A stretch of DNA of 64,000 nucleotides from Allosalinactinospora lopnorensis (lineage in GTDB: Bacteria > Actinomycetota > Actinomycetes > Streptosporangiales > Streptosporangiaceae): positions 62,001-126,000 of the forward strand of contig NZ_LAJC01000003.1 of the NCBI RefSeq assembly GCF_000981225.1, given 5' to 3'. How positions within the stretch are numbered: the stretch's first letter is position 1; each line of letters starts with the position of its first letter. The notes beneath the pieces were generated by a model that was not told the DNA's origin, made no database searches, and saw only the letters and a list, made by a program, of their open reading frames with translations. A program made the translations under genes and the position numbers. Positions 1 to 64,000 of this stretch are shown here, one piece after another.

Positions 1-594
1 GTCACCGCGCACGGGATCGAATCGCACGCCGGACTCGACCCCCTGGCCGGTGCCAGCGCCGTCCACGCCCTTGCGGAGGCGATACCCGCGATCACCGCAC
101 TCGCCCGCCCCGAGCTGGGCACAACGGTCAACGTCGGTGTCGTCTCCGGCGGTACGAGCCGCAACGTTGTGGCCGGCCGCGCGAACTGCCTGGTGGATAT
201 CCGTGTCCGGGAGCCCGCCGAGATGGGGCGGGTCGACGCCGGCCTCGCGGACCTGGCGCCCACCGATACCCGGGTGAAGCTCATGGTCAGCGGGGAGTGG
301 AACCGTCCGCCGATGAACCCCAACCCGCCTTCGCGCCGGCTTTTCGCCCGGGCCCGCGAGGTGGCCGCGGATCTCGGCACCGACCTGGGCGAGATCTTCG
401 TGGGCGGTGCCAGCGACGCCAACTTCGTGTCAGCGCTGGGCCGCCCGGTCCTTGACGGCCTGGGCGCTGTCGGTGCCGGTCCGCACGCCCGCGACGAGCA
501 CATCCTGACCAGCGCCACCCCCACACAGGTGGCGCTGGTGGCAGGACTGCTCACCCGGCTGGCCCGCGAAGGCGCCGATCGAACACCCCGTTGA
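1..594 (+). CDS. M20 family metallopeptidase (glutamate carboxypeptidase-like), C-terminal part
   Basis: The reading frame is open from base 1, so the N-terminus lies outside the window; about 197 residues remain. The visible part has the dimerisation-domain motif AHGIESHAGLDP, then a G-GTSRNVVAG segment and a C-terminal catalytic-domain segment ending GAVGAGPHARDEHI, where the final His and Glu context is typical of M20 zinc peptidases such as carboxypeptidase G2. The family hydrolyses C-terminal amino acids or acyl groups with two metal ions. Substrate cannot be inferred from this fragment. It converges on the siderophore operon, with a 45-bp gap. Confidence 0.85.
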   Translation, partial: VTAHGIESHAGLDPLAGASAVHALAEAIPAITALARPELGTTVNVGVVSGGTSRNVVAGRANCLVDIRVREPAEMGRVDAGLADLAPTDTRVKLMVSGEWNRPPMNPNPPSRRLFARAREVAADLGTDLGEIFVGGASDANFVSALGRPVLDGLGAVGAGPHARDEHILTSATPTQVALVAGLLTRLAREGADRTPR

Positions 595-639
595 GGCGGT
601 GCCCGCCGCCCCGTCCCGTTCCGGTGCGGCGCCGCGGGC

Positions 640-2490
640 TCACCTGGGAGCGGTGTCCAGAGCGTGGCCGCCGTGTCCCGCCCCGGCGGCCGCACCGCCG
701 GCGAACCGCGCGATGGGGTTCTCCAGCTCGCCGGCAAGCTGGATCGCGCTGGCCGGGTCCTGCAGGTCCACCATCTGCTGGTTGTTCCGAAGCTGCAGCC
801 GGTTCAGGCAGGAGAGCCCGAAGCGCTCGGTGAACAGGTCGTAGCGGGCGAATCGCCGCGCCAGGTGCGGCATGGACTCCTGGTAGTCGAGGATGCACGC
901 GGCGACGGTGGACCAGAACGCCTCCTCCGCCAGCAGGCCCTCGGCGTGCAGGGCCGCGTTCAGAAAGCGCAGGAAGCAGTCGAACACGTCGGTGAGGAGC
1001 GACAGCGACTTGAGTTCCTCGGGCACCTCGGCCCGGATGCGCTCGACCTCCGGAGGAAGCACCGCTTCGCTGTCCAGTACCGCGATCTCCTCGGCGATGT
1101 CCTTCATGAAGACACGCTCGGGGACCCCGTTCTCCAGCACGAGGATCACGTTCTCCCCGTGCGGCATGAACACGAGGTCGTAGGCGTAGAAGCAGTGCAG
1201 CAGCGGCGTGAGGTAGGCGTCCAGATAGCGGCGCAGCCACGTCGCGGGCGCCAGGCCCGACTGCGCGATGAACGCGCCGGCCACGGAGTCGCCGTCGGCG
1301 TCGACGTGCAGCAGGGAGGCCATGGTCGCCAGTCGCCGGCCCTGCTCCAGCATCGGGACCGGGCTCTCCCGCCAGAGCGCGGCGAGCATCTTCAGGTAGG
1401 GCGATCCCTTGGGGGCGGCGGCCGTGTACTGCTCGTGGTGGTAGCCGATCGCCGCCCGCTCCCGCAGGATCGTGAACCCCGATCCCCGCAGGACCTCGTC
1501 CCGTGCGACCAGGTCGGCGACCCAGTCGTTGATCGCCGGGGTGGCCTGCATGTAGTCGGTGGACAGGCCGCGCAGGAACCCCATGTTCAGCACGGACATG
1601 GCGGTCTTCACGTAGTGGCGCGCGGGGGCGGTCGTGTTGAACAGCGTCCGGATGGACTGCTGCGGCTGGTACTCGTCGTCGCCGTGGCCCAGGCACACCA
1701 GGTCGCGTCGGGCGATCTCGCCCGCGAAGGTGACCGAGAGCTTGTTCCACCACTGCCACGGGTGCGTGGGGATCAGGTGGAAGTCGTCGAGGTCGAGCCC
1801 GAGGTCCGCCATCGTGGCCGAGAACCGCTCCAGCGTCCGCTCGTCCAGCTCGGCGCGGATCAGCGCCGCGTAGTCCAGGTCCGCGGAGGCGGAGAAGGTG
1901 CACCGGTCGCGGCGAGCGGCCAGCCAGACGAGCCGCACCCGGGGACCGGCCTCCGGCGCGTAGCCGCGGTACTCGGCCGCGTCGAGCCCGATCCGGCCGC
2001 TGTTCGCGACGAAGCACGGGTGGCCCTCGGTCATCCCGGCCTCGATCGCCTGGAAGTCGGCCCGGGCGAGCTCGGCGGCCGCGGGCCGCCGCCCCGACAG
2101 TTTGAAGGCGCTGCTGGCCAGGGTGCTGCTGATCTCCTCCAGGTACACCGGCAGCACCTGCTCTCCCAGCCCCAGAGTGCGCCGCAGGTCCAGGATCAGG
2201 CCGGCCGCGTCGAGCGGGAGTTCGTCCGCGCCCCGATGCCGGGTGATGCCGGCGCCGTCGATCTGCCAGTGGTCCAGACTCAGCACGCGTGCCGCGAAGC
2301 GGTACTCGGTGCGCCCGTCGTCGCTGCGCACCACGTAGCGCCCGGGAGGACGCGGTCCAGGGGTGATGAGGCGCTCGTGGGAGAACTCGGCGAGGATCTT
2401 GCGGACCAGGAGGCGGTTCGCGCGTTCCCAGTGCTCCGGGGTCAGGTGCGCGATGGCGTCGCGCGGCGCTGTCAGGGGGTCAGGGGTCAT
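640..2490 (-). CDS. desD: DesD-like IucA/IucC-family (NIS) siderophore synthetase
   Basis: A 616-residue NRPS-independent siderophore synthetase. In the desferrioxamine pathway DesD uses ATP to join and cyclise N-hydroxy-N-succinyl(acetyl)cadaverine units. Family landmarks include EGHPCFVANSGRIGLD near residue 155, IPTHPWQWWN near 240, KTAMSVLNMGF near 290, and MPHGENVILVLENG near 440, followed by the C-terminal FhuF-like region. Length is normal for the family. It is the last gene of the des operon; its ATG overlaps the desC stop (ATGA), implying translational coupling. Control is probably through the iron boxes upstream of desA. The DesD assignment rests on operon context plus family; IucA/IucC proteins are not separable by motif alone. 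Confidence 0.93.
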   Translation of the reverse strand: MTPDPLTAPRDAIAHLTPEHWERANRLLVRKILAEFSHERLITPGPRPPGRYVVRSDDGRTEYRFAARVLSLDHWQIDGAGITRHRGADELPLDAAGLILDLRRTLGLGEQVLPVYLEEISSTLASSAFKLSGRRPAAAELARADFQAIEAGMTEGHPCFVANSGRIGLDAAEYRGYAPEAGPRVRLVWLAARRDRCTFSASADLDYAALIRAELDERTLERFSATMADLGLDLDDFHLIPTHPWQWWNKLSVTFAGEIARRDLVCLGHGDDEYQPQQSIRTLFNTTAPARHYVKTAMSVLNMGFLRGLSTDYMQATPAINDWVADLVARDEVLRGSGFTILRERAAIGYHHEQYTAAAPKGSPYLKMLAALWRESPVPMLEQGRRLATMASLLHVDADGDSVAGAFIAQSGLAPATWLRRYLDAYLTPLLHCFYAYDLVFMPHGENVILVLENGVPERVFMKDIAEEIAVLDSEAVLPPEVERIRAEVPEELKSLSLLTDVFDCFLRFLNAALHAEGLLAEEAFWSTVAACILDYQESMPHLARRFARYDLFTERFGLSCLNRLQLRNNQQMVDLQDPASAIQLAGELENPIARFAGGAAAGAGHGGHALDTAPR

Positions 2491-3065
2491 CGGTGGGCTC
2501 CTTGCTCGCGCACGGCGGCGCGGTACTGCTCGCGGGTGCAGGTGCTGAGGTAGGCGTCCTTGTCGGGCAGGGAGACGGTGTCCACCACCTGGAAGCCGAC
2601 GGCGGCGTTGAGCGCGTGCACCGCCTGGTTGCGCACGTCGGGCTCGACGACGACGCGGTCCGTGGAGGCTGCGGCGAACAGCAGCTCCATGACGGTGCTG
2701 ATCACAGCGTGGGTGAAACCGTGTACAGGGGTGTCGGTCGGCGCGACGAGGAAGTGCATGCCGATGTCGCCGGGTTCGGCCCGGTATTTCCCGTTCAGCT
2801 CGCTGTGCGCGGGGTCGTAGCGCTCGACCAGGAACGCCGGCCGGGCCTCGTGCAGTCCGATGAAGGCGTCGCGGTGCGGGTCCGCGGCGATGGTGCGGAA
2901 CTCCTGCTCGACGTCTGCCGGTGTGGCCTGGCTCATCTGCCAGAACACGGACTTGGGGTGGGTGAGCCAGCGGTGCAGCAGCTCGGTGTCGGTGTTCGGG
3001 TCGACCGGGCGGAGGGCGAACGTCCCCAGCCGGGGGTCGGTGCGGGTGAAGACGGTCTCGCTCAT
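2487..3065 (-). CDS. desC: DesC-like GNAT acyltransferase (hydroxycadaverine acylation)
   Basis: A 192-residue IucB/RhbD-like GNAT protein that would acylate N-hydroxycadaverine with acetyl- or succinyl-CoA. Visible features are the segment [20 protein letters not shown] at the N-terminus, [11 protein letters not shown], and the C-terminal [20 protein letters not shown] acyl-CoA-binding region typical of siderophore acetylases. The ATG at 3065 overlaps the desB stop in an ATGA, which fixes the start; longer open frames upstream are desB shadow. It lies third in the desABCD operon. Confidence 0.92.
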
Positions 3066-4396
3066 GCGGATGCCACCTCCACCGGCCGCACGGCCCCTTC
3101 CGGGGCGGAGAAGTCCTGGAAGGCGATCGACCGTTCGATCGGGTAGTACTCCCGGCCCAGCAGCTCGCGGATGATGCACGAGTTGCGGTAGGCGGCCATG
3201 CCGAGGTCGGGCGCCACGAAGCCGTGCGTGTGCAGCTCCGCGTTCTGCACGTAGATCTCCCGACCGGCGGTGTCGGTGCTGTAGTCGCGCCGTACCGCGA
3301 AGCGGCCGGAGGAGTCCCAGCGGATCCGGTGCGTGATCGGGGACAGGAACTCCGGGACCTCGTAGCGGTACCCGGTGGCGAGGACCAGCCCCTCGGTGGT
3401 GTGTGTGAAGTCCCGCTGCTGCTCCACCTGGCGCAGGTTCAGGGTGTGGATGCCGCTGCCGGCGTCGTGGCCGGCGTGGGTCACCTCCGTGTTGGTCATC
3501 AGGAGGTCCGACCGGTTTCCGCCGCGGCTCTTGGTGTACAGCAGGTCGAAGATCGCGTTGATCAGTGCGGAGTCGATCCCCTTGTAGAGGTTCTTCTGCG
3601 CGGCCACGACCTCGTCGCGGGTGCTCGACGGGAGCGAGTGGAAGTAGTCGGCGTACTCGGGGGAGGTCATCTCCAGCGTGAGCTTGGTGTACTCCAGCGG
3701 GAAGAAGCGCGGCGAGCGGGTGACCCAGGTGAGGCTGTAGCCGTGGCTGTCGGTGTCCTGGAGCAGGTCGTAGTAGATCTCGGCCGCGCTCTGGCCGCTG
3801 CCGACGACGGTGATGCTGCGCTTCGCCTGCAGCGCGGCCTTGTGGTCCAGGTAGCGGGAACTGTGGACGGCGTCGCCTTCGAGTCCGCGGCACGCCTCGG
3901 GGATGTGGGGCGGGGTCCCGGTGCCGAGTACGAGGCGCCGGGACCGGTAGGAGACCGGTTCACCGGTCGAGGGCCGAACGGCCCGTACCAGGTAGGTGCC
4001 CTCTTCCTCGTCGTAGGTGACGGCGGTGACGTGGTGGTCGAAGCGCAGTCCGCTCAGCTTGCCGGCGGCCCACCGGCAGTAGTCGTTGTACTCGGTGCGC
4101 AGCGGGTAGAAGTTCTCCCGGATGTAGAACGAGTAGAGGCGCCCGGTCTCCTTGAGGTAGTTGAGGAACGAGTACGGGGACGTGGGATCGGCCAGGGTGA
4201 CCAGGTCCGCCAGGAAGGGGGTCTGCAGGAGGCTGCTCCCCAGGAGCATTCCGGAGTGCCAGTCGAATTCGGGTTTGCTGTCCAGGAACAGGCCGTCGAG
4301 TTCGGTGATGGGCTCGGTCAGGCAGGCGAGCCCGAGGTTGAAGGGGCCGATTCCGATGGCGATGAAGTCATGGGGCGGAGTCAATGGGCTCTCCAA
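3062..4396 (-). CDS. desB: DesB-like L-lysine/cadaverine N6-monooxygenase
   Basis: A 444-residue flavin-dependent N-hydroxylating monooxygenase of the IucD/SidA family; in this pathway it hydroxylates cadaverine using FAD, NADPH and O2. The FAD motif GIGPFNLG is near residue 17, the NADPH motif [10 protein letters not shown] near 200, and the C-terminal [12 protein letters not shown] motif near 340. Length is typical. It starts 15 bp after desA and overlaps desC by 4 bp, so the operon is tightly coupled. Confidence 0.95.
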
Positions 4397-4411
4397 TCCG
4401 GTGAGGGTCGG

Positions 4412-5959
4412 CTAACTGACGCGGGAGCGGCTGAGTTCCTCGAGTTCGGCCATACCGGCATGCTCGGCGATCATGTCGAGCACGTCGGAGATGTCGCGCA
4501 GTGAGGTCTCCGGGTTCAGCAGGGTGAACTTCAGGTAGTTCCGGCCGGCGACGGTGGTGCCGGCCACGACGGCGGCACCCGAGTCGAAAAGGGACTGGCG
4601 GGCGTGCAGGTTGACGCGGTCGCACAGTTCGGGGCTGGCCTCGGCCGAGGGCAGATAGCGGAACACCAGAGTGCTCAGCTGCGGCCGGGTCACGACCTCG
4701 AACCGGGGGTCGGCGTCCAGCAGGCTCCACGCCTCGGCCGTGCGGTCCACCACCGCGTCGAAGAGCTCCCCGACGGCGTCGGCTCCCATGACGCGCAGGG
4801 TCAGCCAGAGCTTGAGCGCGTCGAAGCGCCGGGTGGTCTGGATGCTCTTGTCGACCTGGTTGGGGATGAGGTTCTCGGCGCTGCTGGCCGGATTGAGGTA
4901 GTCGGCGTGGTAGGTGGCGTGCCGCAGGGTCTCCCGGTCGCGTACCAGCACCGCGCTGGAGCTGACCGGTTGGAAGAAGGATTTGTGGAAGTCCACGGTC
5001 ACCGAGTCCGCGCGTTCGATGCCCGCCAGGAGCCGGCGCCTGCGGGAGACCAGGAGGCCGCACCCGTACGCGGCGTCGGCGTGCAGCCACACGCCCGCGC
5101 GCTCGCACACGTCCGCGATCTCGTCGAGCGGGTCGATGCTGCCGAAGTCGGTCGTTCCGGCCGTGGCGACCACGGCCATGGGGATCAGCCCCTCACCGCG
5201 GCAGCGGTCGAGTTCGGCGGCCAGCGCCGGCGTCCGCATCCGCTTCTCCTCGTCGCAGGGCACGGACAGCACGGCCTCGTACCCGAGCCCGAGCAGAGCC
5301 GCCGACTTCGCGACGCTGAAGTGGGCGCATTCGGAGGTGAGTACCCGCAGCCGGGGCAGGATGTCGCACGAGCGCGGGACGGACGGGGACTCCCGCCGCA
5401 CCGCCGCGCACGCCTCGTCGCGGGCCAACAGCAGCGCCTGCAGGTTGGACTGCGTCCCCCCACTGGTGAAGACGCCGTCGGCGGCCGGGCCGAGGCCGAT
5501 GCGCCGCGCCGTCCACTCGATCAGCCGGCGTTCGATCAGCGTCCCTCCCACGCTCTGGTCCCAGGTGTCGAGTGAGGAGTTGACAGCGGAGAGCACCGCC
5601 TCGCCGAGCAGGGCCGGGATCACGATCGGGCAGTTGAGGTGGGCGAGATAGCGGGGGTGGTGGAAGTACACGGCGTCCCGCAGGTAGACGCGCTCAAGCT
5701 CGTCCAGGGCGCTGCTGGGGTCGTGCAGCGGCCGATCGAGGTCGATCTCGGTGAACTCGGTCGTGAGCTCGGGAACGGAGACGCCGGTAGCGGGCTGGGT
5801 GACCTGGGACAGTCTCTGTGCGACCTGCTCAACCCCGTCGGTGACCGCGCGCCGGTACCGTTCCGCGTTCCGGTGGTTGAGGAGGTTCGCGCGGGAGGCC
5901 GGGGATGCGTCGTCGGGTTCGGGAGGGCGGTCCTCGTCGGGGTGCCCGAGGAGAGTCAT
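4412..5959 (-). CDS. desA: DesA-like PLP-dependent lysine decarboxylase
   Basis: A 515-residue group II pyridoxal-phosphate decarboxylase that would convert lysine to cadaverine, the committed desferrioxamine precursor. It shows the FTSGGTQSNLQALL segment, HADAAYGCG (the Asp contacting the PLP pyridine), and the PLP-lysine motif DFHKSFFQP near residue 330. Length fits DesA-type enzymes. It is the first gene of the operon; the ATG at 5959 lies just downstream of two iron-box palindromes, so repression by an iron-loaded DmdR/IdeR protein is expected. The following three des genes support this role over other group II decarboxylases. Confidence 0.94.
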   Translation of the reverse strand: MTLLGHPDEDRPPEPDDASPASRANLLNHRNAERYRRAVTDGVEQVAQRLSQVTQPATGVSVPELTTEFTEIDLDRPLHDPSSALDELERVYLRDAVYFHHPRYLAHLNCPIVIPALLGEAVLSAVNSSLDTWDQSVGGTLIERRLIEWTARRIGLGPAADGVFTSGGTQSNLQALLLARDEACAAVRRESPSVPRSCDILPRLRVLTSECAHFSVAKSAALLGLGYEAVLSVPCDEEKRMRTPALAAELDRCRGEGLIPMAVVATAGTTDFGSIDPLDEIADVCERAGVWLHADAAYGCGLLVSRRRRLLAGIERADSVTVDFHKSFFQPVSSSAVLVRDRETLRHATYHADYLNPASSAENLIPNQVDKSIQTTRRFDALKLWLTLRVMGADAVGELFDAVVDRTAEAWSLLDADPRFEVVTRPQLSTLVFRYLPSAEASPELCDRVNLHARQSLFDSGAAVVAGTTVAGRNYLKFTLLNPETSLRDISDVLDMIAEHAGMAELEELSRSRVS

Positions 5960-5967
5960 GAGCCATC

Positions 5968-5986
5968 CTAACTAAGGCTAGCCTAA
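5968..5986. promoter_or_regulatory. iron box 1 (DmdR/IdeR-type operator) upstream of desA
   Basis: The 19-mer ctaactaaggctagcctaa matches about 14 of 19 positions of the actinobacterial iron-box consensus TTAGGTTAGGCTAACCTAA; the GGCTAGCCTAA half is nearly perfect. It lies 9 bp upstream of the desA start, so bound repressor would block initiation of transcription or the early transcript. Assigned by comparison with the consensus only. Confidence 0.75.
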
Positions 5987-5992
5987 ACAAAC

Positions 5993-6011
5993 GAATGTTA
6001 GGCTAACCTAC
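5993..6011. promoter_or_regulatory. iron box 2 (DmdR/IdeR-type operator) upstream of desA
   Basis: The 19-mer gaatgttaggctaacctac matches 15 of 19 consensus positions with an unbroken core GTTAGGCTAACCTA. It is centred about 25 bp from iron box 1, so two repressor dimers could occupy the desA promoter together. Confidence 0.85.
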
Positions 6012-6122
6012 GCGCCTTGTGGGGTGTGCGTGGGGGCGGGTACACGGCGTCCCCGGATCGCCTAAGCGCCCGCCCTCCCAACGGGCGAGCGCGCCCCGCA
6101 CCCCTCCGGTGCCGGAGCTCGG

Positions 6123-6857
6123 TCAGGCGACCGGAGCGGGCGACGGGCACACGTCCGTGTCGACGCCCGGTGACCACAGGACCGAGATGGGGGGCTGCTC
6201 CCCGAGGGGGATACCGGCGGCGTCGACGAGGTTTCCCTCATAGGCCAGGAGATCGGCCCGGAACAGCCGCCAGGGCCGGTGGGAGATGCCGATCCACCAG
6301 GTGCGGCCGGCATGGGCGGTGTGCAGGCCCCATCGTGCGGTCAGGAACCGCTCCAAGGGGGACGGCTCGGCGAGGTGATCCCGCACGGCTATGCGCCAGC
6401 GGCCCCTCGCGTGGCCGCCGGGCCACCGGCGCCGGACCGCCCCCGCGGCGATGCCGCCCTCCTGGGGACGCAGGCTGGTGTCGGACCATATGTAGGGCAG
6501 ACCGGTGAGCGCCCTGGCGGCCAGGACGCTGTGCAGCGAGTCGGCGTCCATGGTCACGAAGACGACCCCGCGGCGGCCCGCGCCGTCCACCGCGTACAGC
6601 CGCACGTTCACCTCTGTGAATCCGCCTGTGGGGAGCACTCCCGCCACCGTGGTGGCGGTCACGCGGAACGCGACGAGACCGACATGGCTCACCCCGCCCA
6701 GCGTGTCCGGCCGGGTGCCCGGGGGCAGCAGCGGCGCGACGTCGGCGGGCGCCACCGGCCAGTGCACGAACGTGGTGTCGCGCCAGCTCTGCCTCACCAG
6801 CGGCGGCCCGGGCAGTGGCGCGGCCGTGGCGGAGGGAAGCCGGTCTTCGTCGTGCAC
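6123..6857 (-). CDS. DUF2071 (YqjF-like) protein
   Basis: A DUF2071 protein of about 244 residues; the biochemical role of this family is not established. Recognised by QSWRDTTFVHWPV at the start of the domain, LLPPGTRPDT, the FTEVNVRLYAV segment and the C-terminal WWIGISHRPWRLFRA. A longer frame to 6986 (TTG) exists, but the GTG at 6857 is preceded by GGAGGGGG at good spacing and gives the usual family length, so it is preferred. It lies between the des operon promoter and the rph-like gene and is oriented like both, with no sign of sharing either function. Confidence 0.75.
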   Translation of the reverse strand: MHDEDRLPSATAAPLPGPPLVRQSWRDTTFVHWPVAPADVAPLLPPGTRPDTLGGVSHVGLVAFRVTATTVAGVLPTGGFTEVNVRLYAVDGAGRRGVVFVTMDADSLHSVLAARALTGLPYIWSDTSLRPQEGGIAAGAVRRRWPGGHARGRWRIAVRDHLAEPSPLERFLTARWGLHTAHAGRTWWIGISHRPWRLFRADLLAYEGNLVDAAGIPLGEQPPISVLWSPGVDTDVCPSPAPVA

Positions 6858-7060
6858 TGCGGACGCCCCCTCCACCAGGACTCCCCCACCACTGGGGCCA
6901 CGCGGCCCCCTGAGGCCGCTTCCGACGGTAGCGCCCCACTCATGAGGCCGAAGACGCGGTACCGGGTTTCTGCGGGCCTCCTCCAAGAGTCCGGAAAGAG
7001 TCGCGGCAGCGGGCCCGCGGCTTTTACGGGATGCGGGGCAATCGGCTCTTAGGGTGGGGC

Positions 7061-7210
7061 GTGGCCTCCCCCGCCACCTTCGTACTCGTCCACGGCAGCT
7101 TTCTCGGCCCGTGGTCCTGGAGCGACGCGGCGGCGGAGCTCTGCGGACACGGAACGGCCACCGTGCCGGTGGACCTGCCCGGCTCCCTCAGCGACGGCGG
7201 CGACCTGCCC
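7061..7210 (+). pseudogene. alpha/beta hydrolase N-terminal remnant
   Basis: A GTG-started stretch encodes FVLVHGSFLGPWSWSDAA followed by a VPVDLPGS-like segment, the classic start of an alpha/beta hydrolase (HG oxyanion-hole motif). After about 50 residues the similarity ends and the frame runs antisense into the neighbouring gene, with no nucleophile elbow. The remainder of the gene is missing, so this is a true truncation and not a single-base frameshift. Confidence 0.55.
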
Positions 7211-7311
7211 GCCCCGGACCCGCCACCCGGTAGCGATCCGGCCCGTCGAAGGCCCGAGGCCGGGACCGTTCCCCATGCCTCAAGCAGCGGCGAGCCGGTG
7301 CGGTGTCGGGT

Positions 7312-9828
7312 TCAAGCGAACTGCTGGACGACGGCGCCGGTGGCCCCGTCGACGGTGATCGTCTGTCCTGTGGTGATCCGATGCGTCGCGTCCGCGACAC
7401 CCACGACGGCCGGGATGCCGTACTCGCGCGCCACCACCGCGCCGTGCGAGTTCGGCCCGCCCATCTCCATCACCAGACCGCCCGCGGTCAGGAACAACGG
7501 CGTCCAGCCGGGATCGGTGCTCGGCGCGACCAGGATCTCGCCCGGTTCCAGGTGAGCGCCGACCGGATCGAGCACAACACGGGCCGTGCCGGTGACCGTG
7601 CCCGCGGACGCGGGCGTGCCGACCAGCCCATCCGTCGCCGGGGCCTGGGTCAAAGCCTCGGGTTCGGTGCCGTCGGACAACAGCACCCTGGGCAGCCTGC
7701 GGCAGCGCAATTCCAGGTCGTAGGCAGCCCGCCGACCGGTGATCACATGACGGAGGTCGTGCTCGCCGAGCATCTCTTGGAAATCCAGGAAGAACACGTC
7801 TTCGACCCGCGCGACCCGGCCGGTCGCGACCAGTTCCTCGCCCAACTTGAGAAGCTGCCGCCGGACGGCGTCGAGAGCCACGATCAGGTAGTACTTGGGC
7901 ATCTCCCGCAGACCGATAAGCCGCCGCGCACGGTCGAACGCGAACCGGGCCATCCACTTCACCCGCGCCTGACCGGCGAGCCGGTCGATCGTGGCCTGCG
8001 CCGCGGCGGCACCGCGGGCGAACTGCCTATCGGGAGCGAGGTCCGGGTCGTCCAGTCTGAGATAATTGGCCAGCACGCCGAGAATGTGGGTCGGATCATC
8101 GGCCCACCGCGGCATGCCGAGGTCGATCTCGGCGACCGCTCGGTGCCCCCACTTCTCCAGGAACGCGCCGATCCCGACGTCCGGAAGATCCTGGTAGCGC
8201 AGCCACTCCGGCGGGGTGTCCAGAAACCGGGCCCGGGCCTCCTCGTTCGCCCGGATGCGGGTGGCGATCTGCCATAGCTCCAGGTCCATCTCGGTGGTGA
8301 TGTTGTGCGGCAGGCCGCGTAGCACCTCCTGCACGCTGTCGGCCCCGGTCAGCTTGCGCGCGAGGAGCAGCATGGCGAACCCGGCTCCCACACTCGGGAG
8401 CACGGTGGGCAGCACGGGGGCGGCCCCACCGAGCAGCCTGCAAATGTGATCGATCCGCTGCTGCCGGGTCGCCGGCTCCGGCAGGTACGCCTTGACTCGC
8501 AGCCGTTCGCAGAGTTCGGCCACGTGGCGGTGGGCGGCGTCCGGCGCGGCGATCGCCCGCAGGCCCCGCAACGGGACGCGGTACTTCAACGCGACCTTCA
8601 GTAGTCGTCGCAGGAACTTGCGGCGCGAGGTGTATTTGAGCGAGAACCGCGGATCGTCGAACAATCCTTTAAGAATCTTCGCGGACCGGGCTTCCATCAC
8701 ATCGAGGACCTTCGGGACGATCATGCGGCCGACCGTGCTGCGAATCGGGTCGGTTACGTCGATGAAGACCCGTTGACCGGGGGTGAGGACCATCGGCGGT
8801 CCGTCGAACGGATTTCGCACCGGGTAGCCGACGATGTGTTTGCTGGCCGAACTCGCGATCAGCCGTATTGCGGCTAGACCGCTCGGGGTGATCGGGCGGT
8901 AGAGACCCTGCGCGATGCTGAACGAGAAATACGCCCGTGTGTCCTCCGCGGTTTGCGTGGGGAGAGGGTAGAGGGTGGTGATCGGTCTCGCCTGGGTGAG
9001 CCAGAGCTCGCCGTTCTCGATGGCCCACTCGGTGTCCTGCGGGCTCTTGTAGTGGTTCTCCGTTGCCGCACCGAGTCTGGCGAGGGCGAGGATCTGGTCG
9101 TCGGTGAGGCAGGGGTCGGTGCCCGTCCGCTCGATCTGTTCGGTGCCGCCCTCGGGACGTGAGCGGATCACGATGCGCTTGTCGCCGATGCGGCGCTCGG
9201 TGATCTCGTTGTCCGTCACCACGAAGTGATCCGGGTTCACCGCGCCGGAGACGACGGCCTCGCCGAGCCCCGGGCCGGCGTCGATCACGTACTGGTGGCG
9301 CCGACCGGTCACGGGGTTGGCCGTGAACATCACGCCGGCCACATCCGACTGGACCATCCGCTGGATGACGACCGCGAGCCGAACAGTGTCCTCGTCGATC
9401 CCGTTGGTGGCCCGGTAAGCGACCGCGCGGTCTGTCCACAACGACGCCCAGCAGTTGCGCGTTGCCGCGAGTACCGCTTCGGCGCCGATGATGTTGAGGT
9501 ACGTGTCCTGCTGACCGGCGAAGCTCGCGAACGGCAGGTCCTCCGCCGTGGCCGACGACCGCACAGCCACCGGGACGTTCTCCCCAAGCGCCTGGTAGGC
9601 CTCGGTGATCTCCTCGACGATTTCCGCGGGGATCTCGTCGTTCAGCAGCCGCTCCCGCGCGTTGGTGTGATCAGCGCCGGCCACCCTTTTGTACGCATCC
9701 GTCGTGACGCAAAATCCGGGCGGCACCGGCAAACCGGCCCTGGTCAGGACGCCGAGGTTCGCGCCCTTACCGCCGACCGAAGCGAGCATGTCGCCGTCGA
9801 TCTCGGCGAACCCGACTGTCCAAGTCAT
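7312..9828 (-). CDS. rifampicin phosphotransferase-like (RPH / PEP-synthase superfamily) enzyme
   Basis: About 838 residues. The N-terminal ATP-grasp domain shows GGKGANLGVL, AVRSSATAEDLPFASFAGQQ, VMFTANP and QARPITT. A middle region of about 450 residues lacks strong motifs and fits the rifampicin-binding domain. The C-terminal swivelling phosphohistidine domain reads GGPNSHGAVVAREYGIPAV, with His near residue 795. In true PEP synthase the site is normally followed by Ala after Cys-His and the PEP-binding barrel follows; here the S/T-H-G form and absence of that barrel fit RPH, which inactivates rifamycins with ATP. The ATG at 9828 is chosen over a TTG at 9855 because the ATP-grasp domain begins right after it. 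Function on rifampicin is inference from family resemblance. Confidence 0.75.
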   Translation of the reverse strand: MTWTVGFAEIDGDMLASVGGKGANLGVLTRAGLPVPPGFCVTTDAYKRVAGADHTNARERLLNDEIPAEIVEEITEAYQALGENVPVAVRSSATAEDLPFASFAGQQDTYLNIIGAEAVLAATRNCWASLWTDRAVAYRATNGIDEDTVRLAVVIQRMVQSDVAGVMFTANPVTGRRHQYVIDAGPGLGEAVVSGAVNPDHFVVTDNEITERRIGDKRIVIRSRPEGGTEQIERTGTDPCLTDDQILALARLGAATENHYKSPQDTEWAIENGELWLTQARPITTLYPLPTQTAEDTRAYFSFSIAQGLYRPITPSGLAAIRLIASSASKHIVGYPVRNPFDGPPMVLTPGQRVFIDVTDPIRSTVGRMIVPKVLDVMEARSAKILKGLFDDPRFSLKYTSRRKFLRRLLKVALKYRVPLRGLRAIAAPDAAHRHVAELCERLRVKAYLPEPATRQQRIDHICRLLGGAAPVLPTVLPSVGAGFAMLLLARKLTGADSVQEVLRGLPHNITTEMDLELWQIATRIRANEEARARFLDTPPEWLRYQDLPDVGIGAFLEKWGHRAVAEIDLGMPRWADDPTHILGVLANYLRLDDPDLAPDRQFARGAAAAQATIDRLAGQARVKWMARFAFDRARRLIGLREMPKYYLIVALDAVRRQLLKLGEELVATGRVARVEDVFFLDFQEMLGEHDLRHVITGRRAAYDLELRCRRLPRVLLSDGTEPEALTQAPATDGLVGTPASAGTVTGTARVVLDPVGAHLEPGEILVAPSTDPGWTPLFLTAGGLVMEMGGPNSHGAVVAREYGIPAVVGVADATHRITTGQTITVDGATGAVVQQFA

Positions 9829-9851
9829 GAGCCAGAGGCTACCCCGAAAAC

Positions 9852-9865
9852 TCAACGCTTGTTGA
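9852..9865. promoter_or_regulatory. short inverted repeat upstream of the rph-like gene
   Basis: TCAACGCTTGTTGA has perfect 5-bp arms (TCAAC/GTTGA) around 4 bp and sits 24-37 bp upstream of the preferred ATG of the rph-like gene. That position suits a repressor operator. It does not resemble the rifamycin-associated element as I remember it, so the regulator is unknown. Confidence 0.35.
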
Positions 9866-9974
9866 AAATACCCTCGGACGGGCTATCGCGTGCCGGGTCG
9901 GCTGTGATGTCCAAGCGGAACAGAGGAACGGCTCCGAGTCCCCGCGCTGAGCGCCGCACCGCCGACAGGGGTGC

Positions 9975-12007
9975 TCAGGTCCTGCGCAGCAGCCATATCA
10001 GGTAGGGCGCACCGATCAGGGCGGTCACCACGCCGACCGGGATCTCCACCGGAGCGAGCAGGGACCGGCCCAGGCGTCCGCGCTCACGACGAGCACCGCA
10101 CCGAGCAGCGCGGCCATGGGAACGAGACGCGCCGTTGCGCCGCCCACGATGCGGCGCGCCAGGTGCGGGGCGACCAGACCGACGAACCCGACGGTGCCGA
10201 CGGCGGCGGCCGTGCCGGAGGCGAGTACAGCGGAGCACCCCAGTACCAGCACCCGGGCACGGCCGAGGGAGAGGCCGAGCGCGCGGGGAAGGTCGTCGCC
10301 GAAGGCGAGCAGGTCCACCGACCGGGAGAGGCACACAAGGAGCACGGCGGCAGCGGCAGGGGCGGCCAGCCACCCCAGCGCGGTGAAATCGCGGGCGTAG
10401 GTGCTGCCGGAAAGCCAGGTCAGCGCGGCTGAGAGGTTCATCTGCGCGCCGACCACCAGCATGTGCACCAGCGCCTGCGCCGTGTAGCCGCAGCCCAGGC
10501 CGACGAGGACCACCCGCGTGGGATCGAGGCCGGTGCGCCCGTGCGCGATCAGCATGACCAGACCGAGCGTGGCCATCCCGCCGACGGCCGCGGCAAGCGG
10601 AAGCACCGCGGCGGGCGCGGCGGGCGCGGTCAGGATGACGAGCACGGCGCCGACAGCGGCACCCTGGGTTACGCCGATCAGGTTGGGTTCGGCGATCGGA
10701 TTGCGCACGACCGACTGCACGGCGGCCCCCGCCACCGCGAGGCAGGCACCCGCGAGCGCGGCGACGAGGATCCGCGGCAGACGGTAGGCCACAACGGCGT
10801 GGCTGGCGCCGTCGCCGAAGCCGAGGAGCACGGCGCTCAACTGCTGCCAGCCGACCGCGACGTCCCCGACGCGCAGGCCGACCGCCATCGCCGCCGCCAG
10901 CGCGGCCACGCAGGCCGCCAGGGCGAGCAGGTAGCTGTCCGCGCCGCGCGGGCGCGCCGTGGCGACCGCCGCTCCGACGTCGGCGTCGCCCGTGGTGATT
11001 CTGGAGGCCAGGAACACGAACACCGGTCCGCCGAGCAGCGCGGTGACCACCCCGACGGGGAGTTCACCGTGCCCGGCCGATGGGGGCAGCAGGAGCTGGG
11101 CGCCGGTGTCGGCGGCCACCACGAGCGCGGCGGCGACCAGCGCGGCCAGCGGCAGGCGCGCCGCGTGCGCGTTGACCCCCAGCATCCGCACCACGACCGG
11201 CGCGATGAGCCCGACGAAGGCGACCGGACCGGTCACGGTCACAGCGGCCGCGGCGAGCAGCACGGCGAGCACGAGCACGGCCGGCCGCACGCGGCCGACC
11301 CGCACCCCCATCGCCTCCGCGGTCTCGTCGCCGAGCGCGATCAGGTCGAGCTGCCGGGCGAACAGCAGCGCCACCAGGAACAGGCAGCCGACGAAGACAC
11401 CGGCCGCCAGCGGGCGTTCCAGCCCGGTCTGCAGCAGCGACCCCTTGCCCCACACGTACATTCCCCGCGTGGAGTTCTCGTCCAGGATCTGCAGGAACTC
11501 CGCCCCGGCCGTACCGGCGAGCATGACCGTGGCCCCCGCGAGCAGCACGCGCCCCGGGGTCAGCACGCCGCCGACCGTGAGGAGGTACACCACGAGCATC
11601 GCGAGCAGCCCGCCGAGGAAGGCCACTCCCCCGCCCGTGAGCAGGCCGACGTTGAGGCCCGTGAACGCCACCGCGACCACCGCGAAATAGGCCCCCGCGT
11701 TGACGCCGAGGGTGTCGGGCGAGGCGAGCGGGTTGCGGGTCACCCCTTGGAGCAGGGTGCCGGACACGCCGAGCGCGATCCCCGTGACGAGTCCGGCGAG
11801 CGTGCGCGGCAGGCGGCTGCCCAGCAGTACGGCCTCGGCGTGCGGGTCCGCCCGGCCGGCGAGGAGGCCCGCGAACTCGGCGACGCCGACTCCGGAGGCG
11901 CCGAGCCCGATGTGCACGACGACGACACCGAGCAGCGCGCACGAGACTGCGCCGCCCACCAGCGTCGCTGGCGGACGGCGCAGGGAGCGGCCTTCGGCCT
12001 TGAGCAT
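9975..12007 (-). CDS. FecCD-family siderophore ABC permease, tandem-fused (FhuB-like), frameshifted near the end
   Basis: A double-length permease with two homologous FecCD halves. The first half has LLQGVTRNPLASPDTLGVN and the second has VQSVVRNPIAEPNLIGVTQ, each within about ten hydrophobic segments. It would form the whole membrane channel for a ferric siderophore by itself. The frame as given breaks near 10068: after SADAWA it terminates 11-12 residues later, whereas the next frame continues RSLLAPVEIPVGVVTALIG and the last helix, ending LLRRT. Adding one base (a C in GGGCCGG) gives a normal 677-residue protein. It starts 4 bp after the binding-protein gene and is last in the importer operon. 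Confidence 0.9.
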
Positions 12008-12011
12008 CCCG

Positions 12012-12998
12012 CTAGGCCTCGAATGCCTTGGCGGTCTCCTCCAGCAGCTGCATCGACGAAAGCGGTCCGCCGAACAGCCAGGTGCCGGGGTCGAGTCCGG
12101 CGACGCGGTCGTCCGCCACGAACGACAGGTCCTGCCACACGGAGTTGTCCCGCAGCTCCCCGGTGAACGGGTTGTCCTCCTCGGCGGCCACGTACAGGAA
12201 GACGGCGTCCTCCTCGACCCGGGTCAGGCCTTCGACGCCAACGGTCGTCATGCCCCATTCGTCCGGTTCGCCGTCCCAGCCGTTGTCCAGCCCGACCGAT
12301 TCGAGGAGCGCTGCGGCGGCCGCGTCGCCGGTGAACATCCGGATGCTCGGCGCGCCCTCCTCGGAGAAGCCCTGCGCCAGCGCGAACGTCTCGCCCGATC
12401 TGCCCGCCTCGTCCAGCCGCTCCTCGACCTCCGCCGTCTTCTCGTCGAGGTCGGCGAGGACCTGTTCGGCCTCGTCCTCCTTCCCGACGGCCTTGCCCAG
12501 CTCGGCGAAGTTCGTCCGCATGGTGTCCAGCTGCGGTTCGTCGGTCGGCTGGAAGGACACTACGGGCGCGATCTCCTCCAGTTGGTCGAAGTTCTCCTTG
12601 AGGCGGTCCTCGTCGGAGACGATCAGGTCGGGCTCCAGCGCCCTGATCTTCTCGATGCTCGGCTCCTGGCGCGTGCCGACGTCCTCGACACCGCCGGGAA
12701 GCTCGGTGCCCTCCGCCGAGACCCAGGTCCGGTACCCCTCGCTGTCAGCGACGCCGACCGGCTCGACACCGAGCGCGAGCAGCTCTTCGGTGTAGGCGTA
12801 CTCCAGCGAGACGACCCTGGCCGCCGGTTCGGGCAGCCCGACGGGACCGCGAGCGGTCTCGACGCTGATCTCACCGGTACCGTTGCCGTTGCCGTCGCCG
12901 CCCGGGTCGCTCACGGTTCCGGAGCCGCACCCGGCCGCGGCGAGCGTCAGTACGGCGGCGGAGCCTCCGGTCGCCAGCATGCGTATGAGCCTGTTCAT
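12012..12998 (-). CDS. iron-siderophore ABC transporter substrate-binding lipoprotein
   Basis: A 328-residue FecB/FepB-type protein. The N-terminus is a lipoprotein signal peptide with lipobox LAAAGC, placing it on the outer face of the membrane. The mature part contains RVVSLEYAYTEELLALGVEPVG, IRALEPDLIVS and DEPQLDTMRTNF, matching periplasmic-binding-protein class III (two lobes linked by a long helix). An acidic, Gly/Asn-rich linker follows the lipobox. It lies between the ATPase and permease genes; together the three form a complete importer, likely for ferrioxamine made by the nearby des operon, though the ligand is inferred from co-regulation only. Confidence 0.93.
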   Translation of the reverse strand: MNRLIRMLATGGSAAVLTLAAAGCGSGTVSDPGGDGNGNGTGEISVETARGPVGLPEPAARVVSLEYAYTEELLALGVEPVGVADSEGYRTWVSAEGTELPGGVEDVGTRQEPSIEKIRALEPDLIVSDEDRLKENFDQLEEIAPVVSFQPTDEPQLDTMRTNFAELGKAVGKEDEAEQVLADLDEKTAEVEERLDEAGRSGETFALAQGFSEEGAPSIRMFTGDAAAAALLESVGLDNGWDGEPDEWGMTTVGVEGLTRVEEDAVFLYVAAEEDNPFTGELRDNSVWQDLSFVADDRVAGLDPGTWLFGGPLSSMQLLEETAKAFEA

Positions 12999-13046
12999 GG
13001 GAAGCCACCTTGTGTGTCGGGGATTTCGGGGCGCTCTCGTGGAGTC

Positions 13047-13853
13047 TCAGAGCGCGGCCGTGTCGGGCCGGATGGGAAAGCACGCGAGATGGCCGGAGTC
13101 CGGGTCGCGGACCACACTGACCCGGATCCCGAACGCCTGGGCGATGGAGTCCGGGGTAAGCGCCTCGGACGGGGATCCCGTCCGTACCACCGCCCCGTCG
13201 GCGATGACGGCGACCGTGTCGGCGTAGGAGGCGGCCTGCATCAGGTCGTGCAGTACGACCCCGCACGCGATGCCGTGATCGTGCGCGAGCGTGCGCACCA
13301 CGTCCAGGACCTCGAACTGGTGCCGCAGGTCCAGGTAGGTCGTCGGCTCGTCGAGCAGCAGGATGTTGGCCCGCTGGGCGAGCACGGTGGCGAGCCAGGC
13401 GCGCTGGCGTTCACCGCCGGAGAGCTCGTCGAGGCGCTGGTGCGCGAGCGGCTCGGCGTCGGTCACGGCGAGCGCCCACTCGATCGATTCGGCGTCGTCG
13501 GCCGTGTGGCGGGCGAACGCCCCGCGGTGGGCGTAGCGGCCGTGGCGCACCAGTTCCCGCACGGTGACCCCCGCCGGCACCTGTGCCGTCTGCGGGAGGA
13601 ACGCCAGCCGCTGGGAGAGAGCGCGCCGTGACAGCGAGCCGAGCGGGACGCCTTCGACCCCTACGCCGCCGCCGAGCGGCGGCAGGAGCCCCGCCATGGT
13701 GCGCAGCAGGGTCGATTTCCCGCAGCCGTTCGGCCCCACGAGAACGGTCACCTCGCCCGCGCGCAGCGCGAGGTCGACGCCGGAGAGTATCCGCTGTTTC
13801 GCGTGGCCCGCATCGAGCCCTTCCGCCAGGAGCCGGACCTCACCTCGTCTCAC
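13047..13853 (-). CDS. siderophore ABC transporter ATP-binding protein (FepC/FhuC-like)
   Basis: A 268-residue ABC ATPase. Walker A GPNGCGKST, Q-loop FLPQTAQVP, signature LSGGERQR, Walker B LLLDEPT, and the downstream H-loop VVLHDL are all present, so it should be active. The GTG at 13853 is chosen because GAGAGG lies about 8 bp upstream; a longer open frame to 14060 would run through the iron box. First gene of the importer operon, followed after 48 bp by the binding lipoprotein. Confidence 0.93.
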   Translation of the reverse strand: MRRGEVRLLAEGLDAGHAKQRILSGVDLALRAGEVTVLVGPNGCGKSTLLRTMAGLLPPLGGGVGVEGVPLGSLSRRALSQRLAFLPQTAQVPAGVTVRELVRHGRYAHRGAFARHTADDAESIEWALAVTDAEPLAHQRLDELSGGERQRAWLATVLAQRANILLLDEPTTYLDLRHQFEVLDVVRTLAHDHGIACGVVLHDLMQAASYADTVAVIADGAVVRTGSPSEALTPDSIAQAFGIRVSVVRDPDSGHLACFPIRPDTAAL

Positions 13854-13893
13854 AGGGCACCTCTCACGTCGATCACGGGAGCACCCTACCGAA

Positions 13894-13912
13894 TTAGGTA
13901 AACCAAACCTAA
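13894..13912. promoter_or_regulatory. iron box upstream of the siderophore importer operon
   Basis: TTAGGTAAACCAAACCTAA matches 15 of 19 positions of the DmdR/IdeR consensus, with perfect outer arms TTAGGT and ACCTAA. It lies about 40 bp upstream of the ATPase start, so import and siderophore synthesis should be repressed together when iron is plentiful. Confidence 0.87.
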
Positions 13913-14058
13913 GCGGGGTGGGTGTTTTCGCTGCACCGCGGCCTGGACGCGCACGGAGACCGGCTCGGCCGCGGAGCCCGCGCGCCGACGTTTGAGCACA
14001 CAGGCCTGGGTCAGCCGGAGAAGGGAGAAGACTCCGCCGACCGAGAAGGGGGCCGGCC

Positions 14059-15216
14059 ATGGCCGAGTCAACGACGTCCGCCTCGCTGCGCGTATTCGCC
14101 TCGCCGAGCCGCTACGTCCAGGGGCGCGGCGCACTGGCCGACCTGGGGCACCGGGTCGCGCCGCTCGGTTCCCGGCCGCTGGTCCTCACCGACGACATCG
14201 TCCGCGAGCTGGCCGAACCCACCCTCGAAGCCTCGTTCAAGGACGCCGATCTCCCACTGTCCTTCGAACGCTTCACCGGGACACCGAGCAGGAACGAGAT
14301 CCGGCGCGTCGCGGAGGTGATCACCAAGCAGGGGCACGACGTCGTCATCGGCATGGGCGGCGGCGCGGCCATCGACACGGCCAAGGCGGCGGGCGACGAC
14401 GCCGGCGCCGCCTGGGTAAGCGCCGCCACCGTGGCCTCGACCGACGCGCCGACCTCCGCGCTCTCGGTGATCTACACCGAGTCGGGCGCCTTCGAGAGCT
14501 ACCGCTTCTACGACCGCAACCCCGCCCTGGTCGTGGTCGACACCCAGATGGTGGCCGACGCCCCTGTCCGGTTCCTCTCCGCGGGAGTGGGCGACGCGCT
14601 GGCCACCTGGATCGAGGCCCGTGCCGTGCGCGAGGCCGACCGGCCGACCATGGTGGGCGGGCGGCCCACACGCGCGGGCACTGCGCTGGCCCGGCTGTCC
14701 TGGGACATCCTGTGGGAGTCGGCGCTGCCGGCGCTGCGGGCCGTGCAGGAGAACCTCGTGACCCCGGACGTGGAGGCGGTCGTGGAGGCCAACACGCTGC
14801 TCTCGGGGCTGGGTTTCGAATCCGGAGGGCTGGCGGCCGCGCACGCGATCCACGACGGCCTCACCGCCGTCGACGAGACCCACCACCTCGCCCACGGCGA
14901 GAAGGTCAACATCGGCTCGCTCACCCAACTGGTCCTCGAAGACGCGCCCACGGACGAGATCGAGGAGTTCGCCGAGTTCACCGCGCGCGTCGGGCTGCCG
15001 ACCACGCTCACTGAAGCCGGGCTCGCCGACGCCGGCGACGCGGTCCTGGGCACGGTCGTGGAGGCCGCCATGGCGTCCCAGGAGACGATCCACAACCTGC
15101 CCTTCACCCCCTCGCGGCGCGACGTGCGCGACGCGCTGCGCGCGGTGGAGGCCATCGGCCGGCAGGGCCGGATCCGCGCCGGACTCGGCGCTCCCCAGCC
15201 GCCCGAGCGGCACTGA
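14059..15216 (+). CDS. iron-containing / glycerol dehydrogenase-family oxidoreductase (GldA-like)
   Basis: A 385-residue group III metal-dependent alcohol dehydrogenase. It has the NAD-binding [13 protein letters not shown], the [15 protein letters not shown] segment typical of glycerol dehydrogenases, and metal ligands in GVGDALATW (Asp), AHAIHDGL (His) and HLAHGEKV (His). The family oxidises glycerol to dihydroxyacetone with NAD+. The ATG at 14059 follows a GA-rich stretch (GAAGGGGG) acting as ribosome site. It diverges from the importer operon. Substrate is inferred from family; related glycerol-1-phosphate dehydrogenases remain possible. Confidence 0.88.
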
Positions 15217-15347
15217 GGGGCGAAGGCGGTGCCGGAAGCCGGCGGCGCGCGCCCCGCGGTTCTTCGCACCGGACGGTGCGCCCGCCTACTCGGAGGGCCA
15301 CGATGGTCGGCGACCCCGAAACCGAACCGGGAAGGAGGACGGACGGT

Positions 15348-15710
15348 ATGCAACTGCCCCGCCTGCTGGGAGCCGCGACGATCGCCTTCAGCACCGCCTT
15401 CATCGTCCGCCCACGCCTGATAGCCGGCCCCAGCGGGCACACCGGGCCCGACGGGCGCGTCCCCCGCGACACCAGGCTGCTCATGAACGCCATCGGAGTG
15501 CGCGACATCGCGATCGGCGCGGCGATGATGTGCGCCCCCAACGGCCCGGCACTGCGGGCCGCCGTCGCCGCCCGCGTGGCCTCCGACCTCGGCGACGCGC
15601 TCGTCTTCGGCTTCGGCCTGCCCGAACGCGCCCAGCGCCTCAAGATCGCCGCCGCGGCCGCCTCCTGGGCGGCGGTGTGCGCCTACAGCGTCCGGCACAT
15701 CCAGGACTGA
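15348..15710 (+). CDS. small membrane protein of unknown function
   Basis: A 120-residue protein with three or four hydrophobic stretches: [33 protein letters not shown], and [27 protein letters not shown] lies directly upstream of the ATG at 15348, which decides this start over an in-frame ATG at 15276. It resembles small actinobacterial integral membrane proteins annotated only as hypothetical (a DUF4267-like fold is possible). It lies alone between two oxidoreductase genes. Confidence 0.7.
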
Positions 15711-15817
15711 TTCCGGGAGCGCCCCGGCCGCGTGCTCCCCTCATGCGCGGGGACCGCGGCCGCGCGGTCCGTAGAGTGGCGGTCAGGCGCCAGCATCGAC
15801 GAAGGGAAGGGAACAGC

Positions 15818-16810
15818 ATGCGCAAGCGCACGCTCGGCAGCCAGGGCCTGACCGTCTCCGAGCAGGGCCTGGGGTGCATGGGGATGTCGTTCTCCTACGC
15901 CGGCCGCGACGACGCGGAGTCGGTGCGGACCCTGGAACGGGCACTGGAGCTGGGGATCGACTTCTTCGACACCGCCGACATGTACGGGCCGTGGACCAAT
16001 GAGGAACTGGTCGGCCCGGTGCTGCGCAGACACCGGGACCAGGTGGTCATCGCCACCAAGTTCGGCAACGAGGTCACCCCGGAGGGCAAGCTCATCGGCC
16101 AGGTGAACGGCCGCCCGGAGTACCTGCGCCAGGCGCTGGAGGGGTCGCTGCGCCGGCTGGGCGTCGACCACGTCGACCTGTACTACCAGCACCGCGTCGA
16201 CCCCGACGTGCCCATCGAGGAGACCTGGGGCGCCCTCGCCGAGCTCGTCGACGCGGGGAAGGTGCGCCACCTGGGGATCTCCGAGGCGGCCCCGCAGACC
16301 ATCCGCCGCGCCCACGCCGTGCACCCGATCACGGCGCTGCAGAGCGAGTACTCGCTGTTCACGCGCGATGTCGAGGAGGACGGCGTGCTCGCGACCGTGC
16401 GGGAGCTGGGCATCGGGTTCGTCGCCTACAGCCCCCTGGGCCGCGGTTTCCTCACCGGCGCGATCCGCGGCCCCCAGGACCTGGCCGAGGACGACCGCCG
16501 CCGCAACCTGCCCCGTTTCCAGCAGGAGAACTTCGACGCCAACCTCGCCCTGGTCGAACGGGTGCGCTCCCTCGCCGGGGCCAGGGGTGTCGCTCCGGGC
16601 CAGCTCGCCCTGGCCTGGGTCCTCGCCCAAGGCGACGGCATCGTGCCGATTCCGGGAACCAAACGCCGCACCTACCTGGGGGAGAACGTCGCCGCCTCCG
16701 ACATGGCGCTCACCCCCACGGAGCTGGACGAGCTGAGCCGGGCGGCGCCACGCGGCGCCGCGGCGGGCGAGCGCTACCCCGCCGACGGCATGCGCCGCGT
16801 GGGTCTGTGA
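15818..16810 (+). CDS. aldo/keto reductase
   Basis: A 330-residue NADPH-dependent oxidoreductase with a TIM-barrel fold. The catalytic tetrad can be placed at Asp51 and Tyr56 (FFDTADMYG), Lys81 (ATKFGN) and His125 (YYQHRVD). The C-terminal cofactor segment [17 protein letters not shown] is intact. GAAGGGAAGGGAA upstream of the ATG at 15818 supports the start over longer open frames. It resembles the AKR13-like family from Streptomyces and plants; the substrate is unknown. It converges on the PIG-L gene across a hairpin. Confidence 0.93.
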
Positions 16811-16832
16811 GCGCCCCGCCGTGGAGGTACCG

Positions 16833-16864
16833 GCCCGCACACCCCGTCGCACCGCTGTGCGGGC
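16833..16864. terminator. bidirectional terminator hairpin
   Basis: A perfect 9-bp stem GCCCGCACA/TGTGCGGGC encloses a 14-nt loop, between the stop codons of two convergent genes. There is no clear U-tract, which is common for actinomycete terminators. Confidence 0.65.
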
Positions 16865-16886
16865 GGGCGTGTTCCGGGGCCGGTCC

Positions 16887-17618
16887 TCAGCGGGAGAACA
16901 GTTCGAAGGCGAGCGCGGGGCGGTCGCCGAAACGGGGCGCGGCGCTGCCGGTGATCTGCTTCATGATGTCACGGCAGTAGCTCTCCGGATCGGTGTCGGT
17001 GAGCCCCTCGATATAGGTGCGGTGCTCCAGCAGGGAGCGCACCCCTCGTTCGAGTCCCCCGGTCACGTCGACGGCGTGGGTCGGCTGCGGCGAGGCGGCG
17101 ACCGCCACCCAGCGCACCCCGTCCCACGGCACCAGGCCCTCGTCGGCCAGCTCGGGGAAGATCCAGCGGTTGCCCGCGTCGGCGGCCGCGTCCAGCGCCG
17201 CCCGCCCCACCGCCCGGTGGTCCGGGGTGTTCCACGCGCCCCTGCCCCAGGTGTCGTGGTGGTTGATGGTCACCACCAGCTCGGGGCGGTGGCCGCGGAT
17301 CGCCGCTGTGAGATCGCGGCGCAGCGCGGGACCGTACTCGATCACCCCGTCATGGTGGCCGAGGAACTCCACCGCCGAGACGCCGACCACCTCCGCGCCG
17401 GCCCGCTGCTCCCGCTCGCGGATCTCGGCCGACTCCTCCGGCGGCACCCCCTCGATTCCGGCCTCTCCCCGCGTGGCGAGCAGGTAGGCGACCTCACGGC
17501 CGCCGTCGACCCAGGTGGCGACCGCGGCGGCGGTCCCGTACTCGACATCGTCGGGATGGGCGACGATCGCCAGGGCCCGGCGCCACTCGGTGGGCATCGG
17601 CTCGAGCTGCTCGGTCAA
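16887..17618 (-). CDS. PIG-L family deacetylase
   Basis: About 243 residues. The zinc-binding motif AHPDDVEYG lies near the N-terminus and the second metal ligand in NTPDHRAVG, as in N-acetylglucosaminyl-phosphatidylinositol deacetylases, MshB and related enzymes. The TTG at 17618 is preceded by GGGGGA at good spacing; an ATG at 17597 is the alternative. The family removes acetyl groups from GlcNAc-type substrates. Size and motifs do not prove MshB (mycothiol synthesis), so only the family is called. Confidence 0.85.
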   Translation of the reverse strand: MTEQLEPMPTEWRRALAIVAHPDDVEYGTAAAVATWVDGGREVAYLLATRGEAGIEGVPPEESAEIREREQRAGAEVVGVSAVEFLGHHDGVIEYGPALRRDLTAAIRGHRPELVVTINHHDTWGRGAWNTPDHRAVGRAALDAAADAGNRWIFPELADEGLVPWDGVRWVAVAASPQPTHAVDVTGGLERGVRSLLEHRTYIEGLTDTDPESYCRDIMKQITGSAAPRFGDRPALAFELFSR

Positions 17619-17769
17619 CGCGTCCCCCGTGTGATCGGTCGCGTGCGTCGTCTCGCGCCCCTGACGTTCCCCGGCTCCCGGCGGCGAAAACGGCCGGCCC
17701 TCGAAAGGGGGAAACCAGGCTGGGGCCGTCCGGCCGACGCCGCGCGGGTCCAGCGACGGGTGAGTGCCG

Positions 17770-18917
17770 ATGCGATCGAGTGAGCCCGACCCCGCCACGG
17801 CGTGGCCGGCGGTGGCCGACATCGCCGACAGGGTTTCCGGAGGCTCGGCGTCCGCGGAGGAGTTCGCGCGGGCGGCGCTGCAACGCGCCACACGCGAGGA
17901 CGAGCGGTTGCGGGCCTTTCGCGAGGTGTGGCCCGAGCACGCGGTGCGCGTGGCGCGGCAGATCGACGCGGCCGTGGTCCGGGGAGCCACATTCCCGCTG
18001 GCCGGGGTTCCAATCGCGGTCAAGGCGTGGGGCGGCACCACCTCGGCGATCGCCGACCGGCTGATCGCGGCCGGCTGCGTCCCGCTCGGCGCCACCTCCG
18101 TGCCGGGACCGGGCACGGACTACCAGACCTGGGGCAGCACCGAGCGCGGCCCGACCCGCAATCCGTGGTGCCCCGATCGCGTGCCCGGCGGTTCCTCGGC
18201 CGGATCCGCGGCCGCCGTCGCGGCGGGGATCGTTCCGCTGGCCACCGGCGGCGACAGCGCCGGGTCGATCCGCATCCCCGCCGCATGGTGCGGCGTGCTG
18301 GGCATGAAACCCACGAACGCGTGGCTGCCCACCCGGCGCGGCGACGGCCTGGGGGCACTCGGCCCGCTGGCGGCCAACGCCGGCGACCTCGCCACTGTCC
18401 TCGATGTGCTGTTCCCGCGGCAGGAGGGCCGATTCACCCGCGCCCTCAGCACGGAGACGCCCCGATCGGCGGTGTGGTCGCCCACCCTGGCTTCGCCGCA
18501 ACCGATGCCGACATCGCCTACAGCGCCGCGCGGCGGCTGGCCGCCATAGGCCGGGTGGCGCTGCGGCGGGATCCCGAGGTGGAGCTCATCGACCCCGCCC
18601 GGGCATGGATGGCGCTGCGCCGGAGGCGCCCCGACACCGCCGCCGGCGCGGAGCACGCCGAGATCGAGCGGCGGCTGCGCCAGGTGTTCGAACGGGTCGA
18701 GCTGATCCTGACCCCCACCACGCCGTGCGAGCCGCACGGCCACGACGGCCCGGGAGACCGGGTGGGAACGGAACTGACCTGGACGTTCAACCTGACCGGC
18801 CACCCGGCTCTGAGCCTGCCCGCCGGATTCACCGCGTCCGGCCTGCCCGTGGGCCTGCAGGTCGTCGCGAGGCGCCACCACGACCACCTCCTTCCCTCCG
18901 CCGCTGACGCCGGATGA
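17770..18917 (+). CDS. amidase signature family protein, frameshifted
   Basis: Restoring one base gives 382 residues of an amidase. The catalytic Lys lies in PIAVKAWGG, the cis-Ser in PGGSSAGSAAAV, and the nucleophile Ser in GGDSAGSIRIPA, so the triad is complete. Near 18489 the frame passes from SPTLA to GFAATDADIAYSA in the next frame; one missing G in CTGGC explains it. The C-terminal half (LTPTTPCEP, FNLTGHPALSLPAGF) is intact. The family hydrolyses amides in the cytoplasm; the substrate is unknown. The gene is divergent from PIG-L and lies 47 bp before the ADP-ribosylglycohydrolase gene. Confidence 0.82.
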
Positions 18918-18964
18918 GTGCGGCTAGGCTTCTCCACGGCGGCGGCCGATGAGGAGGTGCGAGG

Positions 18965-20107
18965 GTGGAGCTGAGCCGGGCACAGGCCGAGGGATACCGG
19001 TCGCGGGTGCGGGGATGCCTGCTCGGCGGCGCCATCGGCGACGCCCTTGGGGCGCCGGTGGAGTTCGTCGCCCTCTCCAGGATCCGCGCCGAGCACGGCG
19101 AGCGCGGTGTGCGGGGATACTGCGCCGACCACACGGGCGGAGCGCCCCGGTTCGGCCTGGTCACCGACGACACGCAGATGACCCTGTTCACCGTGGAGGG
19201 ACTGGCCCAGGCAGGGATACGCCGGGACCGCGGGCTCGGCTTCAATCCGGTAGGACTGCTGCACAGGAGCTACCTGACCTGGTACGAGACGCAGACACGC
19301 GCGGAGCCGAGCGGCGATCGGGCGGGCTGGCTGCGCCGCGAGCGCTGGCTGTACGCCAGGCGGGCCCCTGGAAACACCTGCCTGAACGCGCTCGCCGCGG
19401 CCGCGGCGCCGACCGGGGAGCGGCAGCGCTACGGCGCCGCGGCGGACAACGGTTCCAAGGGGTGCGGCGGTGTCATGCGCAGCGCTCCCATCGGCCTGCT
19501 GCCGCCGTGGAGGGGTGACCACGGTCCCGCGATCTTCTCTTGGGCCGCCGAGGCCGCCGGTCTCACGCACGGCCACCCGACGGGAAAACTGGCCTCGGGC
19601 GCGCTCGCGCTCCTCGTCCACCGGCTGGTGGCCGGCGACGGGCTGAGCGGGGCGCTCGACGGCGTGATGAGCGAACTCGCCCGCCACGACGGGCACGAGG
19701 AGACAAGCGAGGCCCTTAGCGCCGCCCGCGCGGCCGCGGAGAGCAGCCCGGTGTGCGCGGAGACCGTGGAGCGGCTGGGCGGCGGGTGGATCGCGGAGGA
19801 GGCGCTGGCCATCGCGGTCTACGCGGCGCTGGTCCACGATGGACCCACCCCTGATGCGTTCCTCGACGCGCTGGCGCTCGCCGTGACCCATTCCGGCGAC
19901 AGCGACTCCACGGGCGCCGTCTGCGGAAACATCCTCGGCGCGCTGCACGGGGAGAGCACGCTCCCGCCGGAACTCGCCTTCGAGGTGGAGGGGCGCGGCA
20001 CGATCCTGCAACTCGCCGACGACTTCGTGTGGGAGTTCACCGCCCCGGACCGGTTGCACGGCGAGTACGGCCCGTTCACCCGGTGGACCGACCGCTATCG
20101 CGGTTGA
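18965..20107 (+). CDS. ADP-ribosylglycohydrolase family protein
   Basis: A 380-residue, all-helical ADP-ribosyl-acceptor hydrolase (DraG/ARH family). Visible metal and substrate motifs are GAIGDALGAPVE, the TDDTQMT magnesium ligands, GCGGVMRSAP, and the C-terminal THSGDSDSTGAVCGNILGAL. These enzymes remove ADP-ribose from arginine or other acceptors using two Mg2+. Start is GTG at 18965 with GAGG upstream. All key residues appear present. Its target is unknown; no ADP-ribosyltransferase is seen nearby. Confidence 0.93.
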   Translation: MELSRAQAEGYRSRVRGCLLGGAIGDALGAPVEFVALSRIRAEHGERGVRGYCADHTGGAPRFGLVTDDTQMTLFTVEGLAQAGIRRDRGLGFNPVGLLHRSYLTWYETQTRAEPSGDRAGWLRRERWLYARRAPGNTCLNALAAAAAPTGERQRYGAAADNGSKGCGGVMRSAPIGLLPPWRGDHGPAIFSWAAEAAGLTHGHPTGKLASGALALLVHRLVAGDGLSGALDGVMSELARHDGHEETSEALSAARAAAESSPVCAETVERLGGGWIAEEALAIAVYAALVHDGPTPDAFLDALALAVTHSGDSDSTGAVCGNILGALHGESTLPPELAFEVEGRGTILQLADDFVWEFTAPDRLHGEYGPFTRWTDRYRG

Positions 20108-20124
20108 CGGGAGTCGCGGCCGCC

Positions 20125-20508
20125 ATGGATTCCGACAACGCCTCCCCCGACGCCGAGCGGGCCGCGTGCGAGGCCGCCGTAGCGGGCGAACTGCGCCTGC
20201 TCGACCCCGCCGTGCGCGACGACCCCGCTGCGGCCGGCGCGCTGCTGGACTCCGACTTCACCGAGATCGGCCGCTCAGGGCGGTGGTGGACGCGCGACGC
20301 CATCCTGGCGGCGCTGCCCGGGATGGACGCCGAGGGCGGGCCCGGCGCTCCTGAGGGGATGAGCGCCCGGGTCCTCGCACCCGGGCTGGTCCACCTCACC
20401 TACACCGTTCGCGGCCCCGGCCGCGACGCCGCCCGCAGCTCGTTGTGGCGCCGCGGCGCCGACGGAACCTGGCGGATGCTGTTCCACCAGGCGACCCCGC
20501 TGCCCTGA
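20125..20508 (+). CDS. DUF4440 / NTF2-like protein
   Basis: A 127-residue protein of the SnoaL/NTF2-like superfamily. It shows DSDFTEIGRSGRWWTRDAIL, the middle strand HLTYTVRG, and the C-terminal SSLWRRGADGTWRMLFHQAT, all typical of DUF4440. Role is unknown for the family. The ATG at 20125 starts 17 bp after the preceding gene's stop, so it may be in one transcript with the ADP-ribosylglycohydrolase. Confidence 0.8.
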   Translation: MDSDNASPDAERAACEAAVAGELRLLDPAVRDDPAAAGALLDSDFTEIGRSGRWWTRDAILAALPGMDAEGGPGAPEGMSARVLAPGLVHLTYTVRGPGRDAARSSLWRRGADGTWRMLFHQATPLP

Positions 20509-20540
20509 GGCCGGCCGCCCCTCCTCGGCGCCGCATGGCG

Positions 20541-20559
20541 GAACCCGCAGTGGGGGTTC
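20541..20559. terminator. terminator-like hairpin between convergent genes
   Basis: GAACCC and GGGTTC form a 6-bp stem around 7 nt in the short gap between the DUF4440 and Clp_N genes, followed on the plus strand by TCTCG. Confidence 0.4.
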
Positions 20560-20562
20560 TCG

Positions 20563-21318
20563 CTACTGCTGTCCCTCGCTCCCCTGCTCAAGGGAGGCGA
20601 TGATGGTGGCCAAGATCTCGGTGATGGTGGCCTCGGCGCTCGCCTTGTCGATGCCCAGGCCGGAGAGCACGCCTGTGCCGTCCTCGAGTTCCAGTAGCGC
20701 GAGCAGGATGTGCTCGGTCCCGATGTAGTTGTGCCCCAACCGCAGGGCCTCCCGGAAGGTGAGCTCCAGCGCCTTGCGCGCCTGCTGGTCGTAGGGGACG
20801 AGGTCGGGCACCTGCTCGGCCGCCGGCGGCAGCGCCGCGGTCGCGCTCTGCCGGACGGCCTCCAGCGACACGTCCTGCGCGGCGATCGCCTTTATCGCAA
20901 GTGCCTCCGGATCGCTCAGCAGGCCCAGCACCAGGTGCTCGGGGCGGATCTCGTCGTTGGCCGCCGCGCGGGCCTCGTTCTGCGCCGCCATCACGACGTT
21001 CTTCGCCCGCAGGGTGAACCGGCTGAACCCCTGGTCGGGGTCGAGATCCGGCTGTTCGCCAGAGTCTTTTGAGACGAAGCGTTTCTGCGCCGCCTGCTTG
21101 CTGACCCCCATGCTCCTGCCGATCTCCGTCCAGGAAGCGCCCGAGCGCCGTGCCTGGTCCACGAAGTGGCCGATCAGGTGGTCGGCCACTTCGCCGAGGT
21201 GCTCCGCGGCGATGACCGCGTCGGAGAGCTGGTCGAGGGTGTGGGGGCGGGCCTTCTTGATGGCCTCGATCAGGTCGTCGAGTCGTACGGGGTGTGTCAT
21301 GCGAACTGGATCTGTCAT
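20563..21318 (-). CDS. HTH plus Clp_N-domain protein
   Basis: A 251-residue protein with an N-terminal helix-turn-helix (ASWTEIGRSMGVSKQAAQKRF, residues about 60-80) and a C-terminal double Clp N-domain (DEIRPEHLVLGLLSDPEA and GHNYIGTEHILLALLELEDG). There is no AAA+ ATPase domain. Clp_N domains bind unfolded substrates or ClpP-chaperone partners, so the protein may couple proteostasis to transcription; this is inference. The start could also be the ATG at 21300. Two identical-spacing palindromes lie immediately upstream and probably serve autoregulation. Confidence 0.82.
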   Translation of the reverse strand: MTDPVRMTHPVRLDDLIEAIKKARPHTLDQLSDAVIAAEHLGEVADHLIGHFVDQARRSGASWTEIGRSMGVSKQAAQKRFVSKDSGEQPDLDPDQGFSRFTLRAKNVVMAAQNEARAAANDEIRPEHLVLGLLSDPEALAIKAIAAQDVSLEAVRQSATAALPPAAEQVPDLVPYDQQARKALELTFREALRLGHNYIGTEHILLALLELEDGTGVLSGLGIDKASAEATITEILATIIASLEQGSEGQQ

Positions 21319-21320
21319 GC

Positions 21321-21366
21321 GTCAACCATAGGTTGACGACCCTGAATGCGTCAACTTCGTGTTGAC
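21321..21366. promoter_or_regulatory. paired palindromic operator GTCAAC-N5-GTTGAC upstream of the Clp_N gene
   Basis: Two palindromes share the same architecture: GTCAACCATAGGTTGAC at 21321-21337 and GTCAACTTCGTGTTGAC at 21350-21366, with centres 29 bp apart (about three helical turns). They lie just upstream of the HTH-Clp_N gene and fit cooperative binding by its own product. Confidence 0.7.
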
Positions 21367-21446
21367 GATATTCGGGCTCCGGGGGCGTTGGGCGCTTCTG
21401 GTCCTGCTGACCTGGATGTCGCCGCCAGGAAACACTCGTGGGGCCC

Positions 21447-21794
21447 TCAGGCGATCGCGCGGGACACCCGCTCAACGATCTCCTTCAGCGGTGTGTGCTC
21501 GGCGGCCTCGCTGTAGACCTCCCACGTCGCCCCGCCGTCCTCGTCCAGGTCGATCTCCACCGAGGCGCATGGGGAGAGGTTCTCCGCCTTGAGGTGGTAG
21601 GGGTCCGCCGGATCAGGAGTGCGCACGTTCAGGCCGAGCGTGGCCAGTCCGGCGGTGAGAGCCGCGATGCGGCGTTCCATCTGCTCGTCGGAGAACAGTT
21701 CGGGTGCCTCGTCCTGCTCGGGGACGGGCTGGGGGTCGGTGCCCGCGGTGCCTTCGTGGTAGACAGAGCGGGAACCGGGGTCGTGCTTGTCCAT
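21447..21794 (-). CDS. hypothetical acidic protein
   Basis: A 115-residue acidic protein, not recognised. The ATG at 21794 has GGAGGG four bases upstream. The sequence has an N-terminal polar segment, a helix MERRIAALTAGLATLGL, and a strand-rich segment SVEIDLDEDGGATWEVYSEA. No signal peptide or membrane segment is visible. It is divergent from the DUF5753 remnant. Confidence 0.55.
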   Translation of the reverse strand: MDKHDPGSRSVYHEGTAGTDPQPVPEQDEAPELFSDEQMERRIAALTAGLATLGLNVRTPDPADPYHLKAENLSPCASVEIDLDEDGGATWEVYSEAAEHTPLKEIVERVSRAIA

Positions 21795-21859
21795 AAGCCC
21801 TCCGGGGATACGCGGCCCGGGCGGGACGAGCGCCAACTCCAGATCCCGTCCGGGCTGTC

Positions 21860-22126
21860 GTGGCGTCCTTCGCCATCACTCAATTTCTCAACGACCAGCT
21901 TCGACACCTCGTTCGGGTATCCGAACGCTCCAACGTTCATGTCCGCGTGCTGACGTATGAAGGAACGGCCCAGGTCTGCCAATCAGAGGTCGTTGTTTTC
22001 TTCGGCATGGCCGATCCCTACCCGGATGTCGTCTACGTCGAGACTCCCAAGGGTGGCGCCTACATCGAGCAGCCCGATACCGATCCCATGGCCGAGCGAT
22101 ATGCTCGAATCTGGGACTATGCCTAA
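21860..22126 (+). pseudogene. XRE/DUF5753 regulator, C-terminal remnant
   Basis: Encodes LNDQLRHLVRVSERSNVHVRVL, then DVVYVETPKGGAYIEQPDTDP, matching the C-terminal third of DUF5753 regulators such as the one at 43548. The helix-turn-helix and most of DUF5753 are missing, and the upstream 65 bp hold no trace of them, so this is a real truncation. A DUF397 gene follows as in the intact locus. Confidence 0.7.
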
Positions 22127-22175
22127 ATGAGACGGCTTCGGTCGATTTCATCACGGGACTGATTGAGGAGACATA

Positions 22176-22412
22176 GTGAATACTCCGCAGCCACCAGCTC
22201 AGACCTCGCCGGAGGTGAAGGTTGCGGTTGTTGGCTGGCGTACTAGTAGTTACAGCGAGAATGGTGGCGGCCAGTGCGTTGAAGCCGGACCGGTAGCGGA
22301 TGCGCCCAGGTACGCCGTGCGGGACTCGCGCCACCCCGGTCACGGCATGTTCCTGTTCTCCGCCGCCGAGTGGACTCTCTTCCTCGGTGGCGTCAAGTCA
22401 CGGCTGCTCTGA
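22176..22412 (+). CDS. DUF397 protein
   Basis: A 78-residue protein with the DUF397 core: WRTSSYSENGGGQCVEAGP, the YAVRDSRHP segment and a C-terminal F-SAAEW motif. Such proteins are partners of XRE-DUF5753 (WhiJ-like) regulators in actinomycetes. Here the partner just upstream is truncated, leaving an orphan. It ends inside the 3' end of the convergent downstream gene (15-bp overlap). Confidence 0.8.
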   Translation: MNTPQPPAQTSPEVKVAVVGWRTSSYSENGGGQCVEAGPVADAPRYAVRDSRHPGHGMFLFSAAEWTLFLGGVKSRLL

Positions 22413-22847
22413 GCCGCCCTCCCCCTTCTGATCCTCAAGCGGGAGCCAGCGGGTCCGCAGATCCGCGGAGTCCAGTGCCCGCAAGACCGACCGGGCCCGG
22501 TCGACCTCCGCACGGCTTCCGCTCAGGTGTACCAGCGCAGCGGTGACCCCCGGCTTGACCGGTTCGGTGTCCGGCGGCCGGAGGTGGACGGCGGGGACCA
22601 ACCCGCGACCGGAAGCGGTCTCGGAAGCGGTGAACAGCCGGATCCGCTCCCCCTTCTCCAGGCCGAAAGTCCGGACCGTGTGAACCGCCGCCCGGTGCGC
22701 GCGGTCGATGACGCTGCCGTTGGCGAGCATCCCGTACAGATTCCCGGCGTAGGCGATGGCCGCGCAGTTCAGCGCGTCGTAAGGAGGTCGAGCACCGGAT
22801 GCCGGCATTCGGTCCAAACGGGAGATAACGTAGAAATTCGAATCCAT
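22398..22847 (-). CDS. hypothetical protein
   Basis: About 149 residues, not recognised. It has normal actinomycete codon bias and a protein-like pattern (YDALNCAAIAYAGNLYGMLA, then RLFTASETASGRGLVPAVHL). The start is uncertain: ATG at 22847 lacks a clear ribosome site, and an internal ATG 13 codons later is possible. No membrane segment. It diverges from the secreted protein gene across an AT-rich region. Confidence 0.45.
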   Translation of the reverse strand: MDSNFYVISRLDRMPASGARPPYDALNCAAIAYAGNLYGMLANGSVIDRAHRAAVHTVRTFGLEKGERIRLFTASETASGRGLVPAVHLRPPDTEPVKPGVTAALVHLSGSRAEVDRARSVLRALDSADLRTRWLPLEDQKGEGGSEQP

Positions 22848-22853
22848 AAATAT

Positions 22854-22890
22854 CAAGATTCAACAAAAATGGCCTATTCTGGCCATCTTG
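22854..22890. promoter_or_regulatory. compound inverted repeat in an AT-rich divergent promoter region
   Basis: Nested repeats CAAGAT...ATCTTG (22854-22859 and 22885-22890) enclose ATGGCC-TATTCT-GGCCAT (22869-22886). The region is markedly AT-rich against the background and lies between divergent genes, so it is a candidate shared operator. Confidence 0.4.
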
Positions 22891-22981
22891 ATTGTGGCAT
22901 AGAAGTGATCTTTCGTGCTCGCTACTCTCTGAGTTAATGGTTGCCCGTGAATGTGGGCAACGTTACTGCTCGGGGGGTCTT

Positions 22982-23554
22982 GTGTTCAAAAATCAAGAGG
23001 AAAAAAGGTCGCCGCGTCACGTTCTTCGTCGGATCTCCTTAACATCCTGCGTCGTCGTGAGCGCGATACTGCTCGTGGGGTCGCAGACTCCGGCGATCGC
23101 GGATTCAGCGAAGGCAACTCCCGCTCCCGCACCTGCCCCAGCAAGCGGCGGCGAAGCAACATTAGACAACACGGGTTCCACAGAAAACACCCGTTCGTCT
23201 TCGGCGGTGTGCGTTTTCCAGACCAGGGGCGACTACGTACACGTCTCCTCGTCCGCTTTCGAGGCGTCCGGACACGGCTGGTGGGTCAACGGCAATTGCA
23301 GCGCCAGGCTGGCGGTTGTCACGGTGCAGCTGCAGCAGTACTACAGCGACGGAAGATGGCGGAACATAGGCAGTGTGGGTAGGAAGACGGTGGCGTCCGG
23401 CGGCGGCGCCGGCAACCGTGCGACCGGGCGGGCAGGGTGCAACAACAGCAGCCTGACGGGGTGGCGCAGCGTCATCGACGTGGACCTGGTCGGGCAGGCC
23501 GACGACCCGCGCAAGCTCACCACTCCGGCTCGAAACATCAGATGCAGGCGGTAA
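22982..23554 (+). CDS. secreted protein of unknown function
   Basis: 190 residues from a GTG preceded by GGGGGG at good spacing. The N-terminus is charged, followed by the hydrophobic segment SLTSCVVVSAILLVG and a likely signal-peptidase site near PAIADSA. The mature part starts with an Ala/Pro-rich linker and holds three cysteines, with SGHGWWVNGNC and VTVQLQQYYSDGRWRNIGSV. The latter resembles secreted actinobacterial beta-sandwich proteins, but no family is named. The next gene starts 6 bp after the stop. Confidence 0.65.
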   Translation: MFKNQEEKRSPRHVLRRISLTSCVVVSAILLVGSQTPAIADSAKATPAPAPAPASGGEATLDNTGSTENTRSSSAVCVFQTRGDYVHVSSSAFEASGHGWWVNGNCSARLAVVTVQLQQYYSDGRWRNIGSVGRKTVASGGGAGNRATGRAGCNNSSLTGWRSVIDVDLVGQADDPRKLTTPARNIRCRR

Positions 23555-23560
23555 CGCACC

Positions 23561-24369
23561 TTGAGCACCAGACCCAACAGCACCATGTTCGCGGCTCTGC
23601 ACGGTGAGCTGGTGCCGCACCCATGGCGAGACCCCGCCGTCGCCTCCTCAGACGCCTACAGCCTGTTCGTCGCGAGATCCTCGGCGATGGGGTGGCTCGC
23701 TGAGGCCGCGGAGGGCGCGTCCAACGGTGTCTGGGGCATGAACGACGCCGGTCAGGAGCCGGGTTCCGGATCGCAGCCGTCACGCATCGCGTGGTTTCAG
23801 GTGTCGTTGACCGAACCGGTCCCTGCCGGACGACCGTTGCCGGTGCAGGCATTCCTCGCGTGCGCCGGCAGCGTTGTGGCGCGTATCGGCACGCCGCGCC
23901 TGCAGGCGGTTCAGGTCCTGCTGCCTGTGCAGGACCTGGATACCTCGGCAGGCGCGTACTTGGGCGGAAGCGCCGTGATGACCCTGCTTCAGGACAGTGG
24001 CTGGTTCGCCGACTCCGATCCGCGGGCCAGAACACGGGTGCGGGTGACATTGGACAGCGGGCAGGACCCGTCCATCCACTCGGCAGCCCCCGAAATGCTC
24101 CAGTGGATACGACAATTCGAGCAGGACGTCTTCTCGTGCGACTCGTTCTCCCTGGCGGACGAGGACGATATGGATCTGCCCCCCGCCGTTATCGACGAGC
24201 TGTGCTCGGGCCCGCTCGCCACGCGGCCACGTTTCGCGGCACCCTCGCCGAGTGGTCGTTTGATGCCCTGGGATGGCTGTCGGCTTTCCTCGCCGACGCG
24301 AGTTCCCAGCACGGAGTCAGCACACCGTTGATGCTCACGGCCAGCCGCCTCCGGGAAGCGAATATCTGA
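23561..24369 (+). CDS. hypothetical protein, frameshifted
   Basis: Adding one base near 24210 (a G in TCGGG) gives a continuous 269-residue protein from the TTG at 23561 (ATG at 23585 is an alternative). Visible segments are ALHGELVPHPWRDPAVASSD near the start, then SRIAWFQVSLTEPVPAGRPL, GGSAVMTLLQDSGWF, and after the lesion RGTLAEWSFDALGWLSAFLA. Not recognised. It may be co-transcribed with the secreted protein upstream. Confidence 0.55.
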
Positions 24370-24481
24370 CCATAAAGTTTCTCGCGGCGCGGCCCCCGGT
24401 TTCAGCCGTGGGGGAAGTCAACCCGGTCGATCGGGCATCCAGCCAGCAGCTCGTCCAGGTTGCGCGCCACGCCCTGCGGGC

Positions 24482-24919
24482 TCACTCGCCGATGGGAATG
24501 GTGTAAGGCTCCGAGCAGCCCAGGGACGGACTCTGGAGGAGACTGACGGTGACGCTGGGAGCGTCGCCCGGCGGATTGGTCACGGTCAGTTCGCAGACCG
24601 CGCCCTTGCCGGTCAGCGGGTACCAGAACCACGTCTCCCCAACGGGGGCGCGGTCCGCCTCCTGCCAGCCGCCTTGCTCGTGGCGGAAGGCGACGAGTTC
24701 GACGGTCGCCTCGTACTCGCCGGATCGGTGGGCGGTGAGGGTCACCTTCAGGTCCGAGCCGAGTGTGGTGGTGGCGATCCGGCGGGTCTCGGCGCCGGAC
24801 GCGGAGTCCTCGGCCGAGGCCGCTGTGGCGGTGGTGGCGGTGAGCAGCAGGATCGGTGCGGCGACGGCGGCGAGCGCTACGCGCCCGGCACGGAGCCGGG
24901 CCGGGGGCAGGGACGGCAT
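24482..24919 (-). CDS. secreted protein of unknown function
   Basis: 145 residues. A clear signal peptide: basic start RLRAGR, hydrophobic core VALAAVAAPILLL, and an Ala-x-Ala cleavage region near TATAASAE. The mature domain is about 110 residues, with TTLGSDLKVTLTAHRSGEYE and two cysteines in GAVCELTV and SLGCSEPY that could form a disulphide. It is probably an exported beta-sandwich protein. No family was recognised. Confidence 0.65.
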   Translation of the reverse strand: MPSLPPARLRAGRVALAAVAAPILLLTATTATAASAEDSASGAETRRIATTTLGSDLKVTLTAHRSGEYEATVELVAFRHEQGGWQEADRAPVGETWFWYPLTGKGAVCELTVTNPPGDAPSVTVSLLQSPSLGCSEPYTIPIGE

Positions 24920-25039
24920 GACGTCTCCTCATGAGGCCGGTCGGGGGGCGGTGACCCGGGTCACCGCCTGCTCTCGCCTGTGTGACGCCGTGTCCGGACG
25001 CGGGGTTGTCCCCGACGGCCGGCCGGATTGCGCCTGTGC

Positions 25040-25262
25040 CGTGCTGGTCGGCACTCTCCTGAGAGCGTGCCCGCTTGAACTGGCGCAGAGCGGTAAGGCC
25101 AAGGACCTGCTCCTGCTCACCGAACTCGCCGAGAAGAGCAGCATCAGGCCGGTGATCGAGCGCGATTACCCGATGGAGCGGGCCGCCGACGCCCACCGGC
25201 ACGTCGGCACCGGACACAAGAAGGGAAGCGTCGTCCTCACGATGGCCCCCGAACCCGGCTGA
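25040..25262 (+). pseudogene. MDR (zinc/quinone-type) oxidoreductase C-terminal remnant
   Basis: The frame encodes LLLLTELAEKSSIRPVIERD, then YPMERAADAHRHVGTGHKKG and VVLTM, which is the C-terminal end of NAD(P)-dependent medium-chain dehydrogenases (HVGTGHKKGxVV). Neither the catalytic N-domain nor the Rossmann fold is present upstream, so most of the gene has been lost. Confidence 0.7.
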
Positions 25263-25290
25263 CCCCCGCGCCGCCGCCCGCCTCCGCCGC

Positions 25291-26168
25291 TCAGCGGGCG
25301 AGGAGGTCGCGGAGCGCCTTGGCGACGTCGGCAGGTGCCTCTTCGGCCATGAAGTGGCCGCAGGTGACGGTGGTGTGCCGCAGGTCGGGCGCCCATGCGC
25401 GCCACAGGGCGGCCGCGTCGAAGCCGAGGGCGGCGCCCCAGTCCTGCTGGAGCACGGTGACCGGCATCCGCAGCCGGTTGCCGGCCTCCCGGTCGGCCCG
25501 GTCGTGGTCGAGGTCGATGCCCGCGGAGGCGCGGTAGTCGGCCACGATCGAGGGCACCGCGTCGCGGCAGGCGTCCAGGTAGGCGGCGCGGACGTCGCCG
25601 GGGATCGCGTGCGGGTCGTTGGCCCAGAGGTCGAGGAAGTGGCCGAAGAAAGCGTCCGCACTGGCGGCGATCATCCGCTCGGGCAGCCCCGGAGCTGGGC
25701 CATCAGGTAGAGGTGGAAGCCGACGGCGGCGGTGACACCGCGCATCACCTCCCACATGTCCACTGTGGGCAGCACGTCCAGGCAGGCCAGGTGAGTGATC
25801 GCCCCGGGGTGGTCCAGCCCGGTGCGGAAGGCGACCAGAGCGCCGCGGTCGTGCCCGGCCAGCGCGAAGCGCTCGTGCCCCAGCGCACGGGCCAGGGTGA
25901 CGATGTCGGCGGCCATGGTGCGCTTGGCGTAGACGGTTCCGTCGGTCTCGGCGGGTTTGCCGCTGGCACCGTAGCCGCGCAGGTCGGGGCAGATCACGGT
26001 GTGGTCGGCCGCGAGGTCGGCGGCGACGTGCCGCCACATCAGGTGGGTCTGCGGGAAGCCGTGCAGCAGCACGATCGGACTGCCCGAGCCGGAGACGGCC
26101 GCGTTCAGGGACACCCCGTCGGCGACGGGGACGTGCTGGTAGCTGAATCCGGCGATGCCAGGCGCCAT
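25291..26168 (-). CDS. alpha/beta hydrolase (haloacetate dehalogenase / epoxide hydrolase type), frameshifted
   Basis: One added base near 25691 (a C in CTCCGG) yields 292 residues. Oxyanion-hole motif LLHGFPQTHLMW near residue 40, DLRGYGASG, and a nucleophile elbow AGHDRGALVAF whose Asp nucleophile marks dehalogenase or epoxide-hydrolase chemistry instead of Ser esterases. The His of the triad is in TVTCGHFMAEEAP. The ATG at 26168 has GGAGGAGGGC upstream. It diverges from the BTAD regulator, which may control it. Confidence 0.85.
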
Positions 26169-26281
26169 GGTTTCGCCCTCCTCCATAGGTGGTCAGGTGC
26201 TGCAAAGCCTGCCGGGCGCCGATGAGCATCCGATCAGCGCGCTACCGTGACGAGGGGCGATGCCCCGGAAAGGGGGCAGGG

Positions 26282-28258
26282 GTGCGGGTCGCGTTCGGTG
26301 TGCTGGGGCCGGTGGTGGCCTGGGACGGTTCCGGGGACGTGATCGCGCTGAAGGGGCCGCGGCACCGCGCGGTGCTGGCCCGGCTGGTCGTCGCCCGCCG
26401 CCGTGTCGTCCCGGTCTCCCGCTTGGTCGATGACCTGTGGGTGGATCCGCCTCCGGGCGCGGTGGGCGCGGTGCGCACCTTCGTGGCCGCGCTGCGCCGC
26501 GCGCTGGAACCGCGGCGCCCGCCCCGGGCTCCGGCCCGGTTGCTGGTCACCGAGGGGCCGGGGTACGCGCTGCGCGCCGAACCGGACGCGGTGGACGCCT
26601 GGCGTTTCGAGCGGGCGGTGACCGCCGCCGCGACTCTGCCGCCCCGGCACGCGCTCACCCGGTTGGAGGAGGCGCTGGGATGGTGGCGCGGTCCCGCCTA
26701 CGCCGAGTTCACCGAGGAGCCCTGGGCCCGTGCGGAGCGCTCCCGCCTTGGCGAGCTGCGGCTGCACGCCGTCGAGCGCGGAGCCGCGGCCCGGTTGGCC
26801 CTGGGGCTCGCCGCCGAGGCGGTGCCGGATCTGGACGCGCACGTGGCCGAGCACCCCTGGCGCGAGGACGCCTGGCGGCTGCTGGCCCTCGCGCTGTACC
26901 GCACCGGCCGCCAGGGCGACGCGCTCGCGGTGCTGCGCCGGGCGCGAGCGCTCCTCGTCGAGCAGCTGGGGGTCGATCCGGGCCCGGCACTGCGCCGCCT
27001 GGAATCCGACATCCTCGACCACGCCCGCCACCTCGACCCCGCGTCCGGACCGGACGGTACGGCGGAGCGGGTGTGGGCGCAGGCGGCCGCCGCCTACGAC
27101 CGCACCGTGACACCCGGTGCCCGGGTCCGGCTGGAGTCGGCGGTGGACCTGCTGCGCGGCCTCGCGGTGACGGGAGGCCGCGGCCTGCAGGAGGCCCGCC
27201 GGCACCGCGTGGCGGCCATCACGGCGGCGGAGGAACTGGGCGACCCGGAACTGACCGCCCGCGTGATCGGCGCCTATGACGTCCCGGCGATCTGGGCCCG
27301 GGTGGACGACCCGGAGCAGGCCGCGCGTGTCGTGGCGGCGGCCGAGCGCACCCTGGACGCTCTCCCGCCGGGCGCGCACCAGGCGCTCCGGGCCCGGCTG
27401 CTGGCCACGATCGCCCTGGAGTCGCGCGGCGCCCGCTCAGCGCGCGGGCCCCAAGCGGCCCGGCGGGCGGAAGAGACCGCCCGCGGCCTGGAGGACCCCG
27501 GGCTGCTGGCGTTCGCCCTCAACGGCGTGTTCATGCAGACCTTCCACCGCGCGGGGCTGGCCCCGCGCCGGGACGCGATCGGCGCCGAGCTGGTCGCCCT
27601 GTCCGCCCGGAACGGCCTGACCACCTACGAGGTGCTCGGACATCTGATCCGGCTCCAGGCCCGCAGCGCGCTCGCGGATTTCTCCGGGGCCGACGGGCAC
27701 GCGGCCGCCGCGGACCGCTTGGCCGAGCGCCACGAGCTGCCGCTGGTGGGCGTTTTCACCCGGTGGTACCGGGCGCTGCGGCTCGCCGAGGCCGAGCGGG
27801 CGCCGATGGCCGACGCGGAGGCGGCCTACCGGGACGCCGCCGCGCGGCTGGACGGCGCCGGCATGCCCGGACTGGAACGCGGTGTGCTGCCGCTCGCCCT
27901 GCTGTGCCTGCGCCTGCGGTACGCACAACCTGTCCAGGACGACGAACGGACCGACTGGGGCCCCTACGAGCCGTGGGCCCGCCCCCTGGTGCTGCTGGCC
28001 CGGGACCGCCGCGGTGAGGCCGCGGCGGCGCTGCGCACGACCCCCGATCCGCCCCGCGACCTGCTGTTCGAGGCCCTGTGGTGCCTCGCCGCGCGAGCGG
28101 CGATCGCCGTCGGCGACCGGGAGACGATGCGGCGCGCCCGCACCGAGCTCACCCCCGCGGCGACGGAGTTGGCCGGGGCGGGCAGCGGCCTGCTCACCCT
28201 GGGCCCGGTCTCGGAGCACCTCGACGACCTCGCCACCGCCCTCGGGCATCCGCGATGA
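26282..28258 (+). CDS. BTAD (AfsR/SARP-like) transcriptional regulator with TPR region
   Basis: 658 residues from a GTG with a purine-rich AGGGGGCAGGG just upstream. The N-terminal OmpR-type winged helix shows FGVLGPVVAW and LKGPRHRAVLARLVV; the BTAD domain follows (WRFERAVTAA, EEALGWWRGPAYAEF, DAWRLLALALYRTGRQGDAL). The remaining 400 residues are helical repeat-rich with no ATPase Walker motifs, unlike AfsR. A 113-bp intergenic region separates it from the divergent hydrolase gene. Target genes are unknown. Confidence 0.88.
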   Translation: MRVAFGVLGPVVAWDGSGDVIALKGPRHRAVLARLVVARRRVVPVSRLVDDLWVDPPPGAVGAVRTFVAALRRALEPRRPPRAPARLLVTEGPGYALRAEPDAVDAWRFERAVTAAATLPPRHALTRLEEALGWWRGPAYAEFTEEPWARAERSRLGELRLHAVERGAAARLALGLAAEAVPDLDAHVAEHPWREDAWRLLALALYRTGRQGDALAVLRRARALLVEQLGVDPGPALRRLESDILDHARHLDPASGPDGTAERVWAQAAAAYDRTVTPGARVRLESAVDLLRGLAVTGGRGLQEARRHRVAAITAAEELGDPELTARVIGAYDVPAIWARVDDPEQAARVVAAAERTLDALPPGAHQALRARLLATIALESRGARSARGPQAARRAEETARGLEDPGLLAFALNGVFMQTFHRAGLAPRRDAIGAELVALSARNGLTTYEVLGHLIRLQARSALADFSGADGHAAAADRLAERHELPLVGVFTRWYRALRLAEAERAPMADAEAAYRDAAARLDGAGMPGLERGVLPLALLCLRLRYAQPVQDDERTDWGPYEPWARPLVLLARDRRGEAAAALRTTPDPPRDLLFEALWCLAARAAIAVGDRETMRRARTELTPAATELAGAGSGLLTLGPVSEHLDDLATALGHPR

Positions 28259-28284
28259 GGGGCCGCGCGACCTCGTGGACACAG

Positions 28285-28450
28285 TCAGTCGTCGGGGTTG
28301 AGGCGGGCGTGGAGGTGCATGTCATGCCAGTCGTCGACGTGGCGGGGCTCGCGGCGTTTGGCCGCCACGGGCGCAGCAGGACGCCACCGGCATCGATCAC
28401 GGGCTGTACGAGCGCCGCCATCCGACCAGGCGGCACCGAGGGTTCCACGA
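28285..28450 (-). pseudogene. GNAT acetyltransferase remnant with internal deletion
   Basis: On the minus strand the segment VQPVIDAGGVLLRPWRPN (a GNAT start) is followed almost at once, in the next frame, by REPRHVDDWHDMHLHARLNPDD and stop, a typical GNAT tail. The catalytic middle of about 100 residues is missing. The bases 28451-28714 hold only a second orphan C-terminal frame, ending HPDVDGGLRFLSVPDQ and stop at 28583; no gene is visible there. Confidence 0.45.
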
Positions 28451-28714
28451 GTGATGGCACGCGCCGAATTATCACAGGCCAGGCGCGGCAGAGCGGTGCA
28501 CGTCCACTCTCGCCTGCGCCCCGGCGATACGGCGCCATTGACCGACCACGAATTCCGGCCGCCTTAGCTGATCCGGAGGTTCTTACTGGTCGGGGACGCT
28601 CAGGAAGCGTAGCCCACCGTCCACATCCGGGTGGGAAAGGACACGGGAGTCCGGGAAGCCGATGCGCTCGCGCCCCAGGAAGAGACAAGCGCGGATGCTT
28701 CTACCTCGGCACCG

Positions 28715-29949
28715 TCACCGGGCGTCCCAGGCATGCCGGGCGGTGAATGGTCCGCCGGCGCCGAAGGCCAGCTTAGCGAAGCGTTCGCCGATGCGGTGGT
28801 GTGCGGCGGCGTCGGGGTGGAGCTGATCGGGCAGCGGCAGCTCGGCGAAGTCCGCCTCGCCGTAGAGGTCGCGGCCGTCGAGGTAGTGCAGGTCGGGGTC
28901 GTCGGCCGCCCGCTGCTTCACGATGCGGGAGAGCTCCGCACGGATGACGTTGAGTGTCAGCTTCCCGGCGGCGCGCTCCGCAGGGTCGCCCGTGGCCCGG
29001 AACCGCAGCTTCCCAGCGCTGAGGTCGCCGAAGTCCGGGGCACTGGGGCCGGGGGTGTCCTCGTGGATGGGGCAGTGGATGGGCGAGACGACCAGCAGCG
29101 GCAGGGTGGGGTGTCCCTCGCGGATGGTGTCGAGGAAGCCGTGCACGGCCGGGGTGAAGGCGCGCAGACGCATCAGGTCGGTGTTGACCAGGTTGATGCC
29201 GATCTTGATGCTGATCAGGTCCGCGGGGGTGTCCCGCAGGGTGCGAGCGGTGAACGCGTCGAGTAGGGCACTGCCGCCCAGACCGAGGTTGACCAGTTCC
29301 GCGCCGCCGTGGGAGGCGGCCAGTGCCGGCCAGGTCGCGGTGGGGCTTGCGGCGTCGGAGCCGTGGCTGATCGAACTGCGTGGTGCAACCACACCCTGCG
29401 GTCCCCCTTCGGCACAGCCTCGACGGGGGCATCGGTGCGCAGGGCGACCAACTGGGTGCTCTCGTTGTACGGCAGCCAGATCTCGACGTCCTTCACACGG
29501 TCGGGCAGGCCGGTGAACCGGACGGTGCCGACCGGGCCGGGCCGGGTTTCCGCGGACCCGGTGGCCATGTCCATCATCAGGACGTTGCCGCCGGTCACAC
29601 TGCCCCGACCGGCCGGAAGGCCGTCGACGAGCAGGTCGTACACGCCGTCCGGACGGGGTGGGGCGCCCCGGTAGGCCATCTTGGTGCGGAGCGTGTCCAG
29701 CTCGACGGCGGCGGCCCGGGTACGGAACACCAGCCGTACACCGGAGGGCTGGGCCTCCGCCGTGGCCAGTTGCCCGTCGGCGCACTGCGCGCGGGCCCGG
29801 GCAGGTAGCCGGTGCGGCAGCACACCGTACTCGGTGCGCTCCAGGTCGAGCGCGCCGCGCAGGAGGTCCGCGGTGACGGGCGTGGTGATCCAGTCCGCCG
29901 CCCGGGACGTGGCGGAGGAGCCGGGGACGGGATCGTGCTGGCGGTCCAT
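28715..29949 (-). CDS. SGNH/GDSL-family hydrolase, frameshifted
   Basis: Adding one base near 29379 (G in GGCAGT) gives 411 residues. An N-terminal beta-rich carbohydrate-binding-like region (about 1-180: FRTRAAAVELDTLRTK, PYNESTQLVAL) precedes the esterase domain. The nucleophile lies in GSSISHGSDA, the oxyanion Gly in NLGLGGSALLDAF, a block-III-like segment in SIKIGINLVNTD, and the C-terminal Asp/His in LHPDAAAHH. This architecture is common in lipase/esterase SGNH proteins. No signal peptide, so probably cytoplasmic. Substrate unknown. Confidence 0.82.
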
Positions 29950-30037
29950 GGCCTCAGCCTGTCAACCGGATGCCTGATCCGCACACCATTTTCCCGCCCG
30001 CCTCCCTCGTGGCCGACGCTCGCCGTCCGCCGGCTGC

Positions 30038-30270
30038 GTGGCGTTGAAGTGCTTCCAGAAGACGGCCCGGTTCCCCTCGGCCGGGGAAGCGCCCGAGGCG
30101 GTGGTCGATCACGTGCGGCGCTGCCTGGAACCGGGCGCCGATGCCGATCCCGACCACGGGGCCGGGCGCACCGCGAAATGGCACCGCTGTCAGATCCGCG
30201 CCCGCCCGCTGCTGGAGCGGTTCGTCACGGTCGGCTGCCTCGGACGCAAGACCGGCCGAGGCAGCCGCGA
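30038..30270 (+). mobile_element. Tn3-family transposase remnant (DUF4158 region)
   Basis: The frame encodes LKCFQKTARFPSAGEAPEAV followed by VDHVRRCL and KWHRCQIRARPLLERFVTV, matching the N-terminal DUF4158 part of Tn3-type transposases (LKxFQxxGRFP...VxxHRxQIR). About 75 residues of a protein normally near 1000 remain; no DDE domain or inverted terminal repeat was found. It lies between the SGNH and VOC genes. Confidence 0.5.
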
Positions 30271-30281
30271 CTACAGCTGCG

Positions 30282-30743
30282 TCAGTCCAGGCAGAACTCG
30301 TTGCCCTCGGGGTCGGTCATCACGATGTGGCCGGCGCTCATCGGGGGAGTGGGCTCGTGGCGGCGTACCCGCGTCGCTCCCAGGGCGACGAGCCGGTCGC
30401 ATTCGGCCTCCAGCGCCGCCATCCGCTCCTCTCCCTGCAGTCCGGGAGCCGCACGGACGTCGAGGTGGACGCGGTTCTTGGCGACCTTGTCCTCCGGCAC
30501 CTGCTGGAAGAACACCCGTGGGCCGGGCCCGTCCGGGTCCTCGATGGCCGATCTCGTGTTGCGCTGCTCCTCCGGTACGCCGACCCGCGCGAGGAATTCG
30601 TCCCACGCGGCCAGCGGGTCGGCGTCCTCGGGCAGGTCGACTCCGGGCGGGCCGGGGTGAACGTAGCCCAGTACGTCGCGCCAGAAGGACGACAGTGCCC
30701 GCGGGCCGTGGGCGTCGATGGTGACCTGGATGTGGCGGCTCAT
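30282..30743 (-). CDS. VOC-superfamily (glyoxalase-like) protein
   Basis: A 153-residue vicinal-oxygen-chelate protein. Motifs include IQVTIDAHGPRALSSFWRDV at the start, NRVHLDVRA in the centre, and GHIVMTDPEGNEFCLD at the end, covering two beta-alpha-beta-beta-beta modules. Metal-ligand-type His and Glu are present, but the substrate is not predictable. Its ATG overlaps the DinB stop by 4 bp, so the two are translationally coupled. Confidence 0.88.
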   Translation of the reverse strand: MSRHIQVTIDAHGPRALSSFWRDVLGYVHPGPPGVDLPEDADPLAAWDEFLARVGVPEEQRNTRSAIEDPDGPGPRVFFQQVPEDKVAKNRVHLDVRAAPGLQGEERMAALEAECDRLVALGATRVRRHEPTPPMSAGHIVMTDPEGNEFCLD

Positions 30744-31327
30744 CGGGTTGCTCCGTTCGTGGCGGGTTTCGTGTGCGGGTAGAGGTCGCGCAGCAGGCAG
30801 ACCTCGGACAGGTGGTGGATCAGCTCGCGGTGGATGTGCAGCACCAGATCGGCCATGGGCGCGTCGGGGTAGGGCTCTTTCGCGCCGACCAGGACCCGCA
30901 GCCCGGCCTCGCCGAGGCCGCGCACCCCGGCCAGCCAGACGTCGAGCTGGGCCTCGAGCTGGTCGAACGCGGTCGCCGCGCTGCCAGCGTATTCCCAGGT
31001 CTCATACGACACCGCCGGCGCGCCGAAGTGCGCCGCGTTGCGCGCGGCGAGCACACCGACGGTGACGTGCCCGAGTCGCCAGGCGATCGTGGTGAAGGGA
31101 GCGGGGACCGGTTCGGGGAAGGCGTAGTCGATGGTGAAGTCCCCGGCACCGGCCTGCACCGGCGCCGTCGAGCTGCCGCGGGGCCGCACGCTCCAGGCCT
31201 CCGGCACCGGCGACCAGAAGTACTCGTCGTCGGTGAGGCCGTCGAGCCGAGCGCGGAGTTGATGGTTCCAGTGGAACTCCCACTGCTCGCGCAGCGTCCG
31301 GTTCCAGTCGAGTTCGTCTGCGTTCAT
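30740..31327 (-). CDS. DinB-superfamily protein
   Basis: A 195-residue four-helix-bundle protein. It starts LREQWEFHWNHQLRARLDGL and DDEYFWSPVPEAWSVRP, and contains TIAWRLGHVTVG and HIHRELIHHLSEVCLLRDLY, supplying the conserved His residues that bind metal in DinB-like thiol-transferase folds. In actinomycetes these often serve mycothiol-dependent detoxification; that is family knowledge, not shown here. It is the first gene of a two-gene unit with the VOC protein, divergent from the WYL regulator. Confidence 0.85.
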   Translation of the reverse strand: MNADELDWNRTLREQWEFHWNHQLRARLDGLTDDEYFWSPVPEAWSVRPRGSSTAPVQAGAGDFTIDYAFPEPVPAPFTTIAWRLGHVTVGVLAARNAAHFGAPAVSYETWEYAGSAATAFDQLEAQLDVWLAGVRGLGEAGLRVLVGAKEPYPDAPMADLVLHIHRELIHHLSEVCLLRDLYPHTKPATNGATR

Positions 31328-31389
31328 GGAGCCACCCTGACACCCCTGGCGGACAGGATCGGTCCGCTATCTCTGGCAGGGTGGGAGAC

Positions 31390-32379
31390 ATGGACAGGGC
31401 AAGCGGTGACGAGCGGGGCACGACGGAGCGGGTGCTCACCCTGCTCGGGCTGCTGCAGCAGCGCTCGGTCTGGACCGGCCCCGAGCTCGCCGGCCGGCTC
31501 GGCGTCACGCCGCGCACGGTGCGGCGTGATATCGAGCGGCTGCGCACGCTCGGCTATCCGGTGCAAGCCGGCCAGGGTGTCGGCGGCGGCTACCGGCTCG
31601 GCCCGGGGCAAGACCTGCCGCCGCTGCTTCTCGACGACGAGGAGGCGATCGCCACCGCGGTCTCGCTGCTCGCCGGCGCGGCCGCCGGCGCCGACGACGC
31701 CGCACTCCGGGCGCTGACCAAGCTCGACCGGGTGCTGCCCACCCGGCTGCGGCACGAGGTGCGGGCGCTGTCCGGCTCGGTGGAGTTCTTCGGAGCAGGC
31801 CGCACTCCGGGCGACCCCGAGGTGCTCATGACACTGGCCAGAGCCTGCCGCGACGAGGTCGAGGCCGGCTTCGGCTACCCGTCCGGAAGCGAGGTGCGAC
31901 GGCGACGGGTCGAGCCCTACCGCTTGGTCGCCTCCGACCGACGCTGGTACCTCCTCGCCTACGACCTCGACCGCGACGACTGGCGCAGCTTCCGCATCGA
32001 CCGTATGAGCGATGTGTCGGCACGGACCTGGCGCTTCAGCCCGCGCGCGGCGCCCGACGCGGCGGCCTACGTCCAGGAGGGGGTGGCGAGTCGGGTCTAC
32101 CGACACCAGGCGCGCTTCCTCGTGCACGCGTCGGCCGACACGGTGCGCGCGCAGATTCCCGCGTCGGCGGCCGTGGTACGACGTCGAGGCAGCGAGCTCT
32201 GCGAGGTGCTCAGCGGCGCCGAGAACCTCGACTTCGTGCTCATGCACGTGCTCCTGCTGGGGCACGACTTCGAGGTACTCGACCCTCCGGAACTCGGCAG
32301 GCGCTGTCGCGCGTTGGCGGAAAGGCTGCTGTCGGCCGGTGCAACGATCCCGCCTGTGTCGGACATGGGAGAGTCATGA
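31390..32379 (+). CDS. HTH-WYL (YafY-type) transcriptional regulator
   Basis: A 329-residue regulator. The N-terminal HTH_11 domain reads TERVLTLLGLLQQRSVWTGP and GVTPRTVRRDIERLRTLGYP, followed by GQGVGGGYRLGPG. The WYL ligand domain is marked by RRVEPYRLVASDRRWYLLAY and FRIDRMSDV. A C-terminal WCX-like segment follows. It is divergent, by 60 bp, from the DinB-VOC pair, which it may regulate. A GTG at 31381 is an alternative start. Confidence 0.9.
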   Translation: MDRASGDERGTTERVLTLLGLLQQRSVWTGPELAGRLGVTPRTVRRDIERLRTLGYPVQAGQGVGGGYRLGPGQDLPPLLLDDEEAIATAVSLLAGAAAGADDAALRALTKLDRVLPTRLRHEVRALSGSVEFFGAGRTPGDPEVLMTLARACRDEVEAGFGYPSGSEVRRRRVEPYRLVASDRRWYLLAYDLDRDDWRSFRIDRMSDVSARTWRFSPRAAPDAAAYVQEGVASRVYRHQARFLVHASADTVRAQIPASAAVVRRRGSELCEVLSGAENLDFVLMHVLLLGHDFEVLDPPELGRRCRALAERLLSAGATIPPVSDMGES

Positions 32380-32744
32380 GCCGCGACCAGGAGCGCGACG
32401 AGGAAGAGCGGTTCGCGTGGACGGGCGTTGTCGACGGTGTCTACGACCGCAGCCGGGGCGGGTCCGGTGACAGCGGTAGCAGCCCGCTGCCGGGCTACAC
32501 GGCGACTCACCGTAGCTACAGGAGTCGCAGGCCAATCGCAGGATCTAGGGGTCAGACCAAGTAAGCCGGAAAGGGGCGACGATCCCCATCCGCTGACACC
32601 GGCGGCCTGCGCTCCGATGAAAATCCCTTCAGAGACCCGGCCGGTTCAACAACCGCCGACAGCCGTTCTCTGGGACGACCGGCGGCATTGCCGCCGTCCG
32701 GGCCCGCGGCATGCTGCCCAACCCCGAGTACTCAGCGGCCTCCA

Positions 32745-32829
32745 GCCGCCGAGCTGCTGGGCGTCAGTCCCTGAACGCTGAACAACCACATCCCCGACCT
32801 TAAGGAGCTGCGCGCCCGGAGGGCCCTAA
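32745..32829 (+). pseudogene. possible recombinase-type HTH remnant
   Basis: The frame reads AAELLGVSP, an in-frame TGA at 32772-32774, then TLNNHIPDLKELRARRAL. This resembles the C-terminal helix-turn-helix of a serine recombinase or resolvase. Only about 28 codons are recognisable. It lies in the 500-bp gene-free stretch 32380-32882 that borders the defence island; a short open frame at 32376-32564 in the same stretch has no recognisable content. Confidence 0.3.
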
Positions 32830-32882
32830 CGGCCGTTGACAAAAGCCTCTCCCCCGCGCTCTCGCCACCCCCGCTGCCCGCG

Positions 32883-34978
32883 TCACTTCGTCGGCAGGAA
32901 CGGGCTGGGGGCCCCGCTGTGGGAGAGGTAGAGGGCGTCACGCGCCCGGGTGCAGGAGACGAATAGCAGGTTGCGTTCGCGCTGGAGATTGTGGTCGTGT
33001 TCGACGGGGTCCTCCGTGTGGTCGGCGACCCGGGACCCATTGGGAACGAGGTCGGCGTCGACGCCCACCACCGCCGCGCACCGGAACTCTAGTCCTTTCA
33101 TCGCGTGCATGGTGCCCACGCGCACCCCGGGGCCCGTGGCGAGTGCGCCGCAGTCGATGGCGGCTTCCGCCAGCCGCTCGGTCACCGCTTCGGTGACCTT
33201 GCGGGTGCGTCCGGCGATTCCGATGGAATCGGCTTCGACACCGTGGGTCAGCCACTCCTCGACCTGCTCCACCAAGGCGTCGAGCTCGGCGGCGCGGTCG
33301 GTGAAGCCACGCACGGTGGGGCGGCGGCCGTGCAGGGGTGAACTGTAGGTGTCGAGGCTGTCCTCCAGGTCGTCCAGGCCCGTGGCGGGCGCCGTCCCGA
33401 GAATCTGGACCGCCCAGGACAGGATCTCCTGGGTGCTGCGGTAGCTGACGGACAGTCTGCGGCTGCGTCCGCGCACGTTGATGCCGAGCGAAGCCAGCGA
33501 GACCCGGTGGTCGTAGATGCGCTGGTGCGGGTCGCCCGCGATGAAAAGGTCGTCGGCGCCCTCGGCGGCCAGCGCACGGATCAGCCGCCACTTCGCCGGG
33601 TTCAGGTCCTGGGCCTCGTCGACGACCACGTGAGCATAGGGGCGGTCGCCGGTGCGCTCCAGGATGTCGGCGGCCTCCGCCGCCACCTGGGTGAACGTCC
33701 ACTGGTTGGCCTGGACCATCTGCTCGGTGGCGGCCAGCACGACGCGCCAGACGGCGCGCCTCTGATCAGTGCTGAGCCGGCTGCCACGCCCGCGCCGCCG
33801 GGCCTGCAGGTAGGCCCGTTCGGTGCGCAGCCCCTGGGCGAGAATCACCTGCTCCCATTCGGCCAGCAGGAACGCGCCGGAGAACCCACTGTCCGCGCCG
33901 GCCTCGTCCCAGAGCCGTTCGAGGTCCCGGGAACGCGGGAATCCCGGGGCTGTTCCGCGCTCCGTCGTGACCACCTCGTGGGCGACCTTGTCAAGGTTGC
34001 GCACGTCCACGCGCTCCCGCTGCGCCGGTTCGGAGATGAGCAGCTCGACCTGGGAGCGCAGCGCCGCGTCAAGGGTCCTGGTGAATGTCGTCAGCAGGAT
34101 CTGCGGCGGACCGGAGTCGTAGCGGGAGGCAAGGTGCGCCACCCGGTGCACCGCGGTGACCGTCTTCCCGGTGCCCGCGCCGCCGGTGACCATCGCGGGG
34201 CCGTTGAAGCCGGACCGGTAGGCGATCTTGCGCTGCTGCGGGTGCAGGAACACCCGCCACAGGTCGAACGCCGCCTCCAGCATGTCCCGCAGGTTCTCCG
34301 GTCCCTCCACGAACACGGCCTGCCCGGGGGTGCGCCGGATCGCCGTGGTGAGGTCGTCGGGGTCGATCCGGTCGGGGGCGACCTCCTCCACCAGGTTCTT
34401 GGCGACCTCGGCCCACGCCTCCTCCGGCGTCATCCCTGACGCAAGGGCCACCAGGCGTCGTACTGGCCGCCCGGAAGCATCTTCGCCATCGCCTCCAGGT
34501 GTGCCTCCGACGTCAGCAGCCGCACGATCGGCAACGAGTCCGCGTCGACGCCCAGCCGCACCAGGTCGGTATCGGAAACCCGGTTGAACAGCCGCGCGGA
34601 CTCGGCTCCGGCGAGTTCCTCCAGGGCGGGGGTGAGGCTTTCCAACGCTGTCTCGTCCCGGACCTCCAGCACCCCCAGTGCCTGGTTGACCGAGAACCGC
34701 TTACTGCGGATGTAGGCGTAGGCCTCATCGTGGGGCAGAACAGTGACCAGCAGGTAGGTATCCCCGGATTCAGGGGCGAGCACCACGCCCCGGTAGCCCA
34801 GCGTGATCCGCAGCGTGCACGCCCGCGGATCACGCGCGTCGGTGACCTTCTCCAGGTGACCGCCGGCGTAGTACACCTCCGCGAACTTCTGGAGCGCCTC
34901 GTCGACAGCCTTCTGCACCCGTTTGTCCAGCTTCGCGTACCGGCTCAGGAAGTCCTTGTCGATCGCGAGCTGAGGCAT
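32883..34978 (-). CDS. UvrD-like helicase with N-terminal RelE-like segment, frameshifted
   Basis: One added G near 34451 joins two frames into 698 residues. Residues 1-100 start MPQLAIDKDFLSRYAKL and contain GYRGVVLAPESGDTYLLVTV and LPHDEAYAYI, which resemble RelE/ParE-like toxin folds. The helicase follows: Walker A GGAGTGKTVT near 250, Ia LLTTFTRTLDAALRSQ, Walker B VVVDEAQDL, motif III LFIAGDPHQRIYDHR, motif IV SYRSTQEILSW, and motif VI NLLFVSCTRARDALYLS. Superfamily 1 helicases of this type move 3' to 5'. GAGAGGA lies upstream of the ATG at 34978. It follows mcrBC in the same direction, and a role in the defence cluster is likely but inferred. Confidence 0.88.
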
Positions 34979-35188
34979 GGGGGTCCTCTCTGCGTGGGGG
35001 CTGAAGGTTCTCGCCCCCCGTTCAATGCGGCTGTTGACGGGGACGCGGTGGTAGTCCACCAGTGCGTGCGTCGTATTGCTGTCGAAACGTCGAAATCGCC
35101 CGTCCCACGGTAGGGCGCCGAGCGCGACGTTCGGTTCCGCGGACACCGCGGGGTTCGGTCCGCCTTTTCGGTTCGAGACCCGGCGCGG

Positions 35189-36412
35189 CTATGCCCGCTG
35201 CACTGCGCCGTCGCGCATGCGCTCGGCGATGTGCGCGATCTGCGCCAGCACCTCCCCGGGCGCGCGGTCCAGGTCGAGGACGTGCTGGTGGACGGCGATC
35301 CGAGTCCCGCCGTTGATGTGGTGTGCGCGTGGCCCGGCCTCGGGTCCGGACGCGTAGATCAGGTGCCCCTCCGCTAGGTCCAGCGCTGTGCAGTAGGCCA
35401 GCATCTGGTAGACGTCGGAGTCGGTGCCGCCGGTTCTGGCGGTTTTGTACTTGGCGTCGGCGACGGCCGCCGGCATCGGTCGGCCGTCGGGGCTCTGCCG
35501 GTAGTAGAGCAGGTCGGGGCGCAACGGCATGGCTCGTGCGCGGTCGAGGTGGTGCCGGGTGTCCTGGGAGGCGCAGTGGCCGCCGTAGGGGTGCAGGGCA
35601 TCGGTCAGCGCCCGGGTCAGGAAGTCCTCGTAGACCTGCCACATGCGCAGCACCAGCCCCTCAGCGCGTAGGGTGCGCGCTTGGTCCAGCTCATAGGAAC
35701 CGCCGCGCAGCACGAGTTCGGCCAGACCCAGCGGTGCCCGGTAGCGCGCGTTGAGGCGGCTCGCCCGCCATTCGGGCAGCGGCTGACCGGCGACCAGAGC
35801 GGTGACGCCGTCCAACCGGTGCACCACCCGGTGCAGCAGGGCCCGGGCGGTGCCGTCCAGTCGGGGCAGGCGCAGCAGCCGGCGGGCCGCTGCGAGCAGG
35901 ATTCGGTTCTCCGGTGTATCGGGGGTGTAGTCGTCGTAGACGACCTCGACCGGCAGCAGGGCGCCGAATCGCCGCCGGATCTGCTCGGATTCGCGAAGGC
36001 GGCCGCGGACCACCGGCAGCGCCTCCTCAACGGTGCGGTAGCCCAGCAGTACTCCACGGGTGAGCGCGCGGTCGGCCATGCGGGCGAACGCCGAGGCGAT
36101 CGCCGGCAGCAGATCGGTGTGCTCGTGGGAGTCGACGGGGTGGCGGTGCCAGTGGAGTCCGTGCTGGGCGTAGCCGAGCAGGAAGAACAGTCGCCGGATC
36201 GGGAGTTTCGGTGCGACTCGCAGCTCGACGGAGGCGTCCTTGTGGCCCACGTGGACGGCGCCGACCAGGCCCCTGTCGGCGGTGAGCGTCCAGGAGCCTC
36301 CCGAGTCGGGCCGCATCGACACCAGTTCGCACGCCGCCAGGGCGGCGGCCTGCCCGGGGCTCACCCGCACACCGGGCAGGGGAACGTACTCGACCAGTTC
36401 GATCCGGGTCAT
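35189..36412 (-). CDS. mcrC: McrC-family 5-methylcytosine restriction component
   Basis: A 407-residue McrC protein. The N-terminal half (AVHVGHKDASVELRVAPKLP, RRLFFLLGYA) is the McrBC-interacting beta-rich part; the C-terminal PD-(D/E)xK nuclease is seen as MPLRPDLLYY, VADAKYKTAR and DVYQMLAYCTAL. McrC supplies DNA cleavage to the McrB GTP-driven motor. Its start overlaps the mcrB stop (ATGA). Catalytic Asp, Asp and Lys are all present. Confidence 0.93.
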   Translation of the reverse strand: MTRIELVEYVPLPGVRVSPGQAAALAACELVSMRPDSGGSWTLTADRGLVGAVHVGHKDASVELRVAPKLPIRRLFFLLGYAQHGLHWHRHPVDSHEHTDLLPAIASAFARMADRALTRGVLLGYRTVEEALPVVRGRLRESEQIRRRFGALLPVEVVYDDYTPDTPENRILLAAARRLLRLPRLDGTARALLHRVVHRLDGVTALVAGQPLPEWRASRLNARYRAPLGLAELVLRGGSYELDQARTLRAEGLVLRMWQVYEDFLTRALTDALHPYGGHCASQDTRHHLDRARAMPLRPDLLYYRQSPDGRPMPAAVADAKYKTARTGGTDSDVYQMLAYCTALDLAEGHLIYASGPEAGPRAHHINGGTRIAVHQHVLDLDRAPGEVLAQIAHIAERMRDGAVQRA

Positions 36413-38517
36413 GCCTGCGGCGCCGTTCCGCCGTCCAGGCCGAGTTGCGCGCGCAGCGCCGCCAGGCCGTACAGCTCCTCGACGTCGACCCCGTCACCGT
36501 AGTGGTGCTCCTCCAGGAGAGGGAGGATCTGGTGGCGCCACACCCGTTCGAGGCCGCGCGGATGGGAGTGGACGGCCTTGCGCATCAGGTAGGAGGGGCC
36601 GATGCGGAAGTCGCGGTCGTCGATCCGGTTGTTGAGCTCGGTCAGCAGTCGTGCCGCGTCGTCGGGTAGACCGTGCCGGGCCAGCCACCGTCCCAGGACG
36701 GCGTCTGCGGGTCCGATGCTGGGGTGCAGTTCCAGGAACCAGAAGCGGCGGCGCATGGCCGCGTCGACGAGCGCGATGGAACGGTCGGCCGTGTTCATCG
36801 TCGCGAGGATGACGATGTTCTTCGGCAGGGTGAAGCCGAGACCGTTGTCGGAGCCGTAGAGCAGGTTCACCGACTTACCGCGGTACTCCAGTAGGAAGTA
36901 CAGCTCGCCGAATATCTTGGCCAGGTTGCCGCGGTTGATCTCGTCGATGATCAGCACGAAGGGCTCGCCGGGGTGTTTGCGGGCGGCATCGGCGAGTATA
37001 CGCAGCGGCCCGTGGGTGAGTTCGAAGGTCGCGCCCTGCCCGTCGGAGACCGGCCGGGGCCGGTAGCCCTCGAAGAAGTCCTCGTAGGAGTAGGCGGGGT
37101 GGAACTGGACGAGCTGTACGTTCTCCGGTTTGCCGCCGGTGAGGTGCCTGGCCAGTTCTTGGGCGACGTAGGTCTTTCCGGTGCCGGGCGGGCCGTAGAA
37201 GATCAGCTGCGGCTGGTCCCGCAGCAGGTCGATGCATTCCTGCACCCAGTCCTGGTCGAACAGGAGTGCCTCGGCGAGCTCGGCGTCGGCGTCAGGCAGG
37301 GAGAAGGCGCGTTCGGTGACCGGCTGCTCGGGTTCCACGCCCAGCAGTTTTTCCAGGTCGCCGACGAACTCGGTGAGGTCGATGACGACGGCGTCGGGGT
37401 TGGTCAACCGGTTCGACGCCTCCTCGGGGAGGTCGTCGGTGTAGTCGAGCGGATCGTCGGTCTTGTGCCAGGTCACCGCCCTCTGCAGGTTGGCCCGACC
37501 GCCGGTGCTGGCGGTGTAGTCGGGCGGCCCGTCGATGACGCCGATGTAGATCGAGGCTCCGTCGTTGGTCAGCACGATGTCGCCGGGGCGCATCCGTGTG
37601 AGGAAGGCGTGGTATTCCCGGGTGAGTTTGTCGCGTTCGGCGGCGCCGGCGTGGGCGTATGCGTCGTCGACCGCGGCGGCGATTTCTTCTCGGGCGCTTC
37701 CGCGGGGAACCTCCCGGAGCCGGGAGGCCGGCAGCGAACACACCCCCTGCGGCAGCCACAGGGACCGGACCAGGTTCGTGCCCTGGACGCTGGACCCGCG
37801 CACCAGCCAGGCGCGGCGCTTGGTCGTGTCCTCGGTGCCGGCTTCGGCGGTCGTGTCGGTCAGGTGCTGGGCCAGGTCGGCTTTGGTGAGGCGCCGATGG
37901 GGAACCGCGCGGCCGTTGGGGCCGGTGACACCGTCGGTTTCGAGCAGGCTGTCGGCGAGGGCGCGTTCGTCCGAGGTGGGGTGCGCGCTTTCGGGCGGCG
38001 CCCCGTTCTCGTTGAGCAGGCGGTGCCAGCCTTCGGGGCGGATGGCGTACAACCGTTGTGCCAGGAGTTCGGCGGGAACCTCCACCTGGGAGGCGAGTTC
38101 GTCCGCTTGCACCCAGGTCCCCTCCGGCAGTGCGGAGAGGAGACTCTCGGCCAGCTCGAATCTGCTCCGTTTCCCATACCAGGTCTGGTAGAGCCGGTGA
38201 AGTTCGCTGGACCAGGAGTCCGGGTCGGGGTGGCTGTGGAGGGACGCCCGCCCGGCGCCGGTGACGCACCAGGTGCCGTTGCCGTCCTTGCGCAGCCAGC
38301 CGACGTTGACCATCCCGGAGGAACGCCATTGCAGGAAGGTGAGCGGGCCACTCGTGGCACGTCCCTGAGCGGCCCAGTCGTCCTCCACGGAGGGGTGGCG
38401 CTCTTTGACGCGTTCCCACAGGGCGTCCTTGTGCATCCCTTCCCCCTCGGGCAGGTCCGCCAGGACCTCGACCGCTGTGCGGGCAATGGCGTTGTCGATC
38501 CGCTGGGTGGGGGGCAT
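36409..38517 (-). CDS. mcrB: McrB-like AAA+ GTPase with EVE-like N-terminal domain
   Basis: 702 residues from ATG 38517, which has AGGAGAG upstream. Residues 1-100 form a winged-helix-like domain (MHKDALWERVKERHP, TFLQWRSSGMVNVGWL). The middle (about 215-330) has AWLVRGSSVQGTNLV and DIVLTNDGASIYIGVIDG, resembling an EVE/PUA-like modified-base reader. The AAA+ domain has Walker A GPPGTGKT, Walker B FVLIIDEINRGNLAKIFGE and the McrB-specific ATMNTADRSI. McrB-type proteins sense modified cytosine and drive McrC. The EVE-like domain would give modification recognition, by inference. Confidence 0.92.
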   Translation of the reverse strand: MPPTQRIDNAIARTAVEVLADLPEGEGMHKDALWERVKERHPSVEDDWAAQGRATSGPLTFLQWRSSGMVNVGWLRKDGNGTWCVTGAGRASLHSHPDPDSWSSELHRLYQTWYGKRSRFELAESLLSALPEGTWVQADELASQVEVPAELLAQRLYAIRPEGWHRLLNENGAPPESAHPTSDERALADSLLETDGVTGPNGRAVPHRRLTKADLAQHLTDTTAEAGTEDTTKRRAWLVRGSSVQGTNLVRSLWLPQGVCSLPASRLREVPRGSAREEIAAAVDDAYAHAGAAERDKLTREYHAFLTRMRPGDIVLTNDGASIYIGVIDGPPDYTASTGGRANLQRAVTWHKTDDPLDYTDDLPEEASNRLTNPDAVVIDLTEFVGDLEKLLGVEPEQPVTERAFSLPDADAELAEALLFDQDWVQECIDLLRDQPQLIFYGPPGTGKTYVAQELARHLTGGKPENVQLVQFHPAYSYEDFFEGYRPRPVSDGQGATFELTHGPLRILADAARKHPGEPFVLIIDEINRGNLAKIFGELYFLLEYRGKSVNLLYGSDNGLGFTLPKNIVILATMNTADRSIALVDAAMRRRFWFLELHPSIGPADAVLGRWLARHGLPDDAARLLTELNNRIDDRDFRIGPSYLMRKAVHSHPRGLERVWRHQILPLLEEHHYGDGVDVEELYGLAALRAQLGLDGGTAPQA

Positions 38518-38655
38518 CGGGACTCTCCTAGGACAGCCGGAGGCGGGCGTAAAAAACGAGCGGGGAACCCCATGGTGCCCGAGAGGGACGACAGCTATGT
38601 CACGGAAGCGGAGAAGGCGCACGGCGGTCGTGCGATCCTCGGCTCGCACGGTGTT

Positions 38656-40329
38656 TCACCGTAAGCGTCGGGAGTTGATCTTTGCCGCGAGGCGCCGCAA
38701 GGTTCCGGCATCGGCCGTTGCGTCCGAGGACCCTTCGCCGGTTTCCCGCGCAGCACCCGCTGAGGGAGGCGCCGGGGTGCGGCCCTCACGGCGCAGCTGG
38801 CGGCGGATCTCCTCGCTGCGGGCACGCAGGGTTTCGTCCATGCCGGAGGAGGAATCCGGTGCCGCGGAGTCGGGGGCGGGCTCCTCGTGCGGGCCGCGGT
38901 CCGGGGCTTCGGCCCGGGTGGAAGCGTTGGGGTGTCCGGTGGAGGAGGCATTCCGCTTCTTCTGTCCGGGGGAGGGCTGCTGCGCGGTCTTCGGTGTCTT
39001 GGCCAGGGCCCTGTCCAGCTTTTTCCGGTGTGCTGCGGTGATTCCGGCGTCCGTCTCTTTGCGCAGCGCGAGCGCCTGCTCTCGGCAGCGGGCGATCCGT
39101 GCCCGGTCGCCGTTCAGAACGGCCATCTTCAGTTCGTGGACGGCGATGTCTACGCGCTCGCCCACGGGCACGGTCCCGGTTCGGAGCCGGGAGGCGGTCA
39201 TGTGGCCGTCCCCGCCCACTCTCCGGGCGATGGAATCCAGGTCGGAGAAGATCCTGCGCCGCTGTTCGGGAGTGAGTCCGTTTCCGGGTTCGGTGATGAG
39301 CGCCCGCAGTTCACGCCTGAGCTGCTGCGCGTGTTTGGACTGTCCCGCCTTTGTGGCCGCGTGCCACTCCTTCAGCAGGCGTTCGGCCACCATGCGCGGT
39401 GCGGACTGGTCCTTGACCTTCTGCAGGTCGATCAGCTTGGCGCGGAACTCCTTCTGCGCGTCGCCTGGGAGGTTCGACATCTGCCGGGCGATGGCGTCGA
39501 TGGCGCGGCCCGCCGCCTGCGAATCCGCGTTGTCCAGCGCGTCGCGGACGAGGCGGCGCAGCCGTTCCGGGGTGTCCTCCGCTGGGGGCTTGGGCTTGGC
39601 TGGGGTCAGGCGCAGCAGCCGCCGCTCCTTCAGGACCGGCGTGCGGATCCCCTCGCGGGTGAAGGAACATTCGGACAGGTCGTTCCAGCGGACTCGCAGG
39701 TCCCCGGTCATCGTGCCGACCTCGAATCCGCGTCCCAGATCCTCGTCCTTGAACCGGATGCGCAGTGCGTAGCCGTTGCGGTCGATCAGCTCGCCCGTGA
39801 GAGGCGGGTTTTCCTTGACGAGCCAGTCGAGCCGGTTGATCTCTCCGGCGTGCAGGAGCCGCTTCAGGTACGCGTCCAGGTTCCGGGAGAACTCGACGCA
39901 GATCGGGGGCAGGCCATCGGCCTCGCCGAGGAGCACCCGGACGCAGGTGCCGCCCGCGGCGAACTCCCCTTCGTAACGGGCGGGGCGCTCGTCCCAGCCC
40001 TGCTGTTGGAGCCAGCGGTTAACTTTCCTGCTCGCGTAGAGGTGGTCGGCGCTGTCGACTCCGCCGTGGCGGCGGGTGCACCCGTTGGAGGAGGGGTGGT
40101 GGGCGAAGTGACAGACCTTCTCCCGGTAGATCTTGTCGCTGAGCCGGCCGCCGCATCCGCCGAGCAGCGTTCCGCACCAGAATGTCCGGTCTTTGTTGCG
40201 TAGGCGGAACGACTGGGCGCCGGACTCGTCCATCGGCAGGCTGACGGGCACCTCGGATCGGGGACGGCCCACGACGGCGGTCTGGACCAGGCGGTGGTCG
40301 TCCTCCGGATGTGTTTCCCGACGCGCCAT
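38656..40329 (-). CDS. CoiA-like zinc-finger/nuclease-domain protein
   Basis: A 557-residue protein. Residues about 45-130 hold a cysteine/histidine cluster (FWCGTLLGGCGGRLSDKI, KVCHFAHHPSSNGC) and SADHLYASRKVNRWLQQQGW, matching the CoiA family start. CoiA proteins contain a predicted nuclease domain and act on incoming DNA in competent bacteria. A strand-rich core (GEADGLPPICVEFSRNLDAY) and a long helical, charged, Pro/Ser-rich tail follow; the tail has no homologue that I recognise. It lies between the DUF6292 fusion and mcrB, all same-direction, so a defence role is more likely than competence. Confidence is high for the family resemblance, low for role. Confidence 0.65.
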   Translation of the reverse strand: MARRETHPEDDHRLVQTAVVGRPRSEVPVSLPMDESGAQSFRLRNKDRTFWCGTLLGGCGGRLSDKIYREKVCHFAHHPSSNGCTRRHGGVDSADHLYASRKVNRWLQQQGWDERPARYEGEFAAGGTCVRVLLGEADGLPPICVEFSRNLDAYLKRLLHAGEINRLDWLVKENPPLTGELIDRNGYALRIRFKDEDLGRGFEVGTMTGDLRVRWNDLSECSFTREGIRTPVLKERRLLRLTPAKPKPPAEDTPERLRRLVRDALDNADSQAAGRAIDAIARQMSNLPGDAQKEFRAKLIDLQKVKDQSAPRMVAERLLKEWHAATKAGQSKHAQQLRRELRALITEPGNGLTPEQRRRIFSDLDSIARRVGGDGHMTASRLRTGTVPVGERVDIAVHELKMAVLNGDRARIARCREQALALRKETDAGITAAHRKKLDRALAKTPKTAQQPSPGQKKRNASSTGHPNASTRAEAPDRGPHEEPAPDSAAPDSSSGMDETLRARSEEIRRQLRREGRTPAPPSAGAARETGEGSSDATADAGTLRRLAAKINSRRLR

Positions 40330-40500
40330 GGTCCACCGTAATCACGGCGTTTCAACGGGCGGGAGAGAGCGGCCATTGTTGGCCGATTCCGGCCGCCGAC
40401 CGTACCGGATCGCCGCCGTGACGTGTTTTCCACCGCCGCTTCCCGTGATAGGGAATTTCACCGCGGTCGGTATGGATGCCTTCGGCCCTGCTCGTGAGGA

Positions 40501-42336
40501 CTATCGGAGGGCGGAGTAGCGTGTTTCTCCGCTGCTGAGGTTCGTCAGCGGCTGGCCATCCAAATGCACTCCGAATACCACCGAGCGGTCCTGCTCAAGG
40601 GATAGCCGCAGTTCGGCGGCCAGTTTGTCCGTCCCAGTGCCTCGGGTACCAAGCCATCCGTTCGACAGCAGCGAGGCGAACTCGGTGTTGGTCAGGTACC
40701 GCTGCGCCGTGGACTCCCCCACTCTGGCACCGCCGTATGGGCCCCGTGCACCCGGGCTCGCGTGCACGGTCTCGAAATGCTCGCGGGTGAGGTACATGCC
40801 CGGGACGAGCTCGCTGGAGTTGGGTATCCGGGTCTCGGGCCTGCAGAGTTTGACGAAACACGGGGTGTCCACGAGCCGCAGGTCGGGGTGCCCGGAAGCG
40901 CTGTCCCGGTAGTTCCTGTCCGCCTTGCGCATGCGGTCCAGCTGGCCCAGGAAGTGTTCGTCTACGCGGCTGACAAGGTAGCCGCCCTGTGTTTCCTCCA
41001 TCTTCTTGTACTGGATCAGTACGAAGCTGCCCTGGTGGGGGTTGTAGTAGACGAGGTCCACGCCCAGGTTGGTCTCCACACCGGTCCGGTCCACGTTGGC
41101 CACGAGAAGCGTCCGAGTCTTGTAGCGGTTGCGGAACAGGCCCCACGCCAGGTTCTCGGTGTGTTCCCGGAACCAGCCCAAGAACGTGGACTGGTCGTGA
41201 GCGATGTGCCAGCTTTCGTGTGGGGCGAGATCCCGACCGGAGAGCCCGTGGACGAAGTTCGCCCCGTTCGCGGATGGGCGCCAGTCCTTCAGGATCTCCC
41301 GGTCGATGTCGAAGGCCTCGAACAGCACCCCGACCGCGTCCCGCTCGTACGGGCGCACCGACCGGTCCGCACTCGTGGGAGGCTCGACGTCGAGCAGGCG
41401 AGTCAGGTGGTCTATGTGCTCAGCGAGATCCGAAGAGGCCGCCGCGAGCGCTTTCAGGAGCTCGCGGCCCCGTACCTCGGGGAGCGTGCCGTTTCTGTCC
41501 AGCCCGTCGCGAAACTGTCCGAGCCGCTCCTTGAGGTCTGCCACCGAGATGCGCCTCGCCGCTGGGAGGAACTCGCACACATCAAGCCGTTTCTCGAAAT
41601 CCCCAGCCCTGCCGCTGGTCTCCGCGATCCCCAGACCACCGATGGTGCTCCGGGGCGGGCTGGAACTCGTGTCCAGGAAGACACAGAGGTGACGCCCGCG
41701 CTTCCAGGTTCCGCGTGGGATGGAGAACTCACCTCCGGTGCATGACCGGCTTTCCATCAGATGGTCCTGCATGATCTCGGTGAGGCTGGTGACAGCGACC
41801 GTGACCTCTTTGGGGGGCGGTGACTGCTTGGCTACCGACGCCCAAACCGCCGCGGACAGGTGGTCGAGGCCGGGTTCTTGGTTTCCGTAGGCTGCCAGCA
41901 TGGTGTCGACCTCGGCCGAGGGAAGCGGCTCGTCCGGGGTTTCCCAGAAGAGGTCATCCAGGGTGGTCTGAGCAGGTTCCTGGGTGGGTCGGAACGTCTT
42001 ATGGCTGGCCTTCGCCCATGCCGCGACCATGTGCGGCTCGGGGACCACGCCGGGATAGCGGCGCAGTACCGTGTCTTGCCCGGTATGGCTGGTCACGGTG
42101 AATCGCCAGCCCTGCGTCTCGTCCCATCGCAGCCGAGCCGATGGTTGCTGCTGTGAATTTTCTTCGCGGCCGGGTGAACGGAGACTGATTTCCGCGTGGC
42201 GCGATGGAACCCAGCCGAACGACGGCGGTTCGACCTGGAGGCCGTGGCGGGCCGCCGCAGCATAAACCGCCTGGATATAGGGGGTGTGGTCACTGGGTTC
42301 GCTGGGGGAACCCGTGTTTTCACCGTACTGCCGCAT
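40501..42336 (-). CDS. DUF6292-like domain fused to a PD-(D/E)xK-like nuclease region
   Basis: 611 residues from the ATG at 42336, preceded by GGAAGG. Residues about 10-80 (YIQAVYAAAARHGLQVEPPS, ARLRWDETQGWRFTV) match the DUF6292 pattern of actinobacterial small proteins. The middle (about 140-340) is unrecognised. Near residue 440 the sequence NLGVDLVYYNPHQG, followed by SFVLIQYKKMEE, has the D-(about 13)-Q-x-K spacing of a PD-(D/E)xK-like site. No helicase or methylase motif is present. It lies at the head of a leftward run including CoiA-like, mcrB, mcrC and the UvrD-like gene. Nuclease activity is inferred from this spacing only. Confidence 0.55.
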   Translation of the reverse strand: MRQYGENTGSPSEPSDHTPYIQAVYAAAARHGLQVEPPSFGWVPSRHAEISLRSPGREENSQQQPSARLRWDETQGWRFTVTSHTGQDTVLRRYPGVVPEPHMVAAWAKASHKTFRPTQEPAQTTLDDLFWETPDEPLPSAEVDTMLAAYGNQEPGLDHLSAAVWASVAKQSPPPKEVTVAVTSLTEIMQDHLMESRSCTGGEFSIPRGTWKRGRHLCVFLDTSSSPPRSTIGGLGIAETSGRAGDFEKRLDVCEFLPAARRISVADLKERLGQFRDGLDRNGTLPEVRGRELLKALAAASSDLAEHIDHLTRLLDVEPPTSADRSVRPYERDAVGVLFEAFDIDREILKDWRPSANGANFVHGLSGRDLAPHESWHIAHDQSTFLGWFREHTENLAWGLFRNRYKTRTLLVANVDRTGVETNLGVDLVYYNPHQGSFVLIQYKKMEETQGGYLVSRVDEHFLGQLDRMRKADRNYRDSASGHPDLRLVDTPCFVKLCRPETRIPNSSELVPGMYLTREHFETVHASPGARGPYGGARVGESTAQRYLTNTEFASLLSNGWLGTRGTGTDKLAAELRLSLEQDRSVVFGVHLDGQPLTNLSSGETRYSALR

Positions 42337-42577
42337 GCCTGCCTTCCGATGCTCCACGCCGTGGAGTATTGTCCGCCGCCGCTACGTGAGAGGAAATTCC
42401 AGCATGGCGCCGTGCGTGCGGCAAAAGCGGAAGGGGCACGGGCGGTGCGGCCCAGGGGCACGCCGAACCAGGGTACGACGGCCCCCTCCAGTACGGGATT
42501 TTGTGGTCGGCGAGCGGGGCGACGCCGGAGCGTGGGAAGCTCGCCCGGACCGGGTGGGGATGGTGGAGTGGGGCGGC

Positions 42578-43060
42578 TCAGCCCCGGAACCGCTGGGTCG
42601 GGAAGGAGAACGCGGGGGACTCGAAGACGGCCCACACGGTGAGGCCGCCGTCGTCGTTGGGGTCGTAGCCCCAGTCGTCGGCCACCTCGGCGACCAGGCG
42701 CAGGCCCCGCCACCCCACGGCGAGCGGATCCGGGGGCATGATCCGGGGAACGCGCTCGCGGCGAGCGGTGGTGTCGGTGGACCTGGGGCCCTGGTCGGCC
42801 ACCGATACCACGACCAGGCCGGTGACCAAGGCGCTGACACTGACCCCCAGCGTGCCGCCCTCGCCGCTGCGGGTGTGCCGGCAGGCGTTGCCGAACAGTT
42901 CGGAGACGACGAGTTCGGCGTCGTCCACGATCCGCGTGTGGTCCGCGAGCGCCGCCCGCACCACCCTCCGCGCGACCGGGCAGAACGCGGCGTCACCGGG
43001 AAGCTCGTAGAACCCCGACACGGCGGTGAGCCGCCCGAGACCGGATCCGGCCCCCATCAC
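42578..43060 (-). CDS. HATPase_c (RsbW-like anti-sigma/serine-kinase-type) protein
   Basis: 160 residues. The N-box is AELVVSELFGNACRHT, the G1 box VVSVADQGP, and the G2-like segment GWRGLRLVAEVADDWGYD. These are GHKL ATP-binding motifs of RsbW/SpoIIAB-like proteins; small forms frequently sit next to XRE-DUF397 loci in Streptomyces (abaA/whiJ-like). The start is GTG 43060 or ATG 43057, overlapping the stop of the gene upstream in a GTGA/ATGG arrangement. Role in regulation is inferred. Confidence 0.85.
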   Translation of the reverse strand: MMGAGSGLGRLTAVSGFYELPGDAAFCPVARRVVRAALADHTRIVDDAELVVSELFGNACRHTRSGEGGTLGVSVSALVTGLVVVSVADQGPRSTDTTARRERVPRIMPPDPLAVGWRGLRLVAEVADDWGYDPNDDGGLTVWAVFESPAFSFPTQRFRG

Positions 43061-43407
43061 GCCACCCCCTTCAGCCCAGCGCGCCGCTCAGCGACCAGGT
43101 TGGACCGCCGCCGCCCCGACCACTGCGGCCCGGCGAGCCGATCCGCGGCCACCGCCACCCGCGAAGCGGGAACGGCCGCCGTCCTGCCCCAGACGAACCA
43201 CCACCCGCCGGTGATCCCCCGCACCAGGACCACCGCGATGACGCGGCCCCGACAGCGCACGTAGAGGACCGGGTGGGCAGTGCTTGCCAGCGCGAGGAGA
43301 GCGGTCCCACCCCGCGACCGGACAGCAGCGGCGAGAGAGGTGAGGAACTGAAACCTCTCATCACCGCGGGTTGGTGGTTCACCGCGATGAGTGATGTGAG
43401 TGGGCAT
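43057..43407 (-). CDS. small basic protein of a whiJ-like locus
   Basis: 116 residues from the ATG at 43407, with GGGAGG seven bases upstream. It is Arg-rich with two hydrophobic patches (GTALLALASTAHPVLYVR, VIAVVLVRGITGGWWFVWG). Not recognised as a named family; similar proteins are commonly encoded beside HATPase genes in such loci. It starts the leftward pair with the HATPase gene and diverges from the XRE gene. Confidence 0.6.
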   Translation of the reverse strand: MPTHITHRGEPPTRGDERFQFLTSLAAAVRSRGGTALLALASTAHPVLYVRCRGRVIAVVLVRGITGGWWFVWGRTAAVPASRVAVAADRLAGPQWSGRRRSNLVAERRAGLKGVA

Positions 43408-43472
43408 GAGGAAACCTCCCACGATTCCGTCCAGGATTTGTGAGCTGGGCTGTGTTGCCAGACTCATATGAT

Positions 43473-43518
43473 GAGTGGGATAGTTCCACTCGTCAAGCTA
43501 GTATTGGAATTATTCCAA
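43473..43518. promoter_or_regulatory. paired palindromes GGRATWRTTCC between divergent genes
   Basis: TTGGAATTATTCCAA (43504-43518) is a perfect 15-bp palindrome, and GAGTGG-GATAGTT-CCACTC (43473-43491) is a second palindrome. Both contain an 11-mer of the form GGRATWRTTCC, with centres 29 bp apart. They lie between the XRE regulator and the divergent small-protein/HATPase pair, so they are the likely XRE operators. Confidence 0.6.
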
Positions 43519-43547
43519 AAAAATTGGGGAGGTCTACACTGCGACGC

Positions 43548-44402
43548 ATGCAACGCAGCCACAGCCCGAGTGTCCGCCGTCGTAGGCTGTCCGCTCAGCT
43601 ACGCCGGTACCGCGAGCAAAGCGGTAAGACGACTGGTCAGGTAGCTAAGGAACTGGGCTGGGCGCAGACAAAGGTCTCCAAGATCGAGACCGGCTTCAAG
43701 AGGACGGTCGGTCCTGCGGACCTTGACGCTCTCCTGGACTTCTATGACGTGAAGGACAGCGAGATCCGTGCCTCTTTGCATGAGTGCGCCCGTCTTGCCA
43801 AGCAGCGAGGATGGTGGGCGAAGTACCGCGATGTCTTTCAGGGGGCGCTGCCCGACTTCGAGACCGAGGCTTCAGCGATTCGCGCGTACGAGTCCCAGGT
43901 CATACCAGGTCTGCTCCAGACGCCGGAGTACGCCGAAGAGATCTTTCGGGCCAACCAAGTGCGGTCTGAAAAGGAGATCGCCCAACGAGTCACCGCACGC
44001 ATGGAGCGGCAGCACATTCTCAACAGGGTGGACCCACCTGCCTATCGGGCAGTGATCGACGAAGCCGCGCTACGGCGCCTGGTGGGATCGGCGGAAGTCA
44101 TGAGTACGCAGCTACGCCATGTCACTCACATGGCCGCTCGGCACAACGTCGATATCCAGGTGTTGCCGTTTTCCGAGGGGGCGCACACAGCTACCGTTGG
44201 CAGCTTTGTCATCATGGACTTTTCGAACCCGCTTGATCAGAGCATCGCCTACGTGGACACCCCGACATCCAGTCTCTATATGGAGGAAGACTTTGAACTG
44301 GAGCGATTCAACTCCATGTTTGCCGGGGCTCAGGGTGCCGCGTTGAGCCCCGCTCGATCTCTAAAGTTCATCAACGAGGTCATCGACTTCTTAGAAGAGT
44401 GA
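43548..44402 (+). CDS. XRE-family regulator with DUF5753
   Basis: 284 residues. The N-terminal HTH reads LSAQLRRYREQSGKTTGQVA and LGWAQTKVSKIETG; DUF5753 follows (AIRAYESQVIPGLLQTPEYA, RQHILNRVDPPAYRAVIDEA, NVDIQVLPFSEG). Such WhiJ-like regulators pair with a DUF397 partner, here overlapping by 4 bp. In-frame codons extend to 43440, but the ATG at 43548 begins the conserved part; no ribosome site is well placed, so a leaderless or extended start is possible. Probably binds the paired palindromes upstream. Confidence 0.9.
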   Translation: MQRSHSPSVRRRRLSAQLRRYREQSGKTTGQVAKELGWAQTKVSKIETGFKRTVGPADLDALLDFYDVKDSEIRASLHECARLAKQRGWWAKYRDVFQGALPDFETEASAIRAYESQVIPGLLQTPEYAEEIFRANQVRSEKEIAQRVTARMERQHILNRVDPPAYRAVIDEAALRRLVGSAEVMSTQLRHVTHMAARHNVDIQVLPFSEGAHTATVGSFVIMDFSNPLDQSIAYVDTPTSSLYMEEDFELERFNSMFAGAQGAALSPARSLKFINEVIDFLEE

Positions 44403-44599
44403 GAACAGTGTTTGATAAGCGAGTGTGGCGGAAGAGTAGCTACAGCGGGGATTCTGATAACTGTGTCGAGGTCGCGGACCTCAGCAACGCCACTGCTGTC
44501 CGCGACTCCAAGTCTCCCGGTGCCGCCGCACTAACCTTCCCCGCTGCTGAGTGGCGGGCGTTCGTCGCCGACCTCAGGCGGGAGGAGTTCGAGAACTGA
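44399..44599 (+). CDS. DUF397 protein
   Basis: 66 residues, starting at GTG in a GTGA overlap with the XRE gene. Core motifs [28 protein letters not shown] and [13 protein letters not shown] define DUF397. It is the partner of the XRE-DUF5753 protein. Its 3' end overlaps the end of the convergent methyltransferase gene by 26 bp. Confidence 0.9.
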
Positions 44600-47500
44600 C
44601 CGGATGGCGAGGGCCCTCACCGGGAAGCGGATCCAGGACGGTCCGGTACGGCTCCCCGGTTTCGACGGCCTTCGCCATCGCGTCGTAGATCTCCAGAATC
44701 GTGTCCTTGGTGAGGTAGGCGCCGTGCGTCTGGAGGTCCTTCTTCTTCACGATCGGGAACGTGTCCATGATGTGCTCCACGTCGTCCCGCTCGATCCCGT
44801 ACAGGTGGAAGAACGCCGCGTCCAACTCGCAGCGCAGCAGGAACCGGCGCTCCTCATCCCACACGAAGGGCGGGCCCGAATCGCCGAGATCCCGAGCGAA
44901 GGACTCCATGTCCCACACGGTGTAAGTGAGTTCGAGGACGCGGGGAGTGAGCATGATAGATAAGTTTTACTTATTTCCCATGAGGTGGGGGACTGAAAAA
45001 CTCCAGGTTTCGGAAAAGGGAGCTGCCTTACATGACTGAAAGCCAAGTGGAGGCCAGCAACTTTCTGGCGTGCCGTATAATCAAAGACAAAGGAATTAAA
45101 TCCTGCGAGCAATATATGACGGTAGGTGCAGTCGAAGAGTAGGAAAGTGTGGCCTACTGCGGATCTAGGTATGGCGGCTGCGATCACCGTTCGTTCATTG
45201 GTGGCGCTGGTGACGTCGCAGAAACCAGTGAGCCACTGCCCAAAGTTGCTCGCCACTTCTTCTTCAGGTACCCATGAAAGAGAGTAGGCTGGGCGGTGAG
45301 CGTCTCGATGCTCGTGCGTATCTATGTACTGTGGCTGATTCTGTCGATTTCGCGCTGTTTTGCTACGCACAATATCCGCTGCTCGATGGTCGTACATTCC
45401 GACCATCTTCGCCTCGTACAGCGGAAGCATGCGCTTCTCGCCCTTGACGAAGACGTTGCCCTCTAGTCGCCAACCTCCGGCTTCCAGGTCCTCGCGGGTG
45501 TGAAAGAGGTGGGAGTCGTCGGACATGTGGAACATGCGTCCCAAGTCAAGGTCCCACGGATTTCCGTCCCGCTTTCCGCGCTCCAAAAGAATTGTCGCGT
45601 TTTCGTAGATGCGTAGCGTGATATTCGCGTCTTGGCGGGAGCGGAAGATTGGGCAGGTTCCAGTGTTCGGGTTGAGCTTGAGGATTTCTTCCGCGCTGAG
45701 CCTGAACCGTTTGTCGACGTTGCTGAGTTCACCGGTGTCGTGCAGGAAGAATGCGAAGTCGGCCCGCTCGATGGTGATCCCGCGCCCGGCGATGGTCAGC
45801 AGGGTGAACTTCATCCTGCTGTCGACGTCCGCGAAGACCTTTTTTCGGTTCTCGAAGTCGTAGACTGTCGCCAGTACCCGCCGCTGCACGATGTCCTTGA
45901 AGAACCGTTGCGTGGTCGAGTCGGTGACGATTCCGGTCGGGACGATGATGCCGAGTCTGCTGCGCGGGTGCAGTAGCTCTTTGCCGTGCTCGGTGAAGAC
46001 AGCGTAGGTGTTTACTGTCCCAACACCGGTGAGCGGGTAGCGTCCTGATTCGCGCAGGAACCGGGCTTCGCCGTCGCTGCGGAGCTTGGCCTCGTGGAAC
46101 TCGCGCAGCAGGAACGCGCCCTCCTCGCTGTCGCCCAGGGTCTTGATGAGTGCTTCGCGTTTTGCCTTGTTCGGGGCATTGGCGATCTCCGGATCCCGCG
46201 AGGCGAAGAACTCCTTCTCCTGGAGTTTCACCCGCTCCCACGGCGGGTTCCCCAGTACGCAGGTGAATCCGCCTTGCCATCCGGTTTCCGGGTTGTAGTC
46301 GCCCCGCTCGTCGTCGATGCCGGGGAAGACTTCGGGGAACTCCAGGTGCCAGTGGAAGAACTGGTAGCGGCGGTCCAGGTCGGTGAGCTGTTTCTCCTGC
46401 TCTTTCGACAGTGAGCCCGTGCCGTCCCGGAGTCCCCACAGGGTGGCGTTGGTGATGGCGGCGGGGGCGTCGGGGCGCTTGGGCCACACGAATGCGGCGC
46501 ACCAGGCGTCGGCCGCTCGCTCTTTCTGTCGTTTCTCCGGGGACTGGTCGAGTTCGCGCAGCCGCCGGGCCTGCTCGCGGATGCCGGCCAGGCCGGGCCT
46601 GGTGGTCTGGTTGACCTTGCGGGCGGCTTCGGCGAGCTTCACGTTGCTGGTGAAGCCTTCACCGGCCGTGAGCAGGCTGGCCTGCCCGGTCTCGCGTTCC
46701 TTCCGGTTCTGCTTCCTCAGTACCCCGACGAACTTCTGGTCGTCCCCCTCCAGCGCTTTGAATGCCCCGTCCGGAAGTCCGTCCTTCAGCAGCTTCGGCG
46801 TGGTCCCCAGCAGGGCGTTGCCGACCTTGATGTGCGGGTCCAGGAACGCCAGGGGCTTTCCGGGCTCCAGGGAGGCCAGCCACAGCGACACTTTGGTCAG
46901 CTCCACGGCCAGCGGGTTCAGATCCACGCCGTAGACGCAGTTGCGCACCACGTCGGGCATGGCCTTGGTGATCGCGTCCGGGGTGGGTTCCTCGTCCCCG
47001 GCCTCCAGCACCGCGTAGGCCCGCGCGATCCGCCGGGCCGCCGCCACCAGGAAGTGCCCCGAACCGCAGGCCGGGTCGCACACGGTGATCTTGAGCAGGT
47101 CGGCCGGGACCCCGCTCTTGGCGTACTCCCGGATCACCGGGTCCAGGGCGCTGTCCAGCAGCGTCTCCACCAGGGGACTCGGCGTGTAGTAGGAGCCGGT
47201 GGTCTTGCGGTCGTTACCAGCCGCCTCCTTCAGCTCGAACACCTTGTTGGTGGAATCCGGGTAGGGAATGAGCTCCAGCAGGGACTCGTAGATGGAGCCC
47301 AGCTCCTCGGCGTCCAGGTGCTGGTAGTCCACCCGCTGCCAGCGGCCGCCGTCGTCCTTCACCCGGGTGAGGTGGCGCACCGCCGCGAGCAGCCGCCGGT
47401 TGGCCAGTGTCACCCGCGGGTCGCGCAGCAGCTCCGGCCGGGCCGTCCCCGCGTCACCGTCCTCGCCGCTCTCCTCCAGCGCCCCGGCGGTGAAGTACAG

Positions 47501-48741
47501 CCCGCCCAGCGGCGGCAGCGCCAGCTCCGGGCGGCCCTCGTCTGCGCCCAGCGCGTCCAGCACGATGACCAGGGTGCGCCACAGGTCATCGTGCCGGTCA
47601 CCCAACCGTTCCGACGCGATCCGGCGCAGCCGATCGGTGGAGAAGTAGGTGCGGTAGCGGACCTCCGCGGCCCGCTGTTTCCGCTTCGCCTCTTCGATCT
47701 GCTCGGGCGTCGCCGTTTTCCTGGTCTCGTCGTCCATGAACGCCTTGGGGTCGAGCAGCGCCCCCTTGTCCTCGGCGACGAACAGGAACAGCACCTGGTA
47801 GGCCAGCCGCAGCAGCTCGTTGCGCAGGTCGTAGCGGGACACCTCGCCCGTGCGCAGTTTCTCCCGCAGATGCGGATTGTCCTCCAGGAACCCGGTGCCC
47901 AGCTCCTCCAGGGCCGCTTTCAGGCCGTCGCGGAGCTTGTCGCGGAACCGGACGCCGGTCCGGTCGCCCTCGGTGCGCCACTTCTCCAGCCAGCAGTCCG
48001 CCGCACTCGGCGTGACCGATGCGGCGCCCTCCTCCTCGGCGCCCTCCGGCGTGTGCGGCTCGAACCGGGAGGCGTGGGCCAGCGCGAACAGCAGCACGAA
48101 GTCGGAGTACAGCTCGCCCTCGAAGATCGACTCCAGGTCGAACTCGATGAACGCCGCCTCCGACAGCGACGCCGCGTCCCTCAGGATGCGCAGCTTCTGG
48201 CCGTTGCTGACGATGCCCCACAGGTGGTGGTCGCTGGCGTTGAGGAACTCCTGCAGCATCGACTGCGGGGCGCGGTCACCGCCGGAGCCGCCGTTGCCAC
48301 CGCGTTTCTTGTCCAGGTCGCGCCCCCAGGCCACCAGGTGTATGGGCACGCTGCCCCACACGTGGCTGACGGGGAACGCGCGGCCGCCGGCGTCCAGGTT
48401 GGCACGCTGGTGCTGGAGCCGGCCGAAACTGAGAGCGTCGAACAGTGGCAGCAGCCAGCGGTTGCGGGTCAGGGAGACGGCGGACTCGTCCGGCCCCGCA
48501 TTCGCCAGGCGCTTTTGAAACGCCTGGTAGGCGCCCAGCAGTTCGTCCCAACGCCGGCTGGCGGCCTCCCCCAAACGGCGTCCGGAAGTCATGCCGTAGT
48601 CCTCGGGCCGCAGGCCCTTCAGGTCGGGATCGCCCGCACCGATCCGGCCGATCAGGTCGGCGGTCAGCAGCGACCCCACCACGCGGACAGCCGAGTACCG
48701 CTGGGTGCTCACGGTGCTCGCCGTACTCGTACCTGCCGTGT

Positions 48742-48745
<4 letters not shown>
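44574..48745 (-). CDS. Eco57I/PglX-like N6-adenine DNA methyltransferase (DrmMI-like), frameshifted
   Basis: Adding one G near 44952 (TGG CTC) gives 1390 residues. The methylase core has motif [18 protein letters not shown] near residue 560 and the catalytic NPPW in [13 protein letters not shown] near 830. A large N-terminal helical region ([35 protein letters not shown]) precedes it, and a target-recognition and C-terminal region follows, ending [15 protein letters not shown] and [20 protein letters not shown], which is normal for this family. In DISARM and BREX such enzymes methylate host DNA. Its ATG overlaps the DrmD-like stop. A role in self-DNA marking is inferred from family. Confidence 0.85.
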
Positions 48746-51599
<2,854 letters not shown>

Positions 51600-51719
51600 A
51601 GGGCGCCACCTCCCGAAGGATGGGTCACGGAGTCTACCTCGCGGTCGTTGATCAGGGGTGTGGAACAACCCTAAGGACTTCCTCCGACACGAGTGCGGAG
51701 AACGGGGAAGGCACGGTCG

Positions 51720-54700
51720 TCACCGGCCGGGGCCGAAAACGCTGGGGTTGGCGGCGACCACACTGCGCCAGTCGGCGTCGTGGGAAAAGCGCACCACCAG
51801 CCAGCCGAGGTCCTCCAGGCGGTATTCGGCCTGGAGGTCGCGCATGGCCTGGTGGGCGGTGTCGTGGTGCGGGCCGTCGACGAACACGGCCACGTCGGAG
51901 CCGTTCAGCCGGTACACGAAGTCGGGCCGGGCCAGCGCTTCGGCGACGGTCACCTGGGCGTCGTCGGGCACCCGGTACCCGCCGTCGCGCAGCATCGCCA
52001 GGAACTCCCGCTCCAGGCCGCTCTCGGCGGTCCGGTCCAGGTCGGCGAGCTGCTCCTCGGCGCTCGAGGCGTCGCCGCCGGCGGATTCGGTGCGGCCGCC
52101 GGCCAGGGCCAGCAGCAGCTCGACCGCCGAGAGCCGGTCGATCAGGGTGTGGTCCTTCTGGTTGGTGTAGGAGAGCAGGCAGTCGTAGCAGCCGCGTTCG
52201 CAGCGTTCGGTGGTGCCTTCGGCGTGTCCGAGGTCGGTGCCGTCGGCCTCGGCGTGGATGATGCTCAGCGCTTCCTCGGCGACCCGGGCCAGGGTGGCGC
52301 TCTCGTCGCGGAGGCGGCGCAGCACCCCCGCTCCGCCTTCGGCGCTCTCGATGAAGAGCATGCGGCCGCGGCCCTGCGGGTCGGGCAGGTCCTCGCTGGT
52401 CAGCTCGGCGTCCTCCAGTTGGAACACGGCCTCCATGCCGCGCTCCAGCGCATAGCGCAGCGTGACCGCCTGCTCGTTGCTCAGGGGCGTGGACCAGCGC
52501 AGCAGGAGGATGTTCTTGCTGTCCTCGACGTAGGGGATGACCTTGGCGACCTTCTTCGCGTCGGAGAACGACCCCAGCCCCTCCTCGTCGGGGACGTTCT
52601 CGGTAGCCTTGGCCTCGCTCAGCCAGCGGCCGGTGACCGGGTCGATCCAGAAGCCGACGTCGTTGCGGTCGCGGCGGCGGCGACGGCCCATGTTGATGAC
52701 GCGCACGGTGGCGGTGTCGCCGTAGACCAGCTCGGCGAGGTCGGACCCGCCGGTGTCCTTGACCGTGGCGGCCGAGCGGCCCGAGCGGGCGCCGTGGTCG
52801 GAGAACCGGAATGCGGTGCGCAGCTCGAACCCGGCGCGGCGGCGTTCCTCCTCATCGGAGGAAATGCGCTGGCGGCGCACGGTGAACACCGTCTCCAGCC
52901 GCATCAGGTCCGACATGGTGGAACTCAGCGGTTGCCCGCACTCCTGGCACTCGTCGGTTCCGGCCTGGCGGTCGTGCCAGTAGCCGCACGCACCGCAGAT
53001 ACGCGCCTCGGCGGTGCTGAGGTCGCCGCCGTCGGTGGGCACCTGGACGCTGGTGACCTCGTAGCGCTGGCCCTCGTGGTAGATCAGCGCACCGGGGCCG
53101 AACTCCGAGACCGCGATGAAGCGCGGGCGCTGCAGGTAGGTGCCGCGTTCCCGGCGGGCTGGGATGTAGGCGGCCAGCGGCAGGCGCGGGAAGGAGTAGC
53201 CGGGCAGGAACCCCTCGGAGGCGAAGTAGCGGTAGGTGTAGAAGTCGCTGAACTGGTGGTTCTTGTCCTGGTTGAGCAGGAGCTGCTGCTGGGTCTCGGC
53301 GTGGGTGCGCCGCGCCTTGGCCTCGTTGCGCACGCGCGGGCTGTTGGAGGTGTCGATGACGTGCCGGTTCTGGGTGCGCTGCTCGGTGAGCGCGGCCTCG
53401 TAGAGCCCGCGCCACCGATCGCAGACGCGGTCGAGGCGCCCGGGCGCGGCCCGGACGACGTCGGCCACCCATTCGTCGTACCACCACGGGCTGTCCTCGA
53501 CGCCGGTGTCGGCCAGCACCGCCCGGGCCCGGTCGACGGCGCGGCGCTGGGCGCCGGGGTCGTGGATGGTGCTGGTGATGTGCGGGCGCAGCCGCAGTGA
53601 CGGCAGGGTGTCGGGTTCGGCCGAGACGTCCAGGACCTCGCCCATGCCGCTGTTGAGGTGGGCGCCGGTCTCGGCCAGCCAGATCGCCTGGACGTGGGAG
53701 CGCACCAGGTCCTCGTTGGCCAGGTCGAGGCGGGGCGGCTCGACGCTGCCGGCCACCATGCGGTCCGACCGGCGGAAGTAGTACTGGTCGTGGGCGCTGC
53801 CGGTGGAGCAGTAGGTGGTGACCAGGGCGGGCTGGCCGCTGCGGCCGGCGCGACCCGAACGCTGGGCGTAGTTGGCCGGGGTGGGCGGGACGTTGCGCAT
53901 GCCCACGGCGTTCAGTGAGGAGATGTCCACGCCGAGCTCCATCGTCGGCGAGCAGAACATCAGCTTCAGCGTGCCCTCACGGAACGCCTGCTCGCGTTCC
54001 CGCCGGTCGTCGGCGGGCACCTGGGCGGTGTGCTCCTTGGCCTGCAGGCGGCGGAACCGGTCCGAGCCGGCGCGGTAGAGGTCGCGGAAGTAGGCGTTGA
54101 CGTGGGCTCCGGTCTCCTCGTCGACGACCTTGCGCAGCGGGTCGGAAACGCCGGTCTCCCCGGTTCCGGCCCGCCAGATCAGGGCCGAGGACTTCAGCCG
54201 GTAGCCGGTCGCCGCGCGCTTCTCCTCGATCGGCGTGAGCAGCCCCAGCCCGGCCAGTACGGCCACCAGGTCGTCGATGACCAGTTGGGCGTCGTCGAGG
54301 GAGACGGCGCCCGCGACAGCGTGGGAGAACCGGCCGGGGTGGCGCAGGTAGCGGCCGAACGCGCCGCGGGCGGTGATGTGCTTATCGGTGCGCGCCCTTC
54401 CCGCACGGCCCGGTCCGGTGTAGACGGTGCCGGGCTGCACCCGGTCCTCGCCCGGGGACAGCGCCCAGGGATCGCGCAGGGACTGGTTGGACTGGCGCTC
54501 CAGGCGCTCATAGCCGACCTGGGTGAACACCTCGACGTCGACGGCCAGAGCCCGGCGGAACTCGTCCAGCAGGATCTTGGCCAGGTGGTGGCGTAGTTCG
54601 GGCGGCGCGTCCCGCAGCAGGGCCGAGACGTCCTGATCGGTGCCGGGGCGCTTGTGCCAGCACTCCTCGTCTTCGGAGATCTCGGTCAGGTCAGCGTAGT

Positions 54701-56928
54701 CGAACCGGAGCAGGCCGGTCTGCTCCAGGTTGGGCATGGTGACCCGCCAGCCGTCCTTGAGGTCGGTGTAGACGCGGTAACCCACGACGTTGCGCAGAGC
54801 CGTGAGGACCGCCTCCTTCTGGGAGAACTTCGCCCCGGGGTCCTGGGCGAACTCGGTCAGCGGCAGGTCCAGCACCTCGGTGACGCGTTCGGCGACGGTG
54901 TCGTGGCGCAGGCCCTTCTCACCCGCCTGTTCGGCGGCGCGGTGCAGGGCCGCCCGCACCTGGGCCACCTGGCGAAGTCGTTGAAGTGGCCGGCCTGCAG
55001 CGAGGCGTCCTGCCGGTTGTCGACGAAGGTGAGCAGTTTGCGGGCCTGGGGGTCGAGGCCATGCTGGCTCTCCAGTCCGTGCACGACGCTGCCGCTGACC
55101 AGGGTCACCGCCGAGCTGCGGCCTTCGGCGGCGAAGGTCGCCAGCTTGGCGAAGTCCTTGGAGCGCGGCTCTTCGTAGGAGGTGCGGCAACGCAGGCAGA
55201 ACCGGAACGGGGCCTGCACGTACCAGGCGCGCAAACCCTCGCCGGGGGCGGTCTCGCGCCCGGCGGCGTCGATCCACTTCTCCTGGGGCAGCTTGTCGCG
55301 GAAGCGCGACAGCACCTGGCCGGCGCCGTCGTCGCCCACGGACCACCAGGAGTCGGGCAGGCGCTGGGCCTCGATCGGGTCGGCGGGCCAGGGGTGGTCG
55401 TCGCTGACGTAGAGGTAGCCGTTGACGTCGTTGCCGCCTCCGGCGTCCTGGTCCTGACGGGCGGCGTAGGAGGGGGCGGTGGTGGTGCTGGTGGAGCGCG
55501 CCACGACGATGTACTCCTGGCCGCACTCGCGGCAGAACGCCAGCGGCAGCAGGACCTTGTCGCGCCGCCCCGGCACGCTGACCTGGTACTTGCCGGTGAT
55601 GTAGCGGTCTGCGGGCGGATCCAGGCTCACATACACAGTGTCGCCCTTGGACAGGAACTGATGCAGGCGGAACGCGAACAGGGGCCGGTTCGTCTCCGGA
55701 TGGCGGGCGCGGGCCCCCTGCTGCAACATCTCCCGGATGGCCGCCTCGCAGCGGTCGTCGCCGGTGATCTCGGCGAGGGCTCGGGCGGCGTCGGTAGGGT
55801 GGTCGGCCTGCTGCGCACCAGGCGCGCAGGGAGCCCGGGCTCCTCGGCGTCCTCCTCGGCCAGGCCGAAGGCGGACTCGATCCACCCGGCCAGCGGATCC
55901 GCCGCCAGCTCGGCGTAGTCGCGCTCGGTACCGGGCGTGAGCGCGGTCTCGACGGCGGCCCGCAGATCGGCGGCCGAGGGGGCGTGCGCGGTGGTGTTGC
56001 GGCGCAGGGTCTCGCCGATGACGCGTTCGGGCTTGACATCCGTACCGAAGAGCCGGGAGGCGACGTCGGCCACCGTGCGGCGGGTCTCGGCGAAGGTGCG
56101 GCTGGAGGCCATGGTCGCCGAGGTGCCGATGCACTGCAGGTCCGGTGCGTCGCACGCGTCGCGCAGCCGGCGCACCAGCAGGGCCACGTCGGCGCCCTGG
56201 CGGCCCCGGTAGGTGTGCAGCTCGTCCAGCACCAGGAAGTCCAGTCCCTGGGCCGCTTTCAGCAGCTGCTCCCGCTCGTGCGGGCGGGTGAGCAGATACT
56301 CCAGCATCACGTAGTTGGTGAGCAGGATGTCCGGAGGGCGCTTGAACACCTGGTCACGCTGCTCCTGGTCCTCCTGACCGGTGTAGCTGGCGAAGCGCAC
56401 CTTCTGGCCGCCGCGGGACAGCCCCCACGTGAGGTACTTGGTGAGCTCGTGGTGCTGGCTGTTGGCCAGGGCGTTCATGGGGTAGACCACGACCGCCTTG
56501 ATCCGGCCGGGGCGGGGGTCGCGCAGCACCTGGTCCACGACCGGCAGGATGTAGGCCAGGCTCTTGCCGGATCCGGTGCCGGTGGTCAGGACGTAGCTGT
56601 CCCCGGTCTTGGCGGCCTCCAGCGCCTCGCGCTGGTGCCGGTGCAGGGTCAGCGAGCGTGCGCCTGGGTCCTCCGCATGCTTCTTGTCGCGGAAGAAGCG
56701 CTCGCATTCGGGGCGGAGCAGGCCGTCGGCGGCGAGTTCGTCGACGGTGCCGCCGGACTCGAAACCGGGGTTGAGGGAGAGCCACGGATCGGGCCAGCGG
56801 ACCTTGTTCTCCTCTTCCTCCTTCAGATAATCGGCGGTCCTCTGATCACGGACCTTGACCAGCGAACTCGTGTACTCGCTGTAGTCGTCGATCAGTTCCT
56901 TGTGAACAGAGAAGACGTCCATTGCCAT
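51720..56928 (-). CDS. giant DEAD/DEAH helicase with DUF1998/MZB domain and C-terminal Vsr-like nuclease domain, two frameshifts
   Basis: Restoring single bases near 55813 and 54971 gives 1736 residues. The N-terminal RecA domain has TGTGSGKSLAYILP, VYPMNALANSQ, LVLDELHTYRGRQG (DELH box), and GTSATM; the second has LMFCSPTMELGVDISSLNAV and QRSGRAGRSGQP. A zinc ribbon (CGACGYWHDRQAGTDECQEC) and the DUF1998/MZB motif CERGCYDCLLSYTNQ follow. The last 110 residues (LEREFLAMLRDGGY, ARPDFVY, VAVFVDGPHHD, LEDLGWLVVRF) fit a Vsr/DUF559-like PD-(D/E)xK nuclease. Its start diverges from the HelD-like gene. DISARM normally separates DrmA and DUF1998 (DrmB); here one protein holds both types, which is unusual. 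Confidence 0.82.
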
Positions 56929-57091
56929 CCACGTTCTACGGTGTTCCCGCCCGGTCCTGCCCCTCGGGGCAGGACCGCTGCCCTGAGCCTCATGGGTAGC
57001 ACAGCGTGAGGACAGAAGTGAACGGAACGGGCGAGGCGGTCTCCACGACCGGATGCGGCCACCGGTGTGCCGGCGGCGAAACGGCTTTTCG

Positions 57092-57108
57092 CCCCCCTTT
57101 GTCAGGGG
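57092..57108 (+). other. GC hairpin in the divergent leader region
   Basis: CCCCC-TTTGTCA-GGGGG is followed by TTTCTCT in the 328-bp gene-free stretch 56929-57256 between the divergent helicase and HelD-like genes. It could be a leader hairpin or weak attenuator for the rightward transcript. Apart from this and the inverted repeat at 57174-57201, nothing else recognisable lies in the stretch. Confidence 0.3.
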
Positions 57109-57173
57109 GTTTCTCTAAAGTGAGGACCTCGGTTCGCATGCGGAGCACCCCTTCTGGTTCCCGACCTGCTCGC

Positions 57174-57201
57174 GATCACGTGTTGTTCGTGACACGCGAT
57201 C
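57174..57201. promoter_or_regulatory. imperfect inverted repeat upstream of the HelD-like gene
   Basis: GATCACGTGT and ACACGCGATC form arms matching 9 of 10 positions around 8 bp, ending 56 bp upstream of the HelD-like start. Position and symmetry suit an operator; the regulator is unknown. Confidence 0.4.
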
Positions 57202-57256
57202 GGGACGTGTCGCCGATGACAGGGGCGCCCGCCGACTCGGCTCGGTCGGAGGGAAC

Positions 57257-60200
57257 GTGGCCAAGGAGGACCGCGCCGCGGTGATCGCGGCGGAGCAGCG
57301 CGCGGTCGACCACGCCTACAACTGCCTAGAACGCAAAATGCAGGAGACGAAACGCCTCAGCGAGAGCCCGGCGGGGGCGAGCGCCAAGGACAACGCGGCC
57401 CAGCGGCGGGAGTTTCAGAAGAGGCTGGCGTCCTATGAGGATCTCGGCGGCAAGTCGCTGGTGTTCGCGCGGGTGGACGTCGAGGAGGGCGAAGAGCCCG
57501 AGACCTTCTACCTGGGACGAAGAGCCGTCCGGGACGGCGACCGCAACCTCGTCGTGATCGACTGGAGAACCGATACGGCGATCCGGTGGCGCAAGGCCAG
57601 TCAGCGGAATCCGGGTGAGGTTCGGCTGCGGCGCCGTCTTCGCTGCCATGCCCACCAGGTCGTGGACTTCTTCGATGAGGTAGCGGCACCCGAGCGCGCG
57701 CATCCGGCCGATCCGGAGCCGGGAGCGCGCCCCTCCCCCGTCACGGTCGAGGCGGCCATCGCGAACACCAGAAGGCAGGAATCCGACCACGAGTCGGTCG
57801 ACCCCTTCTTGCTGGAGGAACTGGCCAGAGTTCGCGACGGGCACATGCGCGACATCGTCGAAACCATCCAGCGTGCCCAACTCGACCTGGTGTCTGATGA
57901 TCGCCCGGGTGTCCTCATCGTCCAAGGTGGCCCGGGGACCGGTAAGACCGCGATCGGGCTACACCGTGTCAGTTGGCTGCTGGGCAACGAGCGGGTCAAC
58001 AAGGGGATATCCGCTGACGAGATCCTGGTCGTTGGCCCTCACCAGGGGTTCCTTGATTACGTGAGTCAGGTGCTGCCCATCTTGGACAGCCGCGGAGTGG
58101 CCACCGTGCAGCTGCGAAGCCTGTGGCGGGAAGAACCGGCGGGAACCGACACCGATCAGCAGCGGCTGATCAAATCGGATCTGCGGATGGTGCGGGTACT
58201 GCACCGAGCCGTGGCCAATAGCGTGCGACCGTACGCGCTCGACCGGTTCACCCACCACGGTCTCTTCGAAACGGTCTTCGAGGGAACGCGGCTGGCGATC
58301 TCCAGGGAGGAACTCGGGCGGCTCCTGACGCAGGCACGTGGTTCGAATGGTGCGTTCGATGCCCAACGCAGCCGGTTCGCCGAGGCTTTGACCGATCACC
58401 TGATGCGGGAGGCCGTCGGGCTGCGGCCCTCCCGGGAACGCGACAGTCGCCTCCGACGGCGCATCAAAGAGAGCACGGACGTGCGCAGCCTGCTCAACGC
58501 GGTGTGGCCGAAGGTGTCCGAGGACGGGATCCTTCGCAGACTCCTCAACGACGCCGAGGAGTTGCACGCGGCCGCGTCGGGGATCCTGACGGACGAGGAG
58601 CAGCGGGTCCTGCTCAGGCCCCGGTAGAAGAGGGCACACGGGACCCCTGGACGATCGACGACCTGGTCTGCCTGGAGGAACTGCGCCGGCTGATATCCGG
58701 TACCGGCCCCCGGCGGTACCGCCACATCTTGGTGGACGAAGCCCAGGACCTCACTCCTATGCAGGTGCGCTCCCTCGGCTTGCGCTGCCGCACCGGATCC
58801 ATGACGGTGCTGGGAGACTTGGCCCAATCCACCGGGGTTCACCGCTACAGGGAGTGGTCCGAGGTCGCCGAGCCTCTGGCCGGCCCGGACGGGTGGCACA
58901 TGGCGGAGCTCACGACGGGATACCGGGTTCCGCGTGAGGTCATGGACTTCGTTGCACCGCTGGCCGCAACCGTCTCCCCGACGACGAGATACCCCTCATC
59001 GATACGCCCACCTGACGACGGGTCGGTGCGGTTGGTCTCGACCTCGCCTGATCGGCTGCTCGCCGAGGTCAAGGAGGGCGTGAAAGGACTTCTGGAGGCC
59101 GATGAGCAGCCGCGTTCGGTCGCCGTGATCCTGCATGACGACGACGTTCTGCTGCCAGAGGCGAAAGAGCAGTGCACCATGGCGGAGTCGGAAGCGGCTG
59201 GGAGCGCCTCGGGGGTCCAGGTCCTTCCGGATTCACAGATCAACGGATTGGAGTTCGACCACGTCGTGGTGGTGGAACCCGCCTCGATCGCCCGAACGCA
59301 ATCCGCGGGTCTTGGCAGGCTCTACGTCGCTCTGACCCGCTGCACCCAGTCGCTCACCATTGTGCATGCAGAGCCGCTTCCCGCTGAGCTGGCCGACCCT
59401 TCTGGTCCACGGACCGGAGAGCCGTCCGGTGAACGGCGCTGCAGCCGGTACCGCATTGACGGCCATCGCTGCGAGAACATGACAGCCGAGCCCGATGGAT
59501 GGTGCCGGCAGGACGAATGCGGTGGTTATCGAACCGGTACTCCGGTGGATCGACCGGAGCGGCGCAGCGGGTCGGCGTTCTCGGTCCCCATGAACGCCGA
59601 CCGGCAAGCCCGGCTCACCTTGGCCGATGAGCGGGTAGCCGAGATGAAGATCACTGCCACGGCGTTGAACCAATTTCTCACCCAGCACCAGGGAACCGCC
59701 CATGAGGCCGGGATCGAGATTCGCTCCATGCTAGAGGAGTTCCTGCGCGACGGGCGCCACGCGCGTCAGCAGAACGGATTCTGGGTGTTGGATCACGAGG
59801 GCTTTCGGCTCGTGCTCAGCCCCGACGCCGATGCGGTGACGGGCTATCGGACGGTGCACCTGGAGCGCAGCTACGCCCAGTGCAAAGCCGGTGTGTCCTC
59901 GCGCGTCGGCCGCCGAGGCAGGGCCGCCCGCAGGGCGGCCCTGCGGGAGAGGCCTGCGCCCGGGTGCTCTCTGGTCGACGCCAATGGTGTGCGCGGGATC
60001 GATAGCCAGCAGATCTACATCACGGCCCAAACGCACGACACGTTCGAACGGCTGGTGCCGGAAAGCCGAGGGCTCTCCGATACCGAGTTCGATGCGATGG
60101 TGAGCCGCTTCCTGTCCGCAGACCTGGAAAACGGCCGCATCCTCACCCAGGAAAGCCTCCCCCACGTCATCGGCGGCGAACTCACCTGGTATCTCTCCCC

Positions 60201-60789
60201 GGACGGGCGGACCGCCATTTCACTTCGCGCGCGGGCGGGCACGGAGCCACCAGAAGAACCGGTTGATGTCTCCGAGGACGATAACCGGGCAGCTCTTGCG
60301 GTAACCGACGCACCAGCGACGACGGACACGGAGCCGATTTTGCCCACTCCGCAGGAGACCAGTGCGGCTGAAACGGACGGTCTTCTCACCTTCCTCGAGG
60401 CGGCTGTCCACGGTGATCGGAAGGTCAATGCCCACGAGGCACTGCGCCATACCTTCCTCGCGGCATTGTTCGATGCTGGACAGTCCCCGATCTACTCCGA
60501 AATCGTCGACGCCGCCAGCAACGGACCGGCCGGCACCATCCTCTACGAGGTGTTGGGGGAGGGCGGCCACACCTACACACGCATGCGCGAAGGAGTTCTG
60601 AGAGCGATGGAGGTCCGACATATCACCAGGATACGGGCCGATCATACCTTCCTCGTGCTCCCGCAGCCCCCGGCCGAACCTTGGGCGACTGACGCGGTCT
60701 CTCAAACGTTCGGTGTCTCCGTGATCTGGCGGACCGACCACGGCTGGGAAGGACAGCGGGTCGGCCTTGCTCTGGGTAAGGAAGTCTGA
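57257..60789 (+). CDS. HelD-like superfamily 1 helicase with C-terminal extension, frameshifted
   Basis: One added base near 58613 gives 1177 residues from a GTG with GGAGGG upstream. The N-terminal half matches HelD-type UvrD proteins: KSLVFARVDVEEGEE, FYLGRRAVRDGDRNLVVIDW, Walker A QGGPGTGKTAIGLHR, and later HILVDEAQDLTPMQ, LGDLAQSTGVHRY and YVALTRCTQSLTI. After the helicase comes a cysteine motif (CSRYRIDGHRCENM, DGWCRQDECGGY), then about 430 residues of unrecognised sequence with a helical LTFLEAAVHGDRKVNAHEAL segment. Classical HelD removes RNA polymerase from DNA; this larger version next to the DISARM-like genes probably has another role. Confidence 0.82.
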
Positions 60790-60860
60790 GAAAGCAGCCC
60801 GCGACGACGCCGGCGTGGTGCCGCTGACCGCGCTGACACGCGGCCCGGGAACACCCGCCC

Positions 60861-63724
60861 TCATCGCCCCTCAGTGTCGCCGGCCCCGGTGAGCGCCAGC
60901 CTGGTGAGCTCGGTACGCGAGCTGATCCCCAGCTTCTGGAACACCTTGCGCAGGTGGTAGTCGACTGTTCGCGGACTGAGGAACAGCAGGGCGGCGACCT
61001 CGCGGTTGGTGGCCCCCTGACTGACCGCGGTGACGATACGCAGCTCCTGGGGTGTGAGGGCCGCCAGTGTGCTCGGCTCCGTCCGGTGGCGCGTATCGCC
61101 GGCGGCGCGAAGCTCCCGGTGGGCGCGCTCCGCCCATACCAGAGCCCCGATGCGCTGGAAGGTCTCCAGTGCCGCCGACAGATGCTGACGGGCATCGGCC
61201 CGGCGCCGCCGTCTGCGCAGATGCTCACCGAGCAGCAGTTCGGTGTAGGCCCGCTCCATCGGCCAGTTGACCCGCTTGTGCAGGTCGATAGCGGTGCGAA
61301 ACGCGGCCTCCGCGGCGTCGCCCGCGGCCAGCAGCCCCCGGCACTGCGCGGCCAGCGCGTGCAGCCCTGGTGTGTCCGCCGACTCCACCCAGTACCTGAA
61401 CCAGGCGAACACCTCGGTGGCCTGCTCGGGCTCGCCCGCGCGAACAGCGGCCTCGACGAGGGCCGGAACCGCGTCGAGCGCTATACCGGGATGTGTCGCG
61501 TCGCTGTCACGGTTCAGCGTCCGCAGGTGCCGCAACGCCTCCTGTGCCCGGCCCGCGGCCAGGTCCAGCACCCCGAGTGCCCGGTTGGCGGTGGCGGCCG
61601 TATCGACCAGGCCACGCTCGTTCGCCTCGCTCAGCACGTCCGCGGCCAGCCGCCGCGCCTCGTGCTCTCGGCCGCGCAGTGCGGCGATGACGGCGAGCCA
61701 GCTTCGGTGGGCACAGGCCGTGTTGGCCTGGCCGGTTTCCGCGGCCAGGCGGTCTCCCTATTCCGCGTAGGCCTCCGCGGCCGCCAACCGGCGAGCTCGT
61801 CGGTGACCAGGCTTTCCAGTGCCCATGCCAGGACACCCGCCGCCCCCAGCGCCCTGGCGCGCCGCACCGCCTCGTGGAGCAGACGCGATCCCAGCTCATG
61901 GTGGCCTACCACGCGTACCATCCCGCCGGCCCAGCACAGCCGGGCGGGATCGGTGAGCCTTTCGACCGCGGCGAGGTCACCGGCCGCAAGTCCCGGATCC
62001 TCCCCCTCGCGTACCCGGCAGGTCGCACGGAACAGGCGAGCCAGTACGTCCTCGGCATCCTCACCCGACAGCGACAGCTCCTCCATCACCCCGGCGATCG
62101 CCGTCCACTCCTCCGTCGCGTTCGCGTGGAGGCTGGCTCTGGTGAAGACCAGCAGCAGTCGCACAGCGCGGCACCGGTCGGTTCGCAGAAGATCCGGGAG
62201 CCACGGACGCAGCAGTGCCACGGCCTCCGCGGGCGTACCGGACCGCACCTCGATGGAGGCCCGCAGCCCGGCGATCTCCCGGTGGGGAACATCGCCGGGA
62301 GAGGGCACGTGTTCGGCCCGGTCCAACAGTGCCGCGGCGCGCGCGGCGTCGCCGTCCTGCCAGCAGGCGTCAGCCGCAGCGACCAGACGCCGCGCCCGGG
62401 AGGTCTCCGAAACGGTCAGCTCGGCGGCGCGCGCCAATGTGCTGCCGGCAGCCCCGGGGCCGGCACGCCGCATCGCCCGTTCCGCGGACCGCTCCAGCTC
62501 CTCGGCCACCTTCTCGTCCCGGCCCACAGCGGCCCGCCCCAGATGCCAGGCCCTGCGGTCGGCCTCGGCGGGCTCCCCCTGCAGTGCCGCGGCCAGGGCT
62601 CGATGCGCTTCGCGCCGCTCGTGAGGCCCCGCGCCGTAGTAGCTCGCCGACCGGATCAACGGGTGCCGATACGTCACGGTCGGCCCGTCCTCGACGATCA
62701 GCTCACGCAGCTCGTGCAGAACGGCCGGGCCGGCGGTGACTCCCCGCGCCTCGGCGGCCCGGCTGATGGTCGCCAACGGTGCCGCACCGGCCGCTGCGAC
62801 CAGCAGCAGCACCTCCTGCGCATCGCGGCCTTGCCGACGCGCCCGTTCCAAGAACGCGCGCTGCAACCCGGCCGCCAGCGGTACCGGTTCGCCGGTGCCA
62901 CTGGTGCGCCAGGCCGTGCCCGACAGTTCACGGATCGCCAAAGGGTTGCCCCCGGTCGCGCGCAGCAACTCCTCCTGCCCGGCGTCGGACAGCCGGTGCC
63001 GGGTGTGCTCCATGATCAGGGCGCGGGCCGACTCCCGGTCCAGCCCGGACAGTGGCACATCCACCAGGTCGGCGGTGTCGGGCGGTCGCCCCTCACCGTC
63101 ACGTGCCGCCAACGCCAGTACGATCGGCTCGGCCTCCAGCCGGCGGGCCACGAACGCCAGCACCTGCTGTGAGGCCGCATCGCAGGAGTGCGCGTCGTCG
63201 ACCAGGCACACCACCGGCCGGCTCGCGGCCACCTCCGACAACAGTGACAGGGTCGCCAGCGCCACCAGGAACCGGTCCGGCGCCGGACCCGCAGCTTGCC
63301 CGAACACCACACTGAGCGCGCGGGCCTGCGGCTCGGGCAACCGGTCGATGCGGTCGAGGACGGGCAGCAGCAGCCGGTGCAGGGCGGCATAGGTCAGATC
63401 GGACTCGGGCTCGACACCCACCGTGCGCAGTACGCCCATCCCCGTCGCGCTCTCCGCGGCGTACTCCAGGAGCGCGGTTTTGCCGATCCCCGGATCGCCG
63501 TGCACCACCAGCCCACCACCGCCGCCGGCGGTACGCACGCGCTCCAGCAGGGCGTCGATCACCGACCGCTCCCCGTCCCGGCCGTACAACACACCCCCAG
63601 AGTAGAGGCCCGCCAGAACACCCAGGCCTTCACGACGACCGGCGATTTCGCTGATTCCAACCGCCCACCGAAGACCTAACGTCAGGCGGGACGGCGGCGC
63701 GGCGGGCACGCTGCGTACGTCCAT
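60861..63724 (-). CDS. LAL-type LuxR transcriptional regulator, disrupted
   Basis: With one base restored near 61790 the gene would encode about 954 residues, but an in-frame TAG at 61758-61760 (AYAE-stop-GDRLA) remains. N-terminal ATPase: Walker A GDPGIGKTALL, Walker B VCLVDDAHSCD, sensor GGNPLAIREL. A TPR-like middle follows. The C-terminal LuxR HTH is intact: ALTPQELRIVTAVSQGATNR, VAALLFLSPRTVDYHLRKVF. Because two separate lesions are present, real inactivation is possible here, unlike in the other frameshifted genes. The start may be GTG within GGVLYGRDGER instead of the ATG at 63724. Divergent from the serine hydrolase gene. Confidence 0.83.
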
Positions 63725-63774
63725 AGCGATCCGGCCGCCTCGGCCGAGATCCCTTCCCTAGGAGACACGCGATC

Positions 63775-64000
63775 ATGATGAACACAGCGGGGCGTGGCCT
63801 CACGGCCGTTCTGCTCCTCCTCGCTGTCCTCTTGTCGGCGACCGCCGGTACCGCCCGGGCGCAGGAGGACCCCACCGCAGGTTCCTCGGACAGGGACCTG
63901 GACACCGAATCCGTTACGGCGTTCTTCGACCGCCGAACTCCGGAACTCCTGGAGGAAAAGCAGGTTCCGGGAACCGTGGTCTCCGTGGTCGCCGATGGCC
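63775..64000 (+). CDS. serine hydrolase (beta-lactamase-related family), N-terminal part
   Basis: The gene runs off the window after about 75 residues. AGGAG lies upstream of the ATG at 63775 (a second ATG follows directly). A signal peptide is clear: TAVLLLLAVLLSATAGTARA, with cleavage near ARAQE. The mature start, FFDRRTPELLEEKQVPGTVV then SVVADG, matches class C beta-lactamase/penicillin-binding-protein-like serine hydrolases. The catalytic SxxK lies beyond the end. Divergent from the LAL regulator, which may control it. Confidence 0.8.
   Translation, partial: MMNTAGRGLTAVLLLLAVLLSATAGTARAQEDPTAGSSDRDLDTESVTAFFDRRTPELLEEKQVPGTVVSVVADG

Follow-up and report, generated by a model that had tools for sequence, protein, structure and literature searches.

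A DUF6292 fusion protein of Allosalinactinospora lopnorensis with predicted PUA-like and PD-(D/E)XK-like domains, a candidate modification-dependent restriction endonuclease

The fusion gene and its neighbors

The window, the whole 64,000-nucleotide stretch of A. lopnorensis DNA that was analyzed, was found to carry on its minus strand a gene (40501..42336) for a DUF6292/PUA-like/PD-(D/E)XK fusion protein of 611 amino acids. The frame of this gene remains open to a GTG at 42357 (40501-42357, 618 codons from the GTG), and the ATG at 42336 is codon 8 of this longer frame. A GGAAGG ribosome-binding site precedes the ATG, and thus the ATG is considered the likelier start. Residues of the fusion protein are nevertheless numbered from the GTG at 42357 throughout, not from the ATG at 42336.

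Downstream of the fusion gene, after a gap of 171 bp and on the same strand, lies a gene run that starts with a CoiA-like protein of 557 amino acids without a Pfam family (38656..40329), the first gene of an McrBC operon. The label CoiA-like is based on a Cys/HFAH motif spotted by eye, and no CoiA match was detected in Pfam. This gene is followed by those for an McrB-like AAA/GTPase (36409..38649, minus strand; AAA_5, E 1.6e-19; McrB model, E 1.5e-41, below the cut-off of that model) and an McrC nuclease (35189..36412, minus strand; Pfam McrBC, E 2.6e-51), and the run ends with a UvrD/GajB-like helicase (32883..34451, minus strand; UvrD-helicase, E 2.7e-25; GajB, E 4.7e-31). Also downstream of McrC, a family-less protein of 238 amino acids overlaps the GajB-like UvrD helicase (32883-35146, minus strand); together with the helicase, McrBC and the CoiA-like protein it possibly makes up a five-gene McrBC operon. 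The first-pass annotation had placed the fusion gene directly upstream of the CoiA-like gene and McrBC, as is indeed the case. A search of 100 related genomes otherwise placed the nuclease family and the CoiA-like gene in different genomes, and the adjacency is a local pairing. The 171-bp gap and the lack of co-occurrence elsewhere led us to abandon the notion that the fusion gene is a constant component of the McrBC operon.

On its other side the fusion gene is flanked by an Eco57I-type methyltransferase and a DrmD/DpdE-like helicase. These belong to a DISARM-like run (44747-56039, minus strand) that matches no named system exactly and that includes the Eco57I-type methyltransferase (DrmMI-like, E 9e-53), an SNF2 helicase (PADLOC DpdE, E 7e-232; NCBIfam DrmD, below cut-off) and a helicase of 1439 amino acids resembling DruE/DrmA. 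A cassette of an HATPase, an HTH-DUF5753 regulator and, often, a DUF397 protein adjoins the family gene in the window (42578-44600) and in L033, L045, L046, L081 and L086, six actinobacterial loci in all. This cassette may regulate the family gene, or its proximity may just reflect how common such cassettes are.

Domain architecture of the fusion protein

The first-pass annotation described a large, uncharacterized protein in which a DUF6292-like start is joined to a nuclease-like part. Both parts were recovered, the first by Pfam and the second as a predicted PD-(D/E)XK-type core, while a third domain between them (PUA/EVE-like, residues 182-310) had been overlooked. The protein is thus best described as DUF6292 followed by a reader-like domain and a nuclease, the folds of the latter two being predicted. 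Beyond DUF6292, no significant match was detected in Pfam, NCBIfam or PADLOC.

The DUF6292 domain (residues 27-116; 42010..42279, minus strand) matched Pfam PF19809 with an E of 4e-10 and 40.3 bits, above the gathering cut-off of 27.1. In a survey of 60 related genomes, 25 DUF6292 matches were found, of which 24 fell in frames of 139-380 codons (mostly <260) and one, the window gene, in a long frame (626 codons), in agreement with the earlier statement that DUF6292 normally occurs as a small stand-alone protein. The DUF6292 region also aligned with structures of CapZ and Mediator subunits (Z about 8, rmsd 3.5-5), but no significance was attached to these alignments. No mention of DUF6292 was found in the literature searched.

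The middle domain (residues 182-310; 41428..41814, minus strand) is assigned to the PUA superfamily on structure alone, and is a predicted EVE/ASCH/YTH-like reader of modified bases. In the full-length AlphaFold model (mean pLDDT 77), confidence across this domain was mostly 77-97. When residues 182-310 were compared to known structures by VIA-align, the EVE, ASCH and YTH structures gave overall Z scores of 7-9.7, with 2eve at 9.7 (rmsd 2.6, 115 aligned), Leishmania 2ar1 at 9.6, VcaM4I 6yex at 9.4, THYN1 5j3e at 9.0, ASCH at 8.5 and YTH at 7.8. The order of strands and helices in the model at residues 187-271 fits the PUA core, a five-stranded mixed beta-sheet with a helix after strand 1; the extra strand that the EVE subfamily has beside strand 1 had no clear counterpart, as no clear sixth strand was seen in the DSSP string. 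Neither EVE, ASCH nor YTH of Pfam matched any of 61 full-length members of the family to which the protein belongs (see below). Likewise, hhalign detected no link of the middle domain to the EVE and ASCH sets; this null result carries no information, since EVE failed to find ASCH in the control. Conservation of the domain across the alignment of 61 members was weak, and thus a base pocket common to the whole family stays putative.

The nuclease domain and a family-specific C-terminal extension (residues 381-598; 40564..41217, minus strand) were modeled from residues 326-606 (model mf17d2774c5bb, pTM 0.85), with a PD-(D/E)XK-like core at residues 381-505 (40843-41217, minus strand). The D-(about 13)-QYKK signature pointed out in the first-pass annotation is present as GVDLVYYNPHQGSFVLIQYKK, in which D434 (41056..41058) is separated by 14 residues from Q449-Y-K451 of the catalytic-type motif Q449-Y450-K451-K452 (41002..41013). 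D434 is a predicted metal ligand; E428 (41074..41076) is a predicted active-site acid, as are E381 and D388 (41194..41217) of the first helix of the core, which corresponds to residues 56-69 of the model. When the 61 full-length members were aligned, E381, D388, E428, G432, D434, L435, Y437, Q449, Y450 and K451 were identical in 61/61, as were K503, G520, F560 and G570. The D...QYK motif is not a chance occurrence, as it is identical in all 61 aligned members and these come from many phyla. In the model, D434 and Q449/K451 are on neighboring strands, and E381 and D388 are on the helix.

The ten best PDB matches of the modeled nuclease part by VIA-align were all PD-(D/E)XK nucleases, namely Hjc, RecU and SPARDA nucleases, with PvuII, DpnI, HinP1I and EcoRV lower in the list; Z scores of the ten were 6.6 to 4.6, a range where unrelated folds can also match. 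Because these values are modest, the PD-(D/E)XK assignment draws on Z, on the invariant residues and on where these residues lie in the model. Taken together, these data point with moderate confidence to a PD-(D/E)XK-like fold with an alpha-beta-beta-beta-alpha-beta core at the QYKK region, in which the invariant residues occupy the elements expected of them. The active-site pattern of such enzymes (a conserved acid, D, and QxK on adjacent strands) is apparent in sequence and model, and cleavage itself is predicted. Other searches returned little: by Foldseek, neither the full-length nor the nuclease model matched the PDB at E <= 0.001, no match to viral structure models was found at this threshold, and a profile search of PDB sequences gave chance matches only. 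YhcG_C (PF06250), a PDDEXK family, showed a likeness in the form of weak Pfam matches in 4/61 members (best E 0.01) and was absent from the window protein. In Mrr-type endonucleases, as in this family, the PD-(D/E)XK motif takes the form D-x(n)-Q-x-K; the family differs from them in its reader domain, and none of the 61 members matched Mrr_cat at E <= 1.

Two Holliday junction resolvases, Hjc (Z 6.6, rmsd 3.5, 113 aligned) and RecU (Z 6.5), were closest in fold to the nuclease part, as would be seen were the protein a branched-DNA or repair nuclease that travels with mobile elements and is no restriction enzyme. We consider this very unlikely, as the two matches reflect the generic PD-(D/E)XK core, and the reader-like domain, patchy spread and defense context described below do not fit a repair enzyme.

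Distribution and genomic context of the family

Apart from its DUF6292 domain, the fusion protein belongs over its full length to an unnamed family of proteins of about 450 amino acids. The fusion is real, and its nuclease half is not a one-off; it belongs to this widespread family, which is normally without DUF6292. Two distant homologues were found in a first search of 100 related genomes, and when one genome of each species was searched with a profile, 71 further loci were recovered in about ten phyla, among them Actinomycetota, Pseudomonadota, Bacteroidota, Cyanobacteriota, Planctomycetota, Acidobacteriota, Chloroflexota, Gemmatimonadota, Myxococcota, Armatimonadota and others. Within the order of A. 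lopnorensis, a search with a small profile detected the family in 16 of 347 genomes. By tblastn, the family was also found, annotated as hypothetical protein, on alpha- and gammaproteobacterial plasmids and on Kocuria plasmids. A single-protein search of genome contigs found no relative, whereas an alignment-based search did; no relatives were detected in viral contigs by alignment search or in phage records by tblastn. Since most relatives are about 450 amino acids and match the profile across nearly its whole length, the middle domain goes together with the C-terminal one.

Fusion to DUF6292 was detected in the window gene and in just three other members, all from Nocardiopsis: L045, in which the domain scored 32.4 bits and thus above the Pfam cut-off, and L046 and L047, in which it was below threshold and recognized by alignment. 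These four members form one clade with a support of 100/100, and one change on the tree accounts for them. To judge from the sequences, the simplest account is that a lineage related to Nocardiopsis acquired the fusion on one occasion and has retained it since.

Near-identical family genes (branches <0.04) were observed in different orders of Alphaproteobacteria (L091, L094, L096, L097 and L105), most with DUF6119 directly downstream, which argues for recent transfer among these orders. In L038 (7624-10797), a frame of 468 amino acids, probably a transposase, splits the family gene just past the QYK region, and broken copies of the gene were also found at L070, L081, L111 and L115.

Neighborhoods were compared for 79 non-duplicate loci, to a distance of four genes, by a clustering that recognizes shared neighbors. 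HsdM, with HsdR and/or HsdS, was within four genes in 10 of the 79 loci (about six lineages by tree). Based on the 51 HsdM found in 100 whole genomes of the phylum, this corresponds to 13% of family loci compared to about 0.15% expected for a random gene, a rough figure as the loci span other phyla. DISARM-type genes were within four genes in eight loci, with DrmA and DrmB above NCBI cut-offs in L045 and L050, DrmB in L047, and weaker calls for DrmD and the methyltransferase. GajA of Gabija was immediately downstream in L023 and L024. In seven loci the family gene was followed by DUF6119, the two overlapping by 4 bp, and in an eighth DUF6119 was nearby. For 59 of the 79 loci no R-M, DISARM, Gabija or McrBC gene was recognized within four genes, a count that single-copy defense genes would escape because the clustering detects shared neighbors only. 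In answer to the concern that homologues might lie mainly outside of defense islands, restriction and defense genes were found to adjoin the family far above the rough background.

Some arrangements were close. In L055, L060 and L073 the order was hsdM-hsdS-hsdR-family gene, with a gap to hsdR of 18-42 bp, and in L097 and L105 the family gene was inside the hsd operon (hsdM-x-hsdS-family gene-DUF6119-hsdR), overlapping its neighbors by 1-4 bp. The protein between hsdM and hsdS in the latter two loci (L097:7393-8331 and L105:4645-5583) is of 312 amino acids and had no NCBIfam match. PrrC is a nuclease that is held in check within a type I R-M locus and freed when a phage inhibits R-M. The position of the family gene between hsdS and hsdR, or directly after hsdR, would suit a similar second-line effector, in which the nuclease is restrained by the neighboring R-M or DISARM machinery until a phage inhibits the R-M complex, and the PUA-like domain serves to dock or sense. 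We regard this as rather unlikely: the family gene is also found beside DISARM, Gabija or McrBC without R-M genes nearby, and thus does not need Hsd proteins. A partner methyltransferase was absent from many loci, and other loci sit in type I R-M operons.

A predicted modification-dependent nuclease

The observations made here concern how the sequence is conserved, how the domains are ordered, how the family is distributed and which genes surround it. From these we infer that the fusion protein is, on balance, probably a modification-dependent (type IV-like) restriction endonuclease, for which the folds are model-based and DNA cutting and a role in phage defense are proposed. This reading is favored because modification-dependent restriction enzymes such as VcaM4I and the predicted EVE-PD-(D/E)XK enzymes are built in this way, with a reader joined to a nuclease. 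Counted in its favor were the invariant E/D/QxK set, both predicted folds, the VcaM4I-like layout, the R-M/DISARM/Gabija context, the patchy spread that includes plasmids, and the near-identical alphaproteobacterial copies. The PUA/EVE-like domain would bind a modified base in incoming DNA, probably via base flipping, and the PD-(D/E)XK domain (E428/E381, D434 and Q449-x-K451; metal-dependent) would then cut the bound DNA. Positioned beside R-M, DISARM or McrBC, such a nuclease could catch phages whose modified DNA evades those systems. Many neighbors are adenine methyltransferases, and thus the reader should ignore the methyl marks of its own host. DUF6292 would most likely be a protein-interaction or regulatory module.

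In VcaM4I, the pocket of the EVE domain takes a flipped 5mC or 5hmC and an HNH domain cuts (PMC7897488). VcaM4I, like other EVE-HNH modification-dependent endonucleases, resembles the fusion protein in having its PUA-superfamily reader on the N-terminal side, a helical connection and the nuclease on the C-terminal side (PMC7897488), in line with the Z of 6yex given above. By contrast, the nuclease of the fusion protein is PD-(D/E)XK-like instead of HNH, its C-terminal extension is longer, DUF6292 is extra, and no sequence match between the two was detectable. Bell, Wolf and Koonin (2020, PMC7641849) predicted EVE-PD-(D/E)XK fusions to be type IV enzymes and found EVE proteins to be R-M-associated; the two-domain logic and the R-M association are common to their set and the family described here, although 0/61 members match Pfam EVE and the comparison to their set was by description only.

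Reading of RNA is frequent among PUA and YTH domains, and RNA is the predicted target of CoCoNuT McrBC systems that carry such domains (PMC11090510). The family could on these grounds be an RNA-directed nuclease whose PUA/YTH-like domain reads modified RNA, with the infected cell killed or silenced. This appears quite improbable, as the R-M systems with which the family co-occurs target DNA, and the PUA-nuclease fusions for which there are data act on DNA (PMC7897488).

For the modification-dependent reading, the kind of enzyme is known in outline, and the family and its DUF6292 fusion appear undescribed as far as we looked, with the Bell 2020 set compared by description. Pfam and NCBIfam provide no name for the family, and both libraries missed its reader as well as its nuclease. 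If the reading is correct, a family now labeled hypothetical protein would provide candidate modified-base-specific DNA cutters across many phyla, would help explain bacterial responses to phages with modified DNA, and may offer tools for mapping base modifications; the fusion would also tie DUF6292 to defense. A wider proposal, which we advance tentatively and hold to be less than an even prospect, is that the cross-phylum PUA-PD-(D/E)XK family supplements type I R-M, DISARM and McrBC as a portable accessory that destroys modified phage DNA that has escaped them, and that DUF6292 was fused to it in one actinobacterial lineage to control or anchor the nuclease. Were this true, it would give a first clue to the function of DUF6292, a domain widespread as a small protein.
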